Below are positions 1 to 64,000 of a stretch of 64,000 nt of DNA, piece after piece. Under the pieces are notes generated by a model. That model searched no databases and was not told the origin of the DNA. It saw only the letters and a list, made by a program, of their open reading frames with translations. The stretch is from Eretmocerus hayati (lineage: Eukaryota; Arthropoda; Insecta; Hymenoptera; Aphelinidae), in contig CM056743.1 of assembly GCA_029851415.1 (NCBI GenBank), positions 79,440,186-79,504,185 of the forward strand, in the 5' to 3' direction. Both the position numbers and the translations under genes were made by a program. How positions within the stretch are numbered: position 1 is the first letter of the stretch; each line of letters opens with the position of its first letter.

Positions 1-431
1 CTCCACATCTCGCATTTGAGTGGAGGGGGTAGCTCTATCGTAGTTCTAAAATGCCATGTGCTCGCTTTCATGAAGAGAATCGACTCAAATTTTGGGTATT
101 GTGCATGAAAAAGGAGGCGGGAGTGCAGAAGCTGAAAAGAGACATGGAAGACTGCTCCAAAAATGTTCAGCGATTGACGGTCAGAATGATAGATTGAGCT
201 ATCTGACTTACCTATGTCTGACATATAGATGAAGGTACTCTATCATTCTGACCGTCAATCGCTGAACATTTCTGGAGCAGTCTTCCATGTCTTTCCTCAG
301 CTTCTGCACTTCCACCTCCTTTTTCATGCACAATACACAAAATTTGAGTCGATTCTCTTCATGAAAGCAAGCACATGGCATCTTAGAACTACGATAGAGC
401 TACCCTTTCCACTCAATTGCGAGATATGGAG
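1..431. repeat. Inverted duplication (hairpin) at window edge
   Basis: Two arms of about 190 bp (1-192 and 240-431) are near-identical reverse complements around a loop of about 47 bp. The left arm begins at the window edge, so the repeat may extend beyond it. Open frames here are by-products of the duplication. No transposase or target duplication was seen. Confidence 0.85.
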
Positions 432-1080
432 CAGGTATGACGAACCTGCAAGCTCTCCAGAACCGGAGTGAGAGCTTTTGTTGCGCGATGAGGACCTTGC
501 CGAGAGTCCAAGGCATTGTGTACATATTATTAGGACCAATGTGAGTAAGAAGAAGACAGAGCCGTGAGCAGACGACAAATTTCCCAATATAGATAGGTGG
601 ACGTTTCTATATTCGCCATATCTGACTCTCTACCCGAGCATTAGTCACAGCTCACGAAGCCTATCCTTTCCTCCACGTATTAAATTGCGAATAGTTTGGG
701 ATAGAGTGTCATGAACCATCTGCACTTTGTGACGAAATTTTTGTGAAATTTGAAGCATATAACTAAGCGTTCATCATCACCAAAGCCCGTCAAAGTCGTT
801 TTCTGACAATTTTTTCAAAAAAATCATAAAAGTCGATTTATTTGAAAATTCTAACGTAGGCGATTTTAAAAACAGTTGGAAGATGTTATTTGAGCCCTGA
901 ACAACCATTTAAGAAAATATTTGGCGAGGTGGTCTTCCGACTCATTTAAAGTTGGTTCAAGGACACCGTATTATGACACTGCATCTGTGGCCCAATATTT
1001 TTCAAGGACCAAAAACTAAAACACATTCCATCTAGGGCATTGGAATTCGTAACACATCAAGAAGTTGGAGCAACTCGTGT
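432..1080. other. No gene recognised
   Basis: AT-rich sequence with short broken frames only. I see no domain, tRNA or repeat that I can name. Confidence 0.5.
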
Positions 1081-3000
1081 GAACTTATTTTGAGGGGAAT
1101 TAAGGTCCAAAAGCATTATGTGATATGTGTTAAGATTTCTGATGGAATGATCCTCAAGATACATCGGATAGATGTATGGATCCAGTCAGTTTAGTGATTG
1201 ACTTCTCAACCAATAATGTTCCCAATTTGGACTTACCAATTCCCACCAAGAGCGTGAATGTGCCTCTCTTTCTCCGTAATACTCTTGATGGGACAGATAA
1301 ACCCTATTCAACTTTTGAATTCGAATCAGAAATTAACTCATGCCATCATGCTCTCAAAGTATATGGCAACAATGTGAGTGGCACGCCAAAAAAGTAAGAT
1401 CCGTATATCATATGAGTGAGAGTCTAGCTGAGAATCTTGGATTGAAGTATTACGCAATGGAAGTATTTTATTCAAAAGTAACCAGAGCAGCACCAGAAAT
1501 CAGTGCTTATATGAGGGTTTCCACGGAACTTCTATCTTTTGTGTTACCGCAGTATTCTAGGAGTATTTCGGACTATTCGGAGTGCGCAGGAGTGGCATTT
1601 CATAGTATTTGGCATCATTCAATATGGACTACATTCTTTTTTGTTGGAACGCATCCTGATTTGTCAATAGCAGACCGCAAAAGATGATTTTTGGGTAGTT
1701 TCCAATCGTACCAACGCAATTTTTCGAATTGATAAGGCCGTAACTAAAATACCTATGCCTCAACTACTTCGGTGGAATGATATATCCATCTACTAATCTC
1801 ATATTTTGAGAAAATCTTTGATTCAAAGGTGTGCGCTGATTTGGCTATGATATTAGCTCTCATTCATCGATGTGACCAAGTTTTGTGGGAAAACTTTCTC
1901 TGGCTATTGTTTACGAAAATGATGAAATACCTTGTGCGAAACGGAGAATTTAAATATGAGTTTTCGGGGTTAAAAAAAAGACGAATCGAATCCCGTTCGG
2001 TTCGTGAGTCTGCGTTGATCCGGACAAATTTCATGAAGCTTCAAAGCTCATAAAGTTATCGCGCCACTGTCTTTGAAAATGGTCATTTTTTGATGTCATA
2101 CTCAGGAGACGCGGAGCACAGGGTTGGGACGTTGTGCTCTTTTTTCTTCATCACAGAAAGGATATAACCGCACTGTTTTGAGTTGCAATTGTCGATCGGT
2201 ATTTCTGTGAGAAGCTAAGGAGAAATATTTGAATCCGGATGGTAAGCTAAATAAGCCTCTAAATGTGATGGTGTCGCGATTTTCTTGGTTTTTACGTAGT
2301 TTACGGCTGGAATACGAACAAAATAACAACACAGTGTATTCTAGAGATTAAAATGAGACTCATAGCTCTTGACACGGTTTTGGAAATCTACATCGAATTT
2401 CGGAGAAATCGATGATGAAATTCATCTTAAAGTCAAGTCAGGCAAAATATAATCCGTATCGATCGTCTAGACAATGTTCTGAATCGAATCTATTCGATTG
2501 AAGTTGATTCACGAATGTTTCTAGTGTGAAATTCCGTATATGTCGTTCTGAACCAGATACCTAGGCTTGGAAGAGAGTGGCACCACTTTTTGCACTTGTT
2601 TTCAAGGTCCAAGAATCACATGAAACCCATTTCGAACGTGTGCGATGAGAAAAATTTTTTTCTATTCCAGAGGGTCAATAGTTAAGAGTTCCATGAAAAA
2701 CCTCATATACCACTATCACTGTCCTTGAACAGTCGTCAATTGGACTGACCTGTACATCTAAATGTGAGAGACGATCCCTCTTGATGTGTTAGACGTTAAC
2801 AGGTTTTTTTTGAGACACGAAGAGCAACACAAAGGATATTCCATTGGTTGCAATCCAATTCTTTCACTGGAGTAGATTTTGAATACTTCTTTGAGATGCA
2901 CAATTTACAGCTTCAGAGTTGGGTCTGTCTGAAGTATTAAGAAAACTGTAAAGCCAATACACTGCTGAAATGTAGATTGACACTGGCACTCATTTTTCCT
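1081..3000. repeat. Diverged dispersed repeat, copy A
   Basis: Stretches of this segment (about 1081-1480 and 2760-2960) recur in the same order and orientation at about 4715-5110 and 5210-5400. Similarity is moderate with many indels, and copy B lacks much of the middle. Short open frames in the shared part are not conserved between copies, so it is probably a noncoding relic of an old repeat or duplication. Confidence 0.55.
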
Positions 3001-4714
3001 CACGATCAAATCCTGAATTCTCCAAATATTTTTGAAGATCGATTCTTGACACCGCACAACAGTGAGAATGACAAATATTTTGGCCTTCGGCCTGTTATTC
3101 TCATATCACTCCAGACATAAAACACTCAACAATAGGGTGGCTCTTATACCTCTAACAATTACAGTTGGCATCAATTAGCATTCAATCTCTGCTGTTATCT
3201 CTATGCATAATATTTATATCAACAGGAATAACGAAAAGAGTACTGATGGAACGAAATGCTAACGCCATCTGCTACACACGTAGCTGCATCAGAATATCAC
3301 CCGGTCTCGTGACTCGCGGTCGACTATCCCGCGTGGTCGACATCAACAATCGATTGTGTTCGACTTTGAGTGTCTTGATGCGGCTGTAATCTTGACGCGA
3401 TTAAATTGGGAAGGGTCGAAATTAGTGAGCAAGTTATTTTGGCTCTTAACGCTGCCAGCGGTGACATGACTATCCAATATCCTTGTTGAAGATCGAAACA
3501 ACGGGTTCAGAGGGATTAAGACCCCCTTGAACCCAGAAAAGCATGAAATAAGTAAGTTCGAAGAAATGTGTGAGGTTGAAACGGCCCAACTCAGCGTGTA
3601 TGAGGCACGGCGGCCGTGCGCGCGCTCTCTTTCTCTCTCACATGTTCTTCTCTTCCATATACTCGCCAGCAAGGCGCTGCCGCGCCTTTTGATATATACT
3701 GCACATCGTCCTATTGCCATAGACTCAAGTGTACATACACATAAGTTAAGGGGGTACGGAAGCTCTACTTTCACCGACCTCGGCTCTCGTCACGAAAAAA
3801 TTTATTACTCAAATATTACGCAATATCTTGAAAAACCCGGTCTATTAGGTTATTTCTGTGGATCGTATCTAGCTCCTCAGGAATTTTCAGGGTGATTCAT
3901 TATGATTTGGAGGAGAACTCAGCATTCTCAGTTACCAAGATAGCGACTGCTTTACTCAGAATGGTGAGTTCTCCTTCAAATCGAGTTATATCGCCTTGCA
4001 GGTTGTACCAGATGGTGAATCGAGCCCACAGAATTAAGCTAATAGAGCCCTTTTTGCCCAACTCATCCTATAAAAATTATAAAAAATCAAGAACTATCAC
4101 GAGCGTATGACCACCCAAAATGTAAACAAACGCGTGTGAGCTGGGCGATTCGCGCTGCGCTGAACAGCTGATGAGTGGCCGGCTGGCTACATATATATAT
4201 CCGTGCGCGCGCGCTTCCCTAGAGAGCCACCATCTTGCCGAGTGAACAAAAACGTCTGCTAGTGCTGAGACTGCTGCTGCCCGGCCCGAACATTTCTGAT
4301 TGTTTCTGATGGTGGCTCTGCTGGGAAAACAGACGCGCTCGGGTCTCGAATGTGTGTAACACGTATGATACGCAGCCAGCTGAACGCTTATCAGGATAAC
4401 ATTGTGGGTGGTTGTGGGACCAAAAAGAACACAAGCTTTAGCTAATGTTTTCCATAACTTTTCTTGATTTAATAACCATAGCGTGAGAACCAAGGCGCCA
4501 TTCTCCTTGGTGGTGAGTAGTAATTGATTTGCAAAGTCTGCGCGTGGAAAAGGATTCATCATAGCTCGATTCGATCATCTCTGTAATCCTGATGTGATTT
4601 GAGTTATTCACGATCTGTTTTATTTGCTAAATATCTTGGAGATGTTTCAATTAATTGTAAATATCGAACAAATTTCAACTCAGAGATTTGTATCTTGTGA
4701 ATGAAGAAGTTGAA
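3001..4714. other. Intergenic; includes one arm of a short inverted repeat
   Basis: No gene recognised. A segment of about 45 bp at 3737-3785 (contains CGGAAGCTCTACTT) recurs inverted at about 6318-6362. Short CG alternations occur near 3620 and 4205. Confidence 0.5.
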
Positions 4715-5420
4715 TTAATACGGGAACTCATTTTGAGAATGAAAATTCAATAGCATTATAAGAGAAATACTTCAATTCCAGATAAAATGATCCTTGAATT
4801 ACATCGAGACTGATGTATGGCTCTAGTTTCTACATTGATTGACTTCTAAACCAAGATTTCTTTCAAATTGGGGTTATCCATCTCCACCAAGGGCGTAGAT
4901 GTACTACTCTCTCTGGATAACACGTTTGATGAAGTAGATGTTCCCTGTACAACTTGCTATACCTATTAAAATATTAGCCTACGCCAGCCAGTTCTCTATC
5001 AAGTCTCTACCAAGAATGTGAGTGGCACGTCAAGTCAGTAACAACCCATGTACCACGAGTCAGAGTCTAGCTGAGATTATTGGATTAGATTATTACGCAA
5101 TGAAATTATATCATAGAAAAATAGTTAGAAATACCAGGGCTCTATTGCATATATCACAAAAATTGTTCTCGGACCGTCATTAATAATAGACCTAACCAGT
5201 CTCAAAACTCCAAAGTGTGAGAGACGATCTTGCCACTAGTGTTGGACGTGGACAGGTTTCTGGTTAGATTAAAAAAACAGCATGAACGATATTACATTGG
5301 TCACCAACTAATTCTTTGGATCGATTATAGAGATTTTTCTGAGATGCACAATTTATAGTTTCAGAGTTGACTATGCTATTCATTGAATATTGAGGAAGTA
5401 TCTCCAAATGGAATGAAAAA
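4715..5420. repeat. Diverged dispersed repeat, copy B
   Basis: Second, shorter copy of the segment at 1081-3000, same orientation. Shared landmarks include GTGAGTGGCACG and GAGATGCACAATTTA. No intact coding frame is conserved. Confidence 0.55.
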
Positions 5421-5534
5421 TGCCCAATTGATACCTTGTTTGCTGCAGTACACAGATATCTAGCAAGCACATATAAATGCATCCGTGTAATGATTTGTGT
5501 CACGAGAGGTGTTTAATGGAATCAATGTATGATT

Positions 5535-6235
5535 GGACAAGAACGAAAGTTCAAGCAGTTATCTGCAACAAGAACTTTTGAGCGAAGCATCAGAATTGAC
5601 GAATGAGCAGAATTTCAAACTATTCAGTGTTTGCAACTAAATTTCTATTGGACAATAGCAGAAATTCAAGCAGTTATCTGCAACAAGAATTTCTGCGTGA
5701 AGAATTAGATTTGATGAAGAAACAGAATTCCAAGCTATTCATTGTTTGCAACTAGATTTTTATTGGACAATAGCAGAAATTCAAGCAGTTATCTGCAACA
5801 AGAATTTCTGCGTGGAGAATGAGATTTGATGAAAAAACAGAATTCCAAGCTATTCATTGTTTGCAACTAGATTCCTATTGGACAATAGCAGAAATTCAAG
5901 CAGTTATCTGCAACAAGAATTTCTGAGTGAAGAATGAGATTTGATGAAAAAACACAATTTCAAGCTATTTAGGGTTTGCAACTAGAGTTTGATTGGACAA
6001 AAACAGAAATTCAAGCAGTTATCTGTTACAAGAATTTCTGAGTGAAGAATCATAATTGATGAAGAAACAAAAATTCTAACAGTTCAAGTTTTGGGACTAC
6101 AGTTATGATTTTTAATCAGCATCACGTGAGGCAACAACAGTGTTCAAGCAGTTTTCTGCAATAAGAACTTCTGAGCCGAACAGTCAAGGGGCGAATGTCA
6201 ACAGAAATTCAAGCGGTTGCCCGCGCTAAGAATTC
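5535..6235. repeat. 115-bp tandem satellite with a hairpin in each unit
   Basis: The landmark CAAGCAGTTATCTGCAAC starts at 5552, 5667, 5782, 5897 and 6012, an exact 115-bp period, then at 6145 and 6210 in degenerate, irregular units. Each unit has a nested stem: GCAG-TTAT-CTGC inside AGAAATTC...GAATTTCT. The array ends against the LTR-like block that starts near 6256. Confidence 0.9.
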
Positions 6236-6255
6236 CTCAACTATAACTGTGATGA

Positions 6256-7209
6256 TGTAACGCCGCCGTCCGATCAAATTTCCTATCATTCACTAGACCC
6301 AGCTCACACGAAGTCCCCTAGGTCGGTAAAAGTAGAGCTTCCGAACCCCCTTAATGTAAATGTCGTCCTCAAGTCCAATTTGTGTGTGGTACAGCAGGTG
6401 CACGATGTACCTAGGCAACATGGGTGCGTCTACCGATAACCCCATTGCTGTTGGCATGCTCGCTGCCCCGGGCTGCAGCGAATAGGGCGATTGCCTGGAT
6501 GGCTGGCAGCCCGGGGAGCGCATCTTCAGGAGAGCCACTCGTCTGCTGCATGCTGCGTCGTCGTCATCCGGGCCCCGCGTGCCACCCGCACCATCTCCTC
6601 GCGTCCTGCAGCAATGTGCGTGTCGTGTGTGTAGCACCGGGTCCATTACTCGTCCAGCATGTCGTGCATTGTTCATATATGCGATGGGCAACGCGATTCG
6701 GTGCCTGATGGATACACGCCCCCGCCGAAGGTGCTCGGCCGCGTGTATCCAGCACATCGCGGTGCCAAAGCATACTTGTCCACCGCCATCGTCGCCGTCG
6801 TCCGCACGCCGGGGTGTACACACCTACCCCGGAGCATTGCGTCGTGAGGCAGCATGTCCGTGGGTTATGGGAAGACCAGATTGAGGGCCAAATAGGGCTT
6901 TAGAGCCCCAGAGGAGCCCTCCGGGCCACCCAGCTGTCGAAACTGCGATCCGTCGGTTGCTGGTCCTGCAACCTCCTAAAACCGGTCTGCAGCGGCTAAC
7001 CTGGGTGCAGGAAGGGTTGCCTGCGCACAGGCATGTCTGTACCCGCAGCATCCGTCCACCCCTCTTGTCGCTGGTCGTCGTCCTCCTCTCGAGCCAGCCC
7101 TCAACAAAAGAAGAGGAGTATTGGGGTCAATACTTATTCTTCTCGTTCGCTGGCTCGAGACGGCGACGAGAGATTCCCTAATTTCGGCTGTGACGGTTTA
7201 CCCGTCACA
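6256..7209 (-). mobile_element. Solo-LTR-like block, Gypsy-type termini, minus orientation
   Basis: The right end, CGTCACA at 7203-7209, is the reverse complement of an LTR start TGTGACG. It carries the same terminal palindrome and an adjacent 74-nt hairpin (7087-7160) as the Gypsy LTR ending at 58835, although the rest has diverged into another family. The left end is uncertain; TGTAACG at 6256 is the best candidate. No target duplication is visible, and the right side abuts Polinton integrase while the left abuts the satellite, so deletion or rearrangement followed insertion. Open frames inside are not genes. Confidence 0.55.
7087..7160. other. LTR-terminal hairpin
   Basis: TCTCGAGCCAG pairs with CTGGCTCGAGA, with an inner pairing across AAGAAGAGGAGTATTG and its partner. 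The same architecture with other bases occurs at 58702-58780. Confidence 0.6.
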
Positions 7210-7211
7210 TC

Positions 7212-7826
7212 ATGTTCAAAAGAACCCAGAACGACATTACAAAAGCCAGTGTAGCAGAGCGTGCTATAAGAACGATTAAAGAGCGAATTTACCGTTATCT
7301 CACACATGGAAATACATACAGATATATTGATATACTTCAAGAAGTAGCAAGCGCCTACGATCACAGTAAACACTCGGCTATAAAAATGACACCCGCATCC
7401 GTGACAATATTCAATGCGGCCAGAGCTCGAGGAAATTTACTGAGAAAATATAACAATGCCCCCTACAAAGTACCTAAATATCGAGTGAACGACTTGGTAC
7501 GCGTCAGTACACGTTCAAGTCCCTTCTATGAAACATATACGGGAGGATGGTCACCCGAGCTGTTTAAAATCATCGGGATCTCACGAACACGCATACCTTG
7601 TGTTTATTTCTGGAGCGATTTTAGTGGTGGAGAGATTGACGGATTCTTCTATGAACAAGAGCTCAGCAGAGTGGTCAAAGATCTGAATCAAGACGTTCTT
7701 GAAGTAGAAAGAGTCTTGAAAGCCAGAGGAAAAGGTCGCAACAAACAGTATTTTGTGTCTTGGGAAGGTTATCCTGAAAAATTCAATAGCTGGGTTCTTG
7801 CCGGCGATTTGAAGGAAATACCATGA
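7212..7826 (+). pseudogene. Polinton/Maverick integrase, C-terminal fragment with chromodomain
   Basis: The reading frame matches the C-terminal part of a Polinton-type retroviral-like DDE integrase. A glutamate in the VAERAIRT motif (about residue 16) sits where the third catalytic residue is expected. The frame then has the downstream helix region and an SH3-like segment with the motif NDLVRV. It ends in a chromodomain (about residues 160-204, EVERVLKARGKGRNKQYFVSW and WEGYPEKFNSWV). The family starts with a zinc-binding and catalytic half, which is missing: the frame begins at the edge of the LTR-like block. It is followed directly by a protease piece in the same orientation. Identification is from motif reading; the gene is a fragment. 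Confidence 0.8.
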
Positions 7827-8123
7827 TAAAGATGTAAGTGCATGGTATTTTGACAGCTACGGACTGCCTCCCACCGTACCAGGACATATCGATCGTTTGA
7901 AGCAAATTGGAGGGAATTTAGATGGAATGTGATGAATTTGCAAAATTCTACCTCTGATGTATGTAGACAGTATTGGATTATGTTCCTTAAGTACATAAGC
8001 TATAAGCTTGGTATGGAAACATTCTTGAACAATTTTTCTGTTGACTTGCAGAAAAAATATATGATTGCAAGAAATTTCTTGTTGTATGAAAATGCTGGTA
8101 GAAATTCCATCAAACTAGCTTGA
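7827..8123 (+). pseudogene. Polinton adenain-type cysteine protease, C-terminal fragment
   Basis: Just after the integrase stop, one frame reads AWYFDSYGLPP then IDRLK, and a shifted frame reads LQNSTSDVCRQYW followed by about 40 residues. This order (F-D-S-Y-G-x-P, then Q and the S-x-x-C region) is that of adenovirus-type C5 proteases of Polintons. The upstream part with the catalytic His is absent. A frame change and stops lie near 7930. The same protease family, also broken, occurs on the minus strand at 54.6-55.25 kb. In these elements the enzyme is thought to mature virion proteins. Here it cannot be functional. Confidence 0.75.
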
Positions 8124-8187
8124 TCATCAGCAATTTTTAGGAATCCTGACAAGGCTAATGCTGACAAATATTTGAGGAGTAGGGACC

Positions 8188-8790
8188 CTACTGAAAAATT
8201 TGACCTACGACCGTATATGAGAGCGTATTTGAAATCTCATATACGATCGCATATACGAATCCACCGACGATGTAAAATACGATCGATGATGAAATTAAGG
8301 AACCCGAGCGAACTTACGATCGATCATGAGATCGCACGTGCGGTCGAGTATAAGAACGGTTATGAGATCTCATATGAGAGCGTATATGAGATCGAGTACA
8401 CCATCGTGTCCACGGAGATATAACTCATTCTTGCTCGCGGGTGGCTTCCAACTGCCGCCAGGCATGCAGAGCGTACGTAATGGCACCATCGGTCGTCTGT
8501 TCGATCTCAGATACGATCTTATACGTGTTCGCGTATGCGATCTCATACACGATCGCATATGCAATCGCATATAAAATCGCATATGGAATCTCATGGAGAG
8601 TTGTACACGAGATCTTACATGCAATCTTTTTGCTAAACCCTATGTCGAGTCGCAATGTCATGCGCGACCTTCTATGCAACAGAATACATACGCTCTCATA
8701 TGAGATCATATATGCTGTCGCCTGAAAGATCCCATGTGAGAACATATATCCAATTGTATATGAGGAATCTCATATGAACTCGTCGAGTAA
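8188..8790. repeat. Left arm of a fold-back unit, palindromic ATGAGATC sub-repeats
   Basis: Starts CTACTGAAAAATTTGACC and consists of many short palindromic units such as CATATGAGATCGTATATGAG. Bases 8188 to about 8545 recur inverted at about 12128-12485. A second, more degenerate set of sub-repeats runs to about 8780. Frames here are artefacts of the repeats. Confidence 0.85.
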
Positions 8791-9536
8791 GTCTCTTCGC
8801 CAGCCGCAGTTTCAGCAAGAAATTGAGAATTCTTACCCAGAATGTATTATACTCACTTTACGGATTTCTTCAGTAAATCAGACAGTAATAATTAAGAATG
8901 AAATGACTTCATTCAAATCCTTACAAAGGATATAAGCATATCATCTATTATAACAATATCTACCATGAATTATCATCGTCACAGTCCACATGGGACTTAC
9001 AAGCATACATTAGAGATAAATCATATAAAGTATAGTATTATAAAGAGAGCTAATGACCCTCCAATATGAAGAATTCTTTCGATTTTTTGCTATATATCCG
9101 GGTGATAACTCACTGGGAGGTCAAAAAATGTGGGTGGACACTTCATTATGTCAGCCATGGCATGACATAGTTGATTGGATAGAGGTGTGTTTGGTCGTCC
9201 AATTGAATCATCACAGAGTATGGGAATATACGCAGTCTACCGAGCCAATCCTCGCTCCCGGAATCAAACTCTCTCATCGCTTCCTATAAACAACACAGAA
9301 AAGGAAAAAGACGTCAACATGAGCCTATCAGTTCTCAACCAGGTGACTAAGGCATGGTATGTATAATCATTAGCATGCTACATCCTTCATAACTTGATAA
9401 CTTATTTCAAATATATTCTGTAGTAGCAATCAAAGGCTTAGACTTGGTAAGCCTAGGCGTTTAATTGCTACTCTCCAGGTGAAATGAAGATTGAGTTGTG
9501 GTGAATTGTAGCACAAAATGCCTTTAATGAGAGAAA
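8791..9536. other. Fold-back interior, no gene recognised
   Basis: AT-rich sequence between the arms. No domain or repeat was identified. Confidence 0.45.
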
Positions 9537-9780
9537 AGAGTTAGCGCCAAGATACTATAGTATACCACTTGGACGTTTTTGAGGGGATTGTGTTAACCAG
9601 CACTACATTAGCAGATGAATCATAGAGTTCCAAGTCAATATCTAGGAAATAAAATGACTTACATAATTCCCAGTTGAAATGTATTCAGATCTACATGTAT
9701 CCTTTGGAATTCACTCTTCTTTCATCGATTTATTACCGAACAAGATGCTTCCCACAGTCTCTTCGGGATTTCATGGATAG

Positions 9781-10216
9781 TGTTACGGCACTTTTTATTC
9801 AGTGCATGAAAGAGAGTAAAATCGTAACAACTGGTGTCCGAAAGCGGAACGAATCCCGCCTACAAGTGGACTGCGTACTCGGAGGATAATCAAAGATGAT
9901 AATTAGGTGGCGCTGCCCACGCGTAGACCTGCTGTACCGACAAGATGGACTCGGGATCTACATATATGACAATTAGAAGTCAATGACATGAAGTTCAGAC
10001 GATGAGGACATCGTCGACTCTGCCCAAGGGGTGTGTTACGGATGCAAGCTACGCAGGTACCCGCACTTCAAGTGTATCACATATAAGGACGGCCGCTTGG
10101 AGCGGCCAGACTAGCTCAGTCAACAGCGTGTCAGACTCTTGATCAAGAGGTCGCCGGATTGTTTCCCGGTGGCCGCACTTTTTATTCAGTGCACGAAGGA
10201 GAGTAGAATCGTAACA
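9781..10216 (+). mobile_element. Miniature LTR/TIR-like element with 4-bp target duplication
   Basis: The insert is bounded by TGTTACG and CGTAACA and flanked by ATAG (9777-9780 and 10217-10220). The paralogous copy at 11.3 kb has a single ATAG at the same point, which gives an empty site. The two ends also share a direct repeat of about 42 bp (9788-9829 and 10175-10216). TGGTGTCCGAAAGCGG begins three bases after the left repeat, where a primer binding site would lie. This fits a TRIM-like retroelement. However, the first few bases of the right repeat differ from the left, and no clear polypurine tract is seen, so a TIR element is an alternative. A tRNA-like sequence lies at its right end. 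Confidence 0.65.
10102..10176 (+). tRNA. tRNA-Lys(CUU)-like sequence, probably a pseudogene or SINE head
   Basis: GCGGCCA pairs perfectly with TGGCCGC over 75 nt. Inside are an A-box-like TAGCTCAGTCAAC and an anticodon-loop-like GACTCTTGATC reading CUU. A run of five T follows at once, as at a Pol III terminator. The anticodon stem and T loop are degenerate, and there are extra bases between the acceptor stem and D arm, so a working tRNA is unlikely. Confidence 0.4.
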
Positions 10217-10440
10217 ATAGCCTTGCTCCCACAGACTAGTCCATTCCACCTAGAAAAAAATGTTAACAACTGAATATTTGAAAGATGAGATTTGAGAGGA
10301 GATAAATGAAACATGATTCACTCGTAATAGTATCTTGCTAGAATTTATCTGAAATTTATCATGCATAACCACCTTTTGTAGCTAAGATCCATCTGCATAC
10401 GACGATCTTGATGAAGGAAACGGATTCATCTCTTCTTGCG

Positions 10441-10735
10441 TATACCAAGGTGAGTCCGATTTCATGGTTTCTCCTCTTCCCTCGCGCCTCGCTAGCACTC
10501 TCTCTCTTTTTTTCCCTCTGTCTCTCTGGCACATCCAGCTCTCTCCTCCGGTGAATACAACTACACGCTCTCTACATTGCTCCGTGTTGAATGTCGTTTC
10601 TCACCAACAAAACTTTGTCCCGAGTGACAATTTATTGCAGAATGGATTTCCTCTCACAGGCTCATACTTTTGGAGCATCACTGCATGGCTTCAACCCGAG
10701 CCTGAGAGGAATTATTCCAAATTCTGCACAATCCG
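10441..10735. other. No gene recognised
   Basis: Pyrimidine-rich tract (10480-10560) and unassigned sequence between copy A and the zinc-finger frame. Confidence 0.4.
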
Positions 10736-10759
10736 ACAATAACATCTAGTCGGCAGTTC

Positions 10760-11083
10760 TTGGTGCCGAAACCAACCATCCTGTGCATGCCTGGCGCGCC
10801 GCGGCGGTCGTCTGCTGCTCGCTACTATACTGCTGCTGTCTGCTGTCACACAATGGGCGACACCATCAGCCACATGTGCAACATCATCCTGCGTCATGGC
10901 AGCAAACAATGCAGCATCTGCAAACGGTTTGCCCACGCAAAATGTTCAAAAACATCGAATAACACGTGGTTTTGCGTGGCATGTCATGAGGTGAGCGAAA
11001 ATCCATCTACTATAACGTCGCCGGGTACAGTCGAGCAGAAGGTTTCGGCTGCTCGACGCAGCACGAAGAACGAAAAGAGTTAG
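10760..11083 (+). pseudogene. PHD-like zinc-finger fragment, probably retroelement derived
   Basis: The frame contains CSIC, H, C, then FCVAC (pattern C-x2-C-x4-H-x2-C-x9-C-x2-C), resembling the PHD or zinc-knuckle regions near the N-terminus of insect retroelement ORF1/gag proteins. Just upstream, TTGGTGCCGAAACC (about 10759) resembles the primer-binding region of some LTR elements. A basic tail follows and ends at the boundary with repeat copy B. I cannot assign the family; a short host-gene exon is possible but less likely. Confidence 0.4.
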
Positions 11084-11510
11084 CGCCAAGATACTATAGT
11101 ATACCACTTGGAAGATTTTCAGGGGATTGTGTTAACCAGCACTATATTAGCAGATGAATCGTAGAGTTTCAAGTCAATATCTAGAAAATGAAATGACTTA
11201 CATAATTCCCAGTCAAAATGTATTCTGATCTACATGTATCCTTTGGGATTCACTCTTCTTTCATCGATTTATGAACGAACAAGATGCTTCCCTTAGTCTC
11301 TTCGGGATTTCATGGATAGCCTTGCTTCCACAGACCAGTCCATCCCACCTAGAAAAAAAATGTTAACAACTGAATATTCGATAAATGAGATTTAAGAGGA
11401 AATAAATGAAACATGATTCACTCGTAATAGTATCATGCTAGAATTCATCTCAAATTCATTATGCATAACCACCTTTTGTAGCTAAGATTCATCTGCATAC
11501 GACGATTTGG
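11076..11510. repeat. Internal direct repeat, copy B (empty site)
   Basis: Matches copy A from GAAAAGAGTTAGCGCC to CATACGACGAT, but lacks the 436-bp insert. Its uninterrupted GGATAGCC defines the target site. Confidence 0.85.
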
Positions 11511-12127
11511 TCTCCCTTGGATAACCTTGAGCCTCCTTGAGAAAGTACCCATTGTGCGTGCCTTCCTACGTAACCATAGAGGACCATCGACTTTCGATCT
11601 ATCTTGCTTCGAGATGCCGAATGAAAGCTCGACAGTGGACCGATAATCAAAAGGAAATTGGGGGCATCTTCCAAAGTCATCTCTAGAAATATGTTCGGAA
11701 GCTCCTTGAGAGCAAATGGAGCAATACCTCGGACTAACGTTGAGGTCCACCATTCTCGGACTCTGAAAATATCAATGAACGCATGAAATCATATATCTAG
11801 CTTGGAATGAAATACGGCTCCTTACTGAAGATCTCATTGTAATTGGATCCTTCCTCCATGATTCTTGTATAGTAGCTCAAATCATCAATAGATGTGGGAA
11901 TCAGGGACAGCGCTCAAATAATCACCAAATCCAAAATTCGGATTTTGCTTTGTATTTTTCCAATCCTTCTGTAATAAAGAGTTCTATGACACCATGATAA
12001 CTATTTATCTTTGATGAATTCATTGATTTATCTATTTCAACGATCAGAGAGCGAACGTGCTCAGTGTTCAACGCCTTGATGAAATTGCCGCTGAATAGTG
12101 GACTTTGAGGGTGGTCTTGGATGAGAT
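11511..12127. other. Fold-back interior, no gene recognised
   Basis: A minus-strand frame at 11445-11753 has a CSIC motif and a lysine/arginine-rich stretch, but no domain I recognise. Confidence 0.4.
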
Positions 12128-12485
12128 CTCTTGTACGATTTCATCTGAGATCGCATACGCGATCACATATAAGATCGTAACTGAGATCAAGTGGACGACC
12201 GATGGTACGATTACAAAGCCTCTGAACGCCTGACGGCGAGTTGAGGCAATCCGTGAGCCAGGATGGATTATATTCCCGTGTACTCGATCGAGTACTCGAT
12301 CTCATATGCGATCTCATATGAGATCTCATACCCGATCTTATACTCGACCGTACGTGCAATCTCATGATAGATTCTTAATTTCATCATCGATCGTATGTTA
12401 TATCGTCAGTATATTCGTATATGCGATCGTATATGAGATTTCATATACGCTCTGATATAAAGTCGTAGGTCAAATTTTTCAGTAG
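12128..12485. repeat. Right arm of the fold-back unit
   Basis: Reverse-complement partner of 8188-8545, ending ...AAATTTTTCAGTAG at 12485. Polinton genes lie just outside both arms, so the 4.3-kb unit appears inserted in a Polinton. I found no clear target duplication. Confidence 0.85.
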
Positions 12486-12545
12486 CGGATGCATCGACGT
12501 CTTCACGCCCCTTTTCTCATGTTTCTATCATGTCTCCCACGAGCA

Positions 12546-12580
12546 TATAAGCAGCCCTGCCATAGCATTCCACAATCAGT
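12546..12580 (+). promoter_or_regulatory. TATA plus initiator core promoter
   Basis: TATAAG at 12546-12551 lies about 32 bases before an arthropod-type initiator TCAGT (12576-12580). The predicted start is about 35 bases upstream of the ATG at 12614. Confidence 0.6.
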
Positions 12581-12613
12581 CTGTCAGTCTCGCTGCCACC
12601 TGAATCTCTTGCC

Positions 12614-13139
12614 ATGGCTAACCAACCAGTCGCTCGTTCCTCCCTTGCCATCTACTCATTGAACAAGTCCGCTACGAAGAAGGCTCTCATCGGAATCGAG
12701 TTTAATTTCATACGAGAAAAGGTGTATAAGCCTATCTTGAGGCTCACAGGGAACGGCTTGACAGGCGTCAAGTTCACACAGGATCAATGGATCAACTTCA
12801 AAACCACTTTCAGTAGCATCAGCAGGTAACACCGTGGTTTTGAAGACGAACTAAAAAACGTCAAAGTATACGGCAAAGGTTGGATATCACGCTACACGCG
12901 ATCCCTTCAACAGTATGGGATAGAGATTGAGGACGATCAGCGAGAGTCATCGGCAGAACTCGTTAGAAAACGCTTTCGACATACCATCAATTTTCACAAA
13001 GTTACTCTTGATGAACTAAGATACATATCAGCACCCATAGATTTTAAGTTTGAATATCTAAGTGAAATGTCTATTGTGATGCCTTATGCTGTTGAGAGTA
13101 TGATAGATAAGACTTATATAAGAGCAATGTTAACAGTAT
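12614..13139 (+). pseudogene. Polinton-associated PC4-like protein, one in-frame stop
   Basis: The frame opens at ATG 12614 behind a good core promoter and reads 71 codons. It meets TAA at 12827 and continues open in the same frame for about 103 more codons to 13139. It is clearly homologous to the minus-strand gene at 52.75-53.38 kb: TGNGLTGVKFTQDQW matches TGNDLTGVAFTLDHW, and the region after GWI also aligns. The block 'hydrophobic strand, T-G-x-L-T-G-V-x-F-T-x-D-x-W, helix' resembles the PC4/SUB1 ssDNA-binding fold, where K-G-I-S-L-T-x-x-x-W precedes the dimer helix. That assignment is my inference. The single stop suggests recent decay. Confidence 0.65.
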
Positions 13140-13429
13140 GAATCACATATTCAAGCATTCGAGGATCGCAACTATTTCAACATCATATCTGGTATAGATG
13201 ATAACGATTTTCCCGATGTCATCATGACCAACACATCCAAAACTTCAGAAAAATTAGAATATAGCGATATTATGAATGTATTCAAGAGTGTTATGAGTAG
13301 TAGCGACATAAGGATATTATACCACGGAATATCTCTCACACGAGCTGCTAAAACGATAAGCATCTTGGATACTAGATTACATTCCACAGCCATTGTAGCA
13401 CAGCCATACCATTGTAAAAAAGTTGAATA
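13140..13429 (+). pseudogene. Downstream frame of the Polinton PC4-like gene region
   Basis: A frame shifted relative to the previous one is open from about 13141 to 13429 (contains FEDRNYFNIISGIDDND and LYHGISLTRAAK). It has no start of its own near the left edge, so it may be the frameshifted C-terminal extension or a separate small gene. No family recognised. Confidence 0.4.
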
Positions 13430-13689
13430 AATATGATTGTATTATTGAAATGGTTGTATTCATCCCACAGACCTAGCCGTTAGATTATGATCAATAACGA
13501 GATATTATAAATAATTTGAAAGAAATATGATTCTTTTCTTTTACAAGACACATATAATTCAAATTTTCTCTCAAAACTTCTTTCCTCTCACAATTCCAAG
13601 AAATCAGAGAAAATACTTCAACTCAAATCACAGGAAATATTCGAGTCAAACTCTTGTAATTTTGCATTGACTCTGATTCCCCTCTTACC

Positions 13690-13762
13690 ATAAGCCCAAT
13701 GCTTTGGTAACCGCGGAACCTCACCGGAACGTATCCCCCGCGGTTACCGGGGGACCCCTGTA
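13690..13762 (-). mobile_element. pogo/Tigger-like terminal fragment
   Basis: On the minus strand this reads CAGGGGTCCCCCGGTAACCG followed by a GGGGGATACGTTCCGG-type segment. That is the characteristic end of pogo/Tigger elements, adjacent to a TA. GGTAACCGCGG and CCGCGGTTACC form a hairpin. Only this end is present. Confidence 0.55.
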
Positions 13763-15300
13763 TTGAAAATACTTTCGAGACCTCTGAAATTCGCGCACGC
13801 CCGAAGACAGAGAGGATATCTATTCAAAAATCAAACGAAAATCTGCTAGGATAAGAATAATCATGAAATTCATACGTCCGTCGGGAGCATGGAGCACTAC
13901 GCTGAATTTCTTATACATAATTCGGACACTCAACCCGTAGCGGCATACTCTTTTGGAGCAACCGATTCTGATGAGAATTGGTATAGAACGGTTTTTGGAG
14001 TCACTCATCGCGAGGATGAAGTCAGATCCCTGAAATTCAAAATGGCGGTTCCAAGATCGTGTCAAAAATTTCTGAAATTCCGTGAACCTGGCTAAAGATT
14101 CATTCATTGGTGTTCTGAGGGTCACTGATCACACAAAGAAGATCGGATTTTGGATATCCAGAAGAGCGGATTCAAGATAGCAACATCAAATTTTTAAATT
14201 TTTTTGATTTAGCTGAAGAACTTTATGATGAGGTTTGGGATAACGGAATTAGCATCAGACTTTGCACCCGCCATCTTAAATTTTCAAGACCTGACTCCAT
14301 TCTCGAGATCAAGGAACCGGCCGGTTTGCCTTTGAACAAAATGTTTCAGTCACATCCACGGAATTTTGGAAATTCCGAAAGCCATCTCAGACCCGGAATC
14401 TCAAATTTCCGAAATCTGACCTCATTTTTATGACCAACAACCCCGAGAATCTCCATGAATCGATTTTCGTGGGAATAGGTCCAGTTTTATTGAAACCGTG
14501 TGATTTTTCATCGGAACGCCACTGATTTTACATATTTGTTTCGTCGGCATAACGAACATAAACGAATACATACTCTAGTATGAAATTCAAATCGAATCAC
14601 ATTCCAAAACCATTCATACTCTAGTATGGTACCCAATTCGACTTACATCATATTTCACGATGAGTTTACAAAAAACCCGTTAAGAATGCATGGATGAGCC
14701 TTCGACAAACTCAAAATTGGAAGAAATTGGTGGTCACTACAGAAAGTGCCAGTTCAAGGAAGATTGGAAAATATTGAGATTCGTCGTAATGACATCCGGT
14801 CTAAAATAATTTGGGAACGGGTTGAGAGTATTCACATTTCAACTTCCGCCTTGAAACTGATATCTCTTCTCAATCTCCTCATAAAAGTTGACGTCAAAGA
14901 GAATGTACCCTTGCAAACTTCGGCACGATGTTCCTGGTCGGTTTGGTGATTTTTCAGAAGAAAGCAAAAAAACGTTTTTTCCAAACTTCAAAAAATTGTA
15001 GCAAGCGTAGAACATTCTTCTCTCAGCTAAAACTCTCGGAGGAAGAACTAATTTTGGTACCTCCCTCAATTGAAAGCGTTGGCATTTGAATCTGCTCCAT
15101 GGGGAAGGGAAGCAGCATTTGGGTTCCTCCTTCCTAAGATTGGATGACAATAGGTTTGGGTGCCAATAGAGTTGGGTCAAGTCGAGTTGTTCCCACAAGT
15201 ATGGTTGCCCCATTGTCGCTGGGATCACCTATGTGATCGGATTTCACTCGTGATTAAGATTTCTGTCGTTTACGGTGCGTCGATCTATTTCCACTCTGGA
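13763..15300. other. No gene recognised; possible 3' flank of the LCMT1 exon
   Basis: Short frames only. The palindrome CATACTCTAGTATG occurs twice near 14565-14630. Confidence 0.4.
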
Positions 15301-15517
15301 TTATATTTCTGTAAAATTTGGGAATTCGGCGAAGTCACAAAACAATTCTCCATTCCATGCGATCACTATACAATAGTGGTCCAGCAGTTGAGTCAAGAGC
15401 TCCACTTCATCGAACATCTCTATGTTCTCAATGCGGGACTTATCTGCTTGGGGAAGCACATCATACACATCGGTCATAGTCCAAGCACTGACACCTTGCC
15501 AACCACTGGACACAAAA
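15301..15517 (-). CDS. Terminal exon of an LCMT1-like leucine carboxyl methyltransferase
   Basis: On the minus strand a splice acceptor (ATTATCTTACAG) precedes 72 codons ending in TAA. The peptide has VSSGWQG, DVYDVLPQADKSRIENI, then EMFDEVELLTQLLDHYCIV. This matches the conserved end of LCMT1, the enzyme that methylates the C-terminal leucine of the PP2A catalytic subunit (the N-G-W, S-R-I-E-x-L-E, F-D-E-x-E-L-L and H-Y-C blocks). Upstream exons would lie to the right, but I could not find them within the MITE-rich sequence to 19 kb. This may therefore be the end of a gene with long introns or an orphan exon copy. It is the only host-type gene recognised. Confidence 0.7.
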
Positions 15518-15766
15518 CTGTAAGATAATATTGTGATCAGATTCTCGAAGTTGAGATTCATCTATCGAATATATGTCACACAGGATGAGGCGAAGGGAAT
15601 GATCGGATCATGGATTCTCTTGAATTTGGCTCAGGGTTTAGAACAGAATGGAGCTACAGAAATTCAATGATGTACATGCACGAAGGGAACCGAATTAACT
15701 ATCATCGTCACATACTCAATCTCTCCCTGTAGTCCGATCGCTATAATCCCAATCCTATTCTAAATC
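15518..15766. other. Putative intron or 5' flank of the LCMT1 exon
   Basis: No other exon recognised here. Confidence 0.3.
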
Positions 15767-16410
15767 AAAATTAATTCAGATAAACACTTTTGAGGGATGA
15801 ATCTCATGTAAAATTTTGCGCTGAATCCGAATCTGAATCGACCCGGGACGAGAAATGCCCCTGAAAAAAATGGCGGCGGGTCAAAGTTCAAGAAACCATG
15901 TTTTTTGCGATTATCTCAAGAACTACGGGTCGGACGTGAAAAAGGTTGAATTCAAAATTGAAGATCTTTTCAAAACAAACATTTTGAGCTTCTGCGGAAG
16001 TGAATGCGATCAAAATTGAACGAGCTAGAGCGAGTGAAAGTTTTGGCGTGGAAACGTGCCCGCGCGGCCTTGTATCACCGCCACTATATCTATATGTACG
16101 CGCGCATTGGCCCTAGTAGGGTGCCCTAATGGTAAAACTTTCACTCGCTCTAGCTCGTTCAATTTTGATCGCATTCACTTCCGCAAGAGTTCAAGATGTT
16201 TGTTTTGAAAAGATCTTCAATTTTGAATTTAACTTTTTTCACGTCCGACCCGTAGTTCTTGAGATAATCGCAAAAACATGGTTTTTTGAACTTTGACCCG
16301 CCGCCATTTTTTTCAGGGGCATTTCTCGTCCCGGGTCGATTCAGATTCGGATTCAGCACAAAATTTTACATAAGATTCATCCCTCAAAAGTCTTTATCTG
16401 AATTAATTTT
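15767..16410. mobile_element. Long-hairpin MITE, arms about 280 bp
   Basis: The arms 15767-16050 and 16128-16410 are nearly perfect reverse complements beginning AAAATTAATTCAGATAAA. The loop of about 78 bp has alternating purine/pyrimidine GC-rich sequence. No ORF and no obvious target duplication. A transcript would fold into a long double strand. Confidence 0.85.
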
Positions 16411-16643
16411 GAATCTCAATCATAGCAAGCGGACTACTGTATGCAGGGGGAGAAGGGAACACCACGAGCTTTGCTTGAACTCTAGATGATTTATGTAGTT
16501 AAGGACGTTCACAAGCAAATCGAATTAACAATGAGAAAATCATGAAACTAAGGCCCTCATGAAGATAATCATGATAAAAATGCTCGGGTCCATTTTTGAA
16601 TGTCTCGAGTACCCGTGAGCTGAGTTTTGAGTACTTTCGTTAA
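16411..16643. other. No gene recognised
   Basis: Short gap between two MITEs. Confidence 0.4.
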
Positions 16644-17139
16644 GGTGGCTCGAGCGCACGGTGACGTATCAAGACAGGGGCCCCATGGTAAAGGTCCAGG
16701 CTTCTCAACTCCTTGATACGCACTGACCGCAACACTTGCATGTTCCGAGCTCACCCACATCCAAAGCGCGCCCTCGCGCACGCGCACCGTCTGCTTCGCT
16801 TGTAGTTGATCGGAGATGCATTGTTTATCACGGCAGTAGTTTATTATTCTGGACGGCTCGATATACTTTTCCCAACGTGAATATGTTCTTCAAGATTTCA
16901 TGCCAGTCTATCAATTTTTTGGGATTTCTCGACAACATCGTTAGAGAGTACTGAATTTTCTAAGGTGTACTTCCATAAGAGCACGTGTATAAGGAAGAAA
17001 ATTTCAGCATTGTTTTTTCTTCAAAAAATGGACGGCAGCCCTAAATTTCTCAACGGCTATGTATTTGTTCACTCCTAAAGTATATTAGAGAATTTTTCAG
17101 CTGGCTTAACAACATCGTTGTATATCCGCTCGAGCCACC
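16644..17139. mobile_element. piggyBac-type MITE (TTAA target site)
   Basis: Perfect 13-bp terminal inverted repeats GGTGGCTCGAGCG...CGCTCGAGCCACC are flanked on both sides by TTAA (16640-16643 and 17140-17143). The length is 496 bp with no transposase. TTAA duplication is diagnostic of the piggyBac superfamily, although the terminal sequence is not the canonical one. Confidence 0.75.
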
Positions 17140-17176
17140 TTAACACAGGCTCTTATGGGACGGCCAAGATATATGC

Positions 17177-17660
17177 GAAGATCTCAGCAGGAATATTGGC
17201 TTTAGTATACCGGGTCCCTGCCTTTCGGCTCAACCCCGGTTGCCCCCATGGGCGCGGGGCAGGGATACGCCCTGCCAGCGCGTCGGGTTGGAGGATGACC
17301 AACACCGAGCCAGGCTCGGTGATGGCTCAGTCCTCCGCTCCGACTACCGACTTTCGGGCACGGCCCCCAGCACAAGGCCGATGCCCACCCTTCGGTGGGG
17401 GGTTTTGGGACTCTTTTAGGCTTCCTGAGAGCCCAAAGAGTCCCTCGGGATGATGGATGAGTCTTACGGGCTCGCATTGTTATCGCCCGAGGGCGATCCC
17501 CGATCCCAATTTGAGTCCCTGGACTCACCCACTCCCGTGGTGCCGAATGGAGATGTGCGGTCTCCTCGCTCCGGCGGGCGGTAACTGGGGCCGGAGGGTC
17601 GTCGCACCCCAGGGATGAGGCGCCATGCCCCAACCCCCCTTGCGATGAAGATCTCAGCAG
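17177..17660. mobile_element. GC-rich retroposed insertion with 14-bp target duplication
   Basis: GAAGATCTCAGCAG occurs at 17177-17190 and again at 17647-17660, enclosing 456 bp of very GC-rich sequence unlike the surroundings. A long duplication with no inverted ends indicates target-primed retroposition (LINE 5' region or SINE). There is no poly(A) tail, and the source family was not recognised. Confidence 0.65.
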
Positions 17661-18274
17661 TGAGATTTCGACGAGGCTTCACTCACGTAAACAAGGGCTC
17701 CCAAGAATTACATCGAATTTCTCAAAATGTCCAAGTGGGTACCTGCAAGTGTAGTCGCGAGCATGTTTTCTGCAGAACCGGGCGTCGCGCGTCGTCTGAT
17801 ATGTGCTTTCAGTATATCTGGGTGAGATGACGCTCGCCGACTCCCGCGTCAAAATACGCTTTGACTCACGCAGTCAGGGCGTATTTTGACGCGGGCGATC
17901 TGGACTTCCATTTCAATGAGCCCTAACTGACTACGGGGAAACTAATAGTGAAACCTGAAAATTCGAAGAGGTCAAATTGTTCCCAGACCGAGTAGAACTT
18001 TTCTAGCCTAAGAATGCATCATTACGAGCAGTAGTCGAAGCGTAATGGAATGGGCCGGATTAGCATGTTTTTCACTGAGTTCGAAAAACTCTAAAGAGGT
18101 AGTCTTTTTGATCATGGATTCGGTGAGTAGAGTTTCTGGCGCATCAATTTGTCTCTTTGGATTTCCTATACCTCACGAATTCGGTTCCAGGGTATCTCAG
18201 CCCTAAAATCCCGAGTGTATGGATTTCGGCAGCTCACGCGGCAGTGATGGGAGCAGCTACACGTGAGCTCTCTT
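17661..18274. other. No gene; contains a 17-bp-stem hairpin
   Basis: CCCGCGTCAAAATACGC (17843-17859) pairs with GCGTATTTTGACGCGGG (17879-17895). Confidence 0.6.
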
Positions 18275-18930
18275 CATGAATGCGCGTGTGTCTACACTAG
18301 ACTAGGCAAAATCATTTCCAGGGAATTTCCTTGCGGAATCCCGTCCGGAAGACCCGCCTCCAAAATCTATGTGGCCAATCGGGATTCGAATGCAAAATTG
18401 TCTCAACTGAAATTATTTGAACAAATCATCTACATCAACTCCTGCGTGCATCTCATCAGCGCGCAACTACTCATTGTTAACATTGGAGAAACAAAGGGTT
18501 ATCGCCCGGAACCATGGATTTTCGCTATTGGATATTGTTAGAGAGATCCCAATGAACAATTTTTCGCTCTGGCCACATGAGATTTTTGCACTTTTTGTAC
18601 TGTTTTCAGTCGTTGAAAATCGCAATTTTTGCGTTTTTCATCTTCGAAATGCTCACAGCTCGAAACAATCACTTTGAGAAAGAAATGAAAAGAGACTTCC
18701 TGTTCAAAATAGGTCAAATAACCGTAGAAATTTGTTCTGGGACCAGAAGAGTTGATTGAGATAATTCAAGCAATTTCAGTTTCAACTAATTTGCATCCGA
18801 ATTTCGACCGGCCTCGTGAATTTCTGGATGCAGATGGGTCTTCCGGAGGGGATCCCGCAAGAAAATTCCTAGGGAATGATTTTTCCAGCGATGGCGCCGA
18901 TTCCGCCTTGTCTACATAGTAGTCACACTG
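18275..18930. repeat. Inverted repeat pair, arms about 150 bp
   Basis: About 18275-18425 is reverse complementary, with mismatches, to about 18760-18930 (shared: TCTTCCGGA, AATTTCAGTT, TTGTCTACA). The spacer of about 335 bp has no recognisable gene. Confidence 0.65.
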
Positions 18931-19829
18931 TCATGCCTATTCGCTATGGTTTCGAATGTACTATATAAAAGTAGACTATAGCGCCGCCTTAGCAGAAAAT
19001 AACCTCAAGCTGTGGTGATCCCGCCGAGTTGCGCGGTTGCTACGGGGGGAGAGCGAAGAGGCCAAGATCATACGGATATGAGAATGTTGCCTATCTGCGT
19101 GAAAACTACCATGACGCAACGCGCGAGCTGGCTGCTAGATGTCTCCCGCAAGCAATTTGACCATTGCGGATACGGTATGAGAATCGCTCTATAGCTCTCA
19201 TATACGAGTGCTATCTGAATGGAGCGAGAGCACTTATCTGCTCAAAGGAGGTGATGTCTCACGTGTGCTTTGATTGTAAACACGCTGCAAAGATCTCTCG
19301 ACTTTAAAATAATCCAGCGCTCATTCCGAATATGCTTATGGTTGACTTGGAAGATTCGATGGAGAATTTATCTGGAATATCTCCTTCTTGGATAGAATGT
19401 CACTTTTCTATTGGAATGATTGAAACTTGCTTCGTTCATCAGTCACGGCGGGTCAGAATAGTAAGAAAGTGTTAGGTGCGTGATCATCAAAATACCAATT
19501 GAATATGTTCTGCGTTAGTCCCTCGATCACCTTCAAGTAAGGATCAAAATCATGGGTCGGTCTAGAATGATTGTCATTCCTGTCTTATTTAAATTCACGC
19601 GTTCCAATACTTACAACGATTCTTCCCCAATCACTGGATCTATCATCTCCCGACTTCAATTGACTCCCAGAATTGAATGAACAGTAGATACCTCTCACTA
19701 TGGTCCGCCGGTACCCCCACCACCCCCACTCTTTTGGGCTGCGGTGGGCTGGTATCGCATGCATTTCGGCGCTCTCTCTCCTTCCCTCTGTGGTTTTTTC
19801 CAGGGTTTGTACCTCAACTTATGTTTCGT
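18931..19829. other. Intergenic; weak minus-strand exon-like frames
   Basis: On the minus strand near 19680-19440, two short open stretches lie next to GTAAGT and ACAG sites, but the phases do not join and I recognise no family. I do not call a gene. Confidence 0.35.
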
Positions 19830-20335
19830 TTAGTTCCGATAACCTTCAACGAAACTGGGAGGGAATTTCGTTCTGTTTCGTTTCCAAAAAAATATAATCG
19901 AAGTATCAGAATTACGTTTCGTTTATCTGATAAACGAAACTAAACATATTTATTGACTTCCGATAACGTATTTCATTTCGTTTTCCAGAAACTAAACTAA
20001 ACGAAAACGAAATATAGTTTGGTAAGAAACGAGACGAAACTCAACAATAATTCCGTTGGGAAAGACGAAACGCAACGTAAGTCTTCTATAATTTCGTTTT
20101 GACAAACGAAACTAAACAAAAATTTTCGCTAGGATCGTGAAAAACGGAACGAAACTCAACTATAGTTTCGTTGGGTAAAACGAAACGTTGATCTCCTTTA
20201 ATTTCGTTTTTGTTTAACGAAACTAAACAGTAATTCCGCTGAAAGAAACAAAACAAAACGAAATTGATTCGAAGTTAGTTTTTTTCTCAACGATGGTGAA
20301 CGTAAACGAGACGGATGAGAACGAATAAGAACGTG
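19830..20335. repeat. Degenerate AACGAAAC/GTTTCGTT repeat array
   Basis: Dense, imperfect copies of AACGAAACTAAACGAAA and its complement. The same low-complexity family recurs at about 52090-52480. Confidence 0.75.
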
Positions 20336-20708
20336 AACATTCATCTTGGGCCGGCAACTCTTCGTTGGCAGCCCAAGAGCTGAGACAAGAGCGGAGTACT
20401 TTTATACATGTGAGGTTCTGGAAAAAATGTAAGAGAAATATCGTTGAAGTGATAGATATCCGAACCAGTGTAACACCTTGCACTGCCTTCCACTAGCCAC
20501 GATATGATTGCACCTAGACTTGCGCCTGTGATCCTAATCAATCCTAACTTATTATGGATGTAACGACGAGTCAGAGCTGAGCAGAGCAGAGTCTGGCCCG
20601 AAGCCCAGCCCAGCGTGCAGCCTAGTTCTCGAGTGGAACTGGAGCCCGCTAGCCCGCAGCTTGGATAACGGGGGGGGGGGGGGCTAGTTATGTTAGGGCC
20701 TAGACGAG
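20336..20708. other. No gene; poly-G run
   Basis: Contains an uninterrupted G run of about 14 near 20671. Confidence 0.5.
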
Positions 20709-20893
20709 AAGTTTCCGCGCCTGTCCGCAGTCCACGTGGCCGCGGAAAAATACATGGGAAGCAATGGGAGTGGAGCGCGCATGCGCAGGCATCGCAGCAA
20801 GCCGCGGGCAGACCTTCCCCACTTTTCACATTACTTCCCATGTATTTTTTTTTGCAGCCGCGCGGACTGCGAACAGGCGCGGAAACTTCTTGT
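20709..20893. repeat. GC-rich hairpin, arms about 55 bp
   Basis: GAAGTTTCCGCGCCTGT...CATGGGAAG pairs with CTTCCCATG...ACAGGCGCGGAAACTTC around a loop of about 70 bp. Confidence 0.75.
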
Positions 20894-21054
20894 TGAGGCG
20901 CTCAGCCAGCCGCTTGGTGGTGCTCGTACTGGATAACATGTGTGTGAACTGGCGTATGCGCATGTGTGTACACAAACAACACAAAGCGCTGAATAAGAGG
21001 CTTAAATACGCTCTTGCATTGGAATTTACGGAAGCCCGTGAGGACATATGGTAA

Positions 21055-21705
21055 ACTGCTCATGAATGTACGAAATAATTCGGTTCGATGAGCAGTTTGA
21101 GCGACTGAGTCGCTCGCTCGCTGCGACGTTCCTCGCGGCGCAGCCTGCTATACATAAAGATCAGCTCTTCACAATTACAGATCCAAAGAGCCGGGGCTCG
21201 AGCCTCACCTAGGGCGATTTTTTTTTTCATTTTTCTCATTTTCTGCAGGTGGGTGTTGGAGGCAACTGAACTTATCAGCTGAGACTGTCGGATAGTGAGT
21301 GTACCCATTAATGCCGACCTCAAATTCTGTAATTCTCTACCTCTAACGCATCTTGATATTTTTCGCTTGCACTCGTTTTGGAGCTCATTTTGGGAATTTT
21401 CAGGAATTTCAAGTTGTCTTTATGATGCCAAGTGAGATGAGTTTAATTGTTTGAATGGCCAATGAAGAATAGCGCCCTGTGAGATCGCGAGGGGGTTCCC
21501 ACCGAAGTCCGTGCTCACACACTACCCTTATCTTGCTCAAAATCTTGCCATCATCTTGCTCAAAATCATAATCATACCCGTATTATATATGGGCATTATT
21601 GCGCAAACTTACTAATTTATGTCCACAAATCTCGGGATTGGTAATTGATTCTCCGCGTGTTCCTGCAAACTTTTCAAATTCGTTCTTGCCACGGTTGTAT
21701 AATTT
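21055..21705. repeat. Dispersed repeat with tRNA-like segment (inverted partner at 48.8-49.4 kb)
   Basis: Nearly the whole segment recurs inverted at about 48755-49440. It contains GAGCCTCACCTAGGG next to a T-arm-like GGGCTCGAGCCTC, suggesting a tRNA-derived SINE component. Homology stops abruptly at TTGTATAATTTTT. Confidence 0.7.
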
Positions 21706-22087
21706 TTGTATATGAACTGCCGATTGAGGTGCATCTGGAGTTGGGAAGTGATATAAACAAGAGTTCCAGGAGTTTCATTGGCGATTGTGAGAGATTCTGC
21801 GGAGACGGGTTGACCAGGGCTCTTGCAAGTTTTCACTCTCCTTTGAGAGTCCTTCGAGGTGAGAAACGTAGCGAAATTAGTTTGGTAAAGAATTCCGAAC
21901 AGAGACCAGTTCACCCTTCTCAACACTGAGTAGTCTATTCAACTAAGAATGCGGCCACATGAGCTCTTTTGCGAGCTCGCTCGGAACGGTATGGCGGATG
22001 TTTTGATTTAAATTGTGAGCAGTGAATACAATTTGCGAGATTAGTACAGTGCGAATTCTCTTGAAATTTACTTTTCTACATGGAAAA

Positions 22088-22981
22088 ATGTCGATTCGAC
22101 TGACTAGTCAGAAATTGAAGAGACTTATTTGGGTTCTTGCGATCCGGAAGAGTCGGAGGATATATTGGGAAGAAAGAAATCCTGAAAGAATTGCGAGGCT
22201 AAGTTTCTTGTTGAGAGAACTCCGAAGAAGAGAAGATAAACCAAAAAGGATTTGGGTGACTGAAGCTTTTTGTGTAGAGGAGAGAACTGCACATGGTGCT
22301 TGTGATGGTTACATTGAAATAATACGACGAACTGATCCAGGTAGTTTTTTCAATTTTTTGAGGATGAGTCCAGAAGTTTTCGACTTGCTCTTCTCTATAG
22401 TAGAACCTGCCATCACCAAACAGAAAGCTGTGAGAGAACCAATTCCTGCCAAAGGTCGCCTCGAAATCACTCTGAGATACTTAGCTACAGGAGATAACTA
22501 CGAAACTCTTGCAGCTTTATTTAGAGTTAGTCCTCAAGCAGTTTCAGTGATAGTGAATGAAGTCACATCAGCTATTTGGTCTTGCTTGAAACCATTGGTT
22601 TTTGAAGACCCTGATGAAGAATTTTGGTTGGCGAGAGCAGATGAGTTTGCCTGGGAATGGGATTATGAACATTGTGTTGGAGCAATAGACAGTAAACTAG
22701 TACTTATACAAGTAAGAAAGTGATTACTATCAATTGTGATGAATATTATTATACATTCAGTCTGTAATCTTCATGATATATTGTGAAGCTTCCTTAAATT
22801 TTCCAGCTATTCATTTTCAATGTATTAGTATTAATATTTGAACATTCTTGCATGATCAGATGATGATATACGCTCATTTTTCCCACACAGGCTTCCCCCA
22901 CATAGAGGTTCACTTATGTTTGACTACAAGGGCCACCACAGTGTCCACCCGCTTGCTGTAGTAGATCTTTCTCATAGATAA
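22088..22981 (+). pseudogene. PIF/Harbinger transposase, truncated and frameshifted
   Basis: ATG 22088 opens a frame of about 211 codons with the HARBI1-like helix-turn-helix region (LEITLRYLATGDNYETLA, FRVSPQAVSVIV) and the first catalytic aspartate in CVGAIDSK. GTAAGA at 22712 and CCACACAG at 22881-22890 look like an intron. The next stretch (22891-22981) encodes the expected PPHRGSLMFDYKGHHS and LAVVDLSHR, but out of frame with a simple splice. The remaining catalytic Asp and Glu are absent: the sequence stops before the palindrome at 23058. The protein would act on its own terminal repeats; here it is dead. Confidence 0.8.
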
Positions 22982-23057
22982 TGAAGAGAGTAGATTTAGA
23001 AGGCCAAGAAGGGCAGAAGACAGGATCCAAAATCATATCTATCAGTATGAGCCAGAA

Positions 23058-25358
23058 TAGTACATTAAGCAACATGGGGGGAAGGAAGATTCCCGCACGA
23101 GTGTCCGGAAAGAGTGCGAGAAAGTAATAATCTCGCACGATTCCACTTTCACGCACGGTTATTATGTTGTTCTCGCTTTGCGAAAACAACATAATAACCG
23201 TAAACTCGCTTTGCGAGAACAACATAATACCCGTGCGAGAAAGTCGAAAGAGTGCGAAAAAGTTACTTCCTCGCGCGGTTCCGGACACGAGTGCGGGAAC
23301 TTTTCGCCCGCGTTGCTTATACTATTTTATGCAACCTTGGTGGGAAACTGTGCCTCCACGACTTTTGAAACGATTGGCGGCCAGGACTTGAATGAAATGA
23401 TAACAATTATTATCCTATACTGAGTTTATTCAATTGAAATAAGTATCCTTTAGACTAATAAGTATTCTAAAAATCAAATCACAAAAAGGTATATATTGCC
23501 GAGTACTTTGATCTTATACAAATCAATGGCACTCTTCTAAGGAGGTCTACTGACCTCCAAAATGAATTCAATTATTTTGTTGTAGTGAGAGATGGATTTT
23601 TGTTATAAGTTTTTTTTCAACTGGAACAATGTTGTCACCATTCCAAATAATGCGTCAGAGCCGCTTGTTTGACAGACTGTTCAAGGAAGTCGGCAGTAGG
23701 GACCAGGCGACCGGGGCGCGGAGCGGGGTCCAGGGTAGGAAGCCCCCGCCGGGGGGTTCGGGGGTCGGAGCCCCCCGACTGAAATAAAATTCTGAAAAAT
23801 GTATCAAAAAAAACCTCTTGCTCATATCGCGTATCACCTCGTTGCTCAAAAATATCGCCAAATTTCAAAAGACTCAATTTTGATAATTCATCCAACTATG
23901 TATAATGATGATCAATCATCTAAATACATTTGAGAAGGTGGTTTTTAAATGAATAAATATATATATTCCTATCCAGTCAGAGTATTTTTCAAGTAAAGAT
24001 AAGAATATAGTTTATATAAAACGATGAGTTATCGAAGGGTTGGAATCCGCCTACTAACAGATTGACATGCAAGGTTGACTCATTGAATTTTTTTCCAAGT
24101 TTTCAATTCCCTATGAGAATTTCGATGAATTCATTTTCACACAGATTTCATTTTATGCAACGCTGTGCGTAAAATTGTGCGAAAAGTCAAATTTCTATGT
24201 AAGGTACCCGTGCCGAAAGAAATGCAGAAAGTCATTATCGCACGACTAAGTGTGCGAGGAAGTATCTTCCTCACTATGTCTGACAAAACATAGTGAGAGA
24301 ATGAAATCTGTGCGAAAATGGATTCATCAAAATTCTCATAGGGAATTGAAAACTTGGAAAAAAACTCAATGAGTCATCCTTGCATCTCAATCTGTTTCTG
24401 GTAGGCAGATTCCAACACTTCGATTAGTCATCTTTTTATATGAATTATATTTTCATCTTTACTTAAAGAATACTTTCACTGTATAGCGATATATATTCAT
24501 TATTTCCAAATTCACCTTTTCAAATGTATTTAGATGATTGATCTTCATTTTACGTAGTTGGATGAATTATCAAAATTGAATCTTTTGAAATTCGGCGATA
24601 TTTTTGAGCAACGAGGTAATACGCGATATGAGCAAGAGGTTTTTTTGACACATTTCTCAGAATTTTATTTCAGTCGGGGGGCTCCGACCAGCGACTGCCG
24701 CCCCTGGACCCCGCTCCGCGCCCCGGTCACCCGTCCCTGACGCCGACCTCCGCGAAGGGTTTGTCGAACAAGAGGCTCTGACGTATAATTTGAAATAGTA
24801 ACAACATTGTTCCAGTTTACAAAAAACTTATATCGAAAGCCCATCTCGCACTACATAAAAATAATTGAATTCATTTTGGAGGTCAGTTGAAATCCATAGA
24901 AATGTGCCATTGATTTGTATATCAGATCAAGGTACTCGACAATGAGTACTTTTTTGTGATTGAATTTTTAGAACACTTATTGGTCTAAAGAATACTTATT
25001 TCAATTGAATAAAATCAGTATAAGATGATGATTGTCATCATTTCATTCAAGTCCTGACCGTCAATTGTTTTAAAAGTCGCGGAGGCACAGTTTTCCATAC
25101 AGGTTGCATAAAATAGTATAAAATAGTATAAGCAACGCGGGCGAAAAGTTCCCGCACTCGTGTCCGGAACCGCGCGAGAAAGTAACTTTCTCGCACTCTT
25201 TCGACTTTCTCACACGGGTATTATGTTGTTCTCGCAAAGCGAGAACAACATAATAACCGCGCGAGAAAGTGGAATCGTGCGAGAAAATTACTTCCTCGCA
25301 CTCTTTCCGGACACTCGTGCGGGAATCTTCCTTTTCGCCCATGTTGCTTAATGTACTA
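23058..25358. repeat. 2.3-kb giant palindrome
   Basis: TAGTACATTAAGC at 23058 is matched by GCTTAATGTACTA ending at 25358. The two arms of about 1.1 kb are reverse complementary almost to the centre, where a spacer of about 150 bp (24150-24300) carries a GTGCGA-rich unit. The arms contain shorter hairpins (TATTATGTTGTTCTCGC units) and a strongly GC-rich patch (23700-23790 with partner 24680-24740). Frames inside are mirror images and not genes. No target duplication was recognised. Confidence 0.85.
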
Positions 25359-25496
25359 CTAGCGTTATTGCCTTACTCGCTACCGCTCGTTCGGCTTGTA
25401 AATGTTCTCGATAAGTTATAAGCCCCTGAAATGCTTTTATAGTTTGATAATGATGATTATGAAATAACAGTTGAGTTTGTATCCAAAGTATAAAAC
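25359..25496. other. Harbinger or insertion interior, no gene
   Basis: Nothing recognised. Confidence 0.4.
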
Positions 25497-26290
25497 AGTA
25501 TATTATGATACAAACCGCAAACGATAGTTTGCGCACTTCAAGTGACTTTTCCAGGCCCGAGCCGTGGGCAAAAGTCAAGATAGTTACGAAAGACCGGGAA
25601 ACCATTGCGTTCAGATATCATATTATATTTTTTGATTTTCTGTGAGTATATGAAAAGCGACAAACCGTGTGCAAATGATTTATTTGTCCACAGACAATCA
25701 AAATGTTATAATTGGATACGAGTGTAAGTATAATAATTTTTTCATCGTCTGTGCGGAAAAGAACCGTTTTTTTGATTTTCTTCCCCACGCCGACGATGAA
25801 AAAGTAGTATTCGACACTCGGGCGGGGTGGTTTCCGCTTCCGAGCGATGATTCCAACCCTCGCCAAGACTCGGGCCGGAAAAACATCGCTCGGGCCGCGG
25901 AAACCAACATCCCCGCCCTTGTATCGAAATCTACTATTTGAGGTTTGATCGATGCTTTTCTGTGAGAGTTGGAAATAATGTTCGAACGAAAGTTGAATAT
26001 TGTTTTTTCTTTTCGTCGTTAGCGTGGGAGGGAAAATCAAATTTTCCGTATGAAGAGAGCTTTTTTTTTGCACAAACACTCAAATGGTATATTATGATAT
26101 AAAGACGCGAATGATAATTGTTGCACTTCAAGTGACTTTTTTAGGCCCGAGTCGCAGGCGAGGGTCTAAATAGCAAGATCCATTGCGCCCGAATATTATA
26201 TCATGTTTTTCGATCTCCTTTGAGCAAATGGAAAGCGAAATACTGTGTGCTAATGACTCATTTGCGCACAGACGATAAAAAAAAAGTTTG
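25497..26290. repeat. Two tandem copies of a 200-bp unit, inverted partner at 41.5 kb
   Basis: Units at about 25497-25690 and 26083-26285 share TATTATGATA, AGTGACTTTT, AGGCCCGAG and GCACAGACGAT-type landmarks. A third copy lies inverted at about 41475-41672. Together they bracket the Helitron gene cluster. Confidence 0.65.
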
Positions 26291-27455
26291 TCATGGAGTT
26301 CATAAATAAATAAAGAAGTAATTGAGATTAACTGTGCTGAATTTCTTGAACAATTTACTTGGACATATGAATGTCTCGAATCATTTGGAGCTTATTCACA
26401 ATGATAGTCACAATGTGATGTGTGACACAAAACGTACACATGTCAGATGACTCATATGAATAGTGCAATTCATTTTATAAAAATTTTACATAATCGCATA
26501 GAGATGATCTTCCAAAATATTGCTGGAAAATGTTACAAATTCCTCCGAATTTTATCAGACAAATTTCTAGAATTTTCTCAACATTAGATTTGAGTAAAAG
26601 ATCATTCAAAGTTTTGAAATGATTCAAATTCTATTGAGAAATTCTAGAATTTGAAATGAACGGAGAACTTTGAAAATAATTCAGAAGTTTTCTATAGTTT
26701 TGAAAACTTTTAGCTCGGTTGAAGAAAAAAATCAATTATTGAAAAAATTGAACATTTTTTATTATATACCAAAAACGAAAAATCTTTGAACAAAATATTC
26801 TTATTATTCATTTTCAAACTTTTTTCATAATTCTTACAATTGTGGAAGAACAATTGAGACTAGTAAAAATTTGACAATGAGTTATCTTGCAGGTGTAACT
26901 CGAACGATTTTTCACTCCACGAAACATTGTATTGATTACAATACAAGAATGAGTACAAAATATTTCAAAATTTGAAAAGGAGTCTCAATGAATACTTTCA
27001 TACATATTTTCATTGAGTTATCGAAATATGTTGAATTCGAACTCAAAGTCTCAAACTGAAAATTTCACATGATATTATACAATGAATCTTATGCAATTTG
27101 TACATTAAAATTACATAAAATGTTAAACTCCAACGAATTTAAATTACGACGTAATGGAGAAGTAATTTTTTAGTGGATCTCAATAACTATAGAACTTCAA
27201 ATATCACTCTAATGGTCCATCTGGCAATTTTACGTTCAAATTATAAATGATTTCAAGAGGTTTACAATTTCAAAAAATGAATCAACCTCATATGTACAGA
27301 CATTTCAGTAGCAACTTCTTAACAATTAATCAGTAGTATTCATTTGAAAAAAATGTCAATTACATGTGCATAGAGCGAGTTCATGATTTTGAGAAAGAAA
27401 TAGAAATATTTCTCGAAAAATATAAATTGTCATTTGGAAATTCATTAAATTGCAG
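26291..27455. other. AT-rich flank, no gene recognised
   Basis: About 75-80% AT with no coding frame. It is downstream of the RPA1-like gene. Confidence 0.5.
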
Positions 27456-29137
27456 TCATGTTTCTTTATCTTTCATAGTATCAACTATAGTTGTCAACCT
27501 GTAATGATGAAGTCAAATATTACCAGATATATTCACATTTGGTATTCAAATTCAATCAAAAATTGGTAATTTTCTTGTTACCTTTCAATTTCTGATGGAG
27601 CTAAATCTGTAATCATGCAAGAATTTGCATTGAAAAACAATTTTTTTTCTCCTTTATAGGAATTTATCTTGACCTTAGTGAATAAGATTGTTTTTCCAAT
27701 ACCAACAGACGAAATCCCTTTTGAAGCTATTGTGTTCCAAAACACTATAGTTATCTAATAACAAAAACAATTCAATGAATCTTTTGAAATTGAATAAAAT
27801 GATAAAATGATCATACCTTATTGTCCGCTCGATCAACAGTTTCTACATTTCTGAACGAAAGAGAAGTTCCGTCTTTTTTCGTGGTGTTTTCAATTTCTCC
27901 AATCGAATGGATTTTAGCTATATAATCTAGAAAACATACATAACAGACTTAATAATCGTGAATCTTACAACATTTACAAGGTACGCACCGACTAACAAAT
28001 CTGCAGGTTTTTTGAGAATTTCAATATAAGGTACCAAATTATATTGATTTTGTAACTGTGAAAGTGCCTCATTTTCCATTTGGAGAACCTCTGAATCTTG
28101 ATCGATGACCAGATCATAACATTTCACTTTAGCATTTGGTGACGACAAAGTTAAATAAACTTTATTGATCTTGTAAATCTTGCCAACCTATTAAAAAGGA
28201 TTATAATATATTTTTCTGTTACTCCGATAGATTTTTTGGATTAACTTCTAGTCTCTAATAGCAATTTTGGAAATTCCATTCCAAATGAATGAACTGTTTG
28301 TATTCAAATTGATTTACTTCCATCTAGATGGTACTTATTCAATGAAATTATTTAGTGGAATATAATTGAATTTCAACTATCCAAACTTAGTAAACTGAGA
28401 TTACATTATAAGGAATATGTCATGAAAAATAATAGGTATTCTATAAAGAACTAATAAAATACATAAAAGAAAGTATTTTGACCTTTGAAATGACATTACG
28501 AGAACTCAATATGGTAGTTAAGATTAACGCAGGAAGTGATATTATAGTTATGTTGTAAAATTCAAATACCATGTGATACATACCTGAATCTGATGGTAAA
28601 AGAGCTCACAATCATCATTGAAGACTTTGATTCTGATTTTACTGCTGAAATCCAGTATCTCAAAATAGAAGATGCTACCCTTGTTATAATATTGTGATTC
28701 AATAGAACTTTTGAACATCACTTTCCCAGTAATACTGTAACTGAAATAAGAAGAACATTGAGAATTCTAGTTCAAATTTCAATATTACATCACAGTCTAA
28801 ATGTAATTAAATACATAGATGAATTCAATGCGAAAAATGAATCTAATTGCCTTTTTGAACATATTCCTTTAACAAAATAATATGAGACAATAATAAAACG
28901 AATCCTTTATTCAATTAATCCAGCAAGGACTTACCTTTTGATGATAGTGGTTAGTGATCCAATTGTAATTGGGATTTCCATTATCAAGTCATTATCTTCT
29001 AGGGTTGCGGCAAGTACTTTTTCAGGATCGACACCCAAATTTTCAATTTGTTCTGATTGAGTATCTACAGACTTTGAATGTTTTGGATCAGGTTCATCCG
29101 GATTATGACCATCATGAGTTCTTTTCAAATTCTTCAT
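27456..29137 (-). CDS. RPA1-like single-stranded-DNA-binding protein, six coding exons
   Basis: Coding exons on the minus strand are 29137-28935, 28740-28584, 28187-27989, 27926-27817, 27754-27582 and 27498-27456. All junctions are GT-AG and in phase, giving 294 residues with no stop. A charged leader (about residues 1-55) precedes two OB folds. The first, like RPA70 DBD-A, has ITGKVMFKSS, GSIFYFEILDFS and IRIKVFNDDCELF. The second, like DBD-B, has YIAKIHSIGE, DGTSLSFRNVETVD, ITIVFWNTIAS and KLFFNANSCMITD. It lacks the N-terminal DBD-F and the zinc-binding DBD-C of full RPA70 (about 600 aa), so it is a short two-OB form. RPA genes are known cargo of some Helitrons, where they could protect ssDNA during rolling-circle replication. 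A 5' noncoding exon probably lies near 29474-29530. Confidence 0.85.
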
Positions 29138-30015
29138 GATGAACCGATTACACACTTTTGTGATCTTATTGATACCTAATAAACAAAAAGATTAACATGT
29201 TATTCCAGACTTGGAATCAAAAAGGTTTTCAAACACTGTTTTTTTCCTAAGATTCATAGTTGGTTTGAATCAATTACTCCTGTTTACAATCTTAAACTAA
29301 TTCTAAAATCCATTTTGAGGTTAACCACAGGAAATTTTTCATCAGTCTTGAAAGGGTTTAAATCGAAGTAAGGAGTCCAATAATAGTTTTTCTAGGCAAC
29401 TAGGAATGCAAGGATTGAATTTTTTTTGAAAATAAGTCAAATCTCAAAGAAAAAGCTATCATACTTTAGTTACCTGGGTATTCAAGCTGTTGCTCCAAAT
29501 TGTGATTCTGTTACAATGGCGTATAATATGGCTTTTGTGAGTAGACTGTGTAGACTACACATAGCGATTAACTAATTCAACGAATAGAATTTCTGAGTAT
29601 TGGGACTTAAAGGATTTTTCAATGTCATTAGTGAAACAAACTACCTATTCACTCACTGAACCTATCTCACGAACCCACACAAATACAGCGCTGCACAAGT
29701 CTGCACGAGTGACAACGCGAGTATGCGCAGCTATGAGCTCACTCACGCACACGAGTCAAGATTATAATAGGTAATTTCAGTAAACATTTAAAGCTTCATT
29801 CAAATTCGCGATGATTCTCTTGTACGCTTATTATGATTCGTTGAGCTTGTAATCACTTGTAACACAACTCATCACACATTGCTCATGTGTAACAATTCCT
29901 CATTAACAAATGTAAATGAATTAAAGTTTGACAGATTTCAAATCTTGATGAACTTTGTGTGACAGACTCAATATTATCTTGTTGAACCTATAAAGATTTC
30001 ACAAGATTGAAGAAA
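29138..30015. promoter_or_regulatory. Divergent intergenic region between the RPA1-like and 122-aa genes
   Basis: Holds the acceptor at 29176 and a probable 5' exon of the RPA1-like gene ending at 29474 (CCCAG then GTAACT). AAGCTGTTGCTCCAAATT (29484-29501) in that exon recurs with one change at 32175-32192, in the leader of the next minus-strand gene. No clear TATA box was assigned. Confidence 0.45.
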
Positions 30016-30508
30016 ATGGAATCCAATGAAGCAAAAAGAAAATTAGCCTTTATTAATCTTCATGAAATTCCAATGCCTAAAAAGAGTAAATTCTCAGTGG
30101 TATCTGACAATTTACTCAAACAATCTAAGACATCTTCCCAAACCACAGATTTGATTCCAACGCTAGAATATTATTGGAAAGTGTCAGATGAATCCAGAAA
30201 AAGTAAGTACCAGTAATTTCTCCCGACTGAACAGATGAAAATTTCATACCTTTTGAAGACTTTAGGGCCCGAGAGAAAGTATCAACAGTTTCAAGATACT
30301 CATTCTTAAAGCAGATTGAAGAATTTGTTACAAACTCTCAATCTGAGAGGTATGTTCATGTGATTCTTATTGGATTATATTGTGTCGTTATATTCTGTCT
30401 TCTTACAAAATTTACAGTGTACCAAGGAAAAAAAATTATGAAATTCCTCTTGTGGGTCTTGAAAAGAGTCATAGAATCAATGCGGAGGAGTCATTCGAGA
30501 TGGATTAA
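30016..30508 (+). CDS. Small basic protein, three exons, function unknown
   Basis: The coding exons 30016-30202, 30259-30349 and 30418-30508 join in phase through GT-AG introns of 56 and 68 bp to give 122 residues with a normal stop. The introns are short, as in insects. The N-terminal half has two basic clusters (NEAKRKLAF and MPKKSKF) that could be nuclear localisation signals. The C-terminal half includes SRYSFLKQIEEFV and VPRKKNYE. No domain recognised. A polyadenylation signal AATAAA lies at 30613-30618. It sits between the RPA1-like and SIM-protein genes and appears intact, so it is probably part of the same element. Confidence 0.65.
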
Positions 30509-31293
30509 GGATGATTGTGGATAATTGTAATGTTTCGAATGACATGGATTACATATCATTATCAAGAAAAACTAATATACAATGATTCATTATTTCAAAA
30601 TTGCATAGATTGAATAAAAAGTCTTGTTATTTTCATGGATTAGAATCAATAAATGAAAGAATCTTTGAACTACCCTGTATTCAAGATACGACTTTCTACA
30701 TATACCTTACATCATTCTGTCTTTCAATAGATGAATACAATCTATGAGTTACATTTTCTTAGAATGAAGTTATACATGAACTAAAAAGTTATCCAAAAAG
30801 TGGTATTCTTCATTATCAAATGACAGCTATGATTCTCTCCAATATATTACCATATACTTTTTGAGGCAGATTTTCAAACAAATTTGAGGATTTAAACCAT
30901 GAATTGTGAGAAAAATCATTCGACGGATAAACTTCAATTATCTTTTGAAAGTTCTTCTTAACTAATATAAACAGTTCTACTTATACTTCTACAATAATTT
31001 GTTGGAGGACATTGTCAAATACATTTCAAAAATTCAATTCATGAAGAACTTGAAGTATTGTAATACTAAGTAATAGTATGATGAAAATATACAGCTTCAA
31101 CTTTACAAAATTGTCATTTTCACATTTTAAATATTACCTCAGTAATATCTCTGAAACTTTCAATTTCTTTGTTGAGAAATTCAGTAGAGATTGAGGAGTG
31201 CCCAAAAAAATGATTTTTGAAGTGTTTCATCAATTCAATCTAAAAATTAATAATAGGGTATAGTAAAGATCTCAGAATTTGATATCACAGTTA
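30509..31293. other. Intergenic; one possible extra exon
   Basis: On the minus strand about 31225-31140 is an open stretch flanked by TTTTTAG and GTAATA (contains FKNHFFGHSSIS). It could be an exon, but splicing from the 31.3-31.7 kb gene at the only good donor gives a stop, so I leave it uncalled. Confidence 0.4.
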
Positions 31294-31737
31294 TCAATAA
31301 AGCAATCTGGAAATGTTACCTTTTGGACTTTTGTGATGATGACAGTTTGACTGATCCATGATACTTCTTTTCGAGTGTTCATCAACTGATACTTGTGAAG
31401 ATTCTACATTAACTTCATTGGTAATAGGAATAATCTCATCATCTTTTCCAATAATATTAACATGTGGCTCGAGGATGTGTGTTTCATCATCTGAGAATGA
31501 ACTGAATGAAAATTCTCTAGATGTCACAGAGGCAGTAGTGGAGATGTCGTCATCACTGATCTCAATTATTTCTGATTGTAACATAGCTTGATAATGTGTA
31601 GCATAATACTTTGTCTGAGAACATTCAAATTCATCTGCACCTTCATAATAAGAACTATCGTCAGAGTCTGTATAGGTCCATTTGGCTTTTTTATTAGACA
31701 AACTGTTGCTAATGGCATCAAATTTTCTCTTGGACAT
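31294..31737 (-). CDS. Acidic nuclear-type protein with a SUMO-interacting motif
   Basis: Start ATG 31737 follows a splice acceptor (CTTACAG), giving 147 residues if unspliced; a donor GTAACA near 31321 might shorten or change the tail. The N-terminus is basic (SKRKFD, NKKAK), consistent with nuclear import. Residues 57-64, IIEISDDD, form a textbook SUMO-interacting motif: a hydrophobic core followed by acids and a serine. The rest is serine/aspartate rich (TDSDDSSYY, SSFSDDETH). No catalytic domain recognised. Probable noncoding leader exons lie near 32040-32100 and 32130-32210. Its neighbour, the Rep/helicase, has an array of SIMs, so both may address SUMO. Confidence 0.6.
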   Translation of the reverse strand: MSKRKFDAISNSLSNKKAKWTYTDSDDSSYYEGADEFECSQTKYYATHYQAMLQSEIIEISDDDISTTASVTSREFSFSSFSDDETHILEPHVNIIGKDDEIIPITNEVNVESSQVSVDEHSKRSIMDQSNCHHHKSPKGNISRLLY

Positions 31738-32885
31738 GTTTACCTGTAAGTTGAATGATTCAAAATGCATTATTTCAAATCATCAGAAGTTCTACAATGT
31801 ATTCTTCTTTTATTTCTAAAACCTTCTACAACTTCTTAAAAAAATCTTAGTAATTGAGATTCCATCTCAAGATTATCTTGAATATTGTCAACAGACTTTA
31901 AAATTTCATTAAATATCAAAATATCAGATGTAATTGATGATGAGGAGATGTACGTGCAATCAGTTAGAGAGTTCTATGAATGAGTTCTGAAATTACATGT
32001 AAAAATCATTTAAAAAGATACTCACGGTATATTGCTGCAAGTTCAGAGGTACCTTCGATACTCTGACGATAAATATTCCACAATGTTAAAGAATTTTCTC
32101 CTACTGTATTCACAATATATACTAACCAAGGCTCGTAGAAAGTTGCTAGTATCAGAACAAGTAGTCAAGTGAATAAGCTGTTGTTCCAAATTTTTGGAGA
32201 TAGAGACGCTGAACTTTGCAAAGGACTGTCCCCACTACTTCCAAATTCCACTACACATTCCGACAGCCACATTCCGATACCACGTGGTTGAGCTTTTACA
32301 CGCTCTGTACATACTCTACGCGCGTACGTTTTCGAAGTGCGTTATAGTCGTATACTGGCAATGATGCATACAAGGGTGCTTTTTTAATTGCACCAAGAAA
32401 GTCCTTCAAGAATTTTCAAAACTTTTCAATAGTGCTCAAACAGTTTTTAACACAACTATAAGTGTGTTATCTGGAAAGAACCCAAAAATTCAAATGTGAT
32501 ATGTGAAGTCCACAGCACATTCCATGTAAGTATCAATAATGGTCATTCAACAATATTAGAATCTTTTTTCCAAGTGATAGTTGAGGTATACTGGTAGATA
32601 TTTCTTTTGAAGTATCTGACATCGTTTCTACAGGTTTTTTAACATAAAAGTCAAAAAATTGAAATTATGATACCGACTGTTCACGGGTTTCCGAAATTTT
32701 TCGGAAACGTGAGATTCCGTTTGAATGATCACCAAAGTTTTGGATTTCTGTGATCATATCGATCAAACAGACCCTGTTGGATAATTTCATTCATGTATAT
32801 TTCACAGCGTGCCTCAATAACCATGTTATTAAGTCACAAAAAATTTAGAAGAAATTCAATGAAAAATTTGTAGTATCAGTGGAAG
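31738..32885. other. 5' leader region of the SIM protein; otherwise no gene
   Basis: Contains donor-like sites at about 32035 (CGTGAGTAT on minus) and about 32127 (GTTAGT on minus), and the leader motif AAGCTGTTGTTCCAAATT. Confidence 0.4.
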
Positions 32886-33162
32886 ATGAGTTTACAATCA
32901 AATATTGAAATTCTTAAATTGTTCACAGTTAAGTTGGCGCAATTATGCAGACCTGAGTTAACAATTGTACCTCGAGATGATAAAAAGGTATGTTTCTAAG
33001 TTGTTCTCTACTAGAAATTCCAATTTATTTTCATATATCTTGCAAAACGCACTTGGAATTAGTGAAATCTCATGAGTGATCATTTACTACAACATGAGTT
33101 TAATTGGAAGGAATTTTACTGTATTTTAGACTATAAGCATTCGCATTATTGGATTGCCTTAG
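32886..33162 (+). CDS. Possible 44-codon small gene or leader ORF of the Rep/helicase
   Basis: ATG 32886 opens 34 codons to a donor AAAAAG|GTATGT (32987/32988). An acceptor TATTTTAG at 33129 continues in phase for ten codons to TAG. A stop lies just upstream in frame. Splicing instead to the acceptor at 33912, before the Rep/helicase ATG, would be out of frame, so this may be an upstream ORF on the same transcript. No family recognised. Confidence 0.3.
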
Positions 33163-33923
33163 AGCAGAGCATTTGGAACATTGCAACTCTCGAAATTCTT
33201 CTTCTCATGCAATGAATGAAGTCGTATCCACCAATGAAGCACTAATGTTGTACTTTGGTACATGGCGCAGTTCATAGCACCAGCGCTAAAATTTGCGTGG
33301 GCTTAATTCATTAGTCATTATAAACACATTGATTACGCTCTTTGAAAATTTCGATTAAGGTCACTGACTTCCGATTTTTTATTTCGAATATGATTAATGA
33401 ATTGAGACATTTAATTGTGAGCGCTTCATTTGTGGGCACATTGTAAGAGCGAAGAAAACGAAAGTTCAGAACATTTTGACTTGCATAATTGAATGAACAA
33501 ATAGTTTTTTTATGCGTTTCAAGCATTTCTAAAAAGTTGACTATATTGTCTCAATGAAAATTCGACTTTATACTTACCTTTATGATCGTTTTATAAAACT
33601 CATTTCAAAAACTTCTGAAATCTTGCGAATTCTCTTTCATACGATTTTATTAGTTTGACTTTTAAAATGATGAAATTATTGTTTTTGCCAGCGAATAATT
33701 ACTGAATTTTGGATGAAGATTGAAAAAAATAGATAAGATTGCGAATCAACAGCATTGAATCTATTAACCGATATTACTGGTTTGGCAAGAAAAACAAAGT
33801 GTTGAATAACTGTAACAAGTAAAAAAGGTATTACAAAAATATTATATGTAACTCTATAAGTTTTCAATTGAACGAAAATTTTTTTACAATACCTTCAAAA
33901 TTCTTCTTTCAGGTTTCAGCAAT
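33163..33923. other. Probable intron or leader before the Rep/helicase
   Basis: Ends in a strong acceptor TTCTTCTTTCAG (33901-33912), eleven bases before the ATG, so the Rep/helicase mRNA probably has a spliced leader exon. Confidence 0.5.
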
Positions 33924-36900
33924 ATGGATTATCCTGAATCAGAATTCTACAAAATACTCAATCTTGGAGGGCATCTTAAAGAGGCGCAATTGACTGATGA
34001 ACATATGAATGCATTACGAGAACTTTTACCAGAAATTCACATGCAAAATCCTTTATATACGCAATTTTTAGACAACATACTCCCTGCGACTGGTGAGTTT
34101 ATACAGATATTATTCTCAGGTCCGTCTTTTGCGGGTCATTGGATCTGTGTACAGTACAAAGATTCAGAACTATTCGTCTACGATAGTTCTCATGGTAAAT
34201 TGAAACCTGAACATTTGTTATATTTAAATAGAATGTTGCCCAATGTAGAACATCTAATTGTTAATTATGAAAATGTACAATTACAATCGTTATCTTTCCA
34301 ATGCGGTTGTTTTGCGATCGGAAATGCAATTGCAGCTTCATTACAAATATGTCCATGCAATGTTACTTATCTTGAAAATCGAATGAGAAATCATCTGATC
34401 GAAATGTTTTTAACGAAGAGAATTAGCATGTTACCTGTCCAATGCATTAATGATAGTTTTTTCGAAAATTCGAATCATAGGACGTTATTAGCCACTGAAA
34501 CGATTCATTTGAATGCATTTAAAAATTCATACAGATCAATTTCTAGACATGGATTAATAAGTCATTCTGATATAATTGATTTGACAGGTTTCAATAAATC
34601 TGATCATAGAAGTCTCAAAGATAGCATCTCAGATAGCAATGAATTGATCGATTTAACAAGACCCAAGAAATTTGAAAAACCGAACTCTAAGATTAGTTTT
34701 TTAAAGGAAACTAAATCAATTGATCAGATATCTCTGAATAATTTCAAAAGTCGAAATTTTGAAAATGAGAATTCGAAGAATTATACGACAATTGATTTGA
34801 CAAATCTCGATGAATTCACAAGTGGAAGTCATCGGGATGATCAGTTTTATCAAGACGAAATAGTTGACCTGACTAATATCGATGAATGTGAAAATGAAAT
34901 TTTCAGAGGGTTCTCCCGAAATAGTAATGAAACAGTTGATTTGACGAATTTTGATGAATCTCATTTTAGGAATCCTATAGATGACATTTCAAGTAAAAAC
35001 AAAATAGTCGATTTAACAAGTTCCAGTATAAGCGAAAATCCAAATCTCCAAAATAGTATTATAAGTGAAATCAAAACAGTTAATTTGTTAAGTTCTGACG
35101 AATTCAAGAGTAATAATCTTGATCATGATTTTACAAATTCTATTGAGCTAAACTCAATGCCCGTGCCAAGAAGAAGTATAAGAAATATTATAGTAGAACA
35201 ACCTATGGAAATTTCTGAAACTGCATATTCTGAAGAACAATGTTACATTCCAACAATCGAACATGGTAAAATTCATAAACCACAGCAAAAACAGTATGAA
35301 AACAGTTTTTTGTGTAATTCAAATGCCACTGTACCTGATTCAACAGAAAATCCACGTATTTTACGAAGGCTGCAACAAAATGCTGCGAAAGAAGTCTCTA
35401 TCCGTGAATTGTATGACATCTCAAAACGTACTGCGGAAAATATTCGGAAATCTTCAAAACGAATCCTTCAAAACCAAGCAGCAAAGGATATAAAAATTGC
35501 TACAAAAAATCTCCAAAATTTGAATGCCACTGATGATAGAGAAACTCAAATCGATGCAAAATTGAAATTAAATTTGACACAACAGATTTATATGCGTAGT
35601 CGAATAGATCAAGATAAGATTATTGATAAGAAAAAAATTTTGAATCATCAAGTCGGTTTAATTAGCAATTCAAAATTCAACGAAGATCTTATCATGCCTA
35701 ATTATATAGGCACTAAAACTGTGCGTTGCGAATTTTGTAATGCTCTTCATTTCGCATTGAATCGTCCACAAGACCGTAAATTTAATAAATGTTGTCAGAA
35801 AGGTGAATTAGTATTGAGACCAGATCCTGAATACCCTGTTGAATTAGAAAATTTGATGACTGGTAAATCAATTTTTTCAAATTACTTTCAAAAAAATGTA
35901 CGTGAATTGAATAATGCTTTTTCATTGACCAGCTTTGGTGCAACTTTCGAACCTCTCAGAACAGCTGGTCCACCAGTTTTACGAATCAGTGGACTCACTT
36001 ATCATAACTCGTTTGCCCTACATGCTAATGATTCTGAGGAACCTCGATACGCTCAGTTATATATTTTGGATACTGAGTCAGCGAGAGATCTCCGAAAAAA
36101 TTTCATTGGAGATACTCTTTTTCCTTCTTCATTACATGACGAATTAAATAGTATATTAACGAAATTGAATCCTTATATCAAAGCGTACAAAACGATGTAT
36201 GAAGTAGAACAAGAAGAATTGAAATCAGCATTAAGAGGAAATCGTAATCCACATCAAATTCAGATGAGCGTCGTTCGAGATAACAACCCGACTCAAAGTA
36301 TTGATGTAAAAGATGAAGTCTTTATGATACAAGTGGGAGATCAATTAGAAGTTTCAGAAAACAGAGATTTCTGTGTATATTCAAGATCCGATAAACCGCA
36401 CCGGATACCTTCTCTCAGTCAACATTCTGATCCAATGGGCTATATTTTGATGTTTCCTCATGGACAGTGGGGCTGGCGGCCAAATTTAACTAGTCTCAAA
36501 AAAACTAAAAAAATAAGAGAAACTATTTCAGCATGTAACTATTATGGATATTATTTATCTGTTCGAAAAGAATTTGAGCCTCGTCTTAACATGTGTAAAT
36601 TGACGCAACAATTCTTTTTAGATGTCTGGTCTAAAATTCTAGCAGGTCGATTATACTGGGTGCGTAAACACCAATTGCAACTCAGAGCAGCGTTTTATCA
36701 CGGGCTCATGGATTCTTTGAAGGACCAAGTTTTACGAACTGGTAAAAAAGTTGGTAAAATCGTAATTTTACCATCTTCGTTCGAAGGTAGTCCTCGTAAT
36801 TTACACCAAAATTACATGGATACCATGACTGTTCTAGGTGAATTAGGATTACCGAATTTGTTTATCACTATGACATGTAATCCTAAATGGCCAGAAATTC

Positions 36901-39869
36901 AATGTTGTTTGAAACCATGGGAAACAAGTTTCGATAGACCTGATGTGGTATCTGAAGTTTTTGGTATAAAACTTGCTCAATTTGAGTTAGAAATTGTCTT
37001 AAAACAATGTCTTGGTCACACCGAAGGTTCAGTTTTTGTTATAGAATTTCAAAAAAGAGGTTTACCACATGTACATTCACTCTTATATTTGAATGAATAT
37101 GATAAAATTCGTGATATCGAACATGTAAATAGAATTATTTGTGCTGAAATTCCCGATGAAACTTTGCATCCACGTACATTCAAATTAGCTAAAGCACATA
37201 TGGTCCATGGACCTTGCGGAAAATTGAATACTAATTCACCTTGTATGGATAAAGAGAAAGATGAATGTACTAAGGGTTACCCTAAATCTTTTTGTGAAGA
37301 AACACAATTTGTCTCTGACAAATACCCAGTATATCGTCGCAGAAATGATGGCCGAAAAATCATTTTCAATTCCGGTGTAGAAGTAGACAATCGATGGATA
37401 GTCCCGTTTAATGAGTATTTGTTATTATTATTTGAAACACATATTAACATAGAAATTTGTTCCACTCTCAAATTGATAAAATATCTGTATAAGTATTTAT
37501 ACAAAGGCCCCGATACAGCGACTGTTAAAGTGACTGTCAAAGAAGGTCAAACTATAATCTCCCAATCAGATTGTGAAACTGGATCAAAGAATGATTCAGA
37601 AGAATTCATTATTTACGACGAAGTAACACAATTTCTGAACACCAATTTCACTTGTCCTCCAGAAGCAGCTCACAGGATCCAAAAATTACCACTTCATAAG
37701 CTATCACATACTGTCATTAGATTAGCTGTTCATTTAGAGCATCAAAATTTGATATATTTTGAAGAAGGGGAGGAAGAAAAAGCTCTTGAAAAACATCACG
37801 AAACACATTTAACAGCATGGTTTAAATTAAATCAAACCGATCCTGAAGCTCGCCAATATTTATATAGTGAAATTTGTCAACATTATGTTTATCCGGAAAC
37901 TCTTAAAAAATGGCAACCACGAAAAAAATTTAACAAACCTGTGATAGGTCGAATCTATTTTGTCTCTCCAAAAGATCAAGAAAGATTTTATTTAAGAATG
38001 TTATTATTGAATGTAAGAGGTGCAACTTCATTTGAAGATATACGAACAGTGAATGGAGTTCTTTTTACAACTTATAAAGAAGCTGCTTTAGAAAGAGGTT
38101 TGATAAAAACTGACGATGAATGGGACAAATGTTTACACGAGGCTTCGACTTTTCAATTCCCGTTGAAATTTTGCGAACTTTTTGCACACATATTAATATC
38201 TCATAAGCCACATGATGCAGCTATTTTGTATGAAAAATATAAGATTCATTTTCTTGAACGAAATGTAGAATCTGATGTCGCTGAACAAAAAGCCTTGAGA
38301 ATCATTCAAAAAATCATTGAAAGTCACGATTACACTTTAGAATACTTTGACTTACCATCTATTGATACATCATTTGATGGAAACGTTGATTGTTCACTCC
38401 CTTTATTCGCTCATCATACTGATTACTCTGTCGAAGCACTGATGGCCCCTCAATTACAAATATTTGAGATAATTTGTAATTCTTTGAATAACAAGACAAA
38501 TAAACATCTCATCTCAATCGATGGACCAGGTGGAAGTGGCAAGAGTTACTTATTAAATACATTAATTAAATATTGTAAAGATAACATTGTGCCTGTTTTT
38601 GCTGTAGCGTGGATGGGTATTGCATCAAATTTATTGATCGATGGTAAAACTGCTTCATCTGGATTGAGAATACCTCTAGAACTGAACGAAGGAACGACAT
38701 GTAATATCATGGTTGATTCTCCTTATGCTGAGTTTTTAAGAACCATACGTATTCTTATCTGGGACGAAATTTCAATGGTCAACAAATATGCATTCGATGC
38801 TGTTAGTAAATTATTCTCAGATCTACATTCCAATCAACGTCCATTCGGTGGTATTACAGTAGTTGTAGCGGGCGATTTTAGACAAATTTTGCCAATAGTT
38901 CATCATGGGACTCGCACACAAATTGTAAATGCATGTGTTAAACGCAGTAAATTCTGGTCAAGTTTCACAAAAGTTACATTAAAAGATAATATTCGCGTAA
39001 CAACGAATGATGGAGAATTCAAAAAATGGCTCCTTGATATTGGTGAAAATCGTAATCTTACAGATTTCGAGATCAATAATAATTGCGTACAAATTCCGAA
39101 CCAATTTGTCGTAGAAGATGACCTCATAACTTCAGTTTATGGAAATGAAATAGATCCACTCAACGACACTTCAAGTTCAAACATCATTCTTTCACCGCGA
39201 AATGATGATGTATTAAGAATCAATGAAAAAATAGTGGAAAAACTAGATGGTGAATATCGAGAATATATCGGTGTTGATTATTTAGAAGATGGAGAGTCAG
39301 ATGAATTTGGAAGTTCGATTTCACTTGATTACATGAACTCTCTTACTCCCAGTGGTTTACCGCCTTTCAGGTTAAAATTAAAAGTAGGAACTATTATCAT
39401 GTTACAAAGAAATTTAAATTCACATACCGGCTTGTGCAATGGTACTCGTATGATAGTTTTAGGTTTAAAAACTCACGTGATCCTTGCTAGAATCATCAAT
39501 GGAAAAGACAAAGGTGATATAGTTTTTCTCCCAAGGATCAACATTAAAGCCTCAAAGAATGAAATTCTATTTTCTATGGTACGGCGACAGTTTCCGATTA
39601 GAATCGGTTTTGCAATAACGATAAATAAGTCACAAGGACAATCTTTCGACCGTGTAGGTATATATTTGCCAGCCCCTGTGTTCGCACATGGACAGTTATA
39701 TGTTGCTCTCTCAAGAGTTACTTCTAAAGACAATTTAAAGATCTTGATGAGAAATGGTGCTCGAATAAACAACAACCAAATAGTTTCGGATCGGTCATCA
39801 AAAATGATCGTTAAAAACACTCAATTATATACCACCAACGTTGTATACCCTGAGATCTTCTCAGATTAA
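33924..39869 (+). CDS. Helitron Rep/helicase with N-terminal Ulp1-like protease domain and SIM array
   Basis: Uninterrupted 1981-codon frame. (1) Residues 1-175 look like a C48/Ulp1-type cysteine protease: H72 in GHWICVQY, D87 in FVYDSS, and C127 in FQCGCFAIGNAIA with Q126 before it. (2) Residues 217-390 hold I/V-D-L-T motifs on an exact 24-residue grid. (3) Residues 602-624 have C602, C605, H609 and C623/C624, the zinc-binding start of Helitron proteins. (4) The HUH nuclease has H1049/H1051 in GLPHVHSLLYL and tyrosines 1187 and 1191 in IKYLYKYLYKG. (5) The Pif1-type SF1B helicase has Walker A GPGGSGKS (1534-1541), Walker B IWDE (1612-1615), GDFRQILP, INKSQGQSF and YVALSR. Together 3-5 are the Helitron rolling-circle transposase. 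A poly(A) signal lies 300 bp beyond the stop. All catalytic residues are present. Peptidase-type N-termini are not part of the core Helitron plan; the protease call is from motif order only. Confidence 0.92.
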   Translation: MDYPESEFYKILNLGGHLKEAQLTDEHMNALRELLPEIHMQNPLYTQFLDNILPATGEFIQILFSGPSFAGHWICVQYKDSELFVYDSSHGKLKPEHLLYLNRMLPNVEHLIVNYENVQLQSLSFQCGCFAIGNAIAASLQICPCNVTYLENRMRNHLIEMFLTKRISMLPVQCINDSFFENSNHRTLLATETIHLNAFKNSYRSISRHGLISHSDIIDLTGFNKSDHRSLKDSISDSNELIDLTRPKKFEKPNSKISFLKETKSIDQISLNNFKSRNFENENSKNYTTIDLTNLDEFTSGSHRDDQFYQDEIVDLTNIDECENEIFRGFSRNSNETVDLTNFDESHFRNPIDDISSKNKIVDLTSSSISENPNLQNSIISEIKTVNLLSSDEFKSNNLDHDFTNSIELNSMPVPRRSIRNIIVEQPMEISETAYSEEQCYIPTIEHGKIHKPQQKQYENSFLCNSNATVPDSTENPRILRRLQQNAAKEVSIRELYDISKRTAENIRKSSKRILQNQAAKDIKIATKNLQNLNATDDRETQIDAKLKLNLTQQIYMRSRIDQDKIIDKKKILNHQVGLISNSKFNEDLIMPNYIGTKTVRCEFCNALHFALNRPQDRKFNKCCQKGELVLRPDPEYPVELENLMTGKSIFSNYFQKNVRELNNAFSLTSFGATFEPLRTAGPPVLRISGLTYHNSFALHANDSEEPRYAQLYILDTESARDLRKNFIGDTLFPSSLHDELNSILTKLNPYIKAYKTMYEVEQEELKSALRGNRNPHQIQMSVVRDNNPTQSIDVKDEVFMIQVGDQLEVSENRDFCVYSRSDKPHRIPSLSQHSDPMGYILMFPHGQWGWRPNLTSLKKTKKIRETISACNYYGYYLSVRKEFEPRLNMCKLTQQFFLDVWSKILAGRLYWVRKHQLQLRAAFYHGLMDSLKDQVLRTGKKVGKIVILPSSFEGSPRNLHQNYMDTMTVLGELGLPNLFITMTCNPKWPEIQCCLKPWETSFDRPDVVSEVFGIKLAQFELEIVLKQCLGHTEGSVFVIEFQKRGLPHVHSLLYLNEYDKIRDIEHVNRIICAEIPDETLHPRTFKLAKAHMVHGPCGKLNTNSPCMDKEKDECTKGYPKSFCEETQFVSDKYPVYRRRNDGRKIIFNSGVEVDNRWIVPFNEYLLLLFETHINIEICSTLKLIKYLYKYLYKGPDTATVKVTVKEGQTIISQSDCETGSKNDSEEFIIYDEVTQFLNTNFTCPPEAAHRIQKLPLHKLSHTVIRLAVHLEHQNLIYFEEGEEEKALEKHHETHLTAWFKLNQTDPEARQYLYSEICQHYVYPETLKKWQPRKKFNKPVIGRIYFVSPKDQERFYLRMLLLNVRGATSFEDIRTVNGVLFTTYKEAALERGLIKTDDEWDKCLHEASTFQFPLKFCELFAHILISHKPHDAAILYEKYKIHFLERNVESDVAEQKALRIIQKIIESHDYTLEYFDLPSIDTSFDGNVDCSLPLFAHHTDYSVEALMAPQLQIFEIICNSLNNKTNKHLISIDGPGGSGKSYLLNTLIKYCKDNIVPVFAVAWMGIASNLLIDGKTASSGLRIPLELNEGTTCNIMVDSPYAEFLRTIRILIWDEISMVNKYAFDAVSKLFSDLHSNQRPFGGITVVVAGDFRQILPIVHHGTRTQIVNACVKRSKFWSSFTKVTLKDNIRVTTNDGEFKKWLLDIGENRNLTDFEINNNCVQIPNQFVVEDDLITSVYGNEIDPLNDTSSSNIILSPRNDDVLRINEKIVEKLDGEYREYIGVDYLEDGESDEFGSSISLDYMNSLTPSGLPPFRLKLKVGTIIMLQRNLNSHTGLCNGTRMIVLGLKTHVILARIINGKDKGDIVFLPRINIKASKNEILFSMVRRQFPIRIGFAITINKSQGQSFDRVGIYLPAPVFAHGQLYVALSRVTSKDNLKILMRNGARINNNQIVSDRSSKMIVKNTQLYTTNVVYPEIFSD
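34572..35150 (+). repeat. 72-bp coding tandem repeat (SUMO-interacting-motif array)
   Basis: Within the Rep/helicase, core motifs start at residues 217 (IIDLT), 241 (LIDLT), 289 (TIDLT), 313 (IVDLT), 337 (TVDLT), 361 (IVDLT) and 385 (TVNLL). A degenerate unit lies at 265. Spacing is exactly 24 residues throughout. Acidic or serine residues often follow (NLDE, NIDE, NFDE, SSDE), as in RNF4- and PIAS-type SIMs. Confidence 0.9.
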
Positions 39870-40496
39870 ATTTCAAAGTTGAATTACGAATTCATTATTG
39901 ACACCCTACAAATGGAATTGAATCTTTTTTTAAATTATATAGAACTATTACTTAAATGTTATATCAAGGTCTAACGATCATTCAAATTTTGTCATTAGAA
40001 TGCACTAAATGGTAATTTTCAATAACTTACAATTCTTAACAGGAGACTTCTATTTTGTAAAATTCATTCACAAATCAATTGTAGTGGAATTTCTGTGTGT
40101 TCAATATATGTCATCATAAGGTATATATACTGTGCTATACTTAATGTACCTGTAAAACCTTTTGTAAATAAAAAGTGAGTTAATATATCAATCGATTTGT
40201 ACATAAGAATATATCTTTGTCAGAAAGATTTGAAAATTAAAAATCCACCATTATTTATCGTGTGAATCTCATCCCGCTTATAATCTGCATCTAGATGAAA
40301 AAATAATCACAAGAATATTCCTCTTTTCACCATTGAATAACATTTATACCTTTATTACCCATCTTGTTTGACTCAATCAATCCACTGAATTAGAAATAGT
40401 TATTTACATCTAAAGATGCAATTATATCGAAACAGACAACTTCTACAATCCAATAGACAGTGGAAACCTAAATAACTTTCACTCAAACTCTAGAAA
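39870..40496. other. 3' UTR and AT-rich flank of the Rep/helicase
   Basis: Polyadenylation signal AATAAA at 40167-40172. No other gene seen. Confidence 0.6.
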
Positions 40497-41150
40497 TTTC
40501 CAATGAAATGTTTGCTGAAATTTTAGTGAATTTTTCGGTGAAATTTTAGTGAATTTTCCACTGAAATTTTCGGAAATTTTCACTGATTTTTTAGTGAAAT
40601 TGTCACTGATTAGTGAAATTTTCACTGATTTTTTAGTGAAATTTTCACTGATTTTTAAGGGAAATTTTCACTGATTTTTTAGTGAAATTTTCACTGATTT
40701 TTTAGTGAAATTTTCACTGATTTTTTAGTGAATTTTCACTGATTTTTTAGTGAATTTTCACTGATTTTTCAGTGAAATTTTCACTGATTTTTTAGTGAAA
40801 TTTTCACTGATTTTTCAGTGAAATTTTCACTAATTTTTTAGTGAAATTTTCACTGATTTTTTAGTGAAATTTTCACTGATTTTTCAGTGAAATTTTCACT
40901 GATTTTTTAGTGAATTTTCACTGATTTTTCAGTGAAATTTTCACTAATTTTTTAGTGAAATTTTCACTGATTTTTTAGTGAAATTTTCACTGATTTTTTA
41001 GTGAAATTTTCACTGATTTTTCAGTGAAATTTTCACTGATTTTTTAGTGAAATTTTCACTGATTTTTCAGTGAAATTTTCACTGATTTTTTAGTGAAATT
41101 TTAGTGAAATTTTAGTGGATTTTTAGTGGAATTTTAGTGAAATTCCATCA
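40497..41150. repeat. 22-23-bp palindromic minisatellite
   Basis: About 28 units of TTTTCACTGATTTTTTAGTGA, in which CACTGA and TTAGTG form a short self-complementary pair. It degrades at both edges into AGTGAAATTTTAGTG variants. It lies 3' of the Rep/helicase, where Helitron-like elements often carry tandem repeats. Confidence 0.9.
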
Positions 41151-41474
41151 AAACTTTATCGATTTTCACTGAAATTCAGTGAAACGCATCACTCACACTT
41201 TGACGATTTCCACTGAAATCACTCATGTTCAAGTCCATCCATTCACCCACCAACCAACCCATCCGACCACTAACCCCCACTCACCCACCGACCCACCCAC
41301 CCATCCACCCACCCACGACCCAACCATGACCCATACGGCCACCCATCGCCCTTCCCCCCCTCCCGATAGGCAACCTGGGGGGCGAGATGCCGACGGACAA
41401 AATTTGGCTGGGCTTTTAATTATTTTAATTCTCACTATGTTTTGTCAAACATAGTGAGAAAGTTACTTTTTGAT
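41151..41474. other. CCCACCCAT-rich tract and terminal-type hairpin
   Basis: 41235-41365 is a low-complexity CCCACCCA tract. CTCACTATGTTT and AAACATAGTGAG form a 12-bp stem (41432-41459), a motif also found at the centre of the giant palindrome (24273-24300). A candidate region for the 3' end of the Helitron, though no CTRR end was pinned down. Confidence 0.5.
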
Positions 41475-41790
41475 CGTCTGTGCGCAAATGAGTCATTTGC
41501 ACACTGTTTTTCGCTTTTCATTTGCTCACAGAAGATCAAAAAACATAGGATAATACTCGGGCGCAATGGTTTTCGCTTCCTCGTGGCTATTCAGACCATC
41601 GCCTGCGGCTCGGGCCTCGGAGTCACTCGGAGTGCGAGAACCATCGTTTGCGCCCTTGTATCATAATATACTATTCTCGCACACTTAGCCGTGCGATAAT
41701 GAATTTCTGCATTTCTTTCGGCACGGGTACCTTGCATAGAAAGTTGACTTTTCGCACAGTTTTACGCACAGCGTTGCATAAAATGAAGAA
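41475..41790. repeat. Inverted partner of the 25.5-26.3 kb repeats
   Basis: Reads as the reverse complement of the 26.1-26.3 kb unit, then continues into a GTGCGA-rich segment (41690-41785) that is the inverse of the palindrome centre at 24150-24260. Confidence 0.7.
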
Positions 41791-42652
41791 ATGCCTCGAA
41801 TGGGCACTCTCGAAGGAATGAGGTATGACTTTTCCATGCACTTCGTTAGAGAAGGTGCCATAGATTGTCAGTGGGAAAAAGCTGTGAATGCGAACTTCTA
41901 GATCAATAAAGTGTAATCGTGTCGTGTCACTTGGATCCATTGTACCCACTTCATATGATTTATTTTGATGACCCTTGTCCTATGAATATTGTCCCTGATA
42001 TGGTTATCTCCCTTTCGAACTAATTCTGGAATGCCCTCTACTTCTCAGCCTATTTGGAACTATATAGTCTCAAGTCAAGTTGAAAAGTAAAGTGCGATAT
42101 ATATGACCATGTGTGGATACACCTTCAATAGGAGCAGTAGGAGGAATCATGTATATATAATAAAAAAAAATCATCATCTACACAAGAAATTTTATTGTAC
42201 AGCAAATGCACTCTCACAGCTGGTCTTACATCAGTTCAATGTTCTCTTTAATGCTAATTAGAGTAATGAATACTTCCGTGGATTGTTAACAACGATAAAC
42301 ATCTCGGATTATCAAGAGTTCCCCCCACAGAACTGAATAAATTAGTATCACTTGGATTGGCAGGTACATCAGTGTCCTCTATTCTAAGAAGACAGAAAAC
42401 CTGATTCGATTCTTCATCCTACAAATATGATTTCTCCTGCCTTACTCCTTATTCTTCGAATTAATGGCATTACATTCAATCGCCATACTCAGCATAACAC
42501 CTCCACTGAAGTTGGAAGAGTGACATTTCAAATCCGAGAACTTCAGGATCATGTCAGGCATCTCTGCAGTGAATCGTATCCTCCAAGACTAGAAGTTTTC
42601 TTACCCAATCTGCTACTCATTACACTAAATTTCATAGGACTGATAAAAGACT
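41791..42652. other. Harbinger interior, no gene recognised
   Basis: I looked for the missing 3' half of the transposase here and found no catalytic-domain motif. Confidence 0.4.
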
Positions 42653-43510
42653 TCACAGTTTGCCCTCAATGAATTTCAAAACTTCCATCTGAACAGATAG
42701 TTTGGTATCCTTTGGAATTTCATTGATCAGCTGATCCACCATTCCAAGGAAGCAAGCGCTTTCAGAGGCAGACTTGTTAGGATTTGATCCAAAGCATGCT
42801 GCAATCAATTTTTCTCCAAATTCTTCATCATTGTCATCGCACTTTGAGCAACTGCCACTACAACCTGTGATTCCAACAATTTCTTGTCAATTCAGATTTT
42901 TATTTTTAGTCGATATTTACATTTGATACTGAAGTGTCTATACATACGTTTCTTGTTTGGGTAATTGTCAGCCCCAGTAACTTTTCTCACATGATTTATA
43001 GTACTCTGAGCACTGGTTGGAGATTCTTGAAGTGAATTGGTACTTCTGTGTTCCAGAGAAGTAACAAGATGGTCATTAGAAATAATGTGTACAAAGGATT
43101 ATTGAAGTGAGGAGAAGACTTACGGCATTGGTTCAATTGTGTCATCTAGGAATTTCATCAAGTCAAAGTATTTGAAATCATCATTATGTACACGAGTTGG
43201 GTTCTTTCCCTTGGATTCGCTTCCACTAGGGAGTTTCTTCGCTTTCTCTCTCTTTCCTTCGGCAGCCCTTACTGTCTTTTCAGCTGATCCCATTTTGTTT
43301 TCACATCTGTAGTGGTCATCTCAACAGCTTTTGCAACGTCATTCCATAACTCTGCTTTTGAGAAATATGCCCTATCTGCTGGCTTGGCTCTTACATGATT
43401 CCATAAGGGTAGCCTGCTACGCACATGAAGGATGATTGATTGGATTTTTCTCATCCTCAGCAGTCCATCCGATCGCTGCAGTGTCAGATGAGCCAGGAGT
43501 TTCTGATAGT
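42653..43510 (-). pseudogene. MADF-type second ORF of the Harbinger element, frameshifted
   Basis: Minus-strand exons of about 43510-43124, 43045-42948 and 42864-42653 have GT-AG junctions that join in phase. Exon 1 encodes a MADF-like module (WTAEDE, then VRSRLPLWNHVRAK, ADRAYFSKAELWNDVAKAVE, DVKTKWDQLK), but its parts lie in different frames, with shifts near 43430 and 43270. A basic stretch follows. The last exon has a C-S-x-C-S-K-C-D-D-N-D-E acidic segment and a leucine-rich end (MVDQLINEIPKDTKLSVQMEVL) resembling BESS-type tails. MADF/Myb-like ORF2 proteins help the PIF/Harbinger transposase bind DNA or enter the nucleus. The breaks match the dead transposase. Confidence 0.7.
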
Positions 43511-46422
43511 TGCACTAGTTATGCCACTATTTTTTTAGAAACTAAGTAAGACATTCATTACATGTATGATATCCCTGGATCTATAATGATTTTGATACGA
43601 ATATGTGAGTGAAAGGGGTCTACGACTCACCTGCATCTACTCGATTGTTATTATCAACCTTGAGAACATAATCATTCTGGCTATCCAAGGCAAAACATTC
43701 ATGTGCCCACAGCTTCTGCATGTTGCTGATGCCTATAACATTGCCACAGAAAAGACATGTGTGCACAGTACCCCAGAACATACAGAGATTGTTCAAGGAA
43801 CGGCTCTATTTTCAAAGAAACAGGAACAAGAAAATTTTGTATCACAACACTCACCTTTGGATTCAACGGTATGATAGTCACTTGGCTATTGAAGAGTATG
43901 CTCATATTTACTAATTTCCTGATGCCAGACAAGAAAAGACGAAAACCTATCACGATCCTCTTCCACATAAGTAGGTAAATAGCAGAAAAGTTGAAAAACT
44001 GAAACTTGAGTGCAGAATTTTGCACCAGGTCAGGCACAATGCACAAACACAAACCTGTGCGGATGTTGCAAAAGTCGGAGCAGGAATGCCGTCGACGCGA
44101 GGCAGTTCACGCAATGCGAGACGGGCACAAGAAGAGCCGCTGCCAATCAGGACAAATTGTCCATAAATCAACGGTCAAAAAGTTCTTGGAAAAATGTGTG
44201 CATGTGTGGATCTAGTGCAGATCAACAACACACACATGCATACACTACACTATCCGGCTATCTTGCTCCGATTTCAGCATATCAACAGTTGAGTATATTT
44301 ATATTTTGCTTTTATAAGTCTCAACTTTCGTTGAAATTGCAGAAATGCGTCGTCAAAATGGCAAGTGTACGTTCATGCCGTCTTGTTGGTGCAATTCTGC
44401 TGTTCAATTATGCTACCAAGTTTATTTTCTCAATTGTTTTTCATCTTATTCGCCTCAGAATAGAAATTTGGTAACATAACCTGCATGCCAAAATACATCC
44501 TGGATGGGAAGGTCTGGCAATATCACTCAAACTGCCTTTTTCCACTCCAATCTTTTTGCTCATGTTATTCAGAAAAGAGAATTGTACATTCAAATGACCT
44601 ATGGTTATGATCCCTTCAATTTTCTTTAGCCTACAGATGAATGTGTAGAGACTCTAGACCCAAAGATGTGTGGTTCCATGTGGAAATGAGATTTAGAATG
44701 ATTATCGTAGACATTTGAACGCGTCATTTCTGGATTCAGTCATTGAATTATCAGGATGGAATCTGGAGACTCTAGCCATTCACACTCTCACCCCTCAATC
44801 AACTGGAGCAAGCGCATCAGTCATGAGCAACACTCCTATCCACTCGCCTTGTTCACCCTCAAACTGTACATGTCCAAGGTAGATGCAGTCTCCTTGAAGA
44901 ATTTGAGTGCAGCGCGGTGAGTCTTACAAGTTCCAACATATTTGGATGAATGTAACTTCCAACATCAGCACAGAAAAATTTCCTCACAAGATGGCACATG
45001 TACATGAAATTTCTCTTTTCCAGGTCAATCTTTCATGAAACTCCTGGAGATGTCTATGCTCTTCAAATAATATGTATGAATTTTGATGTAGCCATTCAAA
45101 ATGACAGACCAATTCATGATAAACTTCCATTCCAGGTCAGGAACAGCAATCTCAAAAACTCTAACTTGGACTCTCATCTAGTGGGGACACCTCACCCCAG
45201 ATGTGCAGATTTTGATTGTTCAGCTGAACGTGTTTGACAAAAAATCTTTTTCCATCTGATTTTGTAATACCAAGGTTCCATATGTAATAATATCACCTCA
45301 TGAAAGTTCACAGTAACTATAACCAAAGCTTCGGGCTAAGTGATTTCATGTAATTTCTAACGGAAACTCCCTCTGTACCAAGACAAAAGTTTGTAGAATG
45401 AGTTGAATATTTTAGATGCACAGGAATTGATTCCAATGACTTTGTTTTACTGTACTGATTCACTGATCCAGACGAAATGCCAAACTTCCGATAACTTCTA
45501 CCATTTTTGGAAATGATTTGGACTAAAGAACTTGTATTGTTCCATGCCAATAATTCGTATGCATGAATAATAACTTATTAGCTCACTGTTAATTTGAGAT
45601 GTATATTTGTTGTGTGAAAATGACACATATCAGTTCACCTATATAAAATCATCTTTTTATTCCAATTTTGTTTCTGAGGAGTTGGATAAACACATGAAAA
45701 ATAAAGTGTATTATGTATGTATGTATCCAAATTTCCTCCAATTCTGTGGGTGATAAATTTTGAGCATTGACATATAAATACAACCTGTAGGTACAATCTC
45801 TACTTGTAAGGCTCATCCGGAGGAATTATGAGCTTTAGATACACCCACGACATCTCTCAAAAGTCTTCGAGAACTTCCTTGTACGGATGAGATCCAAAAT
45901 ATAACACTCCCCTCCAATATACCATCAATTTTACTCCACCTCTGTTTCTGATTTGTGCTAACACCAGCTACAATATATGTTATAAGACCAACCTAAAAAG
46001 TAAACTTTCCAGATTTGTTGAACAGACACATCACTAAATGCATGTAAAATGCAAGGAGTCATGAAATCTCAAAACTGTCTTTGAGATATTATCTGTTTCA
46101 ACGTAATGAGTCAGTAGATAGGTAAGTATACCAAATCTCCTGCACTATTGTATTTGTTAAACAGTTCAAACATTCCTGAATCTGTGATACCAAGACGCAA
46201 TTTTTCCTCCCATTATTCTTGTGAGCAGAAAATGAGGTTAGCACGAGGCGTGATTTGGGACTAAAAGTCTATTCGAAAAAGTTGGTATATTCAATGTCAC
46301 CTGCCAGAATCAACATTCTACGTTCTTGAAATAATTCGTATTCAAACAAAGTTTGAATATGAGTATGAAGTAACTAAGCAAATCAAACGCAGCTGCCATG
46401 CCACTCGGGCGAGCTTGCAGAC
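43511..46422. other. Right part of the Harbinger element, no gene recognised
   Basis: Only short frames with no domain, including one of 154 codons at 44010-44474 that has no homologue I know. Probably leader and flanking sequence of the MADF gene plus older insertions. Confidence 0.4.
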
Positions 46423-46445
46423 GAGCTCATGTGGCCGCACTCTAA

Positions 46446-47117
46446 TTCGTCGCATTTTGAATTCGAAATCACTTCAGTTGGACAAGACATTCGGGCATTA
46501 TCGCGCAAACTCATCAAAAAGCGTGCGCGTGTCTTCCATTTCGACAGCCAAGTTCCGAATCAACTCATTCAAATTTTCCTACACGTATTCTATCGAGTCG
46601 TGATATGAGAGTCTGAGGCCGATCCGTCGAGTCATCTTTTGCTTTTTCGAAGACTGAGGGTGTCATGGTCGACATAGCACCTGCGCGAGCTGTGATTTTT
46701 GAGGCCCTGCGTATATCCTCAGGCCCAGCGTATGAGTAATCAACCCATCCACACAGCATGGAAACATTTCAGAAACGTTTCGGAAAACATCTCAGAAATA
46801 TTTTACTGAAACATTTCTGGAATATAGGTATGTCCGCGGCAGGAAATGTTTCTGAAAGCTTCCAAGAAAATATTTCCGGGAACCTTTCTTCTGAAAAATC
46901 TTTCTATATTTCAGTAATGTTTCCGGAACTTTTCAGGAACGTTTCAGAGACATCACATTGAAATATCTGCGGGGATTCAAGATAATGAATATTGCGACGA
47001 CTTAACAAAAAAATTCCATACTCAAATTGAGAGTATTCACATCCAGATTCGTTCTTTGACGATCGAACCCCTCGAAATTGTAATCAGTGGAGGTATGGAT
47101 ATGATGTGATAATGCAG
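46446..47117. repeat. Degenerate GAAACATTTC/GAAATGTTTC repeats
   Basis: 46758-46965 is built of imperfect, partly palindromic units such as CAGAAACGTTTCGG. A related array lies at about 47700-48000. Confidence 0.6.
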
Positions 47118-47126
47118 TACATGAGT

Positions 47127-47200
47127 ATCGCCGGTGGGTTTTGAACCTGCCATCTTCGGATTACTAGTCTACAACGTTGTTCACTGAGCTACTTACGTAT
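47127..47200 (-). tRNA. tRNA-Thr(AGU)-like sequence, probably SINE or pseudogene
   Basis: On the minus strand: A box TAGCTCAGTGAAC, loop CTAGTAA with anticodon AGU, and B box GGTTCAAAACC. Anticodon and T stems are imperfect and the acceptor stem does not pair well. Confidence 0.4.
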
Positions 47201-48754
47201 TTGCACGTAGTGGCTCAGAACATTTATTTAGCTAGACGCAAGTGTTTGTGATGTGGAAATGAATTGGTGATTGGATTTCATTCGTTTTTGGCGATTTGAT
47301 ACCCACAATGACGATTGTAATTCAAGTTTTTGATATGAAAATAGTAAATTTGTTCTCTCACGGACTTAGTGGGAAAGAAGACTGTCTACTCAAATAGGTG
47401 GGATTCAGAGGAGAAGGAAGGGGAAAGAAAATGGAACAAAATTCAAAGTCAGAGGTGATGCAAAACTTTTTATTTTACCAAACCGAATCATGTAGAGACA
47501 TCATAATTTTGTTCTCCAAAATTTCCATATTTAACAACTTTGTTATCAAATTGGGTCGAAATTTACAAGGAGGCTATCGAGAACCTTCTAGAAATCATTC
47601 GGGAAGCACTCAGTATGTTCACAAGAGTCAATCATTACGAGATTCCTCCAAAATTGTTGTGCAACATTCCTTGAAAAAATTTCAAAGTCGCATCAATGGG
47701 ATATTGCAATGAAATATTTCAGGAACCTTTCCAAAATCTTTCCGACAAATATTTCTGGAACACTTTGAGTAATAATCCATGGAATGTTTCGAGGAGCTCT
47801 CCGAAAGATATCCATGATATATTGCAATGAAATATTACAAAAACATTTCTTGAAATGTTTCTGCAAGAATCCTGGGAAAAATCACTTGAATATTGCGATG
47901 AAATATTACAAAAACTTTCCCTGAAATGTTTTTGCGAGGTTTCTGCAATATCTCATTGAAACATTCCACTGAAACGTTTCCCTGAAACATTCCCATGTTG
48001 TGGTGGCAGTGGGGATCCTCCAATTTTCTCCTCAAAGTACAATGTTTGACAGATTATTTTTCAGAGGTTCCATGACTAAAATGCTCAGACCCCGAACCAC
48101 GTACCTTCTTTTTTGTGATGAGATTTCCAATGAAAATGAGAGATTGTTAATCCTAACAGTGCACCCTAAATTTATCCTAGGTCGTTTTGTTCCACTTGAG
48201 ATTTCGAGGAAATGTAGTGGCAAATGATCGGATTCGCGCGTGGGAAAAGGCCCAGAGTTGAAATTGTGGTTGCTGTATGAACATTGCCGTATGTATCGCC
48301 AAAAATTAGGATGTAATCATCTTTGTTAGTTCTGTAAGCACCATTCTAACCCACTCATACTGGTAATAACCGCTAATATCACGTGTCGAGCGCACGAAAA
48401 ACTTCATTCTTCGCAAGAACCTTACGTGCAGCATGGCTTTTGTGAAAAACAAAGTTTTTAGTACGAGATGCATGTGCTTGTTCTAGGTTCGTACGCGTGG
48501 ATTTATGGAAATCCAAATATCTGGTTGGAAACAATTTCTCACATCAATGTATGATGCGGGTTGATGGGATTGGCGCGGGAACGTCTCTACGTCAACTCTA
48601 ATATTTCTGCGACCGATTTAGAGCCAAATGTCACTTTCATGTATGTTAGATATAGGTGGACTCAAGAACTGTGTCGTGGAATAGTCAATGGGACAAACAC
48701 ATACAACCGAAACTATACTTTTCCATAAGTTCAATGACAAACCGTCGTCCATAT
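47201..48754. other. Intergenic; repeat array at 47.7-48.0 kb
   Basis: No gene. Second cluster of GAAATATTGCAATGAAA and GAAACATTTC units. Confidence 0.5.
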
Positions 48755-49440
48755 GCAAAAATTATACAACCGTGGCAAGAACGAATTTGAAAAGTTTGCA
48801 GGAACACGCGGAGAATCAATTACCAATCCCGAGATTTGTGGACATAAATAAGTGAGTTTGCGCGATAATGCCCATATATAATACGGGTATGATTATGATT
48901 TTGAGCAAGATATAAGGGTAGTGTGTGAGCACGGACTTTGGTGGAAACCCCCTCACGATCTCACAGGGCGCTATTCTTCATTTGCCATTCAAACAATTAA
49001 ACTCATCTCACTTGGCATCATGAAGACAACTTGAATCTCCTCAAAATCCCCAGAATGAGCTCCAAAACGAGTGCAAGCGAAAAGTATCAAGATGCGTTAG
49101 AGGTAGAGAATTAAAGAATTTCAGGTAGGCATTAATGGGTACACTCACTATTCGGCAGTTGCAACTGATGAGTTCATTTGCCTCCGGCACCCACCTGCAA
49201 CGTGGAGATGAGAAAAAATGAAAAAGAAATTTGCCCTAGGTGAGGCTTGAACCTCGGCTCTTCGGATCTGTATTTGTGAAGAGTTGATCTCTATGTATAG
49301 CAGACCGCCCGCGCGAGCGAATAAGTCGCTCACGTTGATGCCGCGAAAAACGTCGCAGCGAGGGAGCGACTCACTCGCTCAAACTGCTCATCGAACCGAG
49401 TCATTTCGTACATTCGTGAGCTGCCCACTATATCAACGGC
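48755..49440. repeat. Dispersed repeat, inverted partner of 21.06-21.7 kb
   Basis: Reverse complement of 21055-21705 along nearly its whole length. Contains the tRNA T-arm-like GAGGCTTGAACCTCGG. Confidence 0.75.
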
Positions 49441-49454
49441 TTCTAAGAAGAGTA

Positions 49455-51260
49455 ACGCCGAGCCGATTATCAACGACGAAGACTAACACATTTTTTCATC
49501 AACGACGAAGAGTAACACATTCTCTTATCAACGACGAAGACTTACACTTTTTCTTATGAACGACGAAGTGTAACACTTTTGTATGAATGACGGAGCGGGT
49601 TGCCTGTCCTGCAGGGGTCGAATACAAGTATTGATGCTGTATAAATTGATGAATGGACGGATGCGTAGATGGAATGGATGGATGGATGGGATGGGTGGAT
49701 GGATGGTATGGGTGGGACTGATGGATGAATGGGAGGAATGGGATGGGATGGTTGGATGGATGGGATGGATGGGTCAGATGGATGGTATGGATGGGTGGAT
49801 AGAAGGATGGGATGGATGGATGAATGGGAAGGATGGATATGATGGCTGGATGGGGTGGATGGATAGAATAGACGGTTGGATAGATGGGATGGATGGCTGG
49901 ATGGGTCGGATGAATGGATGGGATGGATGGGTCGGATGGAACGGTGGGATGGTTCGGATGGATGGTATGGATCGATGGTTGGATAGGTCGGATGGATGGG
50001 TTTGATGGATGGCTGGATGAGTCAGATGGATGGGTTGGATAGATGGGATGGATGTGGTGGATGCATGGATGAATGGGATGGTTGGATGGCATGGATGGGT
50101 GGGATGGTTGGATGGGTCGGATGGGTGGGTCGAATGGATGGGGTGGATGGGATGAATAGAATGGGATGGTTGGATAGTATGGATGGGTGGAATGGTTGGG
50201 TGGGTCGGATGGATGGGATGAATGGATTGGATGGATGGGGTGGATGGATGAGATGATTGGATGGTATGGACGGATGGGATGGTCGGATGGATGGGATGGA
50301 AGGATGAGATGGTTAGATGGTATGGATGGATGGGATGGTTGGATAGGATGGATTGATAGGTCGGATTGTTGGGATGGATGAGATGGATGTGATGGCTGGA
50401 TGGGTCGGATAGATGGCATGGATGAGATGGTTGGATGAGAAAGATGGCTGGATGGGTCAAATAGATGGGATAGATGGATGGGCTGGATGGATGGGATGGA
50501 TGGATAGGCTAGAGGGAGGGGCTAATTCATCCAATTCAATCATCCCGTCCATCTTTCCCCTCCATCCATGCATTACATCCATCTCATCCATCCATCCGAC
50601 CCATCAATCCACCCAATTCATTCATTCACCCCATCCATCCATCCCATTCATCCTATCCATCCATTCCATCCAACCATCCTATCTATCCATCCCATCCATC
50701 TAACCCATCCATCCATCCATCCTATCCATACGACCAGCCCAACTATCCTATCCATCCATCTCATCCATCCTACCCATCTGACCTATCACATCATCCCGTC
50801 CATCCCATCCATCCATCCCATCCATACGATAAATCCAGCCACCCATCCGATTTATCCCATCCATCCAACCATCCCATCCATTCAACCCATCAATCCATCC
50901 CATTCAACCATCCCATCCAACCATCCCATCCATCTATCCATCCCATCCATCTATCCATCCCATCCATCCAACCATTCCATCCATCCCACTCTTCCATCCC
51001 ATCCATCCAACCTTCCGATTCATCCATCTCATCCATTCCATCCATCCAACTCATCCAACCTCCGACCCATACCATCCATCCATCTATCTATCCCATCTAT
51101 GTATCCGTCTATTCATCAATTCATTCAGCTTCAATACTTGTATTCAACCCCTGCAAGACAGGCAACCCACTTTGTCATTTATACAAAAGTGTTACTCTTC
51201 GTCGTTCATAAGAAAATGTGTTAGTCTTCGTCGTTGATGAGAAAAGTTTTACTCTCCGTT
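49455..51260. mobile_element. Fold-back element with GGATG/CATCC arms
   Basis: Outer ends carry 3-4 copies of a unit like ATCAACGACGAAGACTAACAC, inverted on the right (GTGTTAGTCTTCGTCGTTGAT). Next inside is a shared unique block (GGTTGCCTGTCCTGCAGGGG and its complement at 51150). The core is (GGATG)n-type repeats from 49650 to 50510, switching at about 50515 to (CATCC)n to 51120. The whole folds on itself. The long proline/histidine/serine frames here are translations of the pentamer and are not genes. Confidence 0.85.
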
Positions 51261-52089
51261 GGAGCCGTCTATATGTCCATACGGGCTTCCGTAGGAACTA
51301 TCGGGTATAAGAATCCCAAAGGCAGGAATCACTGAAGCAGAAACTTCACTGACCGAATGAACGTTCAGGATAAATCATCTTTCTTCAAATTTTTCAACTC
51401 AGCGAAAAAACTTGCTCATCCGAGCCATTCCAATGGAAATCATTCGCATCGAAAATTGATCGTAGCAATATTCTCTTCTGCTAGAAAAACTCTACTCGAA
51501 CTGGAAAGAACTGCACCAACTCGAATTTCCAGATTGATGATCAAAAGCATGAAAGTCTAGGTCACCCGTTTACTTGAACTTGTAGTAGAGGAGCATATGT
51601 GGGTGATGTATGAGATAGCGAGTATCTGGTCTTTATGCTAATCATTCACCGATTCTACGGGAAAACAAATAGGAAAACGTGGACATTCGAGATTGTTTAA
51701 ATATTTTCAGTTCGAGTAGAGTTTTTCTTGCCTGATCGCGCATCGCTACGAACAACCGAACAACGTTCGAAGCGTACTGGAATGACTCGCATGAGCATTT
51801 CTTTTGCATACTGTCAACTATGGGCTCACCCGGCCATTTGTTCATCTTTAATATACATCCGACGGCAGCTTCAAATGGATTACTGGGTCATTTAGTACTC
51901 CCGCTTGGGCTACAATCACTATATGTGCCTGCTTTATGCACAAGAAGACGTGGAAAATACCACTGATCTGAAGCACCGGAGCAACAGCATACAGTGTACA
52001 CTCATTCAACATCTTCACTATCGATACTTTTACTCAAAAATAGTCGCCCAAAGTGTGTTTTTTTCTCGATTGTTTTTTCACATTCCTGT
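51261..52089. other. No gene; weak inverted repeat
   Basis: About 51395-51510 and 51705-51815 are imperfect reverse complements (core CTCTACTCGAACTG). Confidence 0.5.
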
Positions 52090-52480
52090 TTAGATTCGTT
52101 TCGTTCATTCTCGTTTTTAGTCAACGATTTTAGAATCGCTTTCGTTGAGTTTCGTTTATCTTGAAAATAATTATGTTTCGTTTGGGTTTCGTTTCGTGAG
52201 TTTAAACGAAATCATTGTTGGGATTTGTTTCGTTTCCAACGATATTAGGGGTTATTTTCGTTTTGTTTCGTTTTCTTATAAACTAAACTAAACTAGATCA
52301 AAAGTTCTTGTCTCGCCAACATCCAAAGAGAGCACAAGCTTTGGTTTCGCTGAAGAAGGCAACTGAGACAATAAGGTTGAGTCATGGTCGAACCTGTGAA
52401 AGAACGAAACTAAATCAATTTCGATTTTGTTGAGTGCACATTAAACGAAACTAAAAGGAATATGGAATCGGCTATCAGAA
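52090..52480. repeat. Second AACGAAAC/GTTTCGTT array
   Basis: Same low-complexity family as 19830-20335. Confidence 0.7.
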
Positions 52481-52744
52481 ATCGTTAATTCTCAGAAGGT
52501 TTCCACAAATAATCGAATACGACGATGATTTCGATCTTGAGTTTTTCCTTATTTCACAGTATGATTCTCAAATTATTTACACACATCTTATGCAATCGAT
52601 CGCACTCTCACATCTCAAGAATTGTTGATTCCGGAAGTACGTAACCCTAGCGCCTTGATGAAATAGATCTTTCACATCGTTCACATCAATACGTATATAT
52701 TTTTGTGTATTATCGAGACTCGATTTCAAACCGTATATAATAGC

Positions 52745-53379
52745 TTAAAAAAATTCGTCGTCGGCCACTGATGAACTAACACGATTATACAAGCCCATGT
52801 CAAAATGTTGCATTCGTGCTCCGTTCGACGATATTCCGCAATTGAAGATGCCTCCAATAATGTCTTCTACAATATTAGGAATGCACCGTGGGATTGCGTT
52901 AAAGTATTTTAGTTTATAGTTGAAGAATCTTGATAAAACTTGTAACCGTGTGAATGTTGATTGGTACATGACAATTCTTGGTGTGAATCCATTTTTCTCA
53001 GTTTCTTCAGTTGTCTCACACTGGGCGGCCTCAATCTCGATGGTGTTCTGTTCATGTATACTTGTGAAATATAAAATCCATCCAGTTCCGAGAATTTCTG
53101 TCCCAATACTTCGATGGACTGATTTCCAAAGAAAAGGTTGAATTTGTCGAAAGTTTTCTCAAATTGCTCCCAGTGATCCAGAGTAAAAGCAACACCGGTC
53201 AGATCATTACCGGTCACTCGTATAATGGTTCTGTACGCTTTATCCTCTATATCACTGAGCTCCAAAGTAATGCACACATTCTTGCACGCTGATTTATCCA
53301 ACCGATGAATAGATTCGAATAAACGTTCAGAGCAAATTTCGATTCGATTCTCCATGACAATTATTCGGACTGTGTGCAT
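52745..53379 (-). pseudogene. Polinton-associated PC4-like protein, frameshifted
   Basis: The first frame (ATG 53379) includes YRTIIRVTGNDLTGVAFTLDHW. Near 53090 the reading continues in another frame (GWILYF, MYQSTFTRLQVLSRFF, IPNIVEDIIGG) to a stop at 52745. Both parts align in order with the gene at 12.6-13.1 kb, so a single frameshift separates them. The T-G-x-L-T-G-V-x-F-T-x-x-x-W block resembles PC4/SUB1; the function is inferred only. It sits in a minus-strand row with a related gene and a protease, marking a second Polinton relic. Confidence 0.65.
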
Positions 53380-53618
53380 ATGATTAGCAGACTGATTGTT
53401 GAGCAGTGATATTTTCTTGGTTTACATATTATGAATTGAGCGAGGAAGCGGTGCGAAATATCCAATTTTGAGCGTTGACGTGACTTTCGCAGATAGTTCT
53501 CATATATCCAGCGACGTGGATGATGCGTAAGCTCTATTTTGCTGGGGAAGGAATATTTGAGTATATTCACTGTGTGTTTTATGCTGCAGATATTCAAGTA
53601 TGGTTTTGCTCGAGCAGT

Positions 53619-54555
53619 TTAAATACATTGGAAATTCATGGAAGTCCCGATTGATATAAGAATTCCTGCAATCTCAAATAATGCTCTCGGCTCTTTTAAT
53701 GAAAATGTGGATGACTCAAATTTGGGATGGGATGGAGATATGTAATATGTAGAAATAAAAAATTGCGATCTTTTTTTCCAAAATTTATCCACCTGCGTGC
53801 ATTTTATTCTTTCTATGCATCGCATGATCCAATTGAAATTCACGAATGTGAAAAGTTCTTCGAATATATCGTCGAATAAGTACTCATTGGTTGCACAGTC
53901 ATATTCATCTTCCATTCTCTCTATAACGATATCTCTCATACTGAATTTGTCAATTGGTACATGATTATTGTATGAAGCACCATTATCGTCTAACACAATA
54001 TTATATTTGTTTGGTACAATATTATTGTCTTTGGCAATTTGCGACATTGTATTTTCACATTCACAGAGACAGTTCTGCACTTTTGACAATTTCTCGATTT
54101 TGCACACTATTAATTCAAATAGATCCATCAGATTCCCGAAAGTCACATGTTTAAAACTTACACTTGGCACGTACAGAGATGTTTCCTTCGCTGGCTCTCC
54201 ATCGTTTTGCTCAACAGAGGTGTTACACTTACCCTTTTTCTCAATCACGATCGTCTTGAAAATATACGTTTTCATAAATAACACCGCTAGTCTATCATTG
54301 ATGACGATCGGAGCCCTCCATCTCGTAATCACGTCGCTCTCAAAGGAAGCTTGCACTTCACCGAAATTTTCCTGCAGTAGATTCCACTCCTACTGAGTGA
54401 TTTCGATTCCTTGCGATAGCCCAAATGAGGCGATTACAGGTACGAATGTATTGTCCTGTTGCAGTTGTAGAGACACCGTCACAAATTTTGACTCACTATT
54501 ATTCACAGCTTGAGTAGAGCCGAGGAATTTTGGTTCAGTGAGAACTCGGAAAGCC
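53619..54555 (-). pseudogene. Third PC4-like family member, in-frame stop
   Basis: ATG 54555 (MAFRVLTEPKF) reads to a TAG near 54390 and then stays open in frame to 53619, about 310 codons in all. The first 80 residues include FVTVSLQLQQ, FVPVIASFGLSQGIEIT and, across the stop, EWNLLQENFG. These align loosely with the two other family members. The C-terminal two thirds are longer than theirs and have a cysteine pair (CLCECE). Function unknown. Confidence 0.55.
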
Positions 54556-54611
54556 ATGGTAACGTGAATTTGTAACGTGCCGGTAGCAAGTGTGCTTGGT
54601 GACTGGTGAGA

Positions 54612-55250
54612 CTATTGAAAATTTGATGAAGTTAGATCGATGCATTCTGCTGAGACAGCGGATATGTCTTTTTGGATCGTCTCATCACTTCTGCACAGTA
54701 CTGCTTCGCAGCAATCACCACTGCAATCCAACGTTATTCGTTTCTTGTTACCATGTCGATCTTTTGCCATCGAGTGTGTCTTTTTCAACTCAATATAGAA
54801 ATATCTTGCTATCGAGTCATTTTCTTTACGATTTCTTGTGAGTATACTATTGAATCTATTCATTCCAAAACCGCTAGACAAGAAATGACAAAACATCATG
54901 CAAAATTGGCTGCATACATCTGATTCCTCACTCTGCGATACCATTGTGTTATATTTGAAACTTTCGCGATTTCTCTTGAGTCGATCAATGTGTTCTATGA
55001 TAAAAGGCTGGCTGCCAAAGCTATCGAAAAATTTATCCAAAACCGGAAATATCGAAGTAAAAAGCAACCCATTGTGATCCCATCCTTGTATGATCTGAGC
55101 AATTAGCAACAATCGCTGCAGGCTTTGCCCATACCATTGGAATCCTGTCCGAAGCAAAAACACCGTACGTATCAACCGGGAGATCTCAAAGAGTATCCAA
55201 TATCTCCAAGGTGTTCATCACCCATAATACAACGATTGCTCTTTGAGCGT
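54612..55250 (-). pseudogene. Polinton adenain-type cysteine protease, broken
   Basis: The upstream frame encodes FASDRIPMVW and GSQWVAFYFD. The downstream frame, after a shift near 55045, gives KFFDSFGSQP, then SQSEESDVCSQFCMMFCHFL. Order and spacing match adenovirus-type C5 proteases, with the catalytic Cys in the last motif. The residue before W in GSQWV, normally the catalytic His, is Gln, so activity is lost even apart from the frameshift. The end reads AECIDLTSSNFQ, which includes an I-D-L-T motif like those in the Rep/helicase. Confidence 0.75.
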
Positions 55251-55995
55251 TGGTCAAACTTTTCGTATGTGATCATAAGTAATTGGTAGATTTTTCGTCC
55301 TTCATTAATATACAAGTTGATTATTTGGTCTCAACGATCTTGAAGGACGATGGGGAACTGTATATATATTTCTAATATATAACTGTAACTGTATATATGT
55401 AACTGTATATATTTCATGATAGAAATTTTGGGAATTTATTTAGTTCTCCACCGTCCTTCAAGATCGATGAGACCAAATAATTAACTTATATATTTTTGTA
55501 TGTGACTCGCAACCATTTCCTCATTTCCTTGACATTATTCAGAGCACATTTGAGGTTGAGGCAATAGTTCTTGATAAAATGAAGAGTGCAGTGCATATTT
55601 GACGACGGCAAGTCTCCGAATAACGAAAATTCATTGATATCAGCTAAATTGATTATCTCTCGGGCTATAACTTGCGGCAAGAACATGACCTCCTCTTTAC
55701 TGTACGAGAAGATTGAGCGAGCTCTTTTCAATAACTCTCGGAGATTCTTGAACAGCTGATTGATCTTAACTTCACCCTCGAACCATCTAATACCATGCCC
55801 TCGAAACGTGCACCAATTATTGGCTCTTTGGAAATGCTCTGGTAAATCACAAAAATCACACAGTGGACTCGTCACCCAATGAGCCATGAAAGAACCTTGG
55901 ATGAAGATTACGGCTATGTCTTTCGGCGAAACTGAATTTTTGCCGTCTCTGAAGCTTCTAGAACCGATTACAGAGTCCATGATGCTCAACGTCAA
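55190..55995 (-). pseudogene. Unrecognised Polinton-adjacent gene interrupted by a hairpin element
   Basis: Residues from ATG 55980 (MDSVIGSRSF) include AHWVTSPLCDFCDLPEHF, CTFRGHGIRWFEGE and a helical region. The frame stops inside a hairpin element at 55306-55496. Beyond it a frame encoding NAQRAIVVLWVMNTLEILD reaches a stop near 55190 and looks like its continuation. I do not recognise the family. The C-x2-C and H pattern could bind zinc. Its place next to the protease suggests a Polinton gene. Confidence 0.45.
55306..55496. mobile_element. Small hairpin MITE, arms about 52 bp
   Basis: TTATTTGGTCTCAACGATCT... pairs with the inverted copy ending ...AGACCAAATAATTAA. The spacer is TGTATATA-rich. 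A 12-bp near-repeat (TTTCGTATGTGA at 55261 and TTTTGTATGTGA at 55493) flanks the unit and may be a target duplication. Confidence 0.7.
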
Positions 55996-57509
55996 GTATC
56001 ATTGATAGCTTGTTGATTACTGGCAGATCTCTTCGGCAACTGATCTAGATTTGACAAATATTTGATGACTCTTCAAATTTAACCTTTGGAATCGACAATT
56101 ACTTGAATCGAGTTACGTGTTAAATCGATCTCAAGTAGGTTATTGTATTCTGTGTGACGTGGCAAATGAATTTACGGGTCACACTTATTTATTTAATCAG
56201 GACTCTTAACCTGAATTGCAGATCTCGCGCGCAAAGTTCGGCAAACGCGACTCTAGATTCTAACTGGAACTCGGCTTTACTGCATCACTCGTTCTCTTCT
56301 TACCTCATTCGCCTGAAAAGTCGAAGGAGGGGGGGGAGGGGACGCTCACATTCGAAATGATAACCGCAATTTATAATAAAACAATCTCGGCAATATATTC
56401 TGTACACGCTGCTTCTACGCGGTCGATACAACAATCTACATATCCATTTCTTCGCGACAACATACTCGCAAAATGACTCTAGGATTCGCTAAAAATTCAT
56501 AACTAGGAAATGAAATGGTTCTCAAATGTCTCTCACAATTTCCTGGAAAAATACACGAAAATTCACTCCACTAATTCGGCATACTGTCTCGGCAAACTCT
56601 GACAACTTGGGCTCCGAAATTGAGAGAGAGCACGCTGCTCCGAAACGCACTTAAAATGGCTGCTCCGCGGCAATTCCTACGCCACGCTCACGACTCGAAG
56701 GCAAGAATGCCTATCTGCCCACGCACGAATTTCACCCACCTAATTTGGGTGTTCACGACACGCCCGTGACTGCTGGGGTGTGCTGGAGTCTCGGCAGATT
56801 GTCAGGGTGCACTCCAGCACCGTCAGCCTCCCCAGGAGTCCGGTTCGGCAAAGCCCGACGATGGCTGATACGCGCGCACGAGGTTCTCGAGACACGCGCG
56901 AGAAAATTCACCAATTGCTAATAGAAAATCAAGACCACTCACCGCTATGATGCGACATCCTGGCAATCCTGGCAATAACCCCTTAACTTCCTTCAAATAA
57001 TGCAAATATGCGACCCTTGTCGTCGAGTGAGCAACCCTGGACTCCTGGGGGGCTCACGGCAAAAACTTTGGAGCACTAGGCGAAAACGCAAGAACGTGTG
57101 GTCACTCTCGAGGCAATCCAACAAGTGGCACAATGGCCGGCTCCCTGCCGGCAAAGCTCTTCTTCTTCCTCAATGAATGAGGCTCTATGATTGGTCGGCA
57201 GCAATAATTTTGATTGGCTCTCCAAATCCGCGAAAAGCCAACATCGCCCTCTGGTGTCTGGAGCGCGGCAAATTATGAACTATGCGCTCGAGCGCAAGGC
57301 AGCAAATCGTCAGCAAGATACAGAATTCACGGCAGAGATCTGCTTGGCTGTGGGTACGGCACTGTTTTCTGGCCTCCACCAGTTGCCTATTCTATCTCAC
57401 TCGCACCCACAGCAAGCATCTGTAAGCGTGGAGGCTCTGCGCAACTCGCTATTGCCTCCACTCTTCGTACCTTCACGCTATGCAATCGAGCACACGAGTA
57501 TACATATAC

Positions 57510-57640
57510 CTATATATACTCGTCACGGCAACGATATACCTATATAGGTATTCATCACGGTAACGCTATACCTATATACGCTCATCACGGCAACGCCATA
57601 CCTATATGGGCAGTCATCACGGCAATAATATTCACTCGCA
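57510..57640. repeat. 35-36-bp tandem repeat inside the LTR
   Basis: Four units of TCATCACGGCAACG...TATACCTATATA with small changes. Confidence 0.75.
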
Positions 57641-58701
57641 GTCTGCCTAGGCAATCTCTGACATGTCCACACGCATACATAATGACCCGTGTGTGTCGTC
57701 TGCATACCATTTTCCACCCAGCGGTGGATGTCCGGGTATCATCAGGGCTCCCGGGTCGGCAGAATGCGGTATAACCTACCCTGAGGTAGGTATACCCGTT
57801 GGCAGCGCCCTCGCGCCGGCAGCAGTAGCACGGCAGTGTGTCGTCTGCGCGAGCCCGCGTGCACGTCGTCATCATCGTCGTCGTTGTTCTCGGGGTCACC
57901 CGGGTGTCTCAGTGTTGTCGTGCGTGCTTGTCCGGGCGTGGATAACACCCCTAGGCGTGTGCGCGATCGTGCGGGTGTCGGCAGTGAGCTGGTGCATCTC
58001 AGGTGCATGCAACAAGTGTTGCATGCACCCATAACCTAGCATCAGCCGTGCAGCACGGCATGAGGGGCTATTTGTGTATGGGGCAGCTGCCCGGATGACA
58101 AATAGCCCTGGGGTGACTCCCCCAGGTGTGCAACACCGTCGGCAGTGCTCCTGTATCATCTCGTCGGCATCGTCTCCGCGGCATCACCCTGGCACACCCG
58201 GGACAGCAGCAGTGTTGTGGCCGTGCGGGGCATGCAGGTGTAATGTGCATTTCGGCATGGTGCACTTATTGCCGGGTGCATAGCTGTTGGGGGTGGGCCA
58301 TGGATGCAGCACGGTGCTTGCGGGCACCGGCTGTTACTATTTTCCACCCTAAACACAGCATTTCGGTGCAAAAGTGCAGAGTTCCTCGTGTTAATTCGGT
58401 CTGCCCTCGCTCACCCGGGGGCGAGGGCCTCGGCAGGTTTTCCGCATTCGTCGTGGGCGTAACACGGGACCCGGGCCCCTCCTGTGGTGCCGCGGGGTAT
58501 GTGCGTGACGTGGTGGGCCCGACAAGGGCAAAACAGCATCAGGTTGCCCGGGTAGCTCGCCCTGGGCTTCACCAGCTGATGTTTGTTGTGGAGAATACCA
58601 CCAGCCTCCTATGGTCTGGTGGTTGCGGCCAACACCGGTGTAGGACGGGTTGCCTGCCCCCAGGCATACCCACATCGAGTGCTGGATGCGGCATCGTCGT
58701 T

Positions 58702-58780
58702 GTCTCGAACAGCAGCACCTCGAAAAGAAGACGTATTTCACGTAAATACGTGTTTTTTGGGAGGCTGCTGGTTCGAGACA
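58702..58780. other. LTR-terminal hairpin
   Basis: TGTCTCGAACAGCAGC pairs with GGCTGCTGGTTCGAGACA, with an inner ACGTATTT/AAATACGT stem. Confidence 0.6.
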
Positions 58781-58835
58781 CGACGAGAGAGATTCGCTTA
58801 ATTTCTCAAACGGCTGTGACGGTTTTACCGTCACA

Positions 58836-59417
58836 TTACCCCCGGTTTAGGGGGGGGGGTCCTCCGGAAGGGAGTGGCCTTGTTCAAAATTTAGGTGGCG
58901 CATTCTCGCCTAGAAGTGAGCTCTCTCGCCGTAGTCTTGACCCGGCAGTTCGTAAATCAAATATCATCAATATTCATACATATATAATAGATTCATCATA
59001 GGGGAATCACCCATCCACTCTCTCACACAATCACGCTGAAGGGACATAATTCTACTGGAGTCCTACATTTCAAGGAACTAGATAATACGTCTACTAGGGA
59101 GGGAGAAAGGCCCCACCTGGGCCCTAAGGACATGGACAATTTTCTACATTCGTTCGCTGAAAAGGGGAGAAATCAGATAAAATAAAAACCATTAGCATCT
59201 TACTTTCCGGCAAAGCGTCGTCCCGCTTAGGGTGATGGACTTCTTCACGGCAACATGGCTGGCTCCGGCAATCTATTTCCTTCGCCCTTACAAGGGCGCC
59301 CCGGCACGGCACGGCTGCTAACCGCCGGCCCTCGACTGGCAGGTCACGACCTGCGGTGGGCCCTGTCCCCTCCTGTTAGCAGGAGGGCCGAGGTGACAGG
59401 ACCAGGACCACTCAAGC
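58836..59417. other. Untranslated 3' region of the Gypsy element
   Basis: Lies between the polypurine-like tract and the end of ORF3. No gene. Confidence 0.5.
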
Positions 59418-60417
59418 TTATCGGGTGTCGGGAGGTTGGCCCGGTCTGTTTGCCGTAAAGAAGGCCTGCATGAAGGTTTGACGGTCCTCGGGAGCCATCT
59501 GTCGTGCCATTTCCCAAGCCTGTTGCATCATCTCGGCAAACGAGAGCTGCTGCGCTGGTTGTGGGAGGGCCCGAGGTGGTGGTACGGCCTCGGCTGCTTC
59601 CCGGATCCGAGCCTCTTCTTCTCGGCGCTGAGCACGGACCCGCTCTTCTCTTCGGGTAGCAGCCTCTTCATGCTCCCTGCGAGCTTGTGCTGCGGCTTCC
59701 CTGGCCCGTGCCTCCTCCTCCAGGAGCCTGGCATGAGCAATCTGCGCTCGATGGGCCTCCTCGGCAACTTGTCGGGCGCAGTCCTCGGCTTCCCGGAGAG
59801 TGGCGGGTGGTCTCGCCCGGGCTCCGTTGGCAGGGGCCTCTTCGGGCCTGTGCCCATGTCGCGGAGCTCCTCGGCCTCGTCGATGTCGCCCGGCAGGTTG
59901 TTCTTCGGCCTCCCGGCCCTGGTGCTGCAGCTGCTGCTCCCTCTCACGCTGCTCTCGTTCAATGGCCTCAGCTTGCCGTTGTCTACCATGACGGGTTTGC
60001 CAGGCTAGCCAGGCCTCACGGCATCTGGGGCACGTCGAGGCGTGCACGCCCCGTCTCCCGCAGTTCTCGCAATATCGCTGCCTGGGTCGTGGGCAGCGTG
60101 TGGACGGGTGTCCACTGTCCACCACCCAGCAGTTAAAACAGCTAAAGGGGGGCGGATCTAGCCTGGCATTCGTCTCGATGGGCGTAAGCCCTTCCAGGGA
60201 CAGGCCCTTGTTTTTGATCGGCAGCACTCGGTTGACTGCGCGGGAGGGTCTCGGAGCCGCACGTTGCGGTCTTGGGTCGGGCTGACCCGTGTGACGGTCC
60301 TGGTTCGCTGCGGGGGGCCTCATGGGGCTCCAAGGCCGTGGAGGTGACGTCTCCCGAGGTCTCGAAGAGTTGGCTGATGAGTTGGGCTCGGCTGAGCGTC
60401 GGGATGATGCTGCTCAC
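59418..60417 (-). pseudogene. Gypsy 3' ORF, C-terminal part: zinc knuckles and charged coiled coil
   Basis: Two overlapping minus-strand frames (60417-60142 and 60323-59418). The second has C62-x2-C65-x6-H72-x4-C77 and a following C85-x2-C88...C98-x2-C101, both nucleocapsid-like. A stretch of about 150 residues rich in E, R, A and Q follows and should form a coiled coil, then AEMMQQAWEMARQM near the end. The start of the first frame overlaps the stop of the preceding frame (ATGA, 60414-60417). Zinc-knuckle proteins normally come from gag, upstream of pol, yet this lies downstream of integrase. It may be a displaced gag-like ORF or an element-specific third ORF. The frame changes suggest decay or recoding. 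Confidence 0.55.
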
Positions 60418-62080
60418 TCTTTCGGGGTCCCTACACTAGTACGCGGCAATTCTTCACGGGACGGGCCCCATCTGGTGCTGGAACCACGTCCCCTCGGCAA
60501 TGAGTCCACCGGTGGCTTTTCCAGTGGCACTCCCCGAACTAATTGACTTGGCCCCAGCTCCTCGACTTCGACCTCCTCATAGGGTGGAGGCCCTCCTTCG
60601 TAATCCTCGGCAGTCAACTGTCTTCGGGGGTTGTATGGCTTGAGCCGGTGGCCAGTATCCAGACGTAGTCTCGGAAGGTTCTCCAAGGTAGCTCTTGGAG
60701 GTTGTTGAGAACGAGGTTCTCCCCTCCACATAGGTGGCGAGGTAGGTCGCAACTCCGGTTGGCGTCTTGGTGAGCGACTCCGGGGCGTGGGCGTCTCTGG
60801 CCTGGTTTCTGGAGGGTGTGAAGGACCCGTCGACGACGCTGCTGGTGAGGATGAGCTGCGATTCGCCCCCTCCGGTTGATCAGACGGAGGACGATCCGTC
60901 TCCCGGCACGGCACTGCGTCTCTGTATGCTTGCGGTGGGCTAGCTGATCTCGCAAGTCGTCGGGCGTGATCCGGTCCTTCTCGGGAATCCCATCCCCGGG
61001 GCCCAGCTCCACGGACCAGTCCAGGATGGCGTCGAGGTCCGCCTCAGCTCGCTCGGACTCCGCGGCTTCCCGTGACCGTGCAGGAGGGGCTGCAGGGGTT
61101 CCCTCCGGGGGCGGAGTTGACTCGGTCTGGCTCGACCTATGGGGGGTCCGAGGGATAGCCCCTCGAGCCCGGTGGGCCGCCAACTCGTCCTCGGAGGGAG
61201 CCCGCAGTTCTACTTGTGGTTCCGGCTCCTCGAAACGGACTCTCTTGGGTCGATGCCCACTGCTGACCTCGCGAGCTGCTGGTGACCCCACTTCGCCCGT
61301 AGGGGCACAAGCCAGGTCACGAGTGGGAAAGGCATCAACCCGTTCACCACTCATCTCGGCACTACTGATCTCCGCGGCAAGTTCTTCGGTTGGCTGGCTG
61401 TCGCTGATCTGCATTCCCGCCACCTGAGCCGCCACAGAGCTGGCAGCGCCCTCACTGTGGGCAGCGGACGGAGGTGGGGAATCGCGAGGTTCTGGAGCGG
61501 CATTGGACTCGGAGTCGGGGGTGGTGCTTGCTGGTGGTGCGCTGGTGGTGCTGGTGGTCGGTTGGCCCCCGCTAGTGAAGAACTTGCGGCGACTGGCCAC
61601 AACTTCCACCCGGGTTGCCCATACCCGCAAGGTGTCCAGCTTGTCCTCGGGGGTGGGCAAATCTTGGAGCTGGGGGAGGGGTGGCAGCTCCTCGTCCCCG
61701 TTCGCCATGGTTGCCGACTCCCAAAGACTCTCGGCCTCCATGAAGTCTGCTGGGTTGGGGAACATCTCAAAAAAGTCTGGCTTGACTCCCTCGAGCGTTT
61801 CCTCAACCAGCGACTCTGACTGGTCCTCGGCAAGGGCGTCACCGGCCCCTTCTTCCAAATCTATGACCAACTCTACCGAGTGGTCCTCGGCAGGGCCTTC
61901 GGCCTCACGGCCTGGTCGAGGAGGCTCATCCACCTCCATTGGTAGGTCAACCCTCGGAGCTTCTTCGGGTCGCCTTCCCCCAATCTCGGCAAAGTAGCGG
62001 TCCATCTCGACCCGAAACTCGCACAACTCGGCAATGGTGTCGTCATCTTCATGTTGAGATCCTGAAACAAACAGTAACAT
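60414..62080 (-). pseudogene. Gypsy 3' ORF, N-terminal part: acidic, proline-rich
   Basis: The minus-strand frame from about 62080 is open to 60614 but leaves its natural reading near 60940, where a second frame (to 60414) takes over with similar composition (RSRSPRRQPELRP, EDYEGGPPPYEEVEVEE). There is no good ATG at the 5' end. Instead a strong acceptor TGTTTGTTTCAG (about 62072-62061 on plus) precedes SQHEDDDTIAEL, so the ORF is probably made from a spliced mRNA. The protein is acidic and disordered in parts, with PPPYEE-type late-domain-like motifs. No capsid domain recognised. Confidence 0.5.
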
Positions 62081-62140
62081 CAGATCCGTTCACGGCCTCA
62101 TTCCGGCATATAACACGGCATGCACCATCACCAGGCAGAT

Positions 62141-64000
62141 TCATTTCCGGGGTGGGATCCAGCGCTTGAGCTGGGACACGTGGGCCTCCGGCAGCCTCCT
62201 ACCCATTTCCCTTTCTAACACGTAGACTAACGGTGATTTTACGGCAATAACTTCGAATGGACCCTCGAATTTCGGCGCAAGCTTCCTCGAGAACTCATTC
62301 GCGGCATTAGACAGGAAATGGGTTTTACGGCAAACCATATCTCCTACCTGAAATTCCGCGTGTTTCCGACACTTATTGTGATGCTTAGCCTGCTTCTCAC
62401 GAGCTTTGTCGATGTTTAACTGCACTAGATCCCTCAACGCATCTAAACTTTTCATCCTATCCACCCACGCGGCCTCATCAATTTTCTCGATAGGTTTTCC
62501 GGCAGTTACTTCGCGGCGCAAACTCTTGACGGGCTTCGGATTCCTACCATAATTCAGGAACGCAGGTGACACTTTGAGTGTCGACTGAACGGCAGTGTTC
62601 ACGGCATGCCTGAACTCATGGACATGTAGGTCCTAATCGCGGTGATCGTCCTTCACGAACTGCGCAATCATGGTCTTCAATCCACGGTTGGCCCTCTCGA
62701 CAGGGTCGGATTGGGGGTGGTAAGGGGGGGTATAGGCTATTTTCACCCCATACTCGGCCATCCTCTCGACCAAGAGTTTGTTATCAAACTCTTTCCCGTT
62801 ATCCACGACCAGGTAGTCCGGCGTTTCCCATCGGAACAAGACCAACTCTTCTACCCCAGCTAGAACCGACTTATCGTCTGCTTTACGCAACGGTCGAGTC
62901 TCGATCATGCGCGTAAATAAGTCCTGAAATACCAGGAGGTATTTGAACCCCCTCTTACTCGGCGGAAATTCCATTAAATCGGCAGATACGGCAACCCACG
63001 GTGCTTCTACGATGCGAGACCCCATTAAGCCTTGTGGTCCAAGTTGAGAGACTTTATACATCTGGCAGGTCTGGCACTGCTGGATGAATGATACCACATC
63101 GTGGTACAGTCCCGGCCAGGAGTATTCACGGGCAATTCGGTCATACGTTTTCTCCACACCTAAGTGTCCGGCAGAGGCAATGCAGTGGGCATCTTCCAGC
63201 ACTCTCTTGCGCAGGGTCGCTGGCACGACCAACCGCCATTTCTCGTGTGGCGAGGTTATCGGGTCTAACATCACGTCCGTGCGGAAGCGATACAATCGAC
63301 CGTCTTCCACTCTCCAATTTCTCCACTTCTCTGGAGCAGCTTGTACTTCTTGCATTCTCTTAACGTACCATGGGTCAGAATCGACTTCCATCGCGGCAAC
63401 TTCCGGTCCCTCGTCGGGCTCGGCATCGGCAGGGCCATGTAGCCTAGACAGGGCATCTGGCACCCTATGGAGCCGCCCGGAGCGGTGGGAGATTTCGAAG
63501 TCCCATTGCTGGAGCTTAAGTGCCCAGCGAGCCAAACGACCGGTGGGGTCCTTCAGACCCCTCAACCACTTCAATGCACTGTGGTCTGTGATGACCTTAA
63601 AATGAGAACCCTCGACATAGGGTCGCATCTTCTCAATGGCCCACAACACGGCCAAATTTTCACGTTCTGTGGCGGTGAAGTTTTTCTCGGCATCCGTGAG
63701 TTTTCGGCTACAATAAAGGATGGGGTGCTCACCATCTTCACCCTCTTGCGTCAGCACGGCTCCCAGGCTATGCGCGCTCGCATCGGTCTGTATCGTGAAG
63801 ACCTTTGAAAAATCAGGTCTCGACAACACCGGAGCAGACGTCAACGCTTCCTTGAGCTTCTCAAACGCCTCCTGTTGTTCAGGTCCCCATTTCCACAGCT
63901 GGTCTTTCTTGAGCAATTTCTGCAACGGCACTTTTATCTCGGCATCATGTTCTATGAACCTGGAGTACCATCCCACCATGCCCAAGAACGATCGAAGCTG
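62141..64000 (-). pseudogene. Ty3/Gypsy pol: RNase H and integrase, one in-frame stop, continues past window
   Basis: The minus-strand frame enters from beyond 64000 in the RT connection (FLGMVGWYSRFI). Counting from the first Met in the window (63985): RNase H spans about 60-185 (FTIQTDAS with D68, ATERENLA, ITDHSALKW, DALSRL). The integrase zinc site has H267, H274, C304 and C307. The integrase core has D336, D395 (VVDNGKEF) and E430 (DPVERAN). TAG at 62633-62635 interrupts, after which the same frame continues to 62141 with the C-terminal DNA-binding region (EFQVGDMV, KFEGPFEV, AHVSQLKRW). All catalytic residues seen are intact, so the stop is either a recent mutation or a rare read-through point. 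Upstream gag, protease and RT lie outside the window. Confidence 0.85.

What the first reader, a model, noticed from the sequence alone, without database searches (positions are those of the whole stretch)
33924..35150. Helitron transposase fused to a Ulp1-like protease and an eight-unit SIM array
The N-terminus has the H...D...Q-C order of SUMO proteases. The next 170 residues carry seven I/V-D-L-T-type cores and one degenerate unit on an exact 24-residue grid. I/V-D-L-T followed by acids or serines is the high-affinity SIM type of RNF4 and PIAS proteins, and tandem SIMs bind poly-SUMO chains. A transposase that can both bind and cleave SUMO would be a new way for a rolling-circle element to handle host repression or DNA-repair foci. 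The frame is intact, so it is likely under selection. Motifs and period are seen; SUMO binding and cleavage are inferred.
Basis: partly seen in the sequence, partly recalled or inferred. Interest (0 to 1): 0.88.

Follow-up and report, generated by a model that had tools for sequence, protein, structure and literature searches.

The report
Helitron transposase with SUMO-binding front end
A complete rolling-circle transposase carries an extra front end that looks like a SUMO or ubiquitin protease followed by eight repeated motifs of the SUMO-binding type, suggesting that the jumping gene manipulates its host's SUMO tags.

Summary
One uninterrupted 1,981-codon frame (33924-39869, +) encodes a full Helitron RepHel protein. 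Its first 450 residues have no BLASTP similarity to any of the 120 RepHel relatives examined. Residues 17-173 carry H72-W, D87, Q121-x5-C127-G in Ulp1/SENP order. Residues 208-399 are eight DNA-level repeats of exactly 24 residues: six exact [IV]DLT cores, one VNLL, one degenerate IDQI. The periodicity is far beyond chance, and the core is kept while its synonymous sites and the flanks have diverged, so the core itself appears selected. VDLT is the core of the two RNF4 SIMs that suffice for binding di-SUMO.

The protease call is probable, not proven. The domain alone hits nothing in Pfam, and nothing significant in PDB; models are poor and fold searches inconclusive. Deubiquitinases on Helitrons are published, so I rate it a new variant, apparently the first SIM array and first Ulp1-like domain on a Helitron. 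No second copy could be read; SUMO activity is inferred.

The parts
33924..39869 (+). Single 1,981-codon ORF: Helitron RepHel protein with novel N-terminal extension (P0001)
   Evidence: Pfam
33972..34442 (+). Putative Ulp1/C48-like (clan CE) cysteine protease domain, residues 17-173
34137..34139 (+). H72, proposed catalytic His (GHW)
   Evidence: sequence; register in the alignments
34182..34184 (+). D87, proposed catalytic Asp (VYDSS)
   Evidence: sequence; register
34284..34286 (+). Q121, proposed oxyanion-hole Gln (Q-x5-C)
   Evidence: sequence; register (6dg4 fragment)
34302..34304 (+). C127, proposed nucleophile (QCGCF; C129 is the second Cys)
   Evidence: sequence; register (6dg4 fragment)
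34545..35120 (+). Array of eight 72-nt / 24-residue units, residues 208-399
34575..34586 (+). unit 1 core IDLT (218)
34647..34658 (+). unit 2 core IDLT (242)
34719..34730 (+). unit 3 degenerate core IDQI (266)
34791..34802 (+). unit 4 core IDLT (290)
34863..34874 (+). unit 5 core VDLT (314), EIVDLT
34935..34946 (+). unit 6 core VDLT (338)
35007..35018 (+). unit 7 core VDLT (362)
35079..35090 (+). unit 8 core VNLL (386)
36540..37085 (+). Helitron_like_N / HUH Rep domain, residues 873-1054; HxH at 1049-1051
   Evidence: E=8.9e-48
37479..37508 (+). KYLYKYLYKG, Helitron tyrosine motif, residues 1186-1195
   Evidence: regex; role as catalytic Tyr recalled
38442..39047 (+). PIF1 helicase domain, residues 1507-1708, Walker A and B motifs present
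39327..39467 (+). Pif1_2B domain, residues 1802-1848
40167..40172 (+). AATAAA, possible polyadenylation signal, the only one in the 631 nt after the ORF

Best explanation
The element is a Helitron whose RepHel transposase has gained an N-terminal SUMO-handling module: a clan-CE (Ulp1/SENP-like) cysteine protease followed by a multivalent array of about seven SUMO-interacting motifs. Most likely mechanism (inferred): the SIM array docks the transposase on poly-SUMO or multi-SUMO signals, that is on SUMO-dependent silencing chromatin at transposon loci or on SUMO-rich replication/repair sites. The tethered protease then removes SUMO (or ubiquitin/NEDD8) from nearby proteins, possibly including the transposase itself, which relieves repression or stops SUMO-targeted degradation of the transposase. 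The HUH nuclease and Pif1 helicase then carry out rolling-circle transposition. Shown: the intact frame, the Rep/helicase motifs, the 24-residue duplication array and the constraint on its core. Inferred: protease fold, catalysis, SUMO binding, specificity, mobility and biological role.
For: Intact RepHel with HxH, tyrosine, Walker A/B and LSRVTS motifs. Array: identity 0.45-0.49 at multiples of 72 nt against 0.294 elsewhere; over all eight grid units core pN/pS is 0.28 (pS 0.70) against 0.78 in the flanks (pS 0.65), so the core's synonymous sites are as diverged as elsewhere. RNF4 SIM2 and SIM3 are VDLT and are necessary and sufficient for di-SUMO binding; VIDLT is the high-affinity PIAS core (PMC3901395, passages). 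Context: SUMOylation by Su(var)2-10 is important for TE silencing and Panx SUMOylation is needed for its contact with Sov (PMC9406493, passages); three zebrafish Helitron VTD domains are active deubiquitinases (PMC9741609, passages); P0021 has an N-terminal OTU and P0089 a C-terminal USP.
Against: P0003 alone: no Pfam hit at E<=10 and no NCBIfam hit at E<=1, PDB hits only at E>=0.17 and to unrelated proteins, no relative in the protein database and none confirmed in viral or prokaryote contigs. Against real SENP1 the pairwise score is 37: 112 of 1,000 shuffles reach it, another window of the same protein (39) and N-termini of relatives (up to 43) beat it, and the best local alignment is not in the catalytic register. 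hhalign against SENP1+6dg4 puts the catalytic residues in register but two of 40 shuffles score higher; against SENP1 alone it aligns only residues 60-92. The 6dg4 match covers 34 residues around the Cys, and that fragment was picked by a profile that contains P0003. The composite was typed with P0003 in view, so its E-value is not independent; it also has a sub-cut-off match to YopJ acetyltransferases (18.7 against 24.4 bits). AlphaFold models are poor (pLDDT 41.3 and 47.4); Foldseek gave nothing with E<=0.001. The 6-exact-unit pN/pS of 0.08 is biased by choosing exact cores. Four of eight units have T or S, not a hydrophobic residue, just before the core. Only one copy was read.
Confidence: 0.58

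Rival explanations
1. The front-end protease is a deubiquitinase/deneddylase, in line with the OTU, USP and VTD domains on other Helitrons, and protects the transposase from proteasomal degradation; the IDLT array is a separate SUMO-binding localisation module. (Overlaps with the best explanation; the odds given here are not exclusive.)
For: The three zebrafish Helitron VTD domains tested react with ubiquitin (two also with NEDD8) and not with SUMO1, SUMO3 or ISG15 probes (PMC9741609, passages); two relatives carry OTU and USP; SENP8, a NEDD8 protease, is among the hits.
Confidence: 0.25
2. The domain is catalytically dead or serves autoprocessing only: it cleaves the front end from RepHel, and the repeats are a spacer.
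For: It sits in cis on a long multidomain protein; cleavage of the Rep/Helicase protein was one role proposed for Helentron OTU proteases (PMC4067079, passages).
Against: All proposed catalytic residues are present; the [IV]DLT core shows constraint that a spacer would not. I did not search for cleavage sites.
Confidence: 0.1
3. The 24-residue array is a diverged form of the 23-residue STPR repeats that some Helitron transposases carry before the Rep domain, and IDLT is a structural pattern, not a SIM.
For: Five of the 120 listed relatives carry PF21107 (STPR) in the precomputed column; for P0039 it was found again at 26.2 bits, just under the cut-off of 27; others have charged repeats of about that length in the same place (by eye).
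Against: Period 24, not 23; composition rich in S, N, I, D, L, E rather than R/K/E; no STPR match listed for P0001; the conserved columns are D-L-T.
Confidence: 0.1
4. A chance or decaying fusion: a Helitron that captured host coding sequence without function for transposition.
For: Helitrons are known to capture host genes (PMC6431247, passages); no second copy could be read; none of the 120 relatives examined has the module.
Against: One frame open over 1,981 codons at 33.6% G+C; repeats are old (0.43-0.62 nt identity between units, mean 0.51) yet six of eight cores are exact, though that constraint may in part predate a capture.
Confidence: 0.12

Closest known systems
Helitron RepHel transposases of animals (e.g. 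P0004 unnamed, P0005 Orchesella cincta, P0080 Diachasmimorpha longicaudata; 37-41% identity)
   Same: Region from about residue 590 to the end: Rep with HxH, Pif1 helicase
   Different: No similarity to residues 1-450 in any of the 120 examined, no H-D-Q-C pattern, no [IV]DLT array
VTD deubiquitinase-bearing Helentrons (zebrafish DrT1/DrT2; PMC9741609, passages)
   Same: Ubiquitin-system cysteine protease on a Helitron-type transposase
   Different: Cys-Asp-His order and AP endonuclease context; no reaction with SUMO probes; no SIM array mentioned in the passages seen
OTU-bearing Helentrons/Helitrons (PMC4067079, passages; P0021 here)
   Same: Cysteine protease accessory domain, N-terminal in P0021
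   Different: OTU fold; in it the Cys precedes the His (recalled)
Ulp1/C48-bearing transposons: Ginger1 (PMC2836005), oomycete Cryptons (PMC3212892), plant Vandal/KIU MULEs (PMC13317346), passages of each
   Same: Ulp1-type protease on a transposon
   Different: Other transposase classes; no SIM array mentioned in the passages seen
RNF4 and PIAS SIMs (PMC3901395, passages)
   Same: [V/I]DLT core, multivalent in RNF4
   Different: Cellular ligases; RNF4 has four SIMs (IELV, VDLT, VDLT, VVIV), not an exact 24-residue array

Membership tests
Helitron (RepHel) | Helitron_like_N/HUH Rep domain | tested here: met
   PF14214 E=8.9e-48; HxH at 1049
Helitron (RepHel) | PIF1 helicase in the same protein | tested here: met
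   PF05970 E=3.3e-51, PF21530 2.9e-16
Helitron (RepHel) | Element ends: 5' TC, 3' hairpin plus CTRR, A/T insertion | tested here: inconclusive
   Many hairpin-CTRR-T candidates inside the 40.5-41.1 kb array, no unique end; 5' end not fixed
Helentron | C-terminal AP endonuclease | tested here: not met
   No endonuclease hit; only 47 residues follow the LSRVTS helicase motif
Ulp1/C48 (clan CE) protease | Ordered H, D, Q, C with HW and Q-x5-CG | tested here: met
   H72-W, D87, Q121-x5-C127-G; definition of the motif recalled
Ulp1/C48 (clan CE) protease | Match to Pfam Peptidase_C48 or a solved Ulp1/SENP by sequence | tested here: inconclusive
   P0003 alone: none; profile with typed composite: first nine of 13 PDB hits Ulp1/SENP-type; 6dg4 fragment 0 of 1,000 shuffles, SENP1 112 of 1,000 and off register
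Ulp1/C48 (clan CE) protease | Clan CE fold | tested here: inconclusive
Ulp1/C48 (clan CE) protease | Cleaves SUMO or a related modifier | not testable with these tools
   needs activity probes
SIM array (RNF4 type) | Repeated [VI]DLT cores | tested here: met
   six exact, one VNLL, one IDQI
SIM array (RNF4 type) | Constraint on the core beyond the repeat itself | tested here: met
   pN/pS 0.28 core, 0.78 flanks over eight units of one copy
SIM array (RNF4 type) | Non-covalent SUMO binding | not testable with these tools
   needs binding assay
VTD deubiquitinase | Cys-Asp-His order | tested here: not met
   order here is H-D-Q-C
STPR repeats | 23-residue repeats matching PF21107 | tested here: not met
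   period 24; PF21107 not among the 13 families listed for P0001 at E<=10, filters on

The most novel reading that the evidence does not exclude
A transposon-encoded SUMO reader-plus-eraser: a Helitron transposase that homes to poly-SUMO at silenced or repairing chromatin through an eight-unit SIM array and strips SUMO there with a cis Ulp1-like protease, a direct counter-weapon to SUMO-dependent (piRNA/Su(var)2-10-type) transposon silencing.
Probability: 0.3. Interest if true: 0.88.

Novelty: new variant of a known kind. Interest (0 to 1): 0.66.

Why it matters
SUMOylation takes part in transposon silencing in animals, and several transposon classes have separately picked up ubiquitin-family proteases whose role in transposition is unproven. 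A transposase that joins a SUMO-binding array to a probable Ulp1-type protease would tie the two facts together and make the anti-silencing idea testable with one protein: change the cores or C127 and measure SUMO binding, desumoylation and transposition. On print: no paper in the library holds both Helitron and 'SUMO-interacting motif'. The searches Helitron with Ulp1 (11 papers), with cysteine protease and OTU (4), C48 (7), SUMO (30, 15 listed) and deubiquitinase (5) showed none that, in its title, abstract start or the passages I opened, reports an Ulp1-type domain on a Helitron; I opened passages of seven of these papers and none in full.

Tried and rejected

Relatives of the N-terminus: protein database (none), IMG/VR (pattern matches, none confirmed), prokaryote genomes (113 pattern matches, none confirmed), phages (none). 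Full protein in IMG/VR: none. The search with the whole protein found 551 relatives, of which the 120 listed were examined; the other 431 were not seen. The bare Q-x5/6-CG-x-[FY] regex does hit two of the 120 (P0063 at 946, P0085 at 138), in a QNYQDAMAICGKF stretch of the Rep region, not in an N-terminal domain.

In one search the starts and ends for P0001 itself (595, 21 residues) follow from the pieces that I cut as queries and are not used; one search measured the alignable range instead.

Own-genome copies: the genome search could not be reached in eight attempts, so the most useful test, other copies of this family, was not done.

Element ends: no unique 3' or 5' end could be fixed. The inverted repeats around the A+T-rich block were taken for possible termini and rejected: the right-hand arm is a repeat of about 196 nt inserted in another dispersed repeat that has an uninterrupted copy at 24176-24298.

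Rfam: no hit in the window at gathering scores. The ten other ORFs tested have no Pfam hit above a cut-off.

Full report
What is there. The frame 33924-39869 on the + strand is open for 1,981 codons at 33.6% G+C. Pfam places a Helitron_like_N domain at residues 873-1054, a PIF1 helicase at 1507-1708 and the Pif1 2B domain at 1802-1848. The HxH at 1049, the KYLYKYLYKG tyrosine motif at 1186, Walker A at 1534, Walker B at about 1610 and the LSRVTS motif at about 1929 are present. An AATAAA lies at 40167. By its protein this is an intact Helitron transposase, without the AP endonuclease of Helentrons. The 120 best of 551 database relatives share 32-43% identity and come from springtails, arachnids, Daphnia, wasps, ants, nematodes, frogs, geckos, cnidarians, some plants and unnamed metagenomes. 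The host is thus most likely an animal, perhaps an arthropod; this is inference.

The extension. All 120 listed relatives align with P0001 by BLASTP, but no alignment starts before residue 451; the median start is residue 590 and the median end 1979. Residues 1-450 are therefore peculiar to this protein in that set. None of the 120 matches the N-terminal 183 residues (phmmer, filters off, best E 1.2) or holds the H-D-Q-C pattern; none has two or more [IV][DE]LT in its first 700 residues or one [VIL][DE]LT in its first 600. The bare Q-x5/6-CG-x-[FY] string hits two of them inside the Rep region.

The array. Residues 208-399 form eight units on an exact 24-residue grid. Cores: IDLT, IDLT, IDQI, IDLT, VDLT, VDLT, VDLT, VNLL. 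Nucleotide identity at 1 to 6 x 72 nt is 0.45-0.49 over residues 175-425 against 0.294 +/- 0.029 at other offsets, maximum 0.362; unit pairs are 0.43-0.62 identical. So the units descend from tandem duplication, and the units with poor cores belong to it. Over all eight units, chosen by the grid and not by their cores, pN/pS is 0.28 in the four core codons and 0.78 in the flanks (the two codons next to the core left out); pS in the core (0.70) is as high as in the flanks (0.65). In the sliding-window run over the six exact-core units pN is lowest exactly at the core, but that subset was chosen by its cores and its ratio of 0.08 is biased. The plain reading is that old, diverged repeats have been held to [IV]DLT at protein level. 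In RNF4, SIM2 and SIM3 are VDLT and that pair is necessary and sufficient for a chain of two SUMOs; PIAS has a VIDLT core with tight SUMO binding (PMC3901395, passages only). Four of the eight units have T or S instead of a hydrophobic residue just before the core, so affinities may vary.

The domain. Residues 17-173 have H72-W, D87 in YDS, and Q121-x5-C127-G128-x-F, the order and spacing of Ulp1/SENP enzymes (family features recalled; register seen in the alignments). Independent database support is thin: no Pfam or NCBIfam match and no significant PDB match with the domain alone, and no homologue in 5.8 billion clustered proteins by shared words. I recalled a family of C48-type domains of animal transposon-like proteins and typed a composite of it. 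BLASTP gives 51 of 158 positions identical, E=8e-14, from the LTDEHMNA block to the MRNHL...LP block, and the composite passes Pfam's C48 cut-off, with a weaker, sub-cut-off match to YopJ acetyltransferases. This is a lead only, as the composite was typed with P0003 in view. A profile of the two has 13 PDB hits at E<=10; the first nine are Ulp1/SENP/ULP-named, the best at 2.5e-5, the other eight at 0.013-0.11 and five of those SENP1 constructs. With real sequence only: P0003 against the 6dg4 fragment scores 50 over 34 residues around the Cys (shuffles 24 +/- 3.7, 0 of 1,000; 18 other windows of the protein at most 28; N-termini of the 120 relatives at most 39). Against SENP1 it scores 37, reached by 112 of 1,000 shuffles, beaten by another window of the protein (39) and by relatives' N-termini (43), and the alignment is off the catalytic register. 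hhalign against SENP1 plus 6dg4 is in register but two of 40 shuffles score higher, and against SENP1 alone it covers residues 60-92 only. Models of pLDDT 41 and 47 cannot settle the fold. My own estimates: a clan-CE protease 0.8, SUMO binding by the array 0.75, SUMO as the protease's main substrate 0.5.

How it may work. In Drosophila SUMOylation by Su(var)2-10 is important for transposon silencing, and SUMOylated Panx is needed for contact with the heterochromatin factor Sov (PMC9406493, passages). A SIM array would bring the transposase to such places or to SUMO-rich repair and replication sites; a cis protease would edit them. For comparison: three VTD domains of two zebrafish Helitrons react with ubiquitin (two also with NEDD8) but not with SUMO probes (PMC9741609, passages); [quoted passage not shown] Ulp1 and OTU on Ginger1 were proposed to act on DNA repair (PMC2836005, passages). 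Among the relatives here P0021 has an N-terminal OTU and P0089 a C-terminal USP. Helitrons thus gain unrelated proteases of the ubiquitin family repeatedly; here the type is new for a Helitron as far as my searches went, and it comes with a binding array. Ulp1-type proteases are known on Ginger1, on Cryptons (PMC3212892, passages) and on plant MULEs (PMC13317346, passages).

Verdict. Observation confirmed with a small correction of the count; interpretation partly supported. The SIM array is the best-founded new point, the protease a good but unproven call, and the joint mechanism an attractive inference. The missing piece is any second copy: the genome search was unreachable in eight attempts.

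Noticed in passing
26500-41000: A+T-rich block (24-37% G+C in 500-base windows) around the Helitron ORF, with 34-44% just outside; it may be the extent of a large element, but no ends were fixed.
   Followed up: partly
40521-41144: About 27 tandem copies of a 23-bp unit, most with an AGTGAAA/TTTCACT palindrome followed by GAT or AAT, so that hairpin plus CTRR-T, like a Helitron 3' end, is repeated many times; possibly multiplied termini.
   Followed up: partly
31294-31770 (-): 158-aa acidic ORF with basic KRK and KKAK stretches and EIIEISDDD, itself SIM-like by eye, upstream of the Helitron ORF in opposite orientation; ends near a GT that could be a splice donor (by eye); no Pfam hit above cut-off.
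   Followed up: partly
54612-55175 (-): 187-aa ORF ending in AECIDLTSSNFQ, another IDLT followed by serines; neighbouring ORFs of 52909-55995 (-) may be one decayed or spliced element (by eye).
   Followed up: no
41469-41664; 26083-26282; 25494-25706; 24176-24298: A dispersed repeat of about 196 nt inserted at 41469-41664 within a second repeat whose uninterrupted copy lies at 24176-24298.
   Followed up: partly
62633-64000 (-) and 22022-22723 (+): LTR-retrotransposon pol-like ORF (by eye) and an ORF with an HTH_Tnp_4 match below cut-off.
   Followed up: no
49648-51097: Two long GATG/TCCA-type satellite tracts in opposite orientation, with 29-bp repeats outside them at 49467 and 51185 that look like reverse complements (by eye).
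   Followed up: no
P0089, P0021, P0004 (database relatives): RepHel proteins fused to a C-terminal USP (P0089) or an N-terminal OTU (P0021); P0004 has a C-terminal extension of about 376 aa with an OTU-like GDCFYHSI stretch by eye, no Pfam hit there.
   Followed up: partly
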